Source of the DNA: Thysanoteuthis rhombus
Lineage: Eukaryota; Mollusca; Cephalopoda; Oegopsida; Thysanoteuthidae
Assembly: GCA_963457665.1 (NCBI GenBank)
Contig: OY735209.1
Coordinates: 2,473,081-2,537,080 of the forward strand
Length of the DNA: 64,000 nt
Direction: 5' to 3'
Shown: positions 1 through 64,000 of the stretch, piece by piece
How the letters are laid out: every line of letters begins with the position of its first letter
Numbering within the stretch: position 1 is the first letter of the stretch
Notes under the pieces: generated by a model
Database searches by the model: none
The model's input: only the letters and a program-made list of their open reading frames with translations
What the model was told of the DNA's origin: nothing
Position numbers and translations under genes: made by a program

Positions 1-280
1 AAATAGGTTATGAATCTTTAAGCAGTGCTGGCAACTTATTCTCGTGATAATGTAGCTCCTTTTGGCAGTCAAACGAAAAGAAAAAGGAAAAAAACCAAAC
101 ATGACCAAAAGACTTCGAAAAAGTGATAAAGATGGTCGAAGAACTGGCTTAAAATGACCCGAAATGACCGAAAATAGCCACACTCATTCAGTGATATGAA
201 TGTTGCCAAAACAAAGAATATATAAGCAGTCAATCTTGAAATGTTTTACCCTCTAGCCCCAGTGTCGTGTAAGAAAGTTC

Positions 281-480
281 AACCGACTGTATGATCCAGA
301 TGTCTGATGATGCACTTGACCTTTGATGATGATAGATGACTTGACCCCTACAAATAATATATATATATATACATTCAGGATACATCTAAGTAGCGACCCT
401 CTTACACAATTGGCATTCCAACCACCATTCGTAGTGCGAGTAAGTACAACCCGCTGTATGATCCAGATGTCAGATGATGA
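281..480. repeat. Imperfect direct repeat, about 30 bp, 168 bp apart
   Basis: The core CTGTATGATCCAGATGTC occurs near 287 and again near 454, each followed by GATGATG. The same pair is present in U2 (about 9290 and 9460) and U5 (about 50826 and 51008). An AT microsatellite lies between the copies. No gene was seen in 1-560. Confidence 0.6.
357..371. repeat. (AT)n microsatellite
   Basis: A short AT run, expanded at the paralogous positions 9361-9379 (U2) and 50897-50927 (U5). Confidence 0.9.
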
Positions 481-559
481 ATATACAAATATGGGCATCA
501 GCCTCAAATATCATAAGAACAGCCTTCAATGTCAGGAATCTTCTCTCTTCCAACCTTCT

Positions 560-2040
560 CTATCATTTCCCTGGATTCCATCCCCCGTCATGAGCTCTTT
601 GCAACCAGCTGATTTCAATAGGCATCGAACTGAGCAGAGTTCGGACCATGTTTTGTGGTAAAAAAAGCTCCTGAAAGTTAGCCTTTGCAGATACCTGTGG
701 TGTGTGGTAGTGAATCGCCTATCCGGTGATTATACACCGGCAATATGTCAGTCTGGAGGGCTCCGAAGTTAGCTGCCATATTGCAATTTAGCAGCCATAC
801 TCGTTGTCTCAGGAGACATTCTTTTTTACCTAGCTCTAAATACCAGAACCCGATCCTTTTTGATAAGCAAAAAGACAAACTATGTTTGCCTGACTCGTAT
901 CCTCACTTCTGACCGGCCACTCTATTTAAGATTTGAATGTCTTTTGTGCCGCTAATCTATCTAAGTTGAGCCAGTGACTATGATCAGCAGCAAAAGACTT
1001 AAACTTATTTTTGAGGCATCCCCAGAATTCATTCCAAAAGACTGCCTCATTGATTCCTGCATAATCATTAATGTTATCTGGTCCCCTAAATCTTTCTCGT
1101 ACAGTGAGGATGTGCTGAATTTCCAGTTACCAGATTCGATAGGTTTGGCCTAACCTTAATTCATTCGGACTCTGACTAATCTATAATCTGGATATATCAT
1201 ATAATGAAAACATTCTAACAGCCCTGTGACAAATTTCCTAATTCGTACCTGATTGATATTACTGGGATGTTGAACCGTATTTGAGTTGCCACTCTTAATC
1301 AAAGTCCTAACTACTCAAGGACGATTTTCCAATAATCTGCTGAAATTACCCACCAAGACAATATTACAAACAAATCAATTTGCCAAAAGAAACGAACTTG
1401 CTCATTCTGATAGTTGGGTACATGAACCCTGATTACCGTCGATTCAGTATTTACAAGGAAAGAAAATGAAATTCCTTCGTCAGCACACCCTCATTGGCAG
1501 TTGGAATAAAGTGTTCCTTGTAAGCAACACATATTCAAATTGAAGAATCACTCCCAGCCCTCCACCATTCCAACCTACTGAATTGTGTCATTATCAGTTC
1601 ATTGGTGTTGGGGGCCGGAAACAAAATTTCTTGGAGTCAGGACACCATCCCTTGGCGTCAAGTCTTATCTCAGTATTGATGGACCCGTCATGAGACACGC
1701 CACCGATGTGCCCATAGAAGGTTAATTTTACTACAATACAGGGATTTGTGTATGTATATTTGGACCCTCCCCAAACAGAAGTTTTTGTTAATTTTCTTCA
1801 GCTCGAGGTAGTTCCAGACAACCTGAGGGGTGGACATACTAAAAGCATTATTTGCTTCCTTCGGTATGTCCAACAGTTGCCGAATACATTCTCTGACCCA
1901 GACCACAGTCAGGTCAGCAGGCTCTCAACTTTGGAGAAGTTTATTGGGCTCCCTTCGTCCCATCTCTCAGGGCCTTTTTGGCCATGAAGGAAGGAACAAA
2001 TTGTAAAAGAGGCAAGGGAAACTCCCACCTGTTGGATTAG
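560..2040 (-). pseudogene. Decayed internal fragment of a Tx1/L1-like LINE (ORF2 start plus ORF1 end)
   Basis: The minus strand matches the young LINE of this window in order: ORF2 linker and RT start (about 560-900), end of the endonuclease (about 1000-1350), then the ORF1 C-terminal domain (about 1660-1990). The ORF1 part still translates as a diverged version: residues such as KEANNAFSMSTPQVVW correspond to KEANSAFKMSSPLAVW in the young ORF1. Stops and frameshifts run through it. Both LINE ends are missing. The same fragment is in U2 (9570-10945), so the insertion predates the U1/U2 duplication. U5 lost it in a deletion. It is non-functional and older than the copies at 34-47 kb. Confidence 0.85.
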
Positions 2041-3619
2041 CGTATCAGGGTAGTCTATGCTGGTCAAAGATCCTTTCTTCGGTTTTCACCGGTTTGTATG
2101 GTCTCACTATGGTTCGTATGGTCTCACTATGCTGATCGCTGTACATAAACGGTGGTCTAAAAAGACTTTCATAGCAAAGGCAAATTAATTTACAGTCGAT
2201 TTCTCCCTGATATACCTATTTACGTGTTCTTATAGCTGATAGGTTTGTGAATGTGACATAATTGGGCCTAATTTATTTTGGAGTAAGGGTTGCCATATAT
2301 TTTGAGATATTTATGGCCAAAAACACTGACCCCAAAACTACCAAATTTGAAAATGTCTACGAAAGCATTTTCCTCAAATGTTTGAGAGCGGTTCATTGAA
2401 GTGTTTAAAAATAAAGTAAGGGTAAATTCGTAGATAATCGTTTGAACTGGTGTTTGTTAATGGTCCAGTGAAATTATGGTAAGATATAGAATTCAACTGC
2501 ATACCTGGAGTACCGCTCATCTAGTTTACAAAATATTTTCTGACTGATTTTAATACAACTACCTTGCTCAGTGCATTTAAGCCAGGACTGCTGGGTTTGT
2601 CATTGAACCATATATTTCATGAAATAGTGAATTATTAGGGTTCCGAGTAGAAACTTAAGACTTCCCAATAATAAATTAGTTTGGGTAACGCCTAATCTTG
2701 ACATATCAGTGAAGTTATAGCTGGAAACCTCGAATAAAGACCTTCAGACTTCATCAAATAAGCTGCTTCTCCTTTAATATGAAAGTAGTTATAATTAATG
2801 CTTTTCCAAGATCAAATATCTATTATATACATATATCAACAATTTCAGTCCATCATACTTTTTTTTACAAAGGAATCTCACTAAAATACTTGTTTTAGAA
2901 ACTGTCACCAAGCCTATGAATATAGGTTTCTTTAGTTTCCAATTAGGTCTGGCTGGCTTACTATGTATTTATCTGCTGGTGGAGGGGTAAACGTGGTATT
3001 TGTACTCAATCGCTGATCTGACCTGGTAAATAGAGACCGGTTTGAATGTTGAAACTTTATAGTCAATGGACGTTAATGGTGCAGTACAATTGTTTTATGT
3101 AGCCCCAATTTGATGTTCTCAGATAAAAATGTATGATTATTTTCTAGAGCTCCATGGTGTCACCCAGGGGCCAATTACTGCACCTCTGTCTATACCTATA
3201 TAGATTTGCTGGATCGTACAGTTAATGCCAGTAAGATATATCTTGAATGAAGCCATACATAAGCTTTTGAGTGGAAGCGAGCGCCTATGTACACGACACT
3301 TTTCATTTATTCCTCGTACTGTCTGGAAGAGACAAATTTTTTTTTAAATTGCTTTAAATAGATTCTCAGGGGAGGTTTGATTCGCAATTTAAATTTATGC
3401 TAAATTGATTCCTAAATTCGAGTATAGTAGCATTCTTGCAGGGGAGGTAACTATGTTTATCGGCTACCAAATTTGTATTTGAGATCTGTGCATGATATTT
3501 GGTATTCCTGCCAATTTTGGTCAAAATAGGCAGAGTAGTATCTGAGTTATGGACTTTAGGACAAATAGTTACGAGCAGGGGAGGTAACTGCTTTGATTGG
3601 CAACTTTATAAACAAAATG
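2041..3619. other. Non-coding, AT-rich; duplicated in U2
   Basis: No gene is supported. A short tandem direct repeat (GTATGGTCTCACTATG twice, about 2096-2130) and two GCAGGGGAGGTAACT motifs (about 3440 and 3580), plus a related CAGGGGAGGT near 3367, are the only structure seen. The matching U2 stretch is about 10946-12500. Confidence 0.6.
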
Positions 3620-4200
3620 TTTGAAACCATTACATTTTGATTTTTAAAAAAACTAACAATGTGAGGATCTCAGGTATAACTTTACCATCATGTCAAGAAT
3701 GAATATCCCCCAATTTAATACAATGTTGGAAAACCATTACATTAAACTTTGAAAGATGATCGAGGAAAAGGTTCCTAAAATAACTTTACTGATGTGTCAA
3801 TATCATATATCCTCCAAACTATTACAGTGTCGGTTATAATTCAAAACTTTGGCAATGTGATGATTTTAGATAAGTCTTCATTGATGTATGAAGATTGTAA
3901 GACTCTACTGATTATTCAATGTTGGAAAAGCAGATTTCACTTTGAAAACCTGACAATATGCAGATCTCAGTTATAACTTTAATTATACATCAACTTCAAA
4001 TATTCCCCAAACTTATACAAAGTTGAAAAGTCATTAGATCTTACTTTGAAACCCTGGCAATGTGAAGATTTTAGATATAACTTTACCAATTGTCAACATT
4101 AAATATTTCAACTAGCGCAATACTGAAAAAGCATAAGATTTTGCTCTAAAATCCTCGCAAAGTGAGAAGTTTTTGCTTTAAATTTGTCAAAACTTAATCA
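3620..4200. repeat. Degenerate tandem repeat, about 100-bp monomer, about 5-6 copies
   Basis: Successive blocks share the same word order: GTTGGAAAA, then CTTTGAAA, GCAATGTGA, GATTTTAGATATAACTTTACC, then a GTCAA..ATATTCCCCAAA string. The 'taacttta' anchor or its degenerate form recurs near 3677, 3781, 3870, 3973, 4078 and 4178, a spacing of about 90-105 bp. The U2 copy lies at about 12515-13080. Single diverged monomers occur near 6000, 16370, 27950 and 52860. The open frames inside it are chance. Confidence 0.7.
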
Positions 4201-6626
4201 CATAAGTGCAAAATGCACCATTTTCTATAAGTTGATATTGTATGTTGTTTTTTATCCGCAGACAATAATTCCTGAAATGCAATTTAAGGAAAAGTATTTG
4301 AATGGTAAAAATATTTTGAATATGCAGTTTCAATCACTGTTATCCACAACAGACCGGTTGAATCCAAGTTTCTGGTTTTACATTTTTCCTGTGTTTTATC
4401 ATTTCATATGTATTGAGACTTTGCCTCATCCTAACTGTTCATTGTAAAAATTCAAGTGTATTTGAATGATATAACATTTTAGATACGTAATTTCTCAGTT
4501 GAGTCTCTAAATAATTTCGAGACGAATTCTACGATGTTCAAAATATTTGAATCAGAACAATAATACAGATGAAAATTAGTTAAATATCATCGAGACTTTG
4601 TGGAGATTAAACCATTGACAAAAGCAAACACAGGAGTGTCTAAATGGGAATTAAACTGAATCAAATATTAGAAGAGAGAATATCATCAAATGTATTTATC
4701 AATATCAAATCGTAAAAAGGCTAAAAACGTCGTGTTGATAAACAACAACAGAAAGGAATTCAATCGTCTGAAAAACTTTGAATGATAATTATGTTACCGC
4801 CTCATGTTCAATGGCTGAGTGTACATTTATCCCATTTTATCATTCACCTCTACAGTGTATTTGACAGCGTTTAATGGTGTTTAATAATGTCAACCGGTGA
4901 CCGGGAATAAAACATCTGTGGAAAAAAACGAATTATTTTAGCTTTGGCTGTTGTGACAACGAGTGGATTACCAATATTGAGAAAAGTGAATCATTACATC
5001 CCTTCAAAATAGAAATTCTTTTCATGGGCAATCTGAGTAGTGAATGAATAATTTAACAGAACTACAATTAATTGTTTATTTTATAGTAATATCCATTTTA
5101 CTGTCAATAAGCAAAATCAGAATTTCTTGGCGAGAACCGTTGGAAATTGAAAATACGAACCAATCAGACAACACGAAATACACGTTCCAAAAAAAAAAAA
5201 AAGAAAATTATTGAAAATTCAAAATATTTAAAGTGAAAAAACTGGTAATTAAAAAAAAAGGAAACCAACGTTACGACAGAAAACAAGCTAGAAAAGACAC
5301 TTTTTCATATTTTCGGATATATAATCTGAAATATCTGACTTAGTTTTAAAAAGTTTCATATTTCTGTTCAAATGCAAAAGTTGGTAGTGTAACATACTAT
5401 TTCCGATGACAAATTAAATCTTTTAGAAACATGCAAAGAAGAGAAATTACGTTACGATACGAGACTTTATGTCACTATAATTCAATTACATTCTGTTCAA
5501 AATTTTCAAATGACTAACTTCCACGACTGACATTTTAAAATGCTTTCCTGCCATATGTCTCCAGGAACAAACTAAGCATCCACTCTAGGGGATGAAACAA
5601 ATGAAATTCAATGAAATTAAAAGCCTGAATACCTGTTTAGATTTCCAACTTTTTCTTTTCATTTAATAAAAGAGGTAGATATAAAAGAAATTGTTATGGA
5701 ACAGTTGGTATTGTGTCTGATTACTGCATTTCCCTTGAGTTCTTTAATTAAAATTGTGTCATATTTGAGGAAGAATCTTGTTTAAAGGTCATCATCCATC
5801 AAGAAAGGTGAAAAAAACAAAGCAAAAACAAACACTGCCTCCTTGAACTGTTTACTTGGACTGTTCTCGCTATCATTCTACATATGTTGAGTGATCTGTC
5901 TTGTGCAGATAAAACTGTACGATTTGAAATTTGTGAATCGGTACTTTTAACGGATGCTATGTTGGAAAAATTTGAGATTTTTCATGAAAGCCTGAATCGA
6001 AAAAGTATCAAAATGTTATGCAGTAAACTTGGAGGGGGGAGAGACTGAAATAAAACAAACACTAAAAGAGAAAATAGTATCAATATATTCATTATGGAAA
6101 CAGCTGTACTGGTTTAGAGAAGACAGCTATTACTGGAGGAAGTAACCGTTAAAAAACGTGTTAAAATGGTTGCTGGCATACCTGATACGCTAGAAAAACT
6201 GAGTAGACTTGAAATATCTGAAGCACGAAGAGACTAAAGGAACCATTTAAAGAGAAAACAGTATCAATGAATTCATTGTGGAAGCAGTTGAATTTGTTCA
6301 AAGATGGATATTACTGGAGGAAGTAACCGTGGTTTATTGAACATCATTAAAGTTTATCAATTAATCTGCCACATTCCTTCCGATCAAAAGTTCTCAATGT
6401 TTGTCTTGCTGGTTACTGAACAAATTTAATACAATTGTAATCCATTTTGACGAAAAAAAACTCAAGATTTGATTGTTCACCGTTGGCTAGGCGAGCGCCT
6501 GGGACTTTTCGTTATATCACTTGTGTTAAAGGTTTAAAACAAGAAGTTTACATTAGCAGTGTTTTACACCAGGATATTCAATGCAAGGCTTTCTGTTTGT
6601 AATCTGTAAATGGATGAACCGTCTCT
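4201..6626. other. Non-coding, 3' flank of the zinc-finger locus (U1)
   Basis: The stretch is AT-rich with many stops in all frames. It matches 13080-14780 and 16330-17050 of U2, and 51120-53525 of U5. At about 5896-5906 a segment of about 1.55 kb present in U2 (14780-16329) is missing. No gene was recognised. Confidence 0.6.
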
Positions 6627-6694
6627 TGCAGAACTATGCGTGGAAGAGTAGGTGAACAAGACACAAGAGTTTATTATTTTCAAAATTAAATCCC

Positions 6695-6700
6695 TTTATT
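6695..6700 (-). terminator. Conserved AATAAA, candidate poly(A) signal (U1)
   Basis: AATAAA on the minus strand in the context CCAATAAAGGG. It is preserved at the equivalent place in U2 (17120), U3 (28660) and U5 (53594), downstream of the zinc-finger stop codons. In U1 the array it would serve is gone. Confidence 0.4.
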
Positions 6701-7039
6701 GGAGCAAAATCTTTAAATACTCAACTTTTCGTCTTGATACTGATATATCTTCAGTCTTTCATGATATTCCGCACATTTTCTCCGGGGTCAAAGCAAGCAA
6801 CCAGCACACTGAATGATATGACTTATTCCTATCTCCAGTGTGTAAGTATGACAATACTATTTCAAATTCATCATTTTTCATCCTATTTTCCTCTCATTCC
6901 ATCGAAAATCATGACCAACATCTATTATGAACTCTTCCTGCAAACCCTAGCAGTTGATTCGCACATGTGGGATAAATATGGGTACTGTTCACTTTATTTG
7001 CATTTTCTTCAAATGTTCAACAATATATTTTAATTTGAC

Positions 7040-7385
7040 AAGTGAATACATTTGAAATTCTGTAAGATTCCACCTACAAATGTCTGCTAGCGAGTTTATA
7101 TAATTGATTCCTTTGAAAATGCTCAACCGAATACTTCACATGATTGTAACCTCTTTCCATTGAGTGACTGCATATGATTATTTAAAGTTGATTTGTTTCT
7201 GAATACTGACTCGCACACCTTGCATTATCATGCTCTTCTCCAGGGTGTGTTGGTAAATGTCCCCCCCCGCCCTAATTTGATATCTGTAAATGCTAAAGCA
7301 CACACTGCATACAAACATGGTCTTTTTCCAGTGTGGTTGTGTTTTTTAGTTTTCAAATTTGATAGCTATCTGAACGCTTGACGAC
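7040..7385 (-). pseudogene. Decayed C2H2 zinc-finger tail (U1)
   Basis: Minus-strand translation gives recognisable finger pieces with stops, for example CKVCESVFRNKSTLNNHMQS followed by an EVFG-type finger that lost a cysteine, and a second finger with HTGKRP linker remains. They match the decayed fingers downstream of the ZNF-A and ZNF-C arrays. Several single-base variants in the right half match the inverted copies at 21733 and 58938 rather than the direct ones. No open array remains in U1. Confidence 0.75.
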
Positions 7386-7495
7386 ACACTGAGACTTTGT
7401 TTTAGGCATAAGTTGAATAGAATGGCCAGTTTTTCTGATGTTGACTTTTCTGAGTAGATTGATGGTGATGCTATCTGGTCCCGGGACCTTTCCTT
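7385..7495 (-). pseudogene. RTE-like LINE fragment in inverted orientation
   Basis: The minus strand matches 21612-21735 and the equivalent part of U5, which encode an RT-start motif of the KVPGPDSITI type. Here it directly continues the decayed finger sequence, the order expected if the segment between the inverted arms had been flipped. The match stops near 7495, where sequence equivalent to 47824 begins. Confidence 0.7.
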
Positions 7496-8715
7496 TATTT
7501 GGTTACCTCCTTTTCACTTAATTTCTTCCTTATATACATCTCCACAGGTTTTCAGAGCCATTACGGCAGATGTGACGTTAATGGGCCTATTTTATTTTGA
7601 GGCCAGGATTACCAGAGAGTCTCCAACTATCTGGTTCAAAACAGTCAAACTAAAAGAAATAATCCTCTAATCATGTAAATTGCAGCCGAAGGTGTTGATT
7701 TAAACTGGTACTAATAAAATAATAAGTGACATATGAGAGAGACAAGAGAAGAAAACAAGAGAAATGTTAATGTTTGTAGTTGAGCAGTAGGAAAACTGTT
7801 GTAGAAAAGACAGACTCCTGTGATGAATGGAATATCTAAAATAGTTTGATTTGAAAAGAAAAACTTCGTCATTATGATATCATGAAAATACATCCGTTAA
7901 TAGATGAATGAATATGAATTGCTGAATCATACAATTATCTCCTCTGCATTGTAGCTAATTTCGTTAAATTCATAACTCAAAAACTGACCGGCCATAATCA
8001 ACAGGGATATTGAATATAACGTAGGGACCTCAAATATAGATTTGGGGACCAATCAATAACGTAATCCTAACTATTCGTCCTGAATTCATAATTCTGAAAA
8101 CTAATCGACTGACCCAAACCAAACTTTGTGGGTAACTGGATATTATGCGAGAATCATAAATTTGAATTCAGGGGCAGATCCATGCACAATTATCTCCATA
8201 CATCGCAGCTTCTTTTTTCACCCAATATACCAAAAAAAGTTCGATGAATTTTGGTGTACTTCGATAGAAGTGTTATTCATGATGCGATTAAAAGTCCCAA
8301 AAAAAGAAATTTGAAGCTCAATTGTAATATGAAAAATATCAAGAATAATGATTGTTCATAAAACACTCTATACACAGCAAAAATGCTTTTGATGCTATTC
8401 AATGAGATTCTGTGGAAGTGCAAGCCATATTGTGATTAAAAGTAACTGAAAAATTCAGCTAAACAATAATAACGCTATGAAAACGTTTAAAGAGTAATGG
8501 TTGTTCATGAAGCATTGCACCACTGCATCGTGTACAAACCAAAAAAGGTTTTTTAAAATACTCCTGCAACAAAATCAAAAACGTTTAAATGGTAAAACCA
8601 AAATGTTCATGGCCAAATGATTTCAAGAGATGCCAGATTTGTCAAATCTGGCCATAAAATGTCCCAAATAACACCCTTTCTTGAAGCTAAACGTTGAGTT
8701 CTACAAGTGAATCTT
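7496..8715. other. End of an old LINE fragment, then non-coding sequence
   Basis: Bases 7496 to about 7930 match 47824-48260; the first 220 bases also match 25742-25960 and 63000-63220 (the upstream end of old LINE 3' fragments). From about 7930 to 8715 I found no counterpart in the window and no gene. A perfect 9-bp palindrome with a 3-base loop lies at 8632-8652 (GCCAGATTT/AAATCTGGC). Confidence 0.5.
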
Positions 8716-9569
8716 GACTCTTCATATTCTGTTTTCTGAATGGTTTGTGATAAATGCAACATCAGGAAAAAGAGGAAAAACTATAGAATTTTAAACAAAC
8801 TAAGCTAAGTTTATTGAATATTAATTGGGGTTGTGTTGGGGTTTTCCCACTAGCATTTGATGCCAGTAGTTCAAACCATCTTGTGTTTTTAAATGCTCAT
8901 TTTCAAGGCTGGTTACCTCTTTACACTTGAAAGTTTGATGCTACACAGTCCTCTGATCTACTCTTCATAGAATTTACCCTTGCACCATATTAAGTCAAAC
9001 TTTGCAAATAGGTTATGAATCTCTAAGCAGTGCTGGCAACTTATTCTCGTGATAATTTTGCTCCTTTTGGCAGTCAAACGAAAAGAAAAAAGGAAAAAGC
9101 CAAACATGACCAAAAGACTTCGAAAAAGTGATAAAAATGGTCAAAGAACTGGCTTAAAATGACCCGAAATGACCGAAAATAGCCACACTCATTCAGTGAT
9201 ATGAATGCTGCCAAAACAAAGAATATATAAGCAGTCAATCTTGAAATGTTTTACCCTCTAGCCCCAGTGTCGTGTAAGAAAGTTCAACCCACTGTATGAT
9301 CCAGATGTCTGATGATGCACTTGACCTTTGATGATGATGAATCACTTGACCCCTACAAATAATATATATATATATATACATTCGGGATACATCTAAGTGG
9401 CGACCCTCTTACACAATTGTCATTCCAACAACCATTCGTAGTGTGAGTAAGTACAGCCCGCTGTATGATCCAGATGTCAGATGATGAATATACAAATATG
9501 GGCATCAGCCTCAAATATCATAAGAACAGCCTTCAATGTCAGGAATCTTCTCTCTTCTAACCTTCTCTA

Positions 9570-10945
9570 TCATATCCCTGGATTCCATTCCCCGTCATGA
9601 GCTCTTTGCAACCAGCTGATTTCAATAGGCATCGAACTGAGCAGAGTTCAGACCATATTTCGTGGTAAAAAAAAGCTCTTGAAAGTTAGCCTCTGCAGAT
9701 AATTGTGGTGTGTGGTCGTGAATCGCCTATCCGGTGATTATACCCCGGCAATATGTCAGTCTGGAGGGCTCCGAAGTTAGCAGCCATATTGCAATTTAGC
9801 AGCCATATTTGTTTTCTGAGGAGACATTCTTTTTTACCTAGCTCTAAATACCAGAACCCGATCCTTTTTGATAAAGTTGAGCCAGTGATCATGATCAGCA
9901 GCAAAAGACCTAATCTTATTTTTGAGGCATCCCCAGAATTCATTCCAAAAGACCGCCTCATTGATTCCTGCATAATCATTAATGTTATCTGGTCCCCAAA
10001 ATCCTTCTCGTACAGTGAAGATGTGCTGAATTTCCAGTAACCAGATTTGATAGGTTTGGCCTAACCTTAATTCATTCGGACTCTGACTAATCTATAATCT
10101 GGATATATCATATAATGCAAACATTCTAACAGCCCTGTGCCGACTTTCCTAATTCGTACATGATTGATATTACTTGGATGTTGAACCATATTCGAGTTGC
10201 CACTCTTATTCAAAGTCCTAACTACTCATGGACGATTTTCCAATAATCTGCTGAAATTACCCGCCAAGACAATATTACAAACAAATCAATTCGCCAAAAG
10301 AAACAAACTCGCTCATTCTGATAGTTGGGTACATGAACCCTGATTACAGTCGATTCAGGATTTACAAGGAAAGAAAATGAAATTCATTCGTCAGCACACC
10401 CTCATTGGCAGTTGGAATAAAGTGTTCCTTGTAAGCAACACATATTCAAATTGAAGAATCACTCCCAGCCCTCCACCATTCCAACCTACTGAATTGTGTC
10501 ATTATCAGTTCACTGGTGTTGAGGGCTGGAAACAAAATTTCTTGGAGTCAGGACACCATCCCTTGGCGTCAAGTCTTATCTCAGTATTGATGGACCCGTC
10601 ATGAAACACGCCACTGATGTGCCCATAGAAGGTCAATTTTACTACTATACAGGGATTTGTGTATGTATATTTGGACCCTCCCCGAACAGAAGTTTTTGTT
10701 AATTTTCTTCAGCTCGAGGTAGTTCCAGACAACCTGAGGGGTGGACATACTAAAAGCATTATTTGCTTCCTTCAGTATGTCCAACAGTTGCCGAATACAT
10801 TCTCTGACCCAGACCACAGTCAGGTCAGCAGGCTCTCAACTTTGGAGAAGTTTATTGGGGCTCCCTTCGTCCCATCTCTCAGGGCCTTTTGGGCAATGAA
10901 GGAAGGAACAAATTTTAAAAGAGGCAAGGGAAACTCCCACCTGTT
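9570..10945 (-). pseudogene. Decayed LINE internal fragment (U2 copy)
   Basis: Second copy of the fragment at 560-2040, with the same gene order on the minus strand (ORF2 linker, endonuclease end, ORF1 C-terminal domain) and similar disabling changes. Relative to U1 it lacks some bases after the first block (near 9875 the sequence jumps straight to GTTGAGCCAG). It is dead and duplicated with its flanks. Confidence 0.85.
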
Positions 10946-12514
10946 GGATTAGCGTATCAGGGCAGTCTATGCTGGTCAAAGATCCTTTCTTCGGTTTTCA
11001 CCGGTTTGTATGGTCTCACTATGGTTCGTATGGTCTCACTATGCTGATCGCTGTACATAAACGGTGGTCTAAAAAGACTTTCATAGCAAAGGCAAATTAA
11101 TTTACGGTTGATTTCTCCCTGATATACCTATTTACGTGCTTTTATAGCTGATAGGTTTGTGAATGTGACATAATTGGGCCTAATTTATTTTGGAGTAAGG
11201 GTTGCCATATATTTTGAGATATTTATGGCCCAAAACACTTACAAATGTCTACAAAAGCATTTTTCTCAAATGTTTGAGAGCGGTTTATTGAAGTGTTTAA
11301 AAATAAAGTAAGGGTAAATTCGTAGATGTTCGTTTGAACTGGTGTTTGTTAATGGTCCAGTGAAATTCTGGTAAGATATAGAATACAACTGCATACCTGG
11401 AGTACCGCTCATCTAGTTTACAAAATATTTTCTGACTGATTTTAATACAACTACCTTGCTCAGTGCATTGAAGCCAGGACTGCTGGGTTCGTCATTGAAC
11501 CATATATTTCATGGAATAGTGAATTATTAGGGTTCCGAGTAGAAACTTAAGATTTTGCAATAATAAATTAGTTTGGGTAACGCCTAATCTTGACATATCA
11601 GTGAAGTTATAGCTGGAAACCTCGAATAAAGACCTTCAGACTTCATCAAATAAGCTGCTTCTCCTTTAATATGAAAGTAGTTATAATTAATGCTTTTCCA
11701 AGATCAAATATCTATTATATACATATATCAACAATTTCAGTCTTTCGTACTTTTTTTTTACAAAGGAATCTCATTGAAATACTTGTTTTAGGAACTGTCA
11801 CCAAGCCAATGAATATAGGTTTCTTTAGTTTCCAATTAGGTCTGGCTGGCTTACTATGTATTTATCTGCTGGTGGAGGGGTAAACGTGGTATTTGTACTC
11901 AATCTCAGATCTGACCTGTTAAATACAGACCGGTTTAAATGTTGAAACCTTATAGTCAATGGACGTTAATGGTGCAGTACAATTGTTTTATATAGCCCCA
12001 ACTTGATGTTCTCACATCAAAATGTATAATTATTTTCTAGAGCTCCACGGTGTCACCCAGGGGCCAACTACTGCACCTCTGTCTATACCTATATAGATTT
12101 GCTGGATCGTACAGTTAATGCCAGTAAGATATATCTTGAATGAAGCCATACATAAGCTTTTGAGTGGAAGCGAGCGCCTATGTACACGACACTTTTCATT
12201 TATTCCTCGTACTGTCTGGAAGAGACACATTTTTTTTAAAATTGCTTTAAATAGATTTTCAGGGGAGATTTGATTCGCAATTTAAATTTATGCAAAATTG
12301 ATTCCTAAATTTGAGTATAGTAGCATTTTTGCAGGGGAGGTAACTATGTTTATCGGCTACCAAATTTGTATTTGTGATCTGTGCATAATATTTGGTATTC
12401 CTGCCAATTTTGGTCAAGATAGGCAGAGTAGTTTCTGAGTTATGAACTTTAGGACAAATAGCTACGAGCAGGGGAGGTAACTGCTTTGATTGGCAACTTT
12501 ATAAACAAAATGTT
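10946..12514. other. Non-coding, duplicate of 2041-3619
   Basis: It holds the same tandem GTATGGTCTCACTATG repeat (about 11005-11042) and the GGGGAGGTAAC motifs (near 12334 and 12471). No gene was recognised; minor indels separate it from the U1 copy. Confidence 0.6.
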
Positions 12515-13080
12515 TGAAACCATTACATTTTGATTTTTAAAAAAACTAACAATGTGAGGATCTCAGGTATAACTTTACCATCATGTCAAGAATGAATATC
12601 CCCCAATTTAATACAATGTTGGAAAACCATTACATTAAACTTTGAAAGATGATCGAGGAAAAGGTTCCTAAAATAACTTTACCGATGTGTCAATATCATA
12701 TATCCTCCAAACTATTACAGTGTCGGTTATAATTCAAAACTTTGGCAATGTGATGATTTTAGATAAGTCTTCATTGATGTATGAAGATTGTAAGACTCTA
12801 CTGATTATTCAATGTCGGAAAAGCAGATTTCACTTTGAAAACCTGACAATATGCAGATCTCAGTTATAACTTTAATTATATATCAACTTCAAATATTCCC
12901 CAAACTTATACAAAGTTGAAAAGTCATTAGATCTTACTTTGAAACCCTGGCAATGTGAAGATTTTAGATATAACTTTACCAATTGTCAACATTAAATATT
13001 TCAACTAGCGCAATACTGAAAAAGCATAAGATTTTACTCTAAAATCCTCGCAAAGTGAGAAGTTTTTGCTTTAAATTTGT
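12515..13080. repeat. Degenerate tandem repeat, about 100-bp monomer (U2 copy)
   Basis: Same order of degenerate monomers as at 3620-4200, nearly identical, so the array expanded before the U1/U2 duplication. Confidence 0.7.
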
Positions 13081-16000
13081 CAAAACTTAATCACATAAGT
13101 GCAAAATGCACCATTTTCTATAAGTTGATATTGTATGTTGTTTTTTATCCGCAGACAATAATTCCTGAAATGCAATTTAAGGAAAAGTATTTGAATGGTA
13201 AAAATATTTTGAATATGCAGTTTCAATCACTGTTATCCACAACAGACCGGTTGAATCCAAGTTTCTGGTTTTACATTTTTCCTGTGTATTGAGACTTTGC
13301 CTCATCCTAATTGTTCATCGTAAAAATTCAAATGTATTTGAATGAGATAACATTTTAGATATGTAATTTCTCATTGGGTCTCTAAATAATTTCGAGACGA
13401 ATTCTACGATGTTCAAAATATTTGAATCAGAACAATAATACAGATGAAAATTAGTTAAATATCATTGAGACTTAGTGGAGATTAAACCATTGACAAAAGC
13501 AAAAACAGGAGTGTCTAAATGGGAATTAAACTGAATCAAATATTAGAAGAGAGAATATCATCAGATGTATTTATCAATATCAAGTCGTAAAAAGGCCAAA
13601 AACGTCGTGTTGATAAACAACAACAGAAAGGAATTCAATCGTCTGAAAAACTTTGTATAATAATTATGTTACCACCTCATGTTCAATGGCTGAGTGTACA
13701 TTTATCCCATTTTATCATTCACCTCTACAGTGTATTTGACATCGTTTCAGGGTGTTTAATAATGTCAACCGGTGACCGGGAATAAAACATCTGTGGAAAA
13801 AAACGAATTATTTTAGCTTTGGCTGTTGTGACAACAAGTGGATTACCAATATTAAGAACAGTGAATCATTACATCACTTCAAAATAGAAATTCTTTTCAT
13901 GGGCAATCTGAGTAGTGAATAAATAATTTAACAGAACTACGATTAATTGTTTATTTTATAGTAATATCCATTTCACTGTCAATAAGAAAAATCAGAATTT
14001 CTTGGCAAGAACCGTTGGAAATTGAAAACACGAACCAAACAGACGACACAAAATACATGTTCCAAAAAAAAAAAAATTATTGAAAATTGAAAAAATTTAA
14101 AGTGAAAAAACTGGTAATTTCAAAAAAAGGAAAACCAACTTTACGACAGAAAAAAAGCTAGAAAAGACATTTTTTCACATTTTCGGATATATAATCTGAA
14201 ATATCTGACTTTTTTTAAAAAAAGTTTTATATTTCTGTTCAAATGTTAAAAGTTGGTAGCGTAACGTACTATTTTCGATGACAAATTAAATATTGTAGAA
14301 ACATGCAAAGAAGAGAAATTACGTTACGATACGAGACTTTATGTCACTATAATTCAATTACATTCTCTTAAAAATTTACAAATGACCAACTTCCACGACT
14401 GACATTTTAAAATGCTTTCCTGCCATATGTCTCCAGGAACAAACTTAGCATCCACTCCAGGGGATGAAACAAATGAAATTCAATGAAATTAAAAGCCTGA
14501 ATACCTGTTTAGATTTCCAACTTTTTCTTTTCATTTAATAAAAGAGGTAGATATAAAAGAAATTCTTATGGAACAGTTGGTATTGTGTCTGATTACTGCA
14601 TTTCCCTTCAGTTCTTTAATTAAAATTGTGTCATATTCGAGGAAGAATCTTGTTTAAAGGTCATCATCCATCAAGAAAGGTGAAAAAAACAAAGCAAAAA
14701 CAAACACTGCCTCCTTGAACTGTTTACTTGGACTGTTCTCGCTATCATTCTACATATGTTGAGTGATCTGTCTTGTACGATTTCTAAGAGAATTAAATTG
14801 AGAATTGAAGTTTGTCTCCTGAGAATATGGGGTGATTAATTTAAAAAATTGGAAAAAGGATGCGAAATGCACAAGTTACTTTTTTACCTTTTTGTTGAAT
14901 ATTTTTACAAAAAAACTATTGTGAATACTGCCAAATAGCTATACCATTGTTTTAGCAAAAACTTACATTTCAAATCGATCTCCTGAATCGTATAAAACCT
15001 TTTTTGAGAGGAGAATTTTCAAAAAGCATTAAGAGTAAATGTTTAGATTTTTCAGCTCTCTGAAGAGGGTTATCAATCAATAAGTTACTTTTCTCACCTT
15101 TTGCTGATAACTAAAAGCGCCTGAATAACCTAAGATATAAAAGTGGATACTACTGGACACAAATTAGGGGAACAATTTAGCATAAACGCACAGTGCAAGT
15201 TGAATCATGATTCAAAACATGTCTGGGGATGGGATTTACACAATTGTCTTTTTTCTTCAGACACAAGGAGGAAATGTTGAAATTTTCTTCACTCTAGCTC
15301 CATTGGTGCAGTGTGTAAGCGTGATATGCTTAGGTATCAGTTGCCAGTCTCCCAAGGGGAATCTTATATATATATGTATATAGTCTAAATGAAGGTTTAT
15401 GACCTGACCCCTTTGTGATATGACTGTGGGAGTAACAAAGAATAATGATACAGTCTTATATGGATACATTGAGTTGGGGTTACATACAACGATTGTAGCA
15501 TAGCATTATTGTTGACCATAAGGTTTGAGAACCTCTTAGCTAAGGTGAGCAGGCCTGATCCAGTGGTGGTTATGTTTAAATGCGACGTTTGCCCGTTCCC
15601 CGTGAACAGGTGGCCATCGTGATACATTCACAGACAACCAACCATCTAAACTAACTTGAACACTGAGGAAGCATACGTTCACTGTTTCTAGAATAAGTAT
15701 TTTATCGACATTTGTTAAAAAAAAATAGAATGTATCACATACTAAAATTGTTGATTTATATCTGTGCAATCGATTGTTAGTTAGAGAGATATAGACCTTT
15801 TATTCTCAAAAGGTCATTACGCGGAGGATTTTTATATCATCAGGATAGAAACTGTTTTTTCATGAAAACTGTAAGTATGGACTTTCCAGGAAAATCGAAA
15901 CCAGATTCCTTTTTAACAGCATCTTCAGCACAATTTGATATTTAGCCGCTACTTTTTATCACTTGAGACTTTTACTTCCCAAACATCAAAATATACCAGA

Positions 16001-17052
16001 GACAGAAAGCACTTCACACACACACACACACACCTGCTCCTACCTGGAACAAGTCAGTCTTTTCTCCAAACAGATTCAAATCAAATCTGAAAAAAGATTC
16101 TGGATTCCGAATGTTCGAGCGTATATTTTCTTACTAAATAATAAACCACTGCAGGACTTCATAAGTCGATTTTTTTCAATCTCAAAGTTCCTACCATATT
16201 TCAGTACTTCTTGAGCAGTTATAGTAGTACTAATATTATCAGAAGATGGCATTTGTATCAAAATATTTTGTTAATGTGTGGCAAATAGTGGCTAAGATGA
16301 AAAAACTGGCAACCTATATTTTTCATACTGCAGATAAAACTGTACGATTTGAAATTTGTGAATCGGTACTTTTAACGGATGCTATGTTGGAAAAATTTGA
16401 GATTTTTCATGAAAGCCTGAATCGAAAAAGTATCAAAATGTTATGCAGTAAACTTGGAGGGGGAAGAGACTGAAATAAAACAAACACTAAAAGAGAAAAT
16501 AGTATCAATATATTCATTATGGAAACAGCAGTATTGGTTTAGAGAAGACAGCTATTACTGGAGGAAGTAACCGTTAAAGAAATTGTTAAAATGGTTGCTA
16601 GCATATCTGATGCACTAAAAAAAACTGAGTAGACTTGAAATATCTGAAGCACGAAGAGACTAAAGGAACCATTTAAAGAGAAAACAGTATCAATGAATTC
16701 ATTGTGGAAGCAGTTGAATTTGTTCAAAGATGGATATTACTGGGGGAAGTAACCGTGGTTTATTGAACATCATTAAAGTTTATCAATTAATCTGCCACAT
16801 TCCTTCCGATCAAAAGTTCTCAATGTTTGTCTTGCTGGTTACTGAACAAATTTAATACAATTGTAATCCATTTGGATGAAGAAAAACCCAAGATTTGATT
16901 GTTCACCGTTTGCTAAGCGAGTGCCTGGGACTTTTCGTTATATCACTTGTGTTAAAGGTTTAAAACAAGAAGTTTACGTTAGCAGTGTTTTACACCAGGA
17001 TATCCAATGCAAAGCTTTCAGTTCATAATCTGTCAGTGGATAAACTGTTTAT
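13081..17052. other. Non-coding 3' flank, with a 1.55-kb segment missing from U1 and U5
   Basis: No gene was recognised. Bases 14780-16329 have no counterpart in U1 or U5, which join the flanks directly (at about 5896 and 52803). Part of the segment (about 15965-16190) matches U3 at about 27480-27780, so it is ancestral and was deleted in the U1/U5 lineage. Bases 15290-15640 contain a stretch with weak resemblance to a tRNA-derived SINE head, too weak to call. Confidence 0.55.
16014..16033. repeat. (CA)n microsatellite
   Basis: About ten CA units within the 1.55-kb segment. The U3 counterpart near 27607 has no CA run. Confidence 0.9.
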
Positions 17053-17810
17053 TGCAGAACCATGGAAGGAAGCGTAGGTGACCAAGACACGGAAGTTTAT
17101 TAAATTCAAATTAAATCCCTTTATTGGAGCAAAATCTTTAAATACTCAACTTTTCGTCTTGATACTGATATATCTTCAGTCTTTCATGACATTCCACACA
17201 TTTTCCCTGGGGTCAAAGCAAGCACCCAGCACACTGAATGATATGACTTATTCCTATCTCCAGTGTGTAAGTGTGACAATACTATTTCAAATTCATAATT
17301 TTTCACCCTATTTTCCTCTCATTCCATCGAAAATCATGATCAACATCTATTATGAACTCTTCCTGCAAACCCTAGCAGTTGATTCACACATGTGGGATAA
17401 ATATGGGTAGTGTTCACTTTATTAGCATTTTCTTCAAATGTTCAACAATATATTTTAATTTGACATGTGAATACTTTTGAAATTCTGTGAGATTCCAACT
17501 ACAAATGTCTGCTAGCGAGTTTATATAATTGATTCCTTTGAAAATGCTCAACCGAATACTTCACATGATTGTAACCTCTTTCCATTGAGTGACTGCATAT
17601 GATTATTTAAAGTTGATTTGTTTCTGAATTCTGACTTGCACACCTTGCATTATCATGCTCTTCTCCAGGGTGTGTTGGTATATGTTCCCCCCCCCCTAAT
17701 TTGATATCTGTTAATGCTGAAGCACACACTGCATACAAACATGGTCTTTTCCCAGTGTGGTTGTGCTTTTTAGTTTTCAAATTTGATAGCTATCTAAATA
17801 CTGGGCAACA
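17053..17810. repeat. Left arm of inverted repeat around ZNF-A
   Basis: The reverse complement matches 21733-22487 over about 755 bp. The outer end lies just after TTCTGCAAT (reverse complement) and the inner end at an ACACACT word shared by both arms. This left arm is continuous with the zinc-finger exon, so it is the source copy: decayed fingers plus 3' untranslated sequence, including AATAAA at 17120-17125. Confidence 0.85.
17120..17125 (-). terminator. Candidate poly(A) signal of ZNF-A
   Basis: AATAAA on the minus strand, about 820 bases downstream of the ZNF-A stop and conserved in all four units. No transcript evidence is available. Confidence 0.4.
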
Positions 17811-17942
17811 CACTTCACATGACCAGTGTGCCTCCCTCGTATGTCTCTGCATGTAAGTTTAAATTTGATAGATGAGCAAATGCTGAACCACACGCTACAC
17901 GTAAATACAGTTTGTTTTGCGTGTGTTTCTGCATGTGTATCT
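17480..17942 (-). pseudogene. Decayed zinc fingers downstream of ZNF-A
   Basis: Translations in shifting frames give fingers with lost cysteines or histidines and internal stops, such as FRxLSNLKT and CEVCCPVF. They continue the finger register beyond the ZNF-A stop, so the array was once longer at its C-terminal end. The same remains are in U1 and U5. Confidence 0.7.
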
Positions 17943-18683
17943 TTAGATTTGATATCTTTGTGAATGCTGAACCACACATGAATATGGTTCTTCCCGAGTT
18001 TGTGTCAGCATGTGATTTTCAAAAATTGACGTTTGTTCAAATGCTGAACCAGGCTCTACACATGGATATGGTCTCTCTCCGGTGTGTCTCTGCATATGTC
18101 TTTTCAAATTTGATATGTGTGCAAATGCTGAGCCACACACTTCACATGAATATGGTTTATCTCCTGTATGTCTCCGCATATGATTTTTTAGAGTTGATAC
18201 ATGTGAAAATGCCGAACTGCAAACATCGCATGAATATGGTTTCTCTCCAGTGTGCCTCCGCATATGTCTTTTTAAATTTGATACATCTGAAAATGCCGAA
18301 TTGCAAACATCGCATGAATATGGTTTCTCTCCAGTGTGTCTCCGCATGTGATTATTTAAATTTGGTACCTGTTTAAATGCTGAACCACATACTTCACATA
18401 AATATGTTTTCTCTCCGATGTGTGTCAGCATATGACTTTTTAAACTTGATGCCCGTGCGAATGCAGAACTACACATTTCACATGAATAACGTTTCTCTTT
18501 GGTGTGTGCCGGAATGTGTCTTTCCAATTGTGATTTATATGCGAATGATGAACTACACATTGTGCAGAAATACTGCTTTTTTCCAGTGTGGGTCTGCATG
18601 TGAATTTCCAAAGCTGATAAGTGTGCAAATACTTCATCACACAGATCACATGAATATGTTTTTTTTCTTTCGTATGTCTGCAT
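17943..18683 (-). CDS. C2H2 zinc-finger protein ZNF-A (7 good fingers)
   Basis: The open frame of 246 residues consists almost wholly of tandem C2H2 fingers (C-x2-C-x12-H-x3-H) joined by TGEKPY-type linkers, which indicates a nuclear sequence-specific DNA-binding protein. Seven fingers have all four zinc ligands; the eighth (about residues 199-220) has lost its second cysteine and last histidine, and a short non-finger tail follows. Helices include [16 protein letters not shown] and AHISNLKR. The start used is the first ATG in frame, which derives from the HMQTH end of a broken upstream finger. No KRAB, SCAN, BTB or ZAD domain is seen. Relative to ZNF-C it lacks nine fingers. It may be a finger-only protein, the last exon of a longer gene, or a decaying copy; the open array favours function but the 5' breaks do not. 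Confidence 0.75.
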
Positions 18684-18952
18684 TGTGTTTTTTTGTTTAT
18701 TTTTTTGGTGATCTCAATTTAAATACTGCACCACACTTTACAGGAATAATAGTCTCTGGTATCTTTTTCACAATGTTCTTTGTGTGAATACTGAACCACA
18801 CGAATATGGTTCTGCGTACGAGTTTCCAAATCGGAAAATTCCAAGCCAACCCTTCCTTGATTTCGTGTTTCCTAATTCGATATTGAATTGAAAATCAGTT
18901 TCTTCCTACAAACAACCAAAGGTGTGCAGGACTCTTCTACCAATTGAAATCT
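18684..18952 (-). pseudogene. Broken 5' part of the ZNF-A exon
   Basis: From the splice acceptor the frame reads about 19 codons and then meets TAG (18872-18874; TGG in U5). Further down, two finger remnants sit in different frames (EPYSCGSVFTQRTL, then YYSCKVWCSI followed by a stop). The second looks like YSCKVCGAVF with two bases lost inside its CxxC. The frame from the acceptor therefore cannot run into the array. ZNF-B and ZNF-C have similar breaks. Confidence 0.65.
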
Positions 18953-18977
18953 CTGAAAAGAGAAAAAGGTATTATGA
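18953..18977 (-). promoter_or_regulatory. Putative 3' splice site of the ZNF-A finger exon
   Basis: The minus strand reads CCTTTTTCTCTTTTCAG and then the exon. The pyrimidine tract and CAG are strong, and are conserved in U5 (56177) and, slightly changed, in U3 (31190). No upstream donor or 5' exon could be identified with confidence. Confidence 0.55.
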
Positions 18978-20689
18978 AAGATCAAATACTCATTCATTAT
19001 CAGCAATTGGGAAGATAAATTGATTCAGTTTGAGTTGTAATAAATTCCACCATATCTTATAATACAGTTTAGTATATATAGTATAAACATGACATTTGCA
19101 AAACATACTGAATAGGAGATGAATAACAGGATTTGCTGAGAAATGATGTAGCATGAAAATAATGAATTCATTTTCTGTTGTATAAGTTTGAAGAGAACCA
19201 CAAAGAATTCACGGAAATTATTTTGCTGCAATACATTTTGTAGAGCATAAAGAAGTGAAGATGTACCGAAGTATATTTCACTTTAAAATAGTGATTTTCT
19301 CACAAACAATCAGTGATATTTACTTGAGAAGAGTGATAATATTTGAAGGAAAAGAAATATGAATAAGGAAAACCATTTGTACTTGAACGCAATAAAAGAT
19401 GTCTTGCAGAAAAGAGAGACTCGTGTAATAGATGATATATCTAAAATGGTTTGACTGATTTGAAAAGAAGAGCTACGTCATCATAATTCAATGATAATGT
19501 ATCCGTTGATAAAAGAATCAATATAAAATGATGAATCTTTCAGAAAATATCCATTCTTGTCTTATTTGGAAGAAATACCCTTTTCTTATATTTGGAAACT
19601 CAACATCTGATTAGATGTTACTGTCAGATGTTAGTGAGACGCTCGTTTCGATCTGCTCAAAGTCACTTTCCTGAATCAATCGTTCCAATGAGTATTCAAT
19701 CGAGCATGTATATTTCCACAGAACATATGTTACGAGCTGTGATCCCGAGACGAAACAGATCGAAATGTCTCAGTGGATTATACGCGTCCAGTGCAATAAG
19801 CCTATCATTCTTAGACGCAAGCTTTTTCAAAGCATCATCATGTACCATACATTTGAATAAGAAATTTAAAAAAGATTTGAAGAATCAATTGACGGAGAAA
19901 TGATCACGTAACAAGTTCCGGTCATTATTACAGTGAAAAGTTTCACGAGAAAAAAATCTTGATTGATTTCCATGACGTGGTAGCGCTCTAGTTGTTTTTC
20001 GGCCATATTTGCCACGTGACAGACTTTCCTATTGATAATTCAATTGTACCAATTTCAAATTTCTTTATGTCTCAACTTTCAAAAGTGATAAATTCTTGAG
20101 ACGGAATATATTATAAGAGGAAAAAAAGATTGTTGAGTAGTTTCAAAAGAAAAAAAAAATTGTATCAAATTTATAAAAATCAAATTGATGGAAGAAGAGA
20201 AAAAAAAGCTTTTCTAGGCGTTTATTCACGTAATAAAAATAAAAAATAAAAGTGTGGATAAGTCATAGAAATATACTAGCATTTTGGTATTATTTCCATT
20301 AGTTACCTTGTGTTAATTATTTACCGTCGATATTGTAGTTAAAATTTAACGTTTTGTAGTTAAAGGTGTCGTGTGAGCTGGAATCTGAAGCATATTTTTC
20401 TGGACAGTAGTTTTGTGATTTTATTATATTAAACAAGTTGTTCCAGGTCTAGAGCTCAATGCCATCTTTAGTATACGTCTATTAATGCTTGTTGGGGATG
20501 AAGTCCTCAACAACATTCACTCTGAACCTGATACGCAAATCAGTCATCGTGCAGCTATCGAAGAACAAAAGTCAAGAATATTTTTCAAGTATTACGAGGG
20601 GGGGGGGGCTCTTTTCACGAGAAACTGCTGTTATAAACACGACCCCGTTTTCCCATCCATCGTAAAGAATTGACTGTTAAAAGTAAACA
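18978..20689. other. Non-coding upstream region of ZNF-A, intron-like
   Basis: Nearly the same as 56201-57890. It is AT-rich with no supported gene; the first ATG-to-stop frame kept in both copies is the 50-codon one listed separately. Bases about 19640-20320 are absent from U3, where the flanks join near 31830. Confidence 0.5.
19696..19848 (-). other. 50-codon open frame kept in U2 and U5, function unknown
   Basis: The minus-strand frame starts MVHDDALKKLASKNDRLIAL and ends with TGA. The U5 copy (56921-57073) has the same length with one apparent residue change (G to R). It lies upstream of ZNF-A on the same strand, so it could be a 5' exon, but no fitting donor site was found and no family is recognised. 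The two units are recent duplicates, so conservation alone is weak evidence. A base inserted just downstream of the stop in U5 shows that the neighbouring sequence is not frame-constrained. Confidence 0.2.
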
Positions 20690-23150
20690 TTAATTTTCAC
20701 ATAAAATGTCAATTACGCTTCCCGAGTTTTCGCATTAAACTCAGAGATACCAAAACAAACTTTAACATTGCTGTGGAAGACTTCATCGTTCAGGTCGGAC
20801 AAAGTAATGAAGGTTGCATTGACAAGATCACATACAAAGTACAGGACAGAAGAGATATGAACCGGTAAATATTGCAACAGCAAACAGGGTCAAAATCATG
20901 AACATGTTTTTCAGAAAGAAACCTAATAGACAATAGACTTTTCGTCCTAATCACGGATCCCAAAACTAAATCCTGATAGAAAAGTGTGACACTGTCACAG
21001 ATATTCTGGCCCTAAATCAATTTAATACACGAAGCAAGCACAGAATGATAAGATGCAAATTATCACAAAAAAAGACAAGGGATAATGTTCCACACTGCAA
21101 CCACGTAGCTTACAAAAAGAGCTCGCTCGTTCCAACAAGCTCGAAATGAGAAACAGATATTGAATTTTCACCCAGTCAGAAAAGAACCTAAACAAACTCA
21201 ACAACAACATGGTTACTTCAATTAAAGAAAATGCTGACATCTTGAAGACAAAGAGCAAACAAACCACCATCAAGAAATTGTCGAAAGGAACAAAGAATCC
21301 CATGGAAAAAAGCATAAATCTTAAGCCACCAACTTCAATAGGAGATTAAAGCAGCAGAGCTGAATAGAACCATCCAGAAAAGACGAAGGGAAGACAAGAG
21401 ATACACGACAGCAGTCATCGGAAGCATTCTCAAAAAGTGTAAAATAAAAAAAGATTTTTGAAAAAAGACTCCATAAATTCCCTGCTGTGCCAAAAGATTC
21501 TACAAGACGATTATCCCTCGAAACAAAGAACATTGAACAAGATGTACAAGCCATGAGTAACCAGTTCGAACATTTTCCACGAGTCACGCCATCGGAGCTT
21601 ACGAGAGTCAAACAAATAAAAGAAAGGTCCCGGGACCTGATAGCATCACAATCAATCTACTCAGAAAAGTCAACATCAGAAAAACTGGCCATTCTATTCA
21701 ACTTATGCCTAAAACAAAGTCTCAGTGTGTCTTCCAGCGTTCAGATAGCTATCAAATTTGAAAACTAAAAAGCAAAACCACACTGGGAAAAGACCATGTT
21801 TGTATGCAGTGTGTGCTTCAGCATTTACAGATATCAAATTAACGGGGGAAAAACGTATACCAACACACCCTGGAGAAGAGCATGATAATGCAAGGTGTGC
21901 GAGTCAGTATTCAGAAACAAATCAACTTTAAATAATCATATTCAGTCACTCAATGGAAAGAGGTTACAATCATGTGAAGTATTCGGTTGAGCATTTTCAA
22001 AGGAATCAATTATATAAACTCGCTAGCAGACATTTGTAGGTGGAATCTTACAGAATTTCAAATGTATTCACATGTCAAATTAAAATATATTGTTGAACAT
22101 TTGAAGAAAATGCTAATAAAGTGAACAGTACCCATATTTATCCCACATGTGTGAATCAACTGCTAGGGTTTGTAGGAAGAGTTCATAATAGATGTTGATC
22201 ATGATTTTCGATAGAATGAGAGGAAAATAGGATAAAAACTTATGAATTTGAAATAGTATTGTCACACTTACACACTGGAGATAGGAATAAGTCATATCAT
22301 TCAGTGTGCTGGTTGCTTGCTTTGACCCCTGGGAAAATGTGTGGAATGTCATGAAAGACTGAAGATATATCAGTATCAAGACGAAAAGTTGAGTATTTAG
22401 AGATTTTGCTCCAATAAAGGGATTTAATTTTGAAAATAATAAACTCTTGTGTCTTGTTCATCTGCGCTTCCACTCATAGTTCTGCAATCACAATGCTATT
22501 ATATAAAAAGAGAGAACACTGAAGATCAAAACAACTACAGGCTAATAGGCCTGCTCAACTTCATCTATAAACATTTCACCAAAGTGACTGCCAAATGCTA
22601 AATGATGACCAACGACAGGAACAAGCTGTTTCCAGAAGTTACACAATCATCAACCATCTCCAATCGGCAACTAAAAGAGAGAACAGCAGAACGTTGGATA
22701 CCACTAGTTGTAATAAGTGTTGACTTCAAGAAAACCTTATACTCGTTAGAAATCCCCAAAGTCAATGATGCTATCGTTCAATCAAATGTCAACTGAGTAA
22801 ATGTGAATTTCACACAAGCTGTTACTAGCTCGCCTGAACTTTTCACAGCCTGCCTCGGAAGGATCTTCTGAAACAGACTGGGTAAAGTAAAATTTTGAAT
22901 TGAAAACGCAGAGCAGAACTAAGTAAGCCACTACATCTTCCTAGGATAACGAATTCTCGAAAGAATCTGTTGAATGTATGCCTAACGACAGGCGCTGAAA
23001 GGGTGCCACATGTAGCAGCCCCCCTCCCCTCAAGTTCTGGCGAACATTTTTTTCCTATTGGTTTCTGAGTTAGAGAAAGTAGCTTAGATATCGTTACAGA
23101 ACTTTTTACATTCCTGATGAAAACTCTTTCTGAAGAGAAAAAAAACCCCA
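20690..23150 (+). pseudogene. Decayed RTE-like LINE, split by an inverted zinc-finger fragment
   Basis: Plus-strand pieces in changing frames follow RTE-clade order. Endonuclease end (about 20750-21060): FNIAVEDFIVQVGQSNEG in place of a GDFN-type block, then KIMNMFFRKKPNRQ and FNTRSKHRMIRCKL where an SDHR block is expected. Linker (about 21360-21430): LNRTIQKRRREDKR. RT start (about 21560-21720): KVPGPDSITINLLRKVN, then LAILFNLCLKQS. After the insert at 21733-22487 come NNYRLIGLLNFIYKHFTKV, VDFKKTLYSLEIPKV and SPELFTACLGRIF. The catalytic YxDD block was not found. Many stops and frameshifts make it non-functional. The U5 copy is 57890-60300; remnants are at 32450-32670 and 48450-48690. The 5' end is uncertain. 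Confidence 0.8.
21733..22487 (+). repeat. Right arm: zinc-finger gene 3' end inserted in the RTE-like element
   Basis: The sequence is the reverse complement of 17053-17810. In its own sense (plus strand) it reads decayed fingers (CKVCESVFRNKSTLNN...), then the 3' flank with CCAATAAAGGG near 22410. RTE coding remains lie on both sides, so the fragment sits inside the element. The junctions show only a few shared bases (CAGTGTGT at the left). No poly(A) tract was seen at the right end. Confidence 0.8.
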
Positions 23151-24903
23151 AAAACTAATGTCTCTACAAAGGATTATAAATGCGTTATATTGCTTTGAAA
23201 CTGATTGGAATGATCCCCCTATATATACAAATTTCCAAACATTTATTCTAAAGTTTATCTTGTTTACACAAATAATTCTTACATGAGAATTTCTACAATT
23301 TTCGTTCCTGATAAAAAAGAAATGATGAAATTAATAAGTTACAATTTTCAGGTGATTTATGAACACTTGCCGTTTTGTTAGAAGTGCGTCGTACACTTTA
23401 ACATGAAATATACTAATGAGGATTTCCAGCTAGTTGAAATTATATTATTCAGAATTATCAGAACTGCTCTAAGGGCACTGGAAGCTGACACAAAGCATGA
23501 TAAAAACTAGCAATCGCAGTCTTTAATTGAATGACCGTAGCATCATGTAAAAAAAATTCTATCGAAAAATGAATTCGGTCTAATTATGATGTCACGGGAA
23601 AACATCTAGGTTGGGGGTCTTTCTAAAAGAATAAATAAAGCACATTTCTAGAAGGAGTCCACTGAAACACTGATACCGATTTCAAAGCAGTGAAGGGCAC
23701 GAACACACGCATGCATAGAGAAAAATAGATAAAACTTTCTGCCCTCTTTGATGGCTACAAAAATTCGAAGGTGTGTGAAAACTAAGCTCTTTATCAGCTA
23801 TTTAATTACAGCAATATTTATATCTTGCATTGCTAAAGACACTATGTTTTCTTCATTATGATATGTTCCCTTTTGCATAAAATACAAATTGAAACATAAA
23901 ATGATGTAGATGTTTTGGGGGCTGAGACAGAGACATTCTTTTCTTTATAAATACACAGAGCGCTTTGAAGATATATTTTAAACCCACCTGAGTGAAATAA
24001 TTAAAGCATAAAACTGGTTTTTCCTCAGTGAAAAATTGCTTCTACTATTACAGGCAAGATGTTCGATGATCCAGGTTTCGATTTAATATCTGCGATATTG
24101 TGTTAGAAATGATATTCTCTTTAATCACATGGATTCAGGATTAATTTGCAAAAGAAATGTAACTACAAAAACAGTGAAGTCCTGCCAATTAAAGATGAAA
24201 AAAAACAAACTATTTTTCCCCTCAGGGTAAATCCTTACTTTTGTAAAAAGTTGATTTAGCAAGGCTTTTAAAGAGGATCTATTCACAATTTGCTATATAC
24301 TATACTGGAACCTTAGTTTTCGTCATTCTTACGGCTTATGTAAAATTTCTGATCTCAAAGAATTCATTTAATGAATTCTCTCATTTCCTTATTCTAAGTA
24401 TTGTTATATATATATATATTATATATATATATATATATATGACGGTGATCGGACTTCATTAAAAATCCTTCGTAGAAAATATGCATAGACAGATGAGATG
24501 TAATATACCAGCTGTATATTACTGTAATAAAAGAAATTACTCACTTGATATTAACAATAAGTTATGGAAATGGAAATTACTGGAGAGTCTCTCAAGGCAG
24601 CATATCAAAGTTCTGTCGTTGACAGCTACTGAAGTAGGCGCAAATGATTATGTTACGTCCGTTATTCATTTTTACAGGTAGACTATCGTGTTTGTTGTAA
24701 GAGATGGAATTAAAATTGAAATGTAATGTTTTCACAAGTTCCTCAAAAGTAAAGACTTAACAAGTTTTTCAACCAAGAAAAAAAAATTACCTGTGTTAAA
24801 TCGATGCAAATTAAATTTTTGCAATTCCGTCCAGCAAACGAAGATAAAGTTTGAATTCTCAGAGATGTGATTATGGTTGCTTTTTGACAGTAGTCGAACT
24901 TCC
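23151..24903. other. Non-coding sequence between RTE remnant and LINE target site
   Basis: Colinear with 60300-62157 (U5) and, diverged, with parts of 32670-33769 (U3) and 48900-50250. No gene is supported; short open frames near 24481 are not kept in the U5 copy. Confidence 0.55.
24405..24440. repeat. (AT)n microsatellite
   Basis: The run is about 36 bases. The paralogous positions are longer: 49885-49936 and 61640-61694. Confidence 0.9.
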
Positions 24904-24920
24904 TTCAAAATGCGAAACAC
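24904..24920. other. LINE target-site sequence (U2 version)
   Basis: TTCAAAATGCGAAACAC, two mismatches from the 17-bp word that flanks both young LINEs. The 3' end of an old LINE relative begins just to its right. The flanking genomic sequence on the left (about 24830-24903) matches that at 33700-33769. Confidence 0.7.
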
Positions 24921-25960
24921 TATTTGTAAGTTTGGTTTCATCTCGTCCTTGTTTTCTAAAAATTCAGAAAATCATTACACGTGGTTAGAAAAGTGAGGGG
25001 GATTTAGGCTGGTCTACTCTGTGCTATCATTAACTTATCTACTCTCATTTGCAGACCCAATCTTACTTCAAGATTCCTTTCGCCAAAACAACGCATTTTT
25101 CTGAATATTTCTTTCATTCTACATTTACCACAATAAAAGTGTTTTTCTAATAAAATCCTACTTAATCTCATTATTACAATTTCTTGGGGGGAGAGGAAGA
25201 AGAGAAATGATATTCATGCACATTTCAAAAATGAATCTCAATTAACGATATATGTCTACAAAAATTCTAGTACGTGATCTCCACAATTGTCTAACATGGA
25301 AGAACAGTAGGTTAACAGGGCGAAAAATGTGGGAAAAAAGATTTTCGAAATTTCTCACATCCTCCAGAGAACTTTACCTTCTGTCATCTAGAGAGAAGGA
25401 AGGGATGATACAAAACAAAAACAGGGGGGGGGATAAAAAAATGGTGGGACATCAGCTTGGGCTGGGCTTACAAGTCTTTTCTGATTTCCAAAATTCTTTC
25501 AATCAACCAATGACTTCAAGACGTCACTCTAGATCAACACCCCTCACATGACACAGCCGTGGAACTTTCACCCACATCTCTTTGTTGAGTCTTTCCCTCT
25601 AGACCTGAATCTTTACTTCAAGCGGATTCTTTATGTAGGCAACCAGTTGTACTGGAGTGAAATGCTCGCTTTTGTGGAATCCCTTTTGATATGTCGTCCA
25701 TACCATGACACTTATATTGCCAAGTAAGGACATGATCACATGAGGTTACCTCTTTTTCACTTAATTTCTTCCTTATATACACCTCCACGAGTTTTCAGAG
25801 CCATTACTGCAGATGTGACGTTAATGGGCCTATTTCATTTCGAGGCCAGGATTACCAGAGAGTCTCCAACTATCTGGTCCAAAACAGTCAAACTAAAAGA
25901 AATAATCCTCTAATCATGTAAATTGCAGCCGAAGGCATTGATTTAAACTGGTACTAATAA
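24921..25960 (-). pseudogene. Old 5'-truncated LINE fragment (3' UTR and ORF2 end), U2
   Basis: The minus strand is a diverged match to the young LINE 3' UTR (GGCTGGTCTACTC near 25010, CTTTACCTTCTGTCATCTAGAG near 25371) followed by the ORF2 C-terminal codons (about 25540-25740, opposite GGAGTGAAATGCTC). The match fades by about 25960. Only the 3' end of the element remains. U5 has the same fragment at 62175-63220, and the third copy is 46951-48020. Open frames on the plus strand here are antisense shadows. Confidence 0.8.
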
Positions 25961-28900
25961 AAATGTTCTATAGCTTTCGAGGGTGTATTTGGTAACTAAC
26001 TAGGGGACCCCTCCCGTACAACAATAGAGAAAAACGGAGAAAATATAAAATTTTAAATGAACTAGCTATAAAAAAAAGGATTAAAGTCAGATTGTTAAAG
26101 TATTTGAATGATAAGCCTGTTTTAAAGATTCAACTGAGAAAAAAGAAATTGAAAACAAATTGTAACCTCTTTAAGATACTTGAATCAATCTAAGATTACA
26201 GATGAAAAGTTGTTGAACGTTGCCAACTTCTTTAGCATTTGCTGAATGAAAGAAAACATCATTGACCGAAACAAAAGAAAAAAAAAGACTTACTGAAAAT
26301 ATAGTATATTAAAATATAATATGATCATGTCTTTGTTTTCCAATGTTGACTGTTTATGTTTATGTGTTTCAGTGTTGAATATAGAAGACAATATTTGAGT
26401 TGGTGTAAACATTTATTCATTTTGAAATTATTTCCCATCACTCACTTTATCCTAATTCAAGAATGAAAGTGTTTATCCATTTTTACATATGTATTGTCAA
26501 AGTGCAAACCAAACAGCGTACATAAAATATTTTTCCATAAATCTTATTCGAAATTGAAATGTAATTTTTCAGTTGAAAAAAAAAAAATGAAATATTCTGA
26601 GACAGAAAACGAATTATATTTTGAGATATAAAAATTTATAATCTGAACTGTCTGGTTTTTCAAAGTTCCATGTTCAAACGTCAAAATAACTCACTATTTT
26701 CAATGGAAATATAAGTATTGAAGAAGCGTGCAAATCAGAAGAGACAAGACATTATGAAACTCCAAACGACCTACTTCTTTTACAATTCACGTATGAAAAT
26801 TCTTTCCTGTCACACCCAGCACAAGAATTTATAGGACTGAAATTCAATGAAATTTAAAGCCTGAATACCAGTTTGAATTTCCAACATTTCTTTTTATTTA
26901 ATAAAAGAGACAGATATAGAGCATTCTCATGAAGCTATTGGTATTAGCCTGGTCACTGTATCTCTTTTCAATACTTCAATTAAAACTGTCACCTTCAACA
27001 CTGTATCCAGCAGGGAGGACAGGATATGCCATCAGGTTTTAAGACGTGGGAAAATCAATCTGTCTCCTGAAAGTATTTACGGTTACACTTCACGGTGTCG
27101 TCGAGTGCTGTCCCTCCGATCTGCCTTATATGCTTACTTGAAGAGTTTAACCTTAAGAATCAAAGTATTTGTCATCACAACTTGATGAAAAATATATTTG
27201 TATGGAGGAAATTCTCGATTGTCTAGCTGTAATTATAATGAATATGCATTGTTTCTAAGGAGAAAAAGTCCAATTGAACTTTCTATGAATGTTTGGAAAT
27301 GTATGGTTTTTTTTCCATTCAGCAATCTCATTTGACTCTCTTTCTTCCAGCTGTCGAGAGGATACAGATCCAGAAATGATGTCAAAGTGATGATATCTAT
27401 CTGATGCTCATAAAGACTGCATGGATTGTAGGAATTGGAAGAGTATGAAAATGCTATCTGAAGCTGAACGACTTTTACTTAAGACTTTTATTTCCCAAAC
27501 ATCAACATAACAAATCAAAAGCCACATCTATCTTTAAGTAGTGGAACTTGAGAAAAAATATCACGTAACTACAAATCCAAAGAGTCACCGGATCCAGAAA
27601 GCACTTCTCACGTACATCTGATCCTACCTGGAACAAGCTATAAGAAGCCAGCCTCTTCTCCAAACAGAGTCAAATCAAATCTAAGAAAAGATTTTGGACA
27701 TCGGATGTTTGAGTGTAAATTTTTAAGCTAAATGATAAACCACAGTAGGACTCGATAGGTTGATTATTTATTTGTAGTTCAGACTTCCTGCAATACGTTT
27801 TATTATATTTTGGGAAAGAGCATTTAAAAGTGGAAAGGATAGTTTTCATAAGGAAATACTTCATTAATCGATGGCAGAGAATGAAATATATTTTTATACA
27901 GCAGATGAAAATAGTACGATATGGAATTTGTGTATCTCAATTTTTAACAGATGCAATGTTGGGAAAACTTAAGATTTTACTTTGAAAGCCTGGCAATAAG
28001 GGAATTTCAGATTCAGCTAGTTTGTCGGAACTAAACATCCCTTAAACTAAAACAATGAACATTGGAATAGAAAAATACGACAAATGACATCTAAAATCTG
28101 ATGCACAAAGGAACTGATCAGACTGTTGGAATAGATAAAACGTATTAAAATGGTTGCTAGCATATCTGAATAGACTCGAAATATCTGAAGCACGAAGAGA
28201 CTAAAGGAACCATTTAAAGAGAAAACAGTATCAATGAATTCATTGTGGAAGCAGTTGAATTTGTTCAAAGATGGATATTACTGGAGGAAGTAACCGTGGT
28301 TTATTGAACATCATTAAAGTTTATCAATTAATCTGCCACATTCCTTCCGATCAAAAGTTCTCAATTTTTGTCTTGCTGGTTACTGAACAAATTCAATACC
28401 ATTGTAATCCATTTGGACGAAAAAAAACTCAAGATTTGATTGTTCACCGTTGGCTAAGCGAGCGTCTGGGACTTTTCGTTATATCACTTGTGTTAAAGGT
28501 TTAAAACAAGAAGTTTACGTTAGCAGTGTTTTACACCAGGATATCCAATGCAAAGCTTTCAGTTCATAATCTCTCAGTGGATGAACTATTTATTGCAGAA
28601 CCATGGAAGGAAGCGTAGGTGACCAAGACACGGGAGTTTATTAAATTCAAATAAATCCCTTTATTGGAGCAAAATCTTTAAATACTCAACTTTTCGTCTC
28701 GATACTAATATATCTTCAGTGTTTTATGATATTCCACATATTTTCCCCGGGGTCAAAGCAAGCACTCAGCAGACTGAATGATATGACTTATTCCTATCTC
28801 CAGAAGTGAGTGTGACATTACTATTTCAAATTCATAATCTTCCTCCCACTCAATTGGAGGTCATTATGGACATCTATTATGAATTCTTTCTGAAAACTGC

Positions 28901-29019
28901 TGCAAAATTTCCACACATATTAGAAGACTTTTGGAGCTGTTTCCTGTATTTGCAAGTTTTGTATAATGTATCAGTACTGAAATAAATATTTCAACTTGGA
29001 ATGTGAATGCATCCAAAAT
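25961..29019. other. Non-coding left flank of unit U3
   Basis: From about 26.4 kb the sequence is a diverged match to U2 13.9-14.7 kb, 15.97-16.2 kb and 16.3-17.3 kb, including conserved CCAATAAAGGG (28660-28665, minus strand AATAAA). Bases about 27004-27470 have no counterpart in the window. No gene was seen. Confidence 0.55.
28660..28665 (-). terminator. Candidate poly(A) signal of ZNF-B
   Basis: Minus-strand AATAAA about 440 bases downstream of the ZNF-B stop, in the same context as in the other units. Confidence 0.4.
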
Positions 29020-29102
29020 TCTAAAACTCCACAAGAAAGAATTTGCAGGTGAGCTTGTGGAATTGATCTGCGTGAAAATGTTAAACCGTACATTTCACAT
29101 GA
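29020..29102 (-). pseudogene. Decayed finger just beyond the ZNF-B stop
   Basis: After the TAA the same frame reads SCEMYGLTFSRRSIPQAHL, a finger whose second cysteine became tyrosine. The array was at least one finger longer; the stop was created inside the linker. Confidence 0.7.
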
Positions 29103-30896
29103 TTACGGGTTCTCCTGAGTGTGTGTTTGCATGTGAGCCTCTAAATCTGAATCCATTGCAAATGCTGAACCACACACTTCACATGAATGTAATTGCTCTT
29201 TAGTATGTGTCTGCATATGTCTATTCAAAGTTGATTTTTGTCTGAACACCGAACTGCACACCTTGCATGAATATGTTTTTTCTCCAGTATGCCTCTCAAG
29301 GTGAATTTTTAAAGTCGAAATCCGTCTAAATGCAGAACTGCACACTTCACAGGAATATGGTTTCTCTCCAGTATGAATTTGTATATGTTGGTTCAAATGA
29401 GCTTTCCGTGAAAAAGAAGTGTCACACACTTCACAAGAATAAGGCTTCTCTCCAGTGTGTATTCTCATATGCACCCTCAAATTGCTCTTCCGAGAAAAGG
29501 AAGAATCACATACTTCACAAGAATAAGGCTTCTCCCCAGAATGCGTTTTCATATGCACAACCAAGTTTGACTTCCGATAAAAGGAAGAGCTACACACATT
29601 GCATGAATATGCTTTTTCTCCAGTGTGTGTCTGCACATGACTTTTTAAATCTGCTATCCGTGAAAATGTTGAATCACACTCTGCACATGAATATGGTCTT
29701 TTTCCAGTGTGTGTCTGCATGTGGATTTTCCAAGCCGATAACTGCTCAAATGCTGAACCACACACTGCACATGGATATTTCGTCTTTCTAGTGTGCATCT
29801 GCATGTGATTCTTGAAATTTGATGGACAAAAAAATGCTGAACCACAAACTTTACATGAATATGGTTTCCCTTTCGTGTGTTTCTGCATGTGTGCCTTTAA
29901 ATTTGACATATGCTTAAATGCTGAACCGCACACTTCACATTTATATGTTTCCTCTCCGGCGTGTATCTGCATGTGTCGTTTTAAATTTGATATATGTCTG
30001 AATACTGAACCACACACTTCACAGGAATATGGTTTCTCTCCAGTGTGTATCCGCATGTGTCGTTTTAAATTTGATATATGTCTGAATACTGAACTGCACA
30101 CTTCACAGGAATATGGTTTCTCTCCAGTGTGTATCCGCATGTGAATTTGCAAATCTGATATCCACTTAAATGCTGAACCACACACGTCACAAGAATATGA
30201 TCTTTTTCCAGTGTGTGTCTGCATGTGGGTTTTCCAAGCCGATAACTGCTCAAATGCTGAACCACACACTGCACATGGATATTTCGTCTTTCTAGTGTGC
30301 ATCTGCATGTGATTCTTGAAATTTGATGGGCGAACAAATGCTGAACCACAAACTTTACATGAATATGGTTTCCTTTTTGTGTGTTTCTGCATGTGTGCCT
30401 TTAAATTTGACATCTGCTTAAATGCTGAACCGCACACTTCAGATTGATATGGTTCCTCTCCGCTGTGTATCCGCATGTGTCGTTTTAAATTTGATATATG
30501 TCTGAATACTGAACCGCACACTTCACAGGAATATGGTTTCTCTCCAGTGTGTATCCGCATGTGAATTTGCAAATCTGATATCCGCTTAAATGCTGAACCA
30601 CACACTTCACAAGAATATGGTTTCTCTTCAGTGTGTGTTAGCATGTGTCTCTTCAATTTTAAGATATGTGCAAATGATGAACTACACACTGTGCACGAAT
30701 GTAGACTTTTTCCAGTGTGGGTTTGCATGTGAAATCTTAAAGCTGACACCTGTGCAAATACTGTACCACACACATCACATGAGTATGTTTTTCCTTCTTT
30801 GTGTGTCTGCATGTGAGTTTTTAAAGTTGTTATCTGTTTGAATGCTGAGCCACACACTTCACATGAATGAGATTCATCTCCAGTATTTTTATGCAT
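29103..30896 (-). CDS. C2H2 zinc-finger protein ZNF-B (21 fingers)
   Basis: The open frame of 597 residues from the first ATG (frame open eight codons further upstream) consists of 21 tandem fingers after a short lead. Twenty have all four ligands; finger 6 begins PYQSEVCG, with the first cysteine replaced by serine. Linkers are TGEKPY-like, with variants such as TRKTKY and TKRKPY. Fingers 4-8 recur as fingers 9-14 with one extra RHISNLKR finger, a five-finger block duplication. The protein is expected to be a nuclear DNA-binding regulator. No effector domain is visible. The flanks are full of decayed elements, yet 1.8 kb of array stays open, which suggests selection or homogenisation by gene conversion. 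The 5' part of the exon is frame-broken, so translation from this ATG is an inference. Confidence 0.8.
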
Positions 30897-31189
30897 TGTA
30901 GGTTCTTTATGTGATTTCAATTTGAATACTGCACAACACTTTACAGGAATAATTTTCTCTTAGGTAACCGTGCGTCTGTGTCCTAACAACTATCTATGTA
31001 AATCCTGGACCACAATAATCACAGCAATATGATCCTGCTGGAAGGAGTATTTGCATACAGGTTTCCGAATTTCTCAAAATTTCAAGCCCCTTTCTTGATT
31101 ACGTTTTTCCGAATTCAAGATTGAATTGAGAATCAGTTTTTCATACAAACAACCAGAGACGTGCTGATGTTTTCCATCGGTTGAAATCC
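30897..31189 (-). pseudogene. Broken 5' part of the ZNF-B exon
   Basis: In the array frame a TAA stands at about 30960, ahead of [18 protein letters not shown], which is a finger read in a shifted frame. In the finger frame the sequence reads GSYCCDYCGPGFT, stop, then RTQTH and [10 protein letters not shown], two dead fingers. The overall decay parallels ZNF-A and ZNF-C, but individual lesions differ. Confidence 0.65.
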
Positions 31190-31206
31190 CTGAAAAAAAG
31201 GAATTG
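31190..31206 (-). promoter_or_regulatory. Putative 3' splice site of the ZNF-B finger exon
   Basis: The minus strand reads TTCCTTTTTTTCAG directly before the exon, at the same place as in U2 and U5. Confidence 0.5.
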
Positions 31207-33769
31207 TATTATGAAATATCATAAAACTCATCATCAGCAATAGGGAAGATATAACAATCCAGTTTGTGTTGCAATAAATTCCTGCATACCTTGATATATT
31301 TTGCAAATTTCATGTCCATACAATATATGCTAAAATATATTAAAAAATTAATATCATGATCCCCTGATAATTTGCATAGCGTAAAAATAATGAAGTCATT
31401 TTTTAATGTTATATAATTTTGAAGAGAACAGCAAAGAATACATAGAAATGATTTTGCTGGAACATTTTGTGGAGTATGAAAATGTGAAAATGTACAGAAT
31501 TGTATTTTATTTTTAAAAAAGTAATTTCTTACAATCGAACAATCAACAACAAAAGAGAACTGATCTCCAAAGAAAAAGTAGTATGACTAAAAGAAACTGC
31601 TTGTAACTAAACTCGTAAAAGTTGTTGCAGAAGAGAGAGAGACCAGTGTAGAAATGAAATATCTAAAATGGTTTGACTGATTTGAGGAGAAAAGCTACAT
31701 TCCTTTCTAGGAGAATCAATATGAAATGAATCTTTCAGAAAGTATCCATTCTCGTATTTTTCAGAGAAAATACCTTTTAGAAATTCTAAAAATTCAACAT
31801 CTGATAAATGTCAAGTGTTAGTGTAACGCTTAGCATCGATATTGTTACTAAAATTTAATGTTTAGTCATTAAAAATGTCGTATGAGTATTTTTATAAGCT
31901 GGGAACTGAAGGGAATTCTTTCAGCCAGTATTTTTGTGATTTTGATCTATTAGACAAGTTATTTCGGGACAAGAGTCCCTGCCCTGCTTGGGATCTATCT
32001 GATAATGCTTGGTTCAACTGAGGGGGAGGGGACAGCAACGCTCCCTCTCAGCCTGATAGGCAAATCAATGGGCAAGGGAACAAAATCATCCATCGTATAG
32101 GGAATTGAAAAACAATTATTTCAGACTGGAAATTTCCTAAATATTTAAATTCAAATAAATGCAATCCGTTAATGCAATTCAATAAGCCAAAATTTGTTCA
32201 ATAATACAAGTTTAAAGGAAAAAAATTAAATTGCAAAAAAATAAGGGTCCAACACAATATTAAAAAGGGGTCCTTCAGTTTTCAAAGTTCCGAAACCACA
32301 GCATCAGACCTTAATGATCTTCTTTGGATTTGTTGATTTTCAGGGGAAAAAATCTCAGGTTTTACGTGAAGGATTCCGTTTACAAGTGAATGTAGTTGTA
32401 AACTAACCCGTTTTCCAATCCGTCATCAAAGAGTTGACCATTAAAAGCATACATTCACTTTCTTGTAAAATTTCAATTATGCTTCCCAGGTTTTTGCGTT
32501 AAATGCCATATTCAGAGATACAAAAACAGACTTCAACATTGTTATGGAAGACTTCATGGTTCAGATAGCGCGAGGTAATAAAGATTGCATTAACAATTTT
32601 GATACACAATGCACAAACGGCAAACAAGGTCAAAATCATGAACACCTTTTGGAAGAAACACAAATAATTCTTACATGAGAATTCCCTATGTAATAATCAA
32701 AGCATAAAACTGTTTTCTAGGAGTAAAGCGTAATTTTTTCATAGGGGGGAGGGGGAGGAAAACTGCTTTTACCTTTCAGGCAATTTTTCATTACCACAAG
32801 ATGTTGGATGATCAAAGTTTAGGTTTAATATCTGCAATATTGTATTAAAATAAAATTTTCTCCAATGGCGATGATTCAGGATTAATTTGCAAAGAAAAAA
32901 AATGTAATTCTTTAACAAGTGATGTCCTGCCAATTAAAAATGAATAAAAAGATTGTTTCCGCTGAGAAATTCTTACTTTTGAAAAAAATTAATTAAGTAC
33001 AGTTATTTGAATGGGGTTCTATTCACAATTTAGCTACCCTTACTTTCTGTCATTTGTACGGCTTATGTGAATTATCTCTATATTTTCAAATATTCTCATT
33101 CCGTCATTTTAAGCATTGTTTTAAGAATATATTAGATCATATTCTTTGATTTCCGGAACATTGTCTGAAACTAATAAATTGTGCTTATTTGAAAAACGTC
33201 TGAAAGATTACAATTGATATTTCCTTTCACTAAGGTGTTCAAGTAAAATGGAGACATCACATAGCTGACAAATTTGTTTGTTTGTTTTTTATTTTAGGGA
33301 GGGGGTAAAATTTGAAAACGTCACTCAGATCAAAAAACTTCTTGAATATTAGTTCACTGACTGCTAATCTATTGACAAATGTCACTAAATGTAGGTCGAT
33401 AAACGTTCCAAATACGATACTTCTTTCGTCTGATTAATGCTCGTTGGGTAGCTTCCAAGACATCGGTGTTACCATATTTTCTTAGTGTATTTGCATCTAA
33501 TCAAATGACGGTGGCCTGACTTCAATAAGATCATTTTTATAGATTGACTATCGTGTTTGTTGTATGAGATGGAATTAGAATTGAAATGTAGTTCGACATT
33601 AGTTCGTCACAAAGTAAAGTGTTCACAATTTCGTCAAGCAAACGAGAAGAAAAAGATTTCACCTGTGTTTAATCGACGCAAGTAACTTGTCCAAAATTCC
33701 GTCGTGCAAACAAAGAAAAAGGTTGAATTCTCAGAGATGTGATTGTTTTCTGAGAGTAGTAGAACTACG
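31207..33769. other. Non-coding upstream region of ZNF-B
   Basis: A diverged match to U2 18.98-19.6 kb and 20.3-24.9 kb with large deletions. No gene was seen apart from the RTE remnant listed separately. Confidence 0.5.
32450..32670 (+). pseudogene. RTE-like endonuclease remnant (U3)
   Basis: It matches 20700-20920, including the TTCAACATTGTTATGGAAGA string (FNIVMED frame) and the GTCAAAATCATGAACA string. It ends within the endonuclease, and the following bases correspond to sequence downstream of the whole element in U2 (about 23266). The element was therefore present before the units separated and was mostly deleted here. Confidence 0.7.
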
Positions 33770-33786
33770 TTCAAGATGCAAAACAC
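33770..33786. other. 17-bp LINE target-site copy (3' side of LINE copy 1)
   Basis: TTCAAGATGCAAAACAC, identical to 40352-40368 and 46932-46948. To its left the sequence matches the U2 genomic flank at 24830-24903. Confidence 0.75.
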
Positions 33787-34481
33787 GATATTTATTCTCA
33801 AAAAATGAGAAATCTGACATGTAGTCGGAGGGGGGATGGGGTATAAGGGCTGGTCAACTCTATTCCTAATCCTTTCTTAGCTAGTCTCATGCACTGACCC
33901 AATCTCACTATATACATCCATTCACCAAAACAACCCATTTTTCCTGGTCTCTCATACTGCATTTACCATAACATCAGATTCTCTCTATGATGGAAAACTA
34001 CTCTAAACCCATATTTACAATTTTGTGTGTGGGGGGGGGGAATAAAATTATGATGAATATTTACAAATAAAAATGAACCCCAATGACTGATATGTATTTA
34101 CAAAAAAAAAAAAAAAAAAAAAAAAAAGCGAAAACGAAATTAGTATGTGACCCCCCCACAAAAGACTTAACATGGCAGAACAGTAAGTTAACCAGACGAA
34201 AAGATGGATGTCGAGACAGAGGGAAAGGAAGAAAGAAAAAAAAAAAAAAAAAAATCCTCTCAAACATCCTCTGGAAAACTTTTACCTTCTGTCATCTAGA
34301 GGGGGAGGGGATGGGAATCGAAAAAAGTGAAGGACAGAAAAAAAAAGGGGGGCCGATGATCATTCTCTCCCTAGCTAAGAAACTGTTGGCTAACAGAAAA
34401 GGAAAATCTAATCTATCCTAACCTGGGCTGGGTTAGCACGTTCGTGTCAGGACTGCAAAATCCTTACTGACCAATAGACTT

Positions 34482-37400
34482 TCAAAAAAACCACTCTAAT
34501 TCAGCACCTTTCACTCGACACAGTCGGGCAACTCTCACCCACCTTCCGTTGAATTCCGACCAAGGGAGCCTCTCCCTCTCGACCCTGATTTTGACTTTGA
34601 GCTGGTGCCCAAAGAACGCAATCAGTTGTTCGGGAGTGAAATGCTCTCCTTCGTGGAACCCCTTCTGACGCGTCGTCCAAATCACCATTCGCATCACGCC
34701 AAGTAAGCACATTAGCACTATATGTGCGTCCTTCTCCAACGATGGGAACACATTGCTGCAGACAGCACTGGCATCCAAGGCAAAAAACCGTGCCCCGACG
34801 ATGCGAACCATGTGGCCTTCAACCAGCTTGCACAGCGGATGCACCACGCTGCAGTGGAAGAAGGCGTGCTCAATAGACTCCTCCATTCCACCACAGCGCA
34901 TGCACTCTGGTGAAACTACCAGACCCGCTGCAAAAAGCCGTTTGCCGACCCAGAGAGCATTCCGTATGACTAGCCAGGTGAGGGACGCCTCGTTGTTATT
35001 GAGGCACCTCAGTCCGGGCGTCCAAGGCCAGATTGAGCGACTCTCCGCCTTCGTTAAACCGAGCCCCTCGATCATTTCGTCTCGAACGGACCCCCTCACT
35101 ATTACCCGATATAATGCCCTCCTCGACAACGACTGGGTGTCGTTGAGGCATTCCTTCACCCGAGAAAAAACTCGGAGAGCGTGTCGGCATTCTCGATAGA
35201 AAGAGCATTCCGCCCGGGGTCTACGGCGGGCCTCACCCCCGTCGTCGGAACGCACGTTTCTTAAGGCTGGGAAAGCCTTCCTGGCGTCTTCTTTCCAGAA
35301 TTCGCCGTTCTGCTCTTCTTGCGTACACATCCGACCTAAGAAAGTCAAGCGTAGGGTATGTTGCCGAGCTTCGATGTTCGGCATTCCTAGGCCGCCTTCC
35401 GCAGGTTGGAGCTGACAGATCTTGCGAGATACCATGGGGTGCCTGTGACCCCATAGGAGTCGAAACATGGCACCTTCCAACTTTAGTTGGTCGGTACACG
35501 GAAGAGGGAGCACTGAAAGTCGGTAAAGGATAAGGGGGTAGATGTGAGAGACGCACACCTCGGCCCTACCCTTGAAGGAGAGCTTCCTCCGAGTCCACAG
35601 ATTAACTGCTTTCTCTACCTTTTCCAGTACGCCCGACCAATTTTTCTCCAACTGGAGGTCGGGACCGAACCAGACGCCGAGTATCTTGCACGGCCCTTCC
35701 GTCCAGGCAAAGGGACCAGGGAGAGAGCGCCCTCTCCACGAGTCCAGCAACAAGCCCTCAGACTTGTCGCAGTTGGCTTTGGCCCCTGTCACCGTCTCAT
35801 ACCTTTGGATCTCTACACTGATTTCCCTGATCTCGGCACTGCTCGTTACAAGCAAGGTTATGTCATCAACGTAGGCGGTATACTTGACTGGCGTGTGACC
35901 ACCAGGCAAGGTTAGCCCGCGTAGGACCGGATTCGCCTTTACTTTGCGCAGGAAAGGTTCCAGCGCAAGAATGTACAGCATCGGCGAAAGTGGACAACCT
36001 TGACGAACTGATCTGGACAACTGAAAGGCTTTCGACCTCACTCCATTCACCTCCACCACCGAGCTGGGGGATGCATACAAGAGACGAATCCAGGAGCGAA
36101 AGATCACACTGAAGCCAGATGCGGACAAGACGGACTCGAGAAAACGATGGTCGACCCTATCGAATGCTTTGGACTGATCTAACTTGATCAGCGCGGCTCC
36201 ATTGTCGACTTTCTCAATGATCGTGCGCACCGTGTGCAGATTATCTTGGATAGTCCGACCCTTTACAGAGCAAGTCTGCTCGGGGCCAATCAGACTCTCC
36301 AGCACAGTCTGCAGCCGGTTTGCGAGGACCTTGGCCAAAATCTTCAACTCTGTATTGAGCAGAGTTATGGGCCTGAAGTTATCTACCCCGTCCCCTCCAT
36401 CTTTGTCCTTGCATAGCAATTTCACCACCCCTCTGGTAAAGCGGCTGGGAATGCCCCCCTGCTTTAGCCAGTGGTTAAAGATCAATGCCAGCAAGTGAAC
36501 GAAAATGGGCGACAGCCTCAAATACACTTCGTAAGGCAAACCATCGATCCCCGGTGTCTTCTCCTTCTCGATGCTCTTTAACGCTTCCCGGATTTCATCC
36601 TCTGATATGGGCCCCTCGCACCCAGCTGCTTCAGTCGCCTCAAGGCGAGGGAAGTCAGCTAAATAGGCGTCGAACTGAGCCGAATTCAGTCTAGCTTCCC
36701 TGGTGAATAGTTCCTGGAAGTTGGCACGAAACACCTCACAGATACCTTCGTTTGTGGTCACAAGGCGTCCGTCCGGCGATGTGACGCTGGAGATATGCCG
36801 ACTAGACGCACTCCTAATTTCTTCTAGCCTCAGCTCATCGGCCATATTCGTTGCCTCGGGGGACATTCTCTTTAATCTAGCTCTAACTACTAGAGCTTGA
36901 TCCTTCTTGGCATGCAAGGAGGCCAACTCTGCCTTAGCTATCTTAACCTGGCTAGAGTCCCCTCCCTCCACCGCCCGCTCGATCCGATCTTCTAGTGCCT
37001 TTTGTGCCGCTAGTCTCACTAGGTTGAGTCGCCTACTGTAATCGGCAGCAAAAGACCTAATTTTGTTTTTGAGGTTCCCCCAGAATTTATTTCCCAGGAT
37101 AGCCCCCGTCAGTTCCCGCTAGATTAGTGATGTTAGCTGGTCCCGAAAATCCTCCATATCCACGAGGGATGTGTTGAATTTCCAGTAACCAGACTTGAAG
37201 GGCTTAGCTATACCTAAATTCATTCGGGCCCTTACTAATCTATGGTCCGAAAAGGGGACGCTATGGAAACTTGGACATTCCAAAAACTTATGGTCGACTC
37301 TTCTAGCTAAGACCCGATCGATGTAACTGGAATGTTGCACCGAACTCGGATCGCCACTATTAGTCCAAGTCCATACTACTTGGCGGGGGTGTTCGTTTCG

Positions 37401-37931
37401 GAATTTATCCACCAGGTCAAGCCTGTTGATCAAATCCCGAAACGGAATCACGTCGCTGTGGTTAGTTCCCCTATTTACCCCTCGGTCTATATCGGGATCA
37501 AGGACGGCATTCCAATCACCCGCTAACACTAGCCGTCTCGACGGAACTACGAACTGATCGATCCGCCGAAAGAAGTTGATTCGCTCACCCTGGCCGTTGG
37601 GCGCATAAACCCCAATCAAACGAAAAGCCTCCCCTCTTATGGTAACATCAACGACGCACAATCTGCCCGCCGGGTCTGCATACACAAGGGAACACATCGC
37701 ATTCAAAGAATGGCTTATTAGCCAAGAGACACCTCTGGAGTGGCTATCAAAGTATGCTGAAAAGAGACGAAAGTCTCGAGACAGCACACTCTCATTGTCG
37801 CTCGAAATAAAGTGTGTCTCCTGTATACAACAAACACTCACGTCGAGGTGCCGGAGGAGACGACAGAGTCTAGCTCTTTTCGACTCGTTCCGGTAACCAC
37901 GACCATTCAAACTTGCTAAATAGAGAGCCAT
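34482..37931 (-). pseudogene. LINE ORF2 (endonuclease-reverse transcriptase), copy 1, one nonsense codon
   Basis: The frame is 1149 codons, identical in layout to copy 2, but codon 271 is TAG (37119-37121) where copy 2 has CAG. The endonuclease (residues 1-270) would be made alone; the rest (878 codons) is open and in frame. Motifs are the same as in copy 2: QETH at 37-40, GDWN at 138-141, SDH at 228-230, FDRVD at 590-594, YVDD at 687-690, and C-terminal CCHC at 1010-1027. Other differences from copy 2 are a handful of substitutions (for example S43 instead of P43, H158S159 instead of N158G159). The inactivation is recent, and a sequencing error cannot be excluded. Confidence 0.85.
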
Positions 37932-37940
37932 CTTGTTAAT

Positions 37941-40157
37941 CTATTGGCGTTGCCCTCCTGACGCGAACATTGCCGGTGATAGCACACCGACAGCGGGTCC
38001 CATAGGATCTGTGCCCATCTCAGTCTTGATGGAGCACTCCAGGGACACGCCGCCGACGTGCCTGGGGAACGTTAATTTAACTGCCCTATAAAGGGAGGGG
38101 TGCATGAAAACAGGGACCCTCCCTGAGCAAAAGTTTTTCAGTTTGTGGAGGTCTGGATGATGCCAGACAGCCAGCGGTGATGACATTTTGAAAGCTGAGT
38201 TGGCCTCTTTTAACATGTCCCACACCTGCCGTGAGGTGTCACCGACCCGGACCACAGTTAATAGTTTCTTCAGCCCTGGGAACAAGGTAGGGTCCTCCAC
38301 ATCACGTCTTCCGGGTTCGACGAACCGGAAATTGTGGAGGACCTTTAAATCCCTCAGGGCCTGCTGCTGGAGCTTGGTTTTTTCGAGAATGTCCGGGTCG
38401 ACACGGCAGATGTGGACCCCTCTCTTGTGTCTGATTTTTTTCTCTTTTTTGGTGGGCTCGCCGGTATCACCCCCGGCTGGGCTTCTCGGCCTCTTTTGTG
38501 AGGCCGATTGTGTAGGTGACATGGGTGTGCTTGTTGTTGTTGTTGCTGATGTTGGTGTTGTTGCTGGTGTTGTTGCTGGTGATACTGATGGTGTTACTTT
38601 TGGGGAAGGTTTTGGTGTGGCTGCTGGTGTTGTTGTTGTAGTGGGAGGAATCATAATCAACGGTGGAGGCGGCGGCGGAGGTAGCGGTGATGTGGGCGGT
38701 AATGGTGGTGTAGGGGATGGTATTTGTTTTTCAGGAGTTTTCAGGGGGGTAGATTTTTTTTTCAATACAGTTAGTTTTGATTTTTCGGGAGGTGAAGCTT
38801 TTGTTTGAGGACTTTGCAATGTTTTCGGGGAGGGCGGAGGGGTAACCCTCCCTGCTGGCTGCCTGGACTTTAGTTGTTGTAGTAGTGCCGCCGCCTTTTC
38901 CTTCCCTATTCGTCCCGGACTAGCGTAACCCCCCACTCTAGCCCGTTCCGCATAAGACTGCGGGGTCTCTCCTTGGGGACTGTCGGTGTCGGTTCGCATT
39001 GGGATATGTGGCAACAGGGGTACCTCTATTTGGGCCTTCTTCCCACTACGACCTACTACCTGCCACTCCCCCTCCGTCTTCTCTTTATGTGTCACCACCT
39101 TTGGTGACGGAGTCGACGGTTTAGGTGAGGGGAGACTTTTACCTCTCCCGGCATCTGACTGGATTCCTCCAGTCATGGCAGTAGGCGAGACTACGGGAGC
39201 CTCCTTTTGGGCGGTATCAGAAACTAAGTGGGAAGGGTCTTGCGTCAGGCTGGACGGTTTTTTTTTGCAGATAGCGGCGAGGTGACCAGCCTCCCCGCAT
39301 ATCCAGCAGACTGGCCTCCTACCTTTGACGATAAGAGGTAGTCGCCTCCGACCACCTATGTCCAAATAGTTGGGAATGGCCAGGAACGCCTTCCTGTCGA
39401 TCATAAGATCAAAACGCCACTCCCCACGCATCACCTCGGAGTCAACCGAGACAATTTCTCCGTATTTCAGGAGAAAAGCCCCGATATGTTCCCCGAGCAC
39501 GAAGCTGGGCACCTCATGTGCTATTACCCGGGTCCTTCTCCGGCCGAGATACTCAACACGAATGTAATGCTCCTTTGTTTGGAGCTCTCGGCGCAGGAGA
39601 TCTGAACAGTCCTGTTCAGTGGGCAATAACACGTCCCACATCGCAAAGCCATCGCCTTTTACAACTTGTTTGGCTTTGATTCCTAAGCTAGCCAGTGCTT
39701 TCAACACTATGTCTTTGTTTGATCGGACAATTCGGTTTGACTTCTTGTCGACCAAAAAGACGGACACCATTTTTTTCTCAATGTCTTTCAATTCGACCAA
39801 GTCCACCAGTAAGCCGTCCTCTTTCACAAGGTGACTGTATGTCTGGCAACGCTTGACGAATTCCGCCACATTGACTGTATTTATTACGGGAGGGGATGAC
39901 CAAACGTTAGGAGAGTCCCCACTTGTCTTGTCATGTTGTCCCGCCGGAATCGGCGAGTCTGTATTTTCCCCCTTCCCTTCATGGACGGGGGATTTTTTCA
40001 TGTCTGTGTTCTTTTCAGGTGGACTGTTTGTCTGCATTTTTTTCATTTTGTCCTGTTTTTTTTTGTTTTTTTTCCCTATTTTAGGGGGTGTGGATGTGCC
40101 CCCGCCCTCCCCCTTATCGGGGGAAGCAAACAAGGCCCTCCTGGCCTCGTCGGCCAT
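37941..40157 (-). CDS. LINE ORF1 nucleic-acid-binding protein, copy 1
   Basis: The 738-residue protein starts MADEARRALF. Regions: a lysine-rich N-terminus (to about residue 60), a folded region (about 93-280) of the kind that precedes zinc knuckles in Tx1-group ORF1 proteins, a CCHC knuckle (C284, C287, H292, C297), a long Pro/Thr/Ser-rich low-complexity part (about 300-570), and a conserved C-terminal region starting near GVHICRVD. ORF1 proteins of this type coat the LINE RNA and act as chaperones in the retrotransposition particle; that role is inferred from the family. The stop is TAG, and ORF2 starts 9 bases later in the same frame. The decayed copies at 560-2040 and 9570-10945 keep the C-terminal region best. 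Confidence 0.85.
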   Translation of the reverse strand: MADEARRALFASPDKGEGGGTSTPPKIGKKNKKKQDKMKKMQTNSPPEKNTDMKKSPVHEGKGENTDSPIPAGQHDKTSGDSPNVWSSPPVINTVNVAEFVKRCQTYSHLVKEDGLLVDLVELKDIEKKMVSVFLVDKKSNRIVRSNKDIVLKALASLGIKAKQVVKGDGFAMWDVLLPTEQDCSDLLRRELQTKEHYIRVEYLGRRRTRVIAHEVPSFVLGEHIGAFLLKYGEIVSVDSEVMRGEWRFDLMIDRKAFLAIPNYLDIGGRRRLPLIVKGRRPVCWICGEAGHLAAICKKKPSSLTQDPSHLVSDTAQKEAPVVSPTAMTGGIQSDAGRGKSLPSPKPSTPSPKVVTHKEKTEGEWQVVGRSGKKAQIEVPLLPHIPMRTDTDSPQGETPQSYAERARVGGYASPGRIGKEKAAALLQQLKSRQPAGRVTPPPSPKTLQSPQTKASPPEKSKLTVLKKKSTPLKTPEKQIPSPTPPLPPTSPLPPPPPPPLIMIPPTTTTTPAATPKPSPKVTPSVSPATTPATTPTSATTTTSTPMSPTQSASQKRPRSPAGGDTGEPTKKEKKIRHKRGVHICRVDPDILEKTKLQQQALRDLKVLHNFRFVEPGRRDVEDPTLFPGLKKLLTVVRVGDTSRQVWDMLKEANSAFKMSSPLAVWHHPDLHKLKNFCSGRVPVFMHPSLYRAVKLTFPRHVGGVSLECSIKTEMGTDPMGPAVGVLSPAMFASGGQRQ

Positions 40158-40351
40158 GAAGGGAAACGAAAAAATACAAAAATCGAGACAACAACAAAAA
40201 ATGGGACTTATCTTGTAGGACTAGAGTTTCGGGGGGGTTCGACTAGTCCGGAATCCGTTCAAAATGTACTGAACAGTAGCAGCAACCTCGTCTGAAAATA
40301 AACAATAAAAGTTCGTAAGAGCAACAAAAAAACACGTCAAATCTTGTTTCC

Positions 40352-40368
40352 TTCAAGATGCAAAACAC
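40352..40368. other. 17-bp LINE target-site copy between the two LINEs
   Basis: TTCAAGATGCAAAACAC, then TA and the copy 2 3' end (GATATTTATT...). On the right-hand side it abuts the copy 2 3' UTR, and on the left the copy 1 5' UTR. Confidence 0.75.
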
Positions 40369-41055
40369 TAGATATTTATTCTCAAAAGATGAGAAATCTG
40401 ACATGTAGTCGGAGGGGGGATGGGGTATAAGGGCTGGTCAACTCTATTCCTAATCTTTTCTTAGCTAGTCTCATGCACTGACCCAATCTCACTATATACA
40501 TCCATTCACCAAAACAACACATTTTTCCTGGTCTCTCATACTGCATTTACCATAACATCAGATTCTCTCTATGATGGAAAACTACTCTAAACCCATATTT
40601 ACAATTTTGTGTGTGTGGGGGGGGGGCAATAAAATTATGATGAATATTTACAAATAAAAATGAACCCCAATGATTGATATATATTTACAAAAAAAAAAAA
40701 AAAAAAAGCGAAAACGAAATTAGTATGTGACCCCCCCACAAAAGACTTAACATGGCAGAACAGTAAGTTAACCAGACGAAAAGATGGATGTCGAGACAGA
40801 GGAGAAAAAAAAAAAAAAAAAAAAAAAAAAATTCTCTCAAACATCCTCTGGAAAACTTTACCTTCTGTCATCTAGAGGGGGAGGGGATGGGAATCGAAAA
40901 AAGTGGAGGACAGAAAAAAAAGGGGGCCGATGATCATTCTCTCCCTAGCTAAGAAACTGTTGGCTAACAGAAAAGGAAAATCTAATCTATCCTAACCTGG
41001 GCTGGGTTAGCACGTTCGTGTCAGGACTGCAAAATCCTTACTGACCAATAGACTT

Positions 41056-44000
41056 TCAAAAAAACCACTCTAATTCAGCACCTTTCACTCGACACAGTCG
41101 GGCAACTCTCACCCACCTTCCGTTGAATTCCGACCAAGGGAGCCTCTCCCTCTCGACCCTGATTTTGACTTTGAGCTGGTGCCCAAAGAACGCAATCAGT
41201 TGTTCGGGAGTGAAATGCTCTCCTTCGTGGAACCCCTTCTGACGCGTCGTCCAAATCACCATTCGCATCACGCCAAGTAAGCACATTAGCACTATATGTG
41301 CGTCCTTCTCCAACGATGGGAACACATTGCTGCAGACAGCACTGGCATCCAAGGCAAAAAACCGTGCCCCGACGATGCGAACCATGTGGCCTTCAACCAG
41401 CTTGCACAGCGGATGCACCACGCTGCAGTGGAAGAAGGCGTGCTCAATAGACTCCTCCATTCCACCACAGCGCATGCACTCTGGTGAAACTACCAGACCC
41501 GCTGCAAAAAGCCGTTTGCCGACCCAGAGAGCATTCCGTATGACTAGCCAGGTGAGGGACGCCTCGTTGTTATTGAGGCACCTCAGTCCGGGCGTCCAAG
41601 GCCAGATTGAGCGACTCTCCGCCCTCGTTAAACCGAGCCCCTCGATCATTTCGTCTCGAACGGACCCCCTCACTATTACCCGATATAATGCCCTCCTCGA
41701 CAACGACTGGGTGTCGTTGAGGCATTCCTTCACCCGAGAAAAAACTCGGAGAGCGTGTCGGCATTCTCGATAGAAAGAGCATTCCGCCCGGGGTCTACGG
41801 CGGGCCTCACCCCCGTCGTCGGAACGCACGTTTCTTAAGGCTGGGAAAGCCTTCCTGGCGTCTTCTTTCCAGAATTCGCCGTTCTGCTCTTCTTGCGTAC
41901 ACATCCGACCTAAGAAAGTCAAGCGTAGGGTATGTTGCCGAGCTTCGATGTTCGGCATTCCTAGGCCGCCTTCCGCAGGTTGGAGCTGACAGATCTTGCG
42001 AGATACCATGGGGTGCCTGTGACCCCATAGGAGTCGAAACATGGCACCTTCCAACTTTAGTTGGTCGGTACACGGAAGAGGGAGCACTGAAAGTCGGTAA
42101 AGGATAAGGGGGTAGATGTGAGAGACGCACACCTCGGCCCTACCCTTGAAGGAGAGCTTCCTCCGAGTCCACAGATTAACTGCTTTCTCTACCTTTTCCA
42201 GTACGCCCGACCAATTTTTCTCCAACTGGAGGTCGGGACCGAACCAGACGCCGAGTATCTTGCACGGCCCTTCCGTCCAGGCAAAGGGACCAGGGAGAGA
42301 GCGCCCTCTCCACGAGTCCAGCAACAAGCCCTCAGACTTGTCGCAGTTGGCTTTGGCCCCTGTCACCGTCTCATACCTTTGGATCTCTACGCTGATTTCC
42401 CTGATCTCGGCACTGCTCGTTACAAGCAAGGTTATGTCATCAACGTAGGCGGTATACTTGACTGGCGTGTGACCACCAGGCAAGGTTAGCCCGCGTAGGA
42501 CCGGATTCGCCTTTACTTTGCGCAGGAAAGGTTCCAGCGCAAGAATGTACAGCATCGGCGAAAGTGGACAACCTTGACGAACTGATCTGGACAACTGAAA
42601 GGCTTTCGACCTCACTCCATTCACCTCCACCACCGAGCTGGGGGATGCATACAAGAGACGAATCCAGGAGCGAAAGATCACACTGAAGCCAGACGCGGAC
42701 AGGACGGACTCGAGAAAACGATGGTCGACCCTATCGAATGCTTTGGACTGATCTAACTTGATCAGCGCGGCTCCATTGTCGACTTTCTCAATGATCGTGC
42801 GCACCGTGTGCAGATTATCTTGGATAGTCCGACCCTTTACAGAGCAAGTCTGCTCGGGGCCAATCAGACTCTCCAGCACAGTCTGCAGCCGGTTTGCGAG
42901 GACCTTGGCCAAAATCTTCAACTCTGTATTGAGCAGAGTTATGGGCCTGAAGTTATCTACCCCGTCCCCTCCATCTTTGTCCTTGCATAGCAATTTCACC
43001 ACCCCTCTGGTAAAGCGGCTGGGAATGCCCCCCTGCTTTAGCCAGTGGTTAAAGATCAATGCCAGCAAGTGAACGAAAATGGGCGACAGCCTCAAATACA
43101 CTTCGTAAGGCAAACCATCGATCCCCGGTGTCTTCTCCTTCTCGATGCTCTTTAACGCTTCCCGGATTTCATCCTCTGATATGGGCCCCTCGCACCCAGC
43201 TGCTTCAGTCGCCTCAAGGCGAGGGAAGTCAGCTAAATAGGCGTCGAACTGAGCCGAATTCAGTCTAGCTTCCCTGGTGAATAGTTCCTGGAAGTTGGCA
43301 CGAAACACCTCACAGATACCTTCGTTTGTGGTCACAAGACGTCCGTCCGGCGATGTGACGCTGGAGATATGCCGACTAGACGCACTCCTAATTTCTTCTA
43401 GCCTCAGCTCATCGGCCATATTCGTTGCCTCGGGGGACATTCTCTTTAATCTAGCTCTAACTACTAGAGCTTGATCCTTCTTGGCATGCAAGGAGGCCAA
43501 CTCTGCCTTAGCTATCTTAACCTGGCTAGAGTCCCCTCCCTCCACCGCCCGCTCGATCCGATCTTCTAGTGCCTTTTGTGCCGCTAGTCTCACTAGGTTG
43601 AGTCGCCTACTGTAATCGGCAGCAAAAGACCTAATTTTGTTTTTGAGGTTCCCCCAGAATTTATTTCCCAGGATAGCCCCCGTCAGTTCCCGCTGGATTA
43701 GTGATGTTAGCTGGTCCCGAAAATCCTCCATATCCACGAGGGATGTGTTGAATTTCCAGTAACCAGACTTGAAGGGCTTAGCTATACCTAAATTCATTCG
43801 GGCCCTTACTAATCTATGGTCCGAAAAGGGGACGCTATGGAAACTTGGACATTCCAAAAACTTATGGTCGACTCTTCTAGCTAAGACCCGATCGATGTAA
43901 CTGGAATGTTGCACCGAACTCGGATCGCCACTATTAGTCCAAGTCCATACTACTTGGCGGGGGTGTTCGTTTCGGAATTTATCCACCAGGTCAAGCCTGT

Positions 44001-44505
44001 TGATCAAATCCCGAAACGGAATCACGTCACCGTTGTTAGTTCCCCTATTTACCCCTCGGTCTATATCGGGATCAAGGACGGCATTCCAATCACCTGCTAA
44101 CACTAGCCGTCTCGACGGAACTACGAACTGATCGATCTGCCGAAAGAAGTTGATTCGCTCACCCTGGCCGTTGGGCGCATAAACCCCAATCAAACGAAAA
44201 GCCTCCCCTCTTATGGTAACATCAACGACGCACAATCTGCCCGCCGGGTCTGCATACACAAGGGAACACATCGCATTCAAAGAATGGCTTATTAGCCAAG
44301 AGACACCTCTGGAGTGGCTATCAAAGTATGCTGAAAAGAGACGAAAGTCTCGAGACAGCACACTCTCATTGTCGCTCGGAATAAAGTGTGTCTCCTGTAT
44401 ACAACAAACACTCACGTCGAGGTGCCGGAGGAGACGACAGAGTCTAGCTCTTTTCGACTCGTTCCGGTAACCACGACCATTCAAACTTGCTAAATAGAGA
44501 GCCAT
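41056..44505 (-). CDS. LINE ORF2: APE endonuclease, reverse transcriptase, C-terminal zinc knuckle (intact)
   Basis: The intact protein has 1149 residues. The APE-type endonuclease (about 1-235) shows N9, QETH with E38, Y109, GDWN (D139, N141), YID with D205, and SDH (D229, H230). The reverse transcriptase (about 440-800) shows TPGIDG at 459-464, NFRPITLLN, LDQSKAFD with catalytic D585, RQGCPLSP at 643-650, and YVDD at 687-690 carrying the catalytic aspartates. A C-terminal CCHC (C1010, C1013, H1022, C1027) is typical of L1/Tx1 elements. The enzyme would nick the target and prime reverse transcription from it. Translation probably depends on ORF1, whose TAG lies in the same frame just upstream. 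Confidence 0.92.
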   Translation of the reverse strand: MALYLASLNGRGYRNESKRARLCRLLRHLDVSVCCIQETHFIPSDNESVLSRDFRLFSAYFDSHSRGVSWLISHSLNAMCSLVYADPAGRLCVVDVTIRGEAFRLIGVYAPNGQGERINFFRQIDQFVVPSRRLVLAGDWNAVLDPDIDRGVNRGTNNGDVIPFRDLINRLDLVDKFRNEHPRQVVWTWTNSGDPSSVQHSSYIDRVLARRVDHKFLECPSFHSVPFSDHRLVRARMNLGIAKPFKSGYWKFNTSLVDMEDFRDQLTSLIQRELTGAILGNKFWGNLKNKIRSFAADYSRRLNLVRLAAQKALEDRIERAVEGGDSSQVKIAKAELASLHAKKDQALVVRARLKRMSPEATNMADELRLEEIRSASSRHISSVTSPDGRLVTTNEGICEVFRANFQELFTREARLNSAQFDAYLADFPRLEATEAAGCEGPISEDEIREALKSIEKEKTPGIDGLPYEVYLRLSPIFVHLLALIFNHWLKQGGIPSRFTRGVVKLLCKDKDGGDGVDNFRPITLLNTELKILAKVLANRLQTVLESLIGPEQTCSVKGRTIQDNLHTVRTIIEKVDNGAALIKLDQSKAFDRVDHRFLESVLSASGFSVIFRSWIRLLYASPSSVVEVNGVRSKAFQLSRSVRQGCPLSPMLYILALEPFLRKVKANPVLRGLTLPGGHTPVKYTAYVDDITLLVTSSAEIREISVEIQRYETVTGAKANCDKSEGLLLDSWRGRSLPGPFAWTEGPCKILGVWFGPDLQLEKNWSGVLEKVEKAVNLWTRRKLSFKGRAEVCVSHIYPLILYRLSVLPLPCTDQLKLEGAMFRLLWGHRHPMVSRKICQLQPAEGGLGMPNIEARQHTLRLTFLGRMCTQEEQNGEFWKEDARKAFPALRNVRSDDGGEARRRPRAECSFYRECRHALRVFSRVKECLNDTQSLSRRALYRVIVRGSVRDEMIEGLGLTRAESRSIWPWTPGLRCLNNNEASLTWLVIRNALWVGKRLFAAGLVVSPECMRCGGMEESIEHAFFHCSVVHPLCKLVEGHMVRIVGARFFALDASAVCSNVFPSLEKDAHIVLMCLLGVMRMVIWTTRQKGFHEGEHFTPEQLIAFFGHQLKVKIRVERERLPWSEFNGRWVRVARLCRVKGAELEWFF

Positions 44506-44514
44506 CTTGTTAAT

Positions 44515-46737
44515 CTATTGGCGTTGCCCTCCTGACGCGAACATTGCCGGTGATAGCACACCGACAGCGGGTCCCATAGGATCTGTGCCCATCTCAGTCT
44601 TGATGGAGCACTCCAGGGACACGCCGCCGACGTGCCTGGGGAACGTTAATTTAACTGCCCTATAAAGGGAGGGGTGCATGAAAACAGGGACCCTCCCTGA
44701 GCAAAAGTTTTTCAGTTTGTGGAGGTCTGGATGATGCCAGACAGCCAGCGGTGATGACATTTTGAATGCTGAATTTGCTTCTTTTATCATGTCCCACACC
44801 TGCCGTGAGGTGTCACCGACCCGGACCACAGTCAATAGTTTCTTCAGCCCTGGGAACAAGGTAGGGTCCTCCACATCACGTCTTCCGGGTTCGACGAACC
44901 GGAAATTGTGGAGGACCTTTAAATCCCTCAGGGCCTGCTGCTGTAATTTTGTTTTGTCCAGAATGTCCGGGTCGACACGGCAGATGTGGACCCCTCTCTT
45001 GTGCCTGATTTTTTTTTCTTTTTTTGTCGTTGGTTCGCCGGTATCGCCCCCGGCTGGGCTTCTCGGCCTCTTTTGTGAGGCCGATTGTGTGGGTGACATG
45101 GGTGTTGTTGTTGTTGCTGCTGTTGTTGCTGGTGATGTTGGAGTTAGTTTGGAGGTTGGTGTGGCTGCTGGTGTTGTTTTAGGGGAAGGTTTTGGTGTGG
45201 CTGCTGGTGTTGTTTTTGTAGTGGGAGGAATCATAATCAACGGTGGAGGCGGCGGCGGAGGTAGCGGTGATGTGGGCGGTAATGGTGGTGTAGGGGATGG
45301 TATTTGTTTTTCAGGAGTTTTCAGGGGGATAGATTTTTTTTTCAATACAGTTAATTTTGATTTTTCGGGAGGTGAAGTTTTTGTTGGAGGACTTTGCAAT
45401 GTTTTCGGGGAGGGCGGAGGGGTAACCCTCCCTGCTGGCTGCCTGGACTTTAGTTGTTGTAGTAGTGCCGCCGCCTTTTCTTTCCCTACTCGTCCCGGAC
45501 TAGCATAACCCCCCACTCTAGCCCGTTCCGCATAAGACTGCGGGGTCTCTCCTTGGGGACTGTCGGTGTCGGTTCGCTTTGGGATATGTGGCAACAGGGG
45601 TGCTTCTATTTGGGCCTTCTTCCCACTACGACCTACTACCTGCCACTCCCCCTCCGTCTTCTCTTTTTGTGCCACCACCTTTGGTGACGGAGTCGACGGT
45701 TTAGGTGAGGGGAGACTTTTACCTCTCCCGGCATCTGACTGGATTCCTCCAGTCATGGCAGTAGGCGAGACTACGGGAGCCTCCTTTTGGGCGGTCACAG
45801 AAACTGAGTGGGAAGGGTCTTGCGTCAGGCTGGACGGTTTCTTTTTGCAGATAGCGGCGAGGTGACCGGCCTCCCCGCATATCCAGCAGACTGGCCTCCT
45901 ACCTTTTACGATAAGAGGCAGTCGCCTCCGACCACCTATGTCCAAATAGTTGGGAATGGCCAGGAACGCCTTCCTGTCGATCATAAGATCAAAACGCCAC
46001 TCCCCACGCATCGCCTCGGAGTCAACCGAGACAATTTCTCCGTATTTCAGGAGAAAAGCCCCGATATGTTCCCCGAGTACGAAGCTGGGCACCTCATGTG
46101 CTATTACCCGGGTCCTTCTCCGGCCGAGATACTCAACACGAATGTAATGCTCCTTCGTTTGGAGCTCTCGGCGCAGGAGATCTGAACAGTCCTGTTCAGT
46201 GGGCAATAGTACGTCCCACATCGCAAAGCCATCGCCTTTTACGACTTGTTTGGCTTTGATTCCTAAGCTAGCCAGTGCTTTCAACACTATGTCTTTGTTT
46301 GATCGGACAATTCGGTTTGACTTCTTGTCGACCAAAAAGACGGACACCATTTTTTTCTCAATGTCTTTCAATTCGACCAAGTCCACCAGTAAGCCGTCCT
46401 CTTTTACAAGGTGACTGTATGTCTGGCAACGCTTGACGAATTCCGCCACATTGACTGTATTTATTACGGGAGGGGATGACCAAACGTTAGGAGAGTCCCC
46501 ACTTGTCTTGTCATGTTGTCCCGCCGGAATCGGCGAGTCTGTATTTTCCCCCTTCCCTTCATGGACGGGGGATTTTTTCATGTCTGTGTTCTTTTCAGGT
46601 GGACTGTTTGTCTGCATTTTTTTCATTTTGTCCTGTTTTTTTTTGTTTTTTTTCCCTATTTTAGGGGGTGTGGATGTGCCCCCGCCCTCCCCCTTATCGG
46701 GGGAAGCAAACAAGGCCCTCCTGGCCTCGTCGGCCAT
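44515..46737 (-). CDS. LINE ORF1 nucleic-acid-binding protein, copy 2
   Basis: The 740-residue protein has the same architecture as copy 1 (CCHC at 284-297). It differs by many more substitutions than ORF2 does, and by a rearranged Pro/Thr-rich stretch around residues 510-560 where repeat-like codons are gained and lost. The knuckle and the C-terminal domain are nearly unchanged. It ends in TAG nine bases before the ORF2 ATG. Confidence 0.87.
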   Translation of the reverse strand: MADEARRALFASPDKGEGGGTSTPPKIGKKNKKKQDKMKKMQTNSPPEKNTDMKKSPVHEGKGENTDSPIPAGQHDKTSGDSPNVWSSPPVINTVNVAEFVKRCQTYSHLVKEDGLLVDLVELKDIEKKMVSVFLVDKKSNRIVRSNKDIVLKALASLGIKAKQVVKGDGFAMWDVLLPTEQDCSDLLRRELQTKEHYIRVEYLGRRRTRVIAHEVPSFVLGEHIGAFLLKYGEIVSVDSEAMRGEWRFDLMIDRKAFLAIPNYLDIGGRRRLPLIVKGRRPVCWICGEAGHLAAICKKKPSSLTQDPSHSVSVTAQKEAPVVSPTAMTGGIQSDAGRGKSLPSPKPSTPSPKVVAQKEKTEGEWQVVGRSGKKAQIEAPLLPHIPKRTDTDSPQGETPQSYAERARVGGYASPGRVGKEKAAALLQQLKSRQPAGRVTPPPSPKTLQSPPTKTSPPEKSKLTVLKKKSIPLKTPEKQIPSPTPPLPPTSPLPPPPPPPLIMIPPTTKTTPAATPKPSPKTTPAATPTSKLTPTSPATTAATTTTPMSPTQSASQKRPRSPAGGDTGEPTTKKEKKIRHKRGVHICRVDPDILDKTKLQQQALRDLKVLHNFRFVEPGRRDVEDPTLFPGLKKLLTVVRVGDTSRQVWDMIKEANSAFKMSSPLAVWHHPDLHKLKNFCSGRVPVFMHPSLYRAVKLTFPRHVGGVSLECSIKTEMGTDPMGPAVGVLSPAMFASGGQRQ

Positions 46738-46931
46738 GAAGGGAAACGAAAAAATACAAAAATCGAGACAACAACAAAAAATGGGACTTATCTTGTAGGA
46801 CTAGAGTTTCGGGGGGGTTCGACTAGTCCGGAATCCGTTCAAAATGTACTGAACAGTAGCAGCAACCTCGTCTGAAAATAAACAATAAAAGTTCGTAAGA
46901 GCAACAAAAAAACACGTCAAATCTTGTTTCC

Positions 46932-46948
46932 TTCAAGATGCAAAACAC
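46932..46948. other. 17-bp LINE target-site copy (5' side of LINE copy 2)
   Basis: TTCAAGATGCAAAACAC followed by TA and a T-run, then the 3' end of an old LINE relative. It is the rightmost of three identical copies. Confidence 0.75.
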
Positions 46949-46950
46949 TA

Positions 46951-48020
46951 TTTTTTTTTTCTCATTTTTCTTTTTTTAAAATACAGTAAATTATGACACG
47001 TGGTCAAATAAATGAGGGGGGATTCGGGCTGGTCTACTCTGTGCTAACATTACCCTAGTTATTCTCATTTGCTGACCCAACCTTACTTCAATACTCCTTT
47101 GACTGAAACGCATTTTTCTGAATATTTCTCCCATTCTACATTGACTACAATACCAGAGTTTCTCTCCAAAAATCCTACTTAATCCCATACTTAGAGTTCC
47201 TTGGGGATAGAAGAGGAAGAGAAATTATATTACTGTCAATTAAAAAAACAAATCAAAGAAAGTTACATATTTACAAAAAATTTCCGTAGATGACCTCCCA
47301 CAATTGTCAAATATGGAAGAACAGTAAGTTGACAGGGCGAAAAATAGATGTGGGGAATATTGTCGCAATTTCTCACATCCTCCAGAGAACTTTACCTTCT
47401 GTCATCTATAGGGAAGGAAGGGGTGATGCAAAATAAAAAAGGGGGACTAAAAAAAACTTAAGGAACGTATGCTCATTTTCTCTCTGACTAAATTGAACTG
47501 TTTCCAACCCAAGATAGCGCTATTCTACCTCAGCTTGGACTGGGCTTATAAGTCTTTTCTGATCTCCAAAATTCTTTCAATCAACCAATGACTTCAAGAA
47601 GTCACTCTAGATTAACACCTCTCATGTGACACAGCCCTGGAACTTTCACCCACATCTCGTTGTTGAGCCTTCCCCTCTAGACCTGAATCTTTACTTCAAG
47701 CGGATTCTTTATGTAGGCGACCAGTTGTACTGGAGTGGAATGCTCACTTTTGTGGAATCTCTTTTGATATGTCGTCCATACCATGACACTTAGAATGCCA
47801 AGTAAGGACATGATCACATGATGTTACCTCCTTTTCACTTAATTTCTTCCTTATATACATCTCCATGGGTTTTCAGAGCCATTACGGCAGATGTGACGTT
47901 AATGGGCCTATTTTATTTTGAGGCCAGGATTACCAGAGAGTCTCCAACTATCTAGTCCAAAATAGTCAAAATAAAAGAAATAATCCTCTAATCATGTAAA
48001 TTGCAGCCGAAGGTGTTGAT
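46951..48020 (-). pseudogene. Old 5'-truncated LINE fragment next to the young pair
   Basis: A diverged 3' UTR (about 46980-47580), then the ORF2 C-terminal codons (about 47600-47820), fading by 48020. It is a paralogue of 24921-25960 and 62175-63220. Its 3' end abuts the 17-bp target word, and the two young copies lie between it and the genomic flank at 33700-33769. Confidence 0.8.
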
Positions 48021-48449
48021 TTAAACTGGTACTAATAAAATAATAAGTGACATATGAGAGAGACAAGAGGAGAAAACAAGAGAAATGTTAATGTTTGTAA
48101 TCAAGCAGTAGAAAAGCTGTTGTAGAAAAGACTGACTCCTGTGATGAATTGAATATCTAAAATAGTTTGATTTGAAAAGAAAAACTTCGCCATTATGATA
48201 TCATGAAAATACATCCATTAATAGATGAATGAATATGAATTGTTGAATCTTTCAGAAAATATCCATTCTTGTATTATTAGGAAGAAATATTAACGGGAAA
48301 AATAGTGATAAAGAAAGAAGAAGTGTAAAGTTCCCCTTCCCCAAAAAATGAAAGCATTAAATTAGTTGATAAAAGGGAAATTGAAGTTAGCAAGATGTTT
48401 GGGTCAAGCAACAAAGAAACCACTCTCAGTAAACTCTTGAAAGAAAGAA

Positions 48450-48690
48450 AAAATCTTATGGGGGAATGCAGAAATGGCTTACATCGACAACAGAAGGGGA
48501 AAAGCTTGAAGCAAACGAGCTAAACAAAAACCATCCGAAATAGACGAAGGGAAGACAAAAGAAAAACACAAGAGCTGTCATCGAAAGCATTCTCGAAAAA
48601 GATGAGGACCTCAAGACTCTGAAAGACTCAGTAGAAGAAGACGGGAAATAACTAGTGTGATCGAAGAAAATGGAAATCTTACAACGATAT
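48450..48690 (+). pseudogene. RTE-like LINE linker fragment
   Basis: A plus-strand frame reads AVIESILEKDEDLKTLKD after a LNK..RRxxKRK-like stretch, matching the RTE linker region at about 21360-21440 but extending further. Endonuclease and RT parts are missing here. Confidence 0.55.
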
Positions 48691-49882
48691 CCCAAAAGTT
48701 CTGAATGAATCTCAATGAAATCTGTTTCGATCCAAAACATTTTTTGTCGGAATTTCATGAGGTTGGATGATTTGTTGACTAAAAAGTACTCCAATTGGAT
48801 TTTTTTTTCTCAAGATACTTTAAAAAAAGAAAAAAAGATCTGGAAATATATAAGGACCGAGAATTCTATTGAAATTAGATCATTAGTTAATTTGTGATAA
48901 CATCTTTAAACTGTATTTGGAACTAAATACTTCTAATACCAATCTCCAAACAATTATCTCCGGTTTTATATTGTTTACAAAAAAAAAGTCCTACATGAGA
49001 ATTTTCTTCAATTTTTATTCTTAATAATAAGTAAGGAAGGATGAAATGAATAGTTTCCATGTTCCAAACGTTTTTATCGACACGTCTTGCTTTGTTGTTA
49101 AAAGTGTGTCGTAGACTCCAACATGAAATATACTTGAGAGGATTTCCAGCTTGTGCAAATAATTCGTATTTGTTCAAATAATGATCGAAGCGATGCGCAT
49201 TCAAAATAATTCCAGTTGTTCTAAAGACACTCAATGAACATGTGAAATATAATGAAAACAAAATATACATCAAATCTGAATGTATGAGGACTAAACATTA
49301 TTTTAATGACGGATGTGTTTATTTCACCATATCGTTGGGAAAACAATCTTCTCTTAATTTCTATAGTTGTTGTGTTTTCATTTGCATAGAAATATAAATA
49401 GCAGTGAAATAAAATTTTTAAAAAATATTAGTTCTCGGCTGAGTAAGAAAAGTCCTTTATTTATATATTCACAGAACACTCTGGGGATCTTGTTTAAAAC
49501 CTGTCCTGGTGAAATATCTAAAGCATAGAACATGGAGAAACATTGTTCCTACCACCTGAGGCAATATTCCATTTCCAAACGATCTTGAATGACGTATAAG
49601 ATTTAGGTTTAATATCTGCAATATTCGATTGAAAAAATTTTTTTTCCATGAATAACGATGATCTAGGATTGATTTGCACTAGAAATTACTACAGACCGAG
49701 TAAGGCCCTTCCAATTAAAAAAAACACCATTCCTCCAGGGAATTTCTCAGTTTTATAAAATATTTGATTTAAGAAAGATTTCTGAAGGAGTCCTATACAC
49801 AATGTAACTTATGCTAAACTGGACCCTCACTTTTCGGGAACTTGTGTGAAGTCTCTCATTTCTTTATTTTTAAGCATTGTTT

Positions 49883-49884
<2 letters not shown>

Positions 49885-49936
<52 letters not shown>
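49885..49936. repeat. (AT)n microsatellite
   Basis: About 26 AT units at the position paralogous to 24405 and 61640. Confidence 0.9.
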
Positions 49937-49939
<3 letters not shown>

Positions 49940-50893
49940 GTGCTGGATATTTAAAACATCGTTTTAACCTTTACAAAATGATATTCCTTATTTTTCCCTC
50001 ACTAAGATTTTAGGGACAAAACAGAGGAGTCCTTGCGGATGGGAGCTATTTAGAAATACTCCCAAACCCTAGAAGTTTTCTACAAAGTAGTTCAACTGTA
50101 TCTCTACCGACAAATATCACTAACAGTCGTGGGGGGATGCTTATGGTGTCTTATAAACTCTCCAAATACGGCACTTCTTTCGTCTGGTCGATATTTCTTG
50201 GCTAAGTAGCGCCTTCTCGGGGTTACTACTCTTTTTAGTGTACTTACATCTTTTTCTTCATATTCTGTTTTCTGAATGGTTTCTGATAAATGCAACATCA
50301 GGAAAAAGAGGAAAAACTATAGAATTTTAGACAAACTAAGCTAAGTTTATTGAATGTTAATTGGGGTTGTGTTGGGGTTTTCCCCACTAGCATTTGATGC
50401 CAGTGTTCAAACCATCTTATGTTTTTAAATGCTCATTTTCAAGGCTGGTTAGCTCTTTGCACTTGAAAGTTTGATGCTACACAGTCTTCTGATCTACTCT
50501 TCATAGAATTTAACCTTGCACCATATTAAGTCAAACTTTGCAAATAGGTTATGAATCTTTAAGCAGTGCTGGCAACTTATTCTCGTGATAATTTAGCTCC
50601 TTTTGGCAGTCAAACGAAAAGAAAAAGGAAAAAAGCCAAACATGACCAAAACACTTCGAAAAAGTGATAAAAATGGTCAAAGAACTGGCTTGAAATGACC
50701 CGAAATGACCGAAAATAGCCACACTCATTCAGTGATATGAATGCTGCCAAAACAAAGAATATATAAGCAGTCAATCTTGAAATGTTTTACCCTCTAGCCC
50801 CAGTGTCGTGTAAGAAAGTTCAACCGACTGTATGATCCAGATGTCTGATGATGCACTAGACTTTTGATGATGATGGATGACTTGACCACTAAG

Positions 50894-50896
<3 letters not shown>

Positions 50897-50927
<31 letters not shown>
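50897..50927. repeat. (AT)n microsatellite
   Basis: Expanded form of the run at 357 and 9361. Confidence 0.9.
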
Positions 50928-50929
<2 letters not shown>

Positions 50930-51085
50930 TCAGGATACATCTAAGTGGCGACCCTGTTACACAATTGGCATTCCAACCACCATTCGTAGTGTGAGTAAGT
51001 ACAACCAACTGTATGATCCAGATATCAGATGATGAATATACAAGTATGGGCATCAACCTCAAATATCGTAGGAACGGCCTTCAAG

Positions 51086-53525
51086 TGAGAAGTTTTTGCT
51101 TTAAATTTGTCAAAACTTAATCACATAAGTGCAAAATGCACCATTTTCTATAAGTTGATATTGTATGTTGTTTTTTATCCGCAGACAATAATTCCTGAAA
51201 TGCAATTTAAGGAAAAGAATTTGAATGATAAAAATATTTTGAATATGCAGTTTCAATCACCGTTATCCATAACAGACCGGTTGAATCCAAGTTTCTGGTT
51301 TTACATTTTTCCTGTGTATTGAGACTTTGCCTCATCCTAACTGTTCATTGTAACAATTCAAATGTATTTGAATGATATAACATTTTAGATATGTAATTTC
51401 TCATTGGGTCTCTAAATAATTTCGAGACGAATTCTACGATGTTCAAAATATTTGAATCAGAACAATAATACAGATGAAAATTAGTTGAATATCACCAAGA
51501 CTTAGTGGAGATTAAACCATTGACAAAAGCAAACACAGGAGTGTCTAAATGGGGATTAAACTGAATCAAATATTAGAAGAGAGAATATCATCAGATGTAT
51601 TTATCAATATCAAGTCGTAAAAAGGCCAAAAACGTCGTGTTGATAAACAACAACAGAAAGGAATTCAATCGTCTGAAAAACTTTGAATGATAATTATGTT
51701 ACCACCTCATGTTCAATGGCTGAGTGTACATTTGTCCCATTTTATCATTCACCTCTACAGAGTATTTGACAGCGTTTAAGAGTGTTTAATAATGTCAACC
51801 GGTGACCGGGAATAAAACATCTGTGGAAAAAAACGAATGATTTTAGCTTTGGCTGTTGTGACAACAAGTGGATTACCAATATTAAGAAAAGTGAATCATT
51901 ACATCCCTTCAAAATAGAAATTCTTTTCATGGGCAATCTGAGTAGTGAATAGATAATTTAACAGAACTACGATTAATTGTTTATTTTATAGTAATATCCA
52001 TTTTACTGTCAATAAGCAAAATCCGAATTTCTTTGCGAGAACCGTTGGAAATTGAAAATACGAACCAATCAGACAACACGAAATACACGTTCGAAAAAAA
52101 ACAAAAAATATTGAAAATTGAAAAAATTTAAAGTGAAAAAACTGGTAATTAAAAAAAAGGAAACCAACGTTACGACAGAAAACAAGCTAGAAAAGACACT
52201 TTTTCATATTTTCGGATATGTAATCTGAAATATCTGACTTAGTTTTAAAAAGTTTCATATTTCTGTTCAAATGCAAAAGTTGGTAGTGTAACATACTATT
52301 TTCGATGACAAATTAAATCTTGTAGAAACATGCAAAGAAGAGAAATTACGTTACGATACGAGACTTTATGTCACTATAATTCAATTACATTCTATTCAAA
52401 ATTTTCAAATGACCAACTTCCACGACTGACATTTTAAAATGCTTTCCTGCCATATGTCTCCCGGAACAAACTAAGCATCCACTCCAGGGGATGAAACAAA
52501 TGAAATTCAATGAAATTAAAAGCCTGAATACCTGTTTAGATTTCCAACTTTTTCTTTTCATTTAATAAAAGAGGTAGATATAAAAGAAATTCTTATGGAA
52601 CAGTTGGTATTGTGTCTGATTACTGCATTTCCCTTCAGTTCTTTAATTAAAATTGTGTCACATTCGAGGAAGAATCTTGTTTAAAGGTCATCATCCATCA
52701 AGAAAGGTGAAAAAAACAAAGCAAAAACAAACACTGCCTCCTTGAACTGTTTACTTGGACTGTTCTCGCTATCATTCTACATATGTTGAGTGATCTGTCT
52801 TGTGCAGATAAAACTGTACGATTTGAAATTTGTGAATCGGTACTTTTAACGGATGCTATGTTGGAAAAATTTGAGATTTTTCATGAAAGCCTGAATCGAA
52901 AAAGTATCAAAATGTTATGCAGTAAACTTGGAGGGGGGAGAGACTGAAATAAAACAAACACTAAAAGAGAAAATAGTATCAATATATTCATTATGGAAAC
53001 AGCTGTACTGGTTTAGAGAAGACAGCTATTACTGGAGGAAGTAACCGTTAAAAAACGTGTTAAAATGGTTGCTGGCATATCTGATACGCTAGAAAAACTG
53101 AGTAGACTTGAAATATCTGAAGCACGAAGAGACTAAAGGAACCATTTAAAGAGAAAACAGTATCAATGAATTCATTGTGGAAGCAGTTGAATTGGTTCAA
53201 AGATGGAAATTACTGGAGGAAGTAACCGTGGTTTATTGAACATCATTAAAGTTTATCAATTAATCTGCCACATTCCTTCCGATCAAAAGTTCTCAATGTT
53301 TGTCTTGCTGGTTACTGAACAAATTTAATACAATTGTAATCCATTTGGACGAAAAAAAACCGAAGATTTGATTGTTCACCGTTGGCTAGGCGAGCGCCTG
53401 GGACTTTTCGTTATATCACTTGTGTTAAAGGTTTGAAACAAGAAGTTTACATTAGCAGTGTTTTACACCAGGATATTCAATGCAAGGCTTTCTGTTTGTA
53501 ATCTGTAAATGGATGAACCGTCTCT
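51086..53525. other. Non-coding 3' flank (U5)
   Basis: It matches 4165-6626 of U1 nearly base for base, including the loss of the 1.55-kb segment retained in U2. U1 and U5 therefore share that deletion. No gene was seen. Confidence 0.6.
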
Positions 53526-54287
53526 TGCAGAACTATGCGTGGAAGAGTAGGTGAACAAGACACAAGAGTTTATTATTTTCAAAATTAAATCCCTTTATTG
53601 GAGCAAAATCTTTAAATACTCAACTTTTCGTCTTGATACTGATATATCTTCAGTCTTTCATGATATTCCACACATTTTCCCCGGGGTCAAAGCAAGCAAC
53701 CAGCACACTGAATGATATGACTTATTCCTATCTCCAGTGTGTAAGTATGACAATACTATTTCAAATTCATCATTTTTCATCCTATTTTCCTCTCATTCCA
53801 TCGAAAATCATGACCAACATCTATTATGAACTCTTCCTGCAAACCCTAGCAGTTGATTCACACATGTGGGATAAATATGGGTACTGTTCACCTTATTAGC
53901 ATTTTCTTCAAATGTTCAACAATATATTTTAATTTGACATGTGAATACATTTGAAATTCTGTAAGATTCCACCTACAAATGTCTGCTAGCGAGTTTATAT
54001 AATTGATTCCTTTGAAAATGCTCAACTGAATACTTCACATGATTGTAACCTCTTTCCATTGAGTGACTGCATATGATTATTTAAAGTTGATTTGTTTCTG
54101 AATACTAACTCGCACACCTTGCATTATCATGCTCTTCTCCAGGGTATGTTGGTAAATGTCCCCCCCCCCTAATTTGATATCTGTTAATGCTGAAGCACAG
54201 ACTGCATACAAACATGGTCTTTTCCCAGTGTGGTTGTGCTTTTTAGTTTTCAAATTTGATAGCTATCTAAATGCTGGGCAACACACT
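53526..54287. repeat. Left arm of inverted repeat around ZNF-C
   Basis: The reverse complement matches 58938-59692. Contents are as for the U2 left arm, with AATAAA on the minus strand at 53594-53599 as the candidate poly(A) signal. Confidence 0.85.
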
Positions 54288-54505
54288 TCACATGACGAGT
54301 GTGCCTCTCTAGTATATCTCTGCATGTAAGTTTAAATTTGATAGATGAGCAAATGCTGAACCACACGCTACACGTAAATACAGTTTGTTTTGCGTGTGTT
54401 TCTGCATGTGTATCTTTAGATTTGATATCTTTGTGAATGCTGAACCACACATGAATATGGTTCTTCCCGAGTTTGTGTCAGCATGTGATTTTCAAAAATG
54501 GACGT
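53970..54505 (-). pseudogene. Decayed zinc fingers downstream of ZNF-C
   Basis: The same dead fingers as in U2, with stops, lost ligands and frame changes. They continue the finger register past the ZNF-C stop. Confidence 0.7.
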
Positions 54506-55912
54506 TTATTCAAATGCTGAACCAGGCACTACACATGGATATGGTCTCTCTCCGGTGTGTCCCTGCATATGTCTTTTTAAATTTGATATCTGTGCAAATG
54601 CTGAGCCACACACTTCACATGAATATGGTTTTTCTCCAGTGTGTCTCCGCATATGATTTTTTAGAGTTGATACACGTGAAAATTCCGAACTGCAAACATC
54701 GCATGAATATGGTTTCTCTCCAGTGTGCCTCCGCATATGTCTTTTTAAATTTGATACATCTGAAAATGCCGAATTGCAAACATTGCATGAATATGGTTTC
54801 TCTCCAGTGTGTCTCCGCATGTGATTTTTCAAATTTGATACCCGTTTAAACGCTGAACGACATACTTCACATGAATATGTTTTCTCTCCGATGTGTGTCA
54901 GCATATGACTTTTTAAACTTGATGCCCGTGCGAATGCAGAACTACACATTTCACATGAATAACGTTTCTCTTTGGTGTGTCTCTGCATATGTCTTTTTAA
55001 ATTTGATATGTGTGCAAATGCTGAGCCACACACTTCACATGAATATGGTTTCTCTCCAGTGTGTATCAGCATATGTTTTTTAAAAGTTGATATCTGTCTA
55101 AATGCTGAACCACACACTTCACATGAATATGGTTTATCTCCTGTATGTCTCCGCATATGATTTTTTAGAGTTGATACATGTGAAAATGCCGAACTGCAAA
55201 CATCGCATGAATATGGTTTCTCTCCAGTGTGCCTCCGCATATGTCTTTTTAAATTTGATATCCGTGCAAATGCTGAGCCACACACTTCACATGAATATGG
55301 TTTCTCTCCAGTGTGTCTCCGCATATGATTTTTTAGAGTTGATACATGTGAAAATGCCGAACTGCAAACATCGCATGAATATGGTTTCTCTCCAGTGTGC
55401 CTCCGCATATGTCTTTTTAAATTTGATATCCGTGCAAATGCTGAGCCACACACTTCACATGAATATGGTTTCTCTCCAGTGTGTCTCCGCATATGATTTT
55501 TTAGAGTTGATACATGTGAAAATGCCGAATTGCAAACATCGCATGAATATGGTTTCTCTCCAGTGTGTCTCCGCATGTGATCTTTCAAATTTGATACCCG
55601 TTTAAATGCTGAACGACATACTTCACATGAATATGTTTTCTCTCCGATGTGTGTCAGCATATGCCTTTTTAAACTTGATGCCTGTGCAAATGCAGAACTA
55701 CACATTTCACATGAATAACGTTTCTCTTTGGTGTGTGTCGGCATGTGTCTTTCCAATTGTGATTTATATGCGAATGATGAACTACACATTGTGCAGAAAT
55801 ACTGCTTCTTTCCAGTGTGGGTCTGCATGTGAATTTCCAAAGCTGATAAGTGTGCAAATACTTCATCACACAGATCGCATGAATATGTTTTTTTTCTTTC
55901 GTGTGTCTGCAT
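54506..55912 (-). CDS. C2H2 zinc-finger protein ZNF-C (16 fingers)
   Basis: The open frame of 468 residues has 16 complete C2H2 fingers with TGEKPY linkers, and ends inside a 17th that lost its second cysteine (CVVP). Fingers 1 and 2 match ZNF-A 1 and 2. A block resembling ZNF-A fingers 3-7 appears at the start and again at the end (fingers 3-4 and 12-16). Between them a two-finger pair (SHVSTLKN then ARISNLKR) repeats, with a third SHVSTLKN finger after it. The array thus grew by tandem duplication within the exon. The start is the first in-frame ATG, as in ZNF-A. No effector domain is seen. It is probably a nuclear DNA-binding protein; the frame-broken 5' part of the exon leaves the true N-terminus open. 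Confidence 0.78.
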
Positions 55913-56176
55913 GGTGTTGTTTTTTTTTTTGGTGATCTCAATTTAAATACTACACCACACTTTACAGGAATAATAGTCTCTGGTATCTTTTTCACAATGT
56001 TCTCTGTGTGAATACTGAACCACACGAATATGGTTCTGCGTACGAGTTTCCAAATCGGAAAATTCCAAGCCAACCCTTCCTTGATTTCGTGTTTCCCAAT
56101 TCGATATTGAATTGAAAATCAGTTTCTTCCTACAAACAACCAAAGGTGTGCAGGACTCTTCTACCAATTGAAATCT
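55913..56176 (-). pseudogene. Broken 5' part of the ZNF-C exon
   Basis: From the acceptor the frame is open for about 77 codons (FQLVEESCTPLVVCRKKL...), through a remnant finger YYSCKVWCSI, and then stops (TAA, about 55943). It is in a different frame from the array. The sites are the same as in ZNF-A except that the early TAG of ZNF-A is TGG here. Confidence 0.65.
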
Positions 56177-56200
56177 CTGAAAAGAGAAAAAGGTATTATG
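56177..56200 (-). promoter_or_regulatory. Putative 3' splice site of the ZNF-C finger exon
   Basis: CCTTTTTCTCTTTTCAG on the minus strand, identical to U2. Confidence 0.55.
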
Positions 56201-57889
56201 AAAGATCAAATACTCATTCATTATCAGCAATAGGGAAGATAAATTGATTCAGTTTGAGTTGTAATAAATTCCACCATATCTTATAATACAGTTTAGTATA
56301 TATAGTATAAACATGACATTTGCAAAACATACTGAAGGGGAGATAAATAACAGGATTTGCTGAAAAATGGTGTAGCATGAAAATAATGAATTCATTTTCT
56401 GTTGTATAAGTTTGAAGAGAACCACAAAGAATTCACGGAAATTATTTTGCTGCAATACATTTTGTAGAGCATAAAGAAGTGAAGATGTACCGAAGTATAT
56501 TTCACTTTAAAATAGTGATTTTCTCACAAACAATCAGTGATATTTACTCGAGAAGAGTGATAATATTTGAAGGAAAAGAAATATAAATAAGGAAAACCAT
56601 TTGTACTCAAATGCAATAAAAGATTTTTTGCAGAAAAGAGAGACTCATGTAATAGATGAGATATCTAAAATGGTTTGACTGATTTGAAAAGAAGAGCCAC
56701 GTCATCATAATACAATGATAATGTATCCGTTGATAAAAGAATCAATATAAAATGAGGAATCTTTCAGAAAATATCCATTCTTGTCTTATTTGGAAGAAAT
56801 ACCCTTTTCTTATTTTTGGAAACTCAACATCTGATTAGATGTTACTGTCAGATGTTAGTGAGACGCTCGTTTTCGATCTGCTCAAAGTCACTTTCCTGAA
56901 TCAATCGTTCCAATGAGTATTCAATCGAGCATGTATATTTCCACAGAACATATGTTACGAGCTGTGATCCTGAGACGAAACAGATCGAAATGTCTCAGTG
57001 GATTATACGCGTCCAGTGCAATAAGCCTATCATTCTTAGACGCAAGCTTTTTCAAAGCATCATCATGTACCATACATTTGAATAAGAAATTTTAAAAAGA
57101 TTTGAAGAATCAATTGACGGAGAATTGATCACGTAACAAGTTCCGGTCATTATTACAGTGAAAAGTTTCACGAGAAAAAAATCTCGATTGATTTCCATGA
57201 CGTGGTTCGGCCATATTTGCCACGTGACAGACTTTCCTATTGATAATTCAATTGTACCAATTTCAAATTTCTTTATGTCTCAACTTTCAAAAGTGATAAA
57301 TTCTTGAGACGGAATATATTATAAGAGGAAAAAAAGATTGTTGAGTAGTTTCAAAAGAAAAAAAAATAATAGTATCAAATTTATAAAAATCAAATTGATG
57401 GAAGAAGAGAAAAAAAAGCTTTTCTAGGCGTTTATTCACGTAATAAAAATAAAAAATAAAAGTGTGGATAAGTCATAGAAATATACTAGCATTTTGGTAT
57501 TATTTCCATTAGTTACCTTGTGTTAATTATTTACCGTCGATATTGTAGTTAAAATTTGACGTTTTGTAGTTAAAGGTGTCGTGTGAGCTGGAATCTGAAC
57601 CAAATTTTTCTGGACAGTAGTTTTGTGATTTTATTATATTAAACAAGTGTTTCCAGGTCTAGAGCTCAATGCCATCTTTAGTATATGTCTATTAATGCTT
57701 GTTGGGGATGAAGTCCTCAACAACATTCACTCTGAACCTGATACGCAAATCAGTCATCGTGCAGCTATCGAAGAACAAAAGTCAAGAATATTTTTCAAGT
57801 ATTACGAGGGGGGGGCTCTTTTCACGAGAAACTGCTGTTATAAACACGACCCCGTTTTCCCATCCGTCGTAAAGAATTGACTGTAAAAA
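56201..57889. other. Non-coding upstream region of ZNF-C
   Basis: Near-identical to 18978-20689, including the second copy of the 50-codon minus-strand frame (56921-57073). Small indels are scattered and no gene is supported. Confidence 0.5.
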
Positions 57890-60300
57890 TTAGACATTAA
57901 TTTTCACGTAAAATGTCAATTACGCTTCCAGAGTTTTCGCATTAAACTCAGAGATACCAAAACAAACTTCAACATTGCTGTGGAAGACTTCATTGTTCAG
58001 GTCGGACAAAGTAATGAAGGTTGCATTGACAAGATCACATACAAAATACAGGACAGAAGAGATATGAACCGGTAAATATTGCAACAGCAAACAGGGTCAA
58101 AATCATGAACATGTTTTCCAGAAAGAAACCTAATAGACAATAGACTTTTAGCCCTAATCACGGATCCCAAAACTAAATCCTGATAAAAAAGTGTGACACT
58201 GTCACAGATATTCTGGCCCTAAATCAATTTAATACACGAAGCAAGCACAGAATGATAAGATGCAAATTATCACATAAAAAAGACAAGGGATAATGTTCCA
58301 CACTGCAATCACGTAGCTTACAAAAAGAGCTCGCTCGTTCCAACAAGCTCGAAATGAGAAACAGATATTGAATTTTAACCCAGTCAGAAAAGAACCTAAA
58401 CAAACTCAACAACAACATGGTTACTTCAATTAAAGAAAATGCTGACATCTTGAAGACAAAGAGCAAACAAACCACCATCAAGAAATTGTCGAAAGGAACA
58501 AAGAATCCCATGGAAAAAAGCATAAATCTTGAGCCACCAACTTCAATAGGAGATTAAAGCAGCAGAGCTGAATAGAACCATCCAGAAAAGATGAAGGGAA
58601 GACAAGAGATACACCACAGCAGTCATCGAAAGCATTCTCAAAAAGTATGCAATAAAAAGATTTTTGAAAAAAGACTCCATAAATTCCCTGATGTGCCAAA
58701 AGATTCTACAAGACCATTATCCCTCGAAACTAAGAACATTGAACAAGATGTAAAAGCCATGAGTAACCAGTTCGAACATTTTCCACAAGTCACTCCGTCG
58801 GAGCTTACGAAAGTCGAACAAATAAGGGAAAAGTCCCAGGACCGGATAGCATCACCATCGATCTACTCAGAAAAGTCAACATCAGGAAAACTGGCCATTC
58901 TATTCAACTTATGCCTAAAACAAAGTCCCAGTGTGTTGTCCAGCGTTCAGATAGCTATCAAATTTGAAAACTAAAAAACACGATCACACTGGAAAAAGAC
59001 CATGTTTGTATGCATTGTGTGCTTTAGCATTTACAGATATCAAATTGGGGGGGAAAACATATACCAACACACCCTGGAGAAGAGCTTGATAATGTAAGGT
59101 GTGCATATCAGTATTCAGAAACAAATCAACTTTAAATAATCATATGCAGTCACTCAATGGAAAGAGGTTACAATCATGTGAAGTATTCGGTTGAGCATTT
59201 TCAAAGGAATCAATTATATAAACTCGCTAGCAGACATTTGTAGGTGGAATCTTACAGAATTTCAAATGTATTCACATGTCAAATTAAAATATATTGTTGA
59301 ACATTTGAAGAAAATGCTAATAAAGTGAACAGTACCCATATTTATCCCACATGTGTGAATCAACTGCTAGGGTTTGCAGGAAGAGTTCATAATAGATGTT
59401 GGTCATGATTTTCGATAGAATGAGAGGAAAATAGGATGAAAAATTATGAATTTGAAATAGTATTGTCACACTTACACACTGGAGATAGGAATAAGTCATA
59501 CCATTCAGTGTGCTGGTTGCTTGCTTTGACCCCGGGGAAAATGTGTGGAATGTCTTGAAAGACTGAAGATATATCAGTATCAAGACGAAAAGTTGAGTAT
59601 TTAAAGACATTGCTCCAATAAAGGGATTTAATTTTGAAAATAATAACCTCTTGTGTCTTGTTCACCTACGCTTCCGCGCATAGTTCTGCAATCACAATGC
59701 TATTATATAAAAAGAGAGAACACTGAAGATCAAAACAACTACAGGCTAATAGGCCTGTTCAACTACATCTATAAACATTTCACCAAAGTGACTGCCAAAT
59801 GCTAGATGAAGACCAACGACAGGAACAAGCTGTTTCCAGAAGTTACACAATCATCAACCATCTCCAATCGGCAACTAAAAGAGAGAACAGCAGAACGTTG
59901 GATACCACTAGTTGTAATAAGTGTTGACTTCAAGAAAACCTTATACTCGTTAGAAATCCCCAAAGTCAATGATGCTATCGTTCAATCAAATGTCAACTGA
60001 GTAAATGTGAATTTCACACAAGCTGTTACTAGCTCGCCTGAACTTTTCACAGCCTGCCTCGGAAGGATCTTCTGAAACAGACTGGGAAAAGTAAAATTTT
60101 GAATTGAAAACGCAGAGCAGAACTAAGTAAGCCACTACATCTTCCTAGGATAACGAATTCTCGAAAGAATCCGTGTCGAATTTCGGGGAAGGTGTATGCC
60201 TAACGACAGGCGCTGAAAGGGTGATTTGCCGAAAGATTTGGAGGGGCGCCACATGTAGCAGCCCCCCTCAAGTTCTGGCGACCATTTTTTTCCTATTGGT
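57890..60300 (+). pseudogene. Decayed RTE-like LINE (U5 copy), split by inverted fragment
   Basis: Same order of pieces as 20690-23150. The RT start reads KVPGPDSITIDLLRKVN, and the downstream pieces include SPELFTACLGRIF. Most disabling changes are shared with U2, so they predate the duplication. The catalytic YxDD block was not found. Small indels near 60170-60250 differ from U2. Confidence 0.8.
58938..59692 (+). repeat. Right arm: inverted zinc-finger 3' end inside the RTE-like element (U5)
   Basis: Counterpart of 21733-22487 with the same junctions. In U5 the distance between the arms is larger because of the longer finger array. Confidence 0.8.
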
Positions 60301-61638
60301 TTCTGAGTTAGAGAAAGTAGCTTAGATATCGTTACAGAACTTTTTACATTCCTTATGAAAACTCTTTTTGAAGAGAAACCCCCCCCAAAAAACTAATGTC
60401 TCTACGAAGGATTATAAATGCGTCATATTGCTTTGAAACTGATTGGAATGATCCCCCTATACATACAAATTTCCAAACATTTATTCTAAAGTTTATGTTG
60501 TTTACACAAATAATTCTTACATGAGAAATTTCTACAATTTTCTTTCCTGATAACAAAGAAATGATAAAATTAATAAGTTATAATTTTCAGGTGATTTATG
60601 AACACTTGCCGTTTTGTTAGAAGTGCGTCGTACATTTTAACATGAAATATACTAATGAGGATTTCCAGGTAGTTGAAATTATATCATTCAGAATTATCGG
60701 AACTGTTCTAAGGGCACTGGAAGCTGACACAAAGCATGATAAAAACTAGCAATCGCAGTCTTTAATTGAATAACCGTAGCATCATGTAAAAAAGATTCTA
60801 TCGAAGAATGAATTTGGTCTAATTATGATGTCACGGGAAAACATCTAGGTTGGGGGTCTTTCTAAAAGAATAAATAAAGCATATTTCTAGAAGGAGTCCA
60901 GTGAAACACTGATACTAATTTCAAAGCACTGAAGGGCACGAACACACGCACGCATAGAGAAAAATAGATAAAATTTTCTGCTCTCTTTGATGGCTACGAA
61001 AATTCGAAGGTGTATGAAAACTAAGCTCTTAATCAGCTATTTAATTACAGTAATACTTACATCTTGCATTGCTAAAGACACTATGTTTTCTTCATTATGA
61101 TATGTTCCCTTTTGCATAGAATACAAATTGAAACATAAAATGATGTAGATGTTTTGGGGGCTGAGAGAGAGACATTCTTTTATTTATAAATTCACGGAGC
61201 GCTTTGAAGATATATTTTAAACCCGCCCGAGTGAAATAATTAAAGCATAAAACTGGTTTTTCCTTAGTGAAAAATTGCTTCTACTATTACAGGCAAGATG
61301 TTCGATGATCCAGGTTTCGATTTAATATCTGCAATATTGTGTTAGAAATGATATTCTCTTTAATCACATGGATTCAGGATTAATTTGCAAAAGAAACGTA
61401 ACTACAAAAACAGTGAAGTCCTGCCAATTAAAGATAAAAAAAAAACTATTTTTCCCCTCAGGGAAATCCTTACTTTTGTAAAAAGTTGATTTAGCAAGGC
61501 TTTTAAAGAGGATCTATTCACAATTTGTTATATGTTATACTGGAACCTCAGTTTTCGTCATTCTTACGGCTTATGTAAAATTTCTGATCTCAAAGAATTC
61601 ATTTAATGAATTCTCTCATGTCCTTATTTTAAGTATTG

Positions 61639-61694
<56 letters not shown>

Positions 61695-62157
61695 GACGGT
61701 GATCGGACTTCATTAAAAGTCCTTCGTAGAAAATGTGCATAGCCAGATGAGATGTAATTTACTAGTTGTATATTATTGTAATGAAAGAAATTATTCACTT
61801 GATATTAACAATAAGTAATGGAAATGAAAATTACTGGAGAGTCTCTCACGGCAGCATATCAAAGTTCTGTCGTTGGCAGCTACTGAAGTAGGTGCAAATG
61901 ATTATGTTACGTCCGTTATTCATTTTTACAGATGGACTATCGTGTTTGTTGTAAGAGATGGAATTAAAATTGAAATGTAATGTTTTCACAAGTTCCTCAA
62001 AAGTAAAGACTTAACAAGTTTGTCGACCAAGAAAAAAAAATTACCTGTGTTAAATCGGTGCAAGTTAAATTTTTGCAATTCCGTCCAGCAAACGAAGATA
62101 AAGTTTGAATTCTCAGAGATGTAATTGTGGTTGCTTTTTGACAGTAGTCGAAGTTCC
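60301..62157. other. Non-coding, counterpart of 23151-24903
   Basis: Colinear with U2; no gene is supported. It holds the AT microsatellite at 61640-61694. Confidence 0.55.
61640..61694. repeat. (AT)n microsatellite
   Basis: About 55 bases, interrupted by one ACAT, at the position paralogous to 24405. Confidence 0.9.
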
Positions 62158-62174
62158 TTCAAAATGCGAAACAC
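62158..62174. other. LINE target-site sequence (U5 version)
   Basis: TTCAAAATGCGAAACAC, the same variant as in U2, abutting an old LINE 3' end. Confidence 0.7.
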
Positions 62175-63220
62175 TATTTGTAAGTTTAGTTTCATCATGT
62201 ACTTGTTTTCTAAAAATTCAGAAAATCATTACACGTGGTTAGAAAAGTGAGGGTGATTTAGGCTGGTCTACTCTGTGCTATCATTAACTTATCTACTCTC
62301 ATTCGCAGACCCAATCTTACTTCAAGATTCCTTTCGCCAAAACAACGCATTTTTCTGAATATTTCTTTCATTCTACATTTACCACGATCCAAGTGTTTTT
62401 TTAATAAAATCCTACTTAATCTCATATATACAATTTCTTGGGGGCAGAGGAAGAAGAGAAATGATATTCATGCACATTTCAAAAATGAATCTCAATTAAC
62501 GATGTATGTCTACAAAAATTCTAGTACGTGATCTCCACAATTGTCTAACATGGAAGAACAGTAAGTTAAAAGGGCAAAAAATGTGGGAAAAAAGATTTTC
62601 GAAATTTCTCACATCCTCCAGAGAACTTTACCTTCTGTCATCTAGAGAGAAGGTAGGAATGAACAAAAAAAAAGGGGAAAGGAATAAAAAAAATGGAGGG
62701 ACCTCAGCTTGGGCTGGGCTTACAAGTCTTTTCTGATCTCCAAAATTCTTTCAATCAACCAATGACTTCAAGAAGTCACTCTAGATCAACACCTCTCACG
62801 TGACACAGCCATGGAACTTTCACCCACATCTCATTGTTGAGCCTTTCCCTCTAGACCTGAATCTTTACTTCAAGCGGATTCTTTATGTAGGCGACCAGTT
62901 GTACTGGAGTGAAATGCTCGCTTTTGTGGAATCCCTTTTGATATGTCGTCCATACCATGACACTCATAATGCCAAGAAAGGACATGATCACATGAGGTTA
63001 CCTCCTTTTCACTTAATTTCTTCCTTATATACATCTCCACGGGTTTTCAGAGCCATTACGACAGATGTGACGTTAATGGGCCTATTTTATTTTGAGGTCA
63101 GGATTACCAGAGAGTCTCCAACTATCTGGTCCAAAACAGTCAAACTAAAAGAAATAATCCTCTTATTATGTAAATTGCAGCTGAAGGCATTGATTTAAAC
63201 TGGTACTAATAAAAATGTTC
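62175..63220 (-). pseudogene. Old 5'-truncated LINE fragment (U5)
   Basis: Counterpart of 24921-25960: a diverged LINE 3' UTR, then the ORF2 C-terminal codons (about 62780-63000). The long plus-strand open frame at 62800-63198 is antisense to it and not a gene. Confidence 0.8.
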
Positions 63221-64000
63221 TATAGCTTTCGAGGGTGTATTTGGTAACTAACTAGGGGACCCCTCCCGTACAACAATAGAGAAAAACGGAGAAAATATAA
63301 AATTTTAAATGAACTAGCTATAAAAAAAGGATTAAAGTCAGATTGTTAAAGTATTTGAATGATAAGCCTGTTTTAAAGATTCAACTGAGAAAAAAGAAAT
63401 TGAAAACAATTTGTAACCTCTTTAAGATACTTGCAATAATCTAAGATTACAGATGAAAAGTTGTTGAACGTTGCCAACTTCTTCAACATTTGCTGAATGA
63501 AAAAAAATCATCATTGACCGAAACAAAAGAAATAAAGACTTACTGAAAATATAGTATATTAGAATATAATATGATCATGTCTTTGTTTTCCAATGTTGAC
63601 TGTTTATGTTTATGTGTTTCAGTGTTGAATATAGAAGACAATATTTGAGTTGGTGTAAACATTTATTCATTTTGAAATTATTTCCCATCACTCACTTTAT
63701 CATAATTCAAGAATGAAAGTGTTCATCCATTTGTACATATGTATTGTCAAAGTGCAAACCAAACAGCGTACATAAAATATTTTTCCATAAATCTTATTCG
63801 AAATTGAAATGTAATTTTTCAGTTTAAAAAATGAAATATTCTGAGACAGAAAACGAATTATATTTCGATATATAAGCATTTATAATCTGAACTGTCTGGT
63901 TTTTCAAAGTTCCATGTTCAAATGTCAAAATAACGAACTATTTTCAATGGAAACATAAGTATTGAAGAAGCATGCAAATCAGAAGAGACAAGGTAGGGGA
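63221..64000. other. Non-coding, counterpart of 25961-26768
   Basis: Colinear with the sequence that leads into unit U3. No gene was seen before the window ends. Confidence 0.55.

Follow-up and report, generated by a model that had tools for sequence, protein, structure and literature searches.

The head-to-tail LINE pair in our window, by which we mean the whole 64-kb stretch of DNA analysed here, is a real tandem at a site that has been used more than once, and it exemplifies a habit seen genome-wide. Comparison of copies at different hosts makes it on balance probable that this family inserts in sense orientation at, or a few bases after, the RNA polymerase II (Pol II) start of certain multicopy genes, with the host promoter driving its transcription ahead of renewed insertion there. 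Pol II start sites are throughout placed from sequence. The hosts found, each with a word unrelated to the others, are a linker histone H1, an H4-like histone, a 0.87-kb repeat unit (gene 4) and a zinc-finger cluster.

The 17-bp word TTCAAGATGCAAAACAC occurs exactly at 33770..33786, 40352..40368 and 46932..46948 of the window and with two mismatches at 24904 and 62158; these five matches compare with 0.48 expected, and none of 100 shuffles reached five. As the initial annotation had described, the three exact words frame two young LINE copies; both are full length and on the same (minus) strand. Copy A (33787..40351), the best match of our tail search, contains an ORF1 of 738 aa (37941..40157, minus strand) and an ORF2 (34482..37931, minus strand) interrupted after residue 270. 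Copy B (40371..46931) has both frames open, namely an ORF1 of 740 aa (44515..46737, minus strand) and an ORF2 of 1149 aa (41056..44505, minus strand) with APE-type endonuclease, reverse transcriptase and zf-RVT domains in Pfam. The first word is host sequence on the 3' side of copy A, and the host flank extends past it, below 33770; the second lies between the two copies and is followed by TA, and the third is on the 5' side of copy B.

An old, decayed relative of the LINE (46949..47817, minus strand, 5' limit approximate) lies beyond the third word. It matches the 3' part of the young element at 66% over 47375-47817, and its 3' end meets the word at a boundary placed by extending this match. 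In two paralogous units (24904..25739 and 62158..62991, both minus strand) the near-word is followed by the old relative without any young copy, the junctions again coming from match extension. For all three old pieces, identity to the 3' part of the element is 66-69%; the arrangement initially described for them is borne out. Three C2H2 zinc-finger ORFs with 84-bp repeats are present on the minus strand (17943-18683, 29103-30920 and 54506-55912), and every one of them has a word upstream of it on that strand. The ORF at 29103..30920, downstream of the LINE copies, is the presumed host gene, and the predicted first exon of this unit (33665..33786, minus strand) has a donor-like end, CAG/GTGAAA, recognised by eye, and a front conserved in paralogs. 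Long inverted repeats of 650-707 bp, 96% complementary, flank the zinc-finger units (17108-17814/21724-22430, 53525-54174/59042-59691 and 6626-7268). Rfam gave no match on the whole window.

Judged from its predicted domains, the element is an APE-type LINE of L1/Tx1-like kind, with the name Tx1 serving as a lead only. Exo_endo_phos and RVT_1 are above the Pfam cut-off in ORF2, and the zinc knuckle of ORF1 (zf-CCHC) scores 20.0 bits against a cut-off of 20.8. The element ends with AATAAATA and a few further bases, and the sequence that follows differs among loci; therefore the word belongs to the site. That the word is the element's own 3' end was ruled out, since other copies have other sequence downstream. 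Copies A and B are 98.3% identical, and the 91 substitutions and 7 gaps that separate them make an assembly duplication unlikely. The substitutions are unevenly spread (55 of the 91 in element positions 1000-1999, 6 in 3000-5499), with ORF1 holding most of the divergence and ORF2 hardly differing. Such a mosaic points to recombination or template switching.

We searched the window's own assembly (2.73 Gb, 514 contigs) for further occurrences. The pattern TTCAARATGCRAAACAC was matched 62 times and its reversed control twice; of the 62 matches, 58 fall on contig 12 at 2.03-4.32 Mb, the stretch containing the window. The exact word recurs at steps of about 6.6 kb in a four-copy array with five words (C12:4256263-4282619), and bounds a single copy at two other sites on contig 12 (2460574/2467158 and 4308943/4315535). 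Two paralogs (L152, L153) have the word directly after the old fragment, without a young copy. At C12:2395998-2397258, and in a near-copy at C12:2767309-2768568, two LINE tails meet 3'-to-3', 2 bases apart. A search with the tail of copy A gave at least 42 matches (40 of 895 candidates scored), and the 3' flanks of 38 of the 42 were read, some of the loci being mutual duplicates and hence not all independent. Within about 60 bases, 21 of the 38 flanks enter the 5' end of a same-orientation copy (a short, internally deleted one in a single case). Another 13 enter the front of a multicopy host unit: zinc-finger in seven (L009, L010, L014, L018, L023, L038, L043), H1 in two (L028, L030), H4-like in one (L019) and gene 4 in three (L034, L042, L045). 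The remaining four lead elsewhere (L016, L024, L031, L032), L016 lying within another LINE's ORF2.

The initial annotation had taken the 17-bp word for the target of the family and had named beforehand, as the test, a shared target beyond the 3' ends of the copies. Across the 38 of 42 flanks read the words are unrelated, other full-length copies have unrelated flanks, and no one conserved target for all copies was found. A sequence-specific LINE of Tx1 or R1 type aimed at the word would account for its flanking every copy in the window and at three other contig-12 sites, and for the old relative at the same point, but full-length copies of the same family stand at unrelated words with nearly the same endonuclease, and we consider this reading highly improbable. 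The endonuclease domain of copy B was compared with twelve others, taken from copies at a range of sites, and identity was 91.3-99.6% (a thirteenth stretch fell outside the domain); the closest, one residue away, belongs to a copy at a different point of the zinc-finger exon. The endonuclease alone, as far as these predicted domains indicate, does not set the insertion word.

The tandem copies indicate repeated insertion at one point, with 21 of the 38 flanks running from copy to copy and with mixed tail types on contig 14. There, the opening 16 bases of the H4-like gene stand after each of the two neighbouring copies, whose last 300 bases are only 92.2% identical, making them different tail types; the tail of the inner copy is 98.3% identical to those of copies on contigs 29 and 34, in a comparison that omits contig 33. 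The neighbours on contig 9 fall into different clades of a quick tree (SH-aLRT 91 and 93), though the inner word is not repeated in the outer 3' flank there. Next to the contig-12 copy at 2460k lies a short copy with a different tail type. Such mixed subfamilies inside arrays point to repeated insertion. The earlier claim of at least two insertions at the same site thus holds as regards reuse, seen in the old relative beside the young copies and in the mixed-subfamily arrays, but was drawn too narrowly in taking the 17-bp word as the target. It is unlikely that each site received a single insertion which then grew in tandem by unequal exchange, with conversion spreading it through the cluster. 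Contig-12 word-site copies that are 98.5-100% identical in the ORF2 part, LINE 5' ends that cluster by array and H1 copies identical over 2.2 kb are what this account would lead one to expect, whereas the neighbours of different tail type on contigs 14 and 9, the short copy beside the 2460k copy and the divergence of A and B by 5.5% over 1 kb of ORF1 speak against it. The similarity of the ORF2 parts on contig 12 and the grouping of 5' ends by array make it probable that unequal exchange or gene conversion is at work within the arrays in addition to repeated insertion.

A search with the 5' end revealed arrays of three and five copies on contig 38 (C38:22595254-22739941) at steps of 6.55-6.59 kb, whose first member lies within the 3' tail of another LINE, antisense to it. 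No upstream end was found for the contig-14 array (L066, L092), and no 3' end for the contig-22 copy (L072). The 5'-truncated neighbours at L016 and L018/L073 were discarded as proof of re-insertion, being better read as nested in another copy's ORF2.

Empty and filled members of the histone families allow the insertion point to be located. Two arrays on contig 34 end 64 bases before the start codon of an H1 gene (Pfam Linker_histone). The H1 search gave 18 matches representing 15 genes. Eleven of these are empty and have a TATA box 75-113 bases upstream of the ATG; in the other 4 the leader contains a LINE 3' end, oriented in sense. The insertion site is unbroken in the empty genes L099 and L105, where the H1 word ACAACCACCACACGG occurs once; each contig-34 array has it three times. 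The word begins 40 bases after TATAAAA, about 8 bases beyond the usual start distance. The other filled H1 genes (L095, L098) are hit at or near the same point by other tail types, 93.9% and 81.6% identical to the first. Three of the four H1 array copies share the 2.2-kb identity and the fourth nearly does; on this ground the two arrays were dropped as independent hits, and they may represent one event spread by conversion.

The 101-aa product of the H4-like gene matched H4 chains in all 60 solved structures listed (best E 0.0006) and scored 80 against canonical H4, compared with 49 for the best of 1000 shuffles; an 88-residue version had no Pfam match at a threshold of 0.001. It is a divergent H4-like histone with an N-terminal tail without most basic residues. 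The search gave 41 matches, and of the 16 loci read, 2 contain the LINE and 14 do not. The empties keep the TATA box in all 14 cases and the word ACAAG... in 7, the word being altered in the other 7. In L115 the TATA box lies 32 bases before the base that is joined to the LINE in filled genes. L019 is a further LINE-filled gene beyond the 16 read; an Rfam histone 3' stem-loop downstream of it is the sole Rfam match in 17 loci. The H4-like loci (L111-L126; contig 14 at 65.4-66.0 Mb, contig 30 at 0.1 Mb, contigs 3, 10, 13, 38, 11 and others) often form divergent pairs about 4.9 kb apart and are often near contig ends. H3 genes, for which about 90 H3-length hits are present among 150 scored, seem spared; they show at most one pattern match, a candidate LINE.

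Gene 4 is a unit of about 0.87 kb, both tandem and dispersed, with 760 first-look candidates, of which 40 were scored; tandem copies on contig 36 (C36:13722552-13728140) are mostly 871 bases apart. It has a TATA-like box and a donor-like GGTAAATTTC, and had no Rfam match in the loci tested. Eight upstream stretches were read, seven empty and one with the LINE (L129). In L130 the insertion point is 30 bases after TATAGG, the box of gene 4 by our own assignment. A gene 4 locus on contig 10 has a shorter spacer and a different word, GCCGG, and the insertion still lies 30 bases after TATAGG; this spacer variant is the best single hint for position over sequence. A repeat on contig 33 carries the word GTCCAGG 33 bases after CATAAAA, and its 5' flank is found also on contigs 22 and 46. 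For the zinc-finger unit, a search with its front gave 40 matches (108 candidates), and 20 upstream stretches were read, 12 of them picked for a late match start. All 20 contain a LINE 3' end in sense orientation, 10 of them old and 10 young; these ends lie at several points spread over about 50 bases, and no LINE-free unit occurs among the 20.

Seen from the host side, a LINE 3' end is present in 27 of the 59 fronts read (H1 4/15, H4-like 2/16, gene 4 1/8, zinc-finger 20/20), and all 27 are in sense orientation. A TATA-like box precedes the insertion point by 30-40 bases in four host families, the distance being 32 for the H4-like gene, 30 for gene 4 and for its contig-10 variant, 33 for the contig-33 repeat and 40 for H1. 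At random points of the window, TATAAA is present 28-42 bases upstream in 0.8% and a looser box in 1.8%. A clear TATA box at 28-42 bases is absent at the contig-38 arrays, L024, contig 9 and the zinc-finger site; the first contig-38 site, in the antisense LINE tail, has TATAAGG 14 bases away (counted by eye), and L024, a 5'-truncated copy, has TATAAT 19 bases upstream. The recurring feature of the insertions would thus be strand and position, not the word. Broad insertion with survival mainly in multicopy genes, single-copy hits being harmful, fits with the host families found being multicopy. It predicts both strands and scattered positions, however, where 27 of 27 were sense at the front (fronts alone were read), and we judge it very unlikely.

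The bases at the 5' end of the LINE suggest how re-insertion could proceed. On contig 13 the word on the 5' side disagrees with that on the 3' side at 4 of 23 positions, and the 5' word carries ATCGCTCGAC, which recurs at six other LINE junctions (L035, L036, L046-L049). On contigs 10 and 42 the opening 36 or so bases of the LINE are similar to the gene 4 exon, scoring 41-60 where shuffles reach 24 at most, but are not identical to the host copy at the 3' side. Unequal 5' and 3' words in young copies argue against plain target duplication, which should give equal words, and host variants could explain part of the differences. At these three loci, we infer, the 5' word looks as if it derived from an RNA initiated on a related copy of the host.

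We therefore propose the following only as a working scheme. The LINE 3' end is first joined to the first transcribed bases of a gene; empty and filled paralogs show this step at the histone and repeat-unit sites, with the start taken from the TATA box, and it is extended by inference to the zinc-finger site. The upstream host promoter would then transcribe the LINE into an RNA beginning with the host's first 15-36 bases, i.e. the word. Indirect evidence suggests that this RNA would be reverse transcribed into the start site of the same gene family, the host leader helping to close the 5' junction. Every round would generate word-LINE-word-LINE-word, for any word, and the window pair would be two separate, recent insertions of one family at the front of the zinc-finger unit. 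More tentatively, and with rather less confidence than an even call, we suggest that the LINE recognises the Pol II start itself (the initiation complex or melted DNA), with the host leader guiding re-insertion, so that arrays could grow anywhere it has entered. If instead the leader alone guided re-insertion by homology, without start-site recognition, the LINE would spread only among relatives of its host gene. LINEs whose leaders resemble the gene 4 exon do re-enter gene 4 at the matching base, but entry into several unrelated families at similar distances from TATA is left unexplained, and this reading is quite unlikely. Recognition of start sites, if true, would be another mode of site choice, reading Pol II starts; it would explain continued LINE expression from borrowed promoters, and it would place insertions where histone and zinc-finger genes can be silenced or rewired. 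The arrays offer a repeated natural test of LINE 5' junction closure.

Human L1, which is dispersed and has its own promoter, would differ from the window family in both respects, although its ORF2p is the nearest solved structure to the ORF2 product (E 6e-78). SLACS/CRE elements insert in sense orientation a few bases after the start of the spliced-leader gene and rely on host transcription; they are alike in this placement but have a restriction-like endonuclease and one target gene, as against several gene families here. To our knowledge, the site-specific LINEs described so far recognise a sequence, with a Pol III promoter taking its place in a single case, and choosing a position over one fixed sequence would be unusual for such an element. 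In the mainly open-access literature searched, we found no account of a LINE directed to Pol II start sites or to histone genes. Targeting by TRE5-A of Dictyostelium is linked to Pol III factors. TRE5-A targets positions near genes and not a sequence (PMC5391098); there the genes are tRNA genes with RNA polymerase III, whereas the window family would use Pol II genes, in sense, at the start. Utopia sits in U2 snRNA genes with U2 sequence mostly at the 3' flank, and Utopia-1_NVit shows occasional tandem insertion (PMC4640811); a gene-borne target and occasional tandem insertion are thus shared, while the restriction-like endonuclease and single target gene of Utopia are not. Keno in U2 snRNA genes, named in the same paper, is an example of the target-specific LINEs of the Tx1 and R1 clades. 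LINEs of these clades resemble the window family in their APE-type endonuclease, in insertion into multicopy genes and in the reuse of one point, but they recognise one conserved sequence, whereas the window family is found at unrelated words with nearly the same enzyme.
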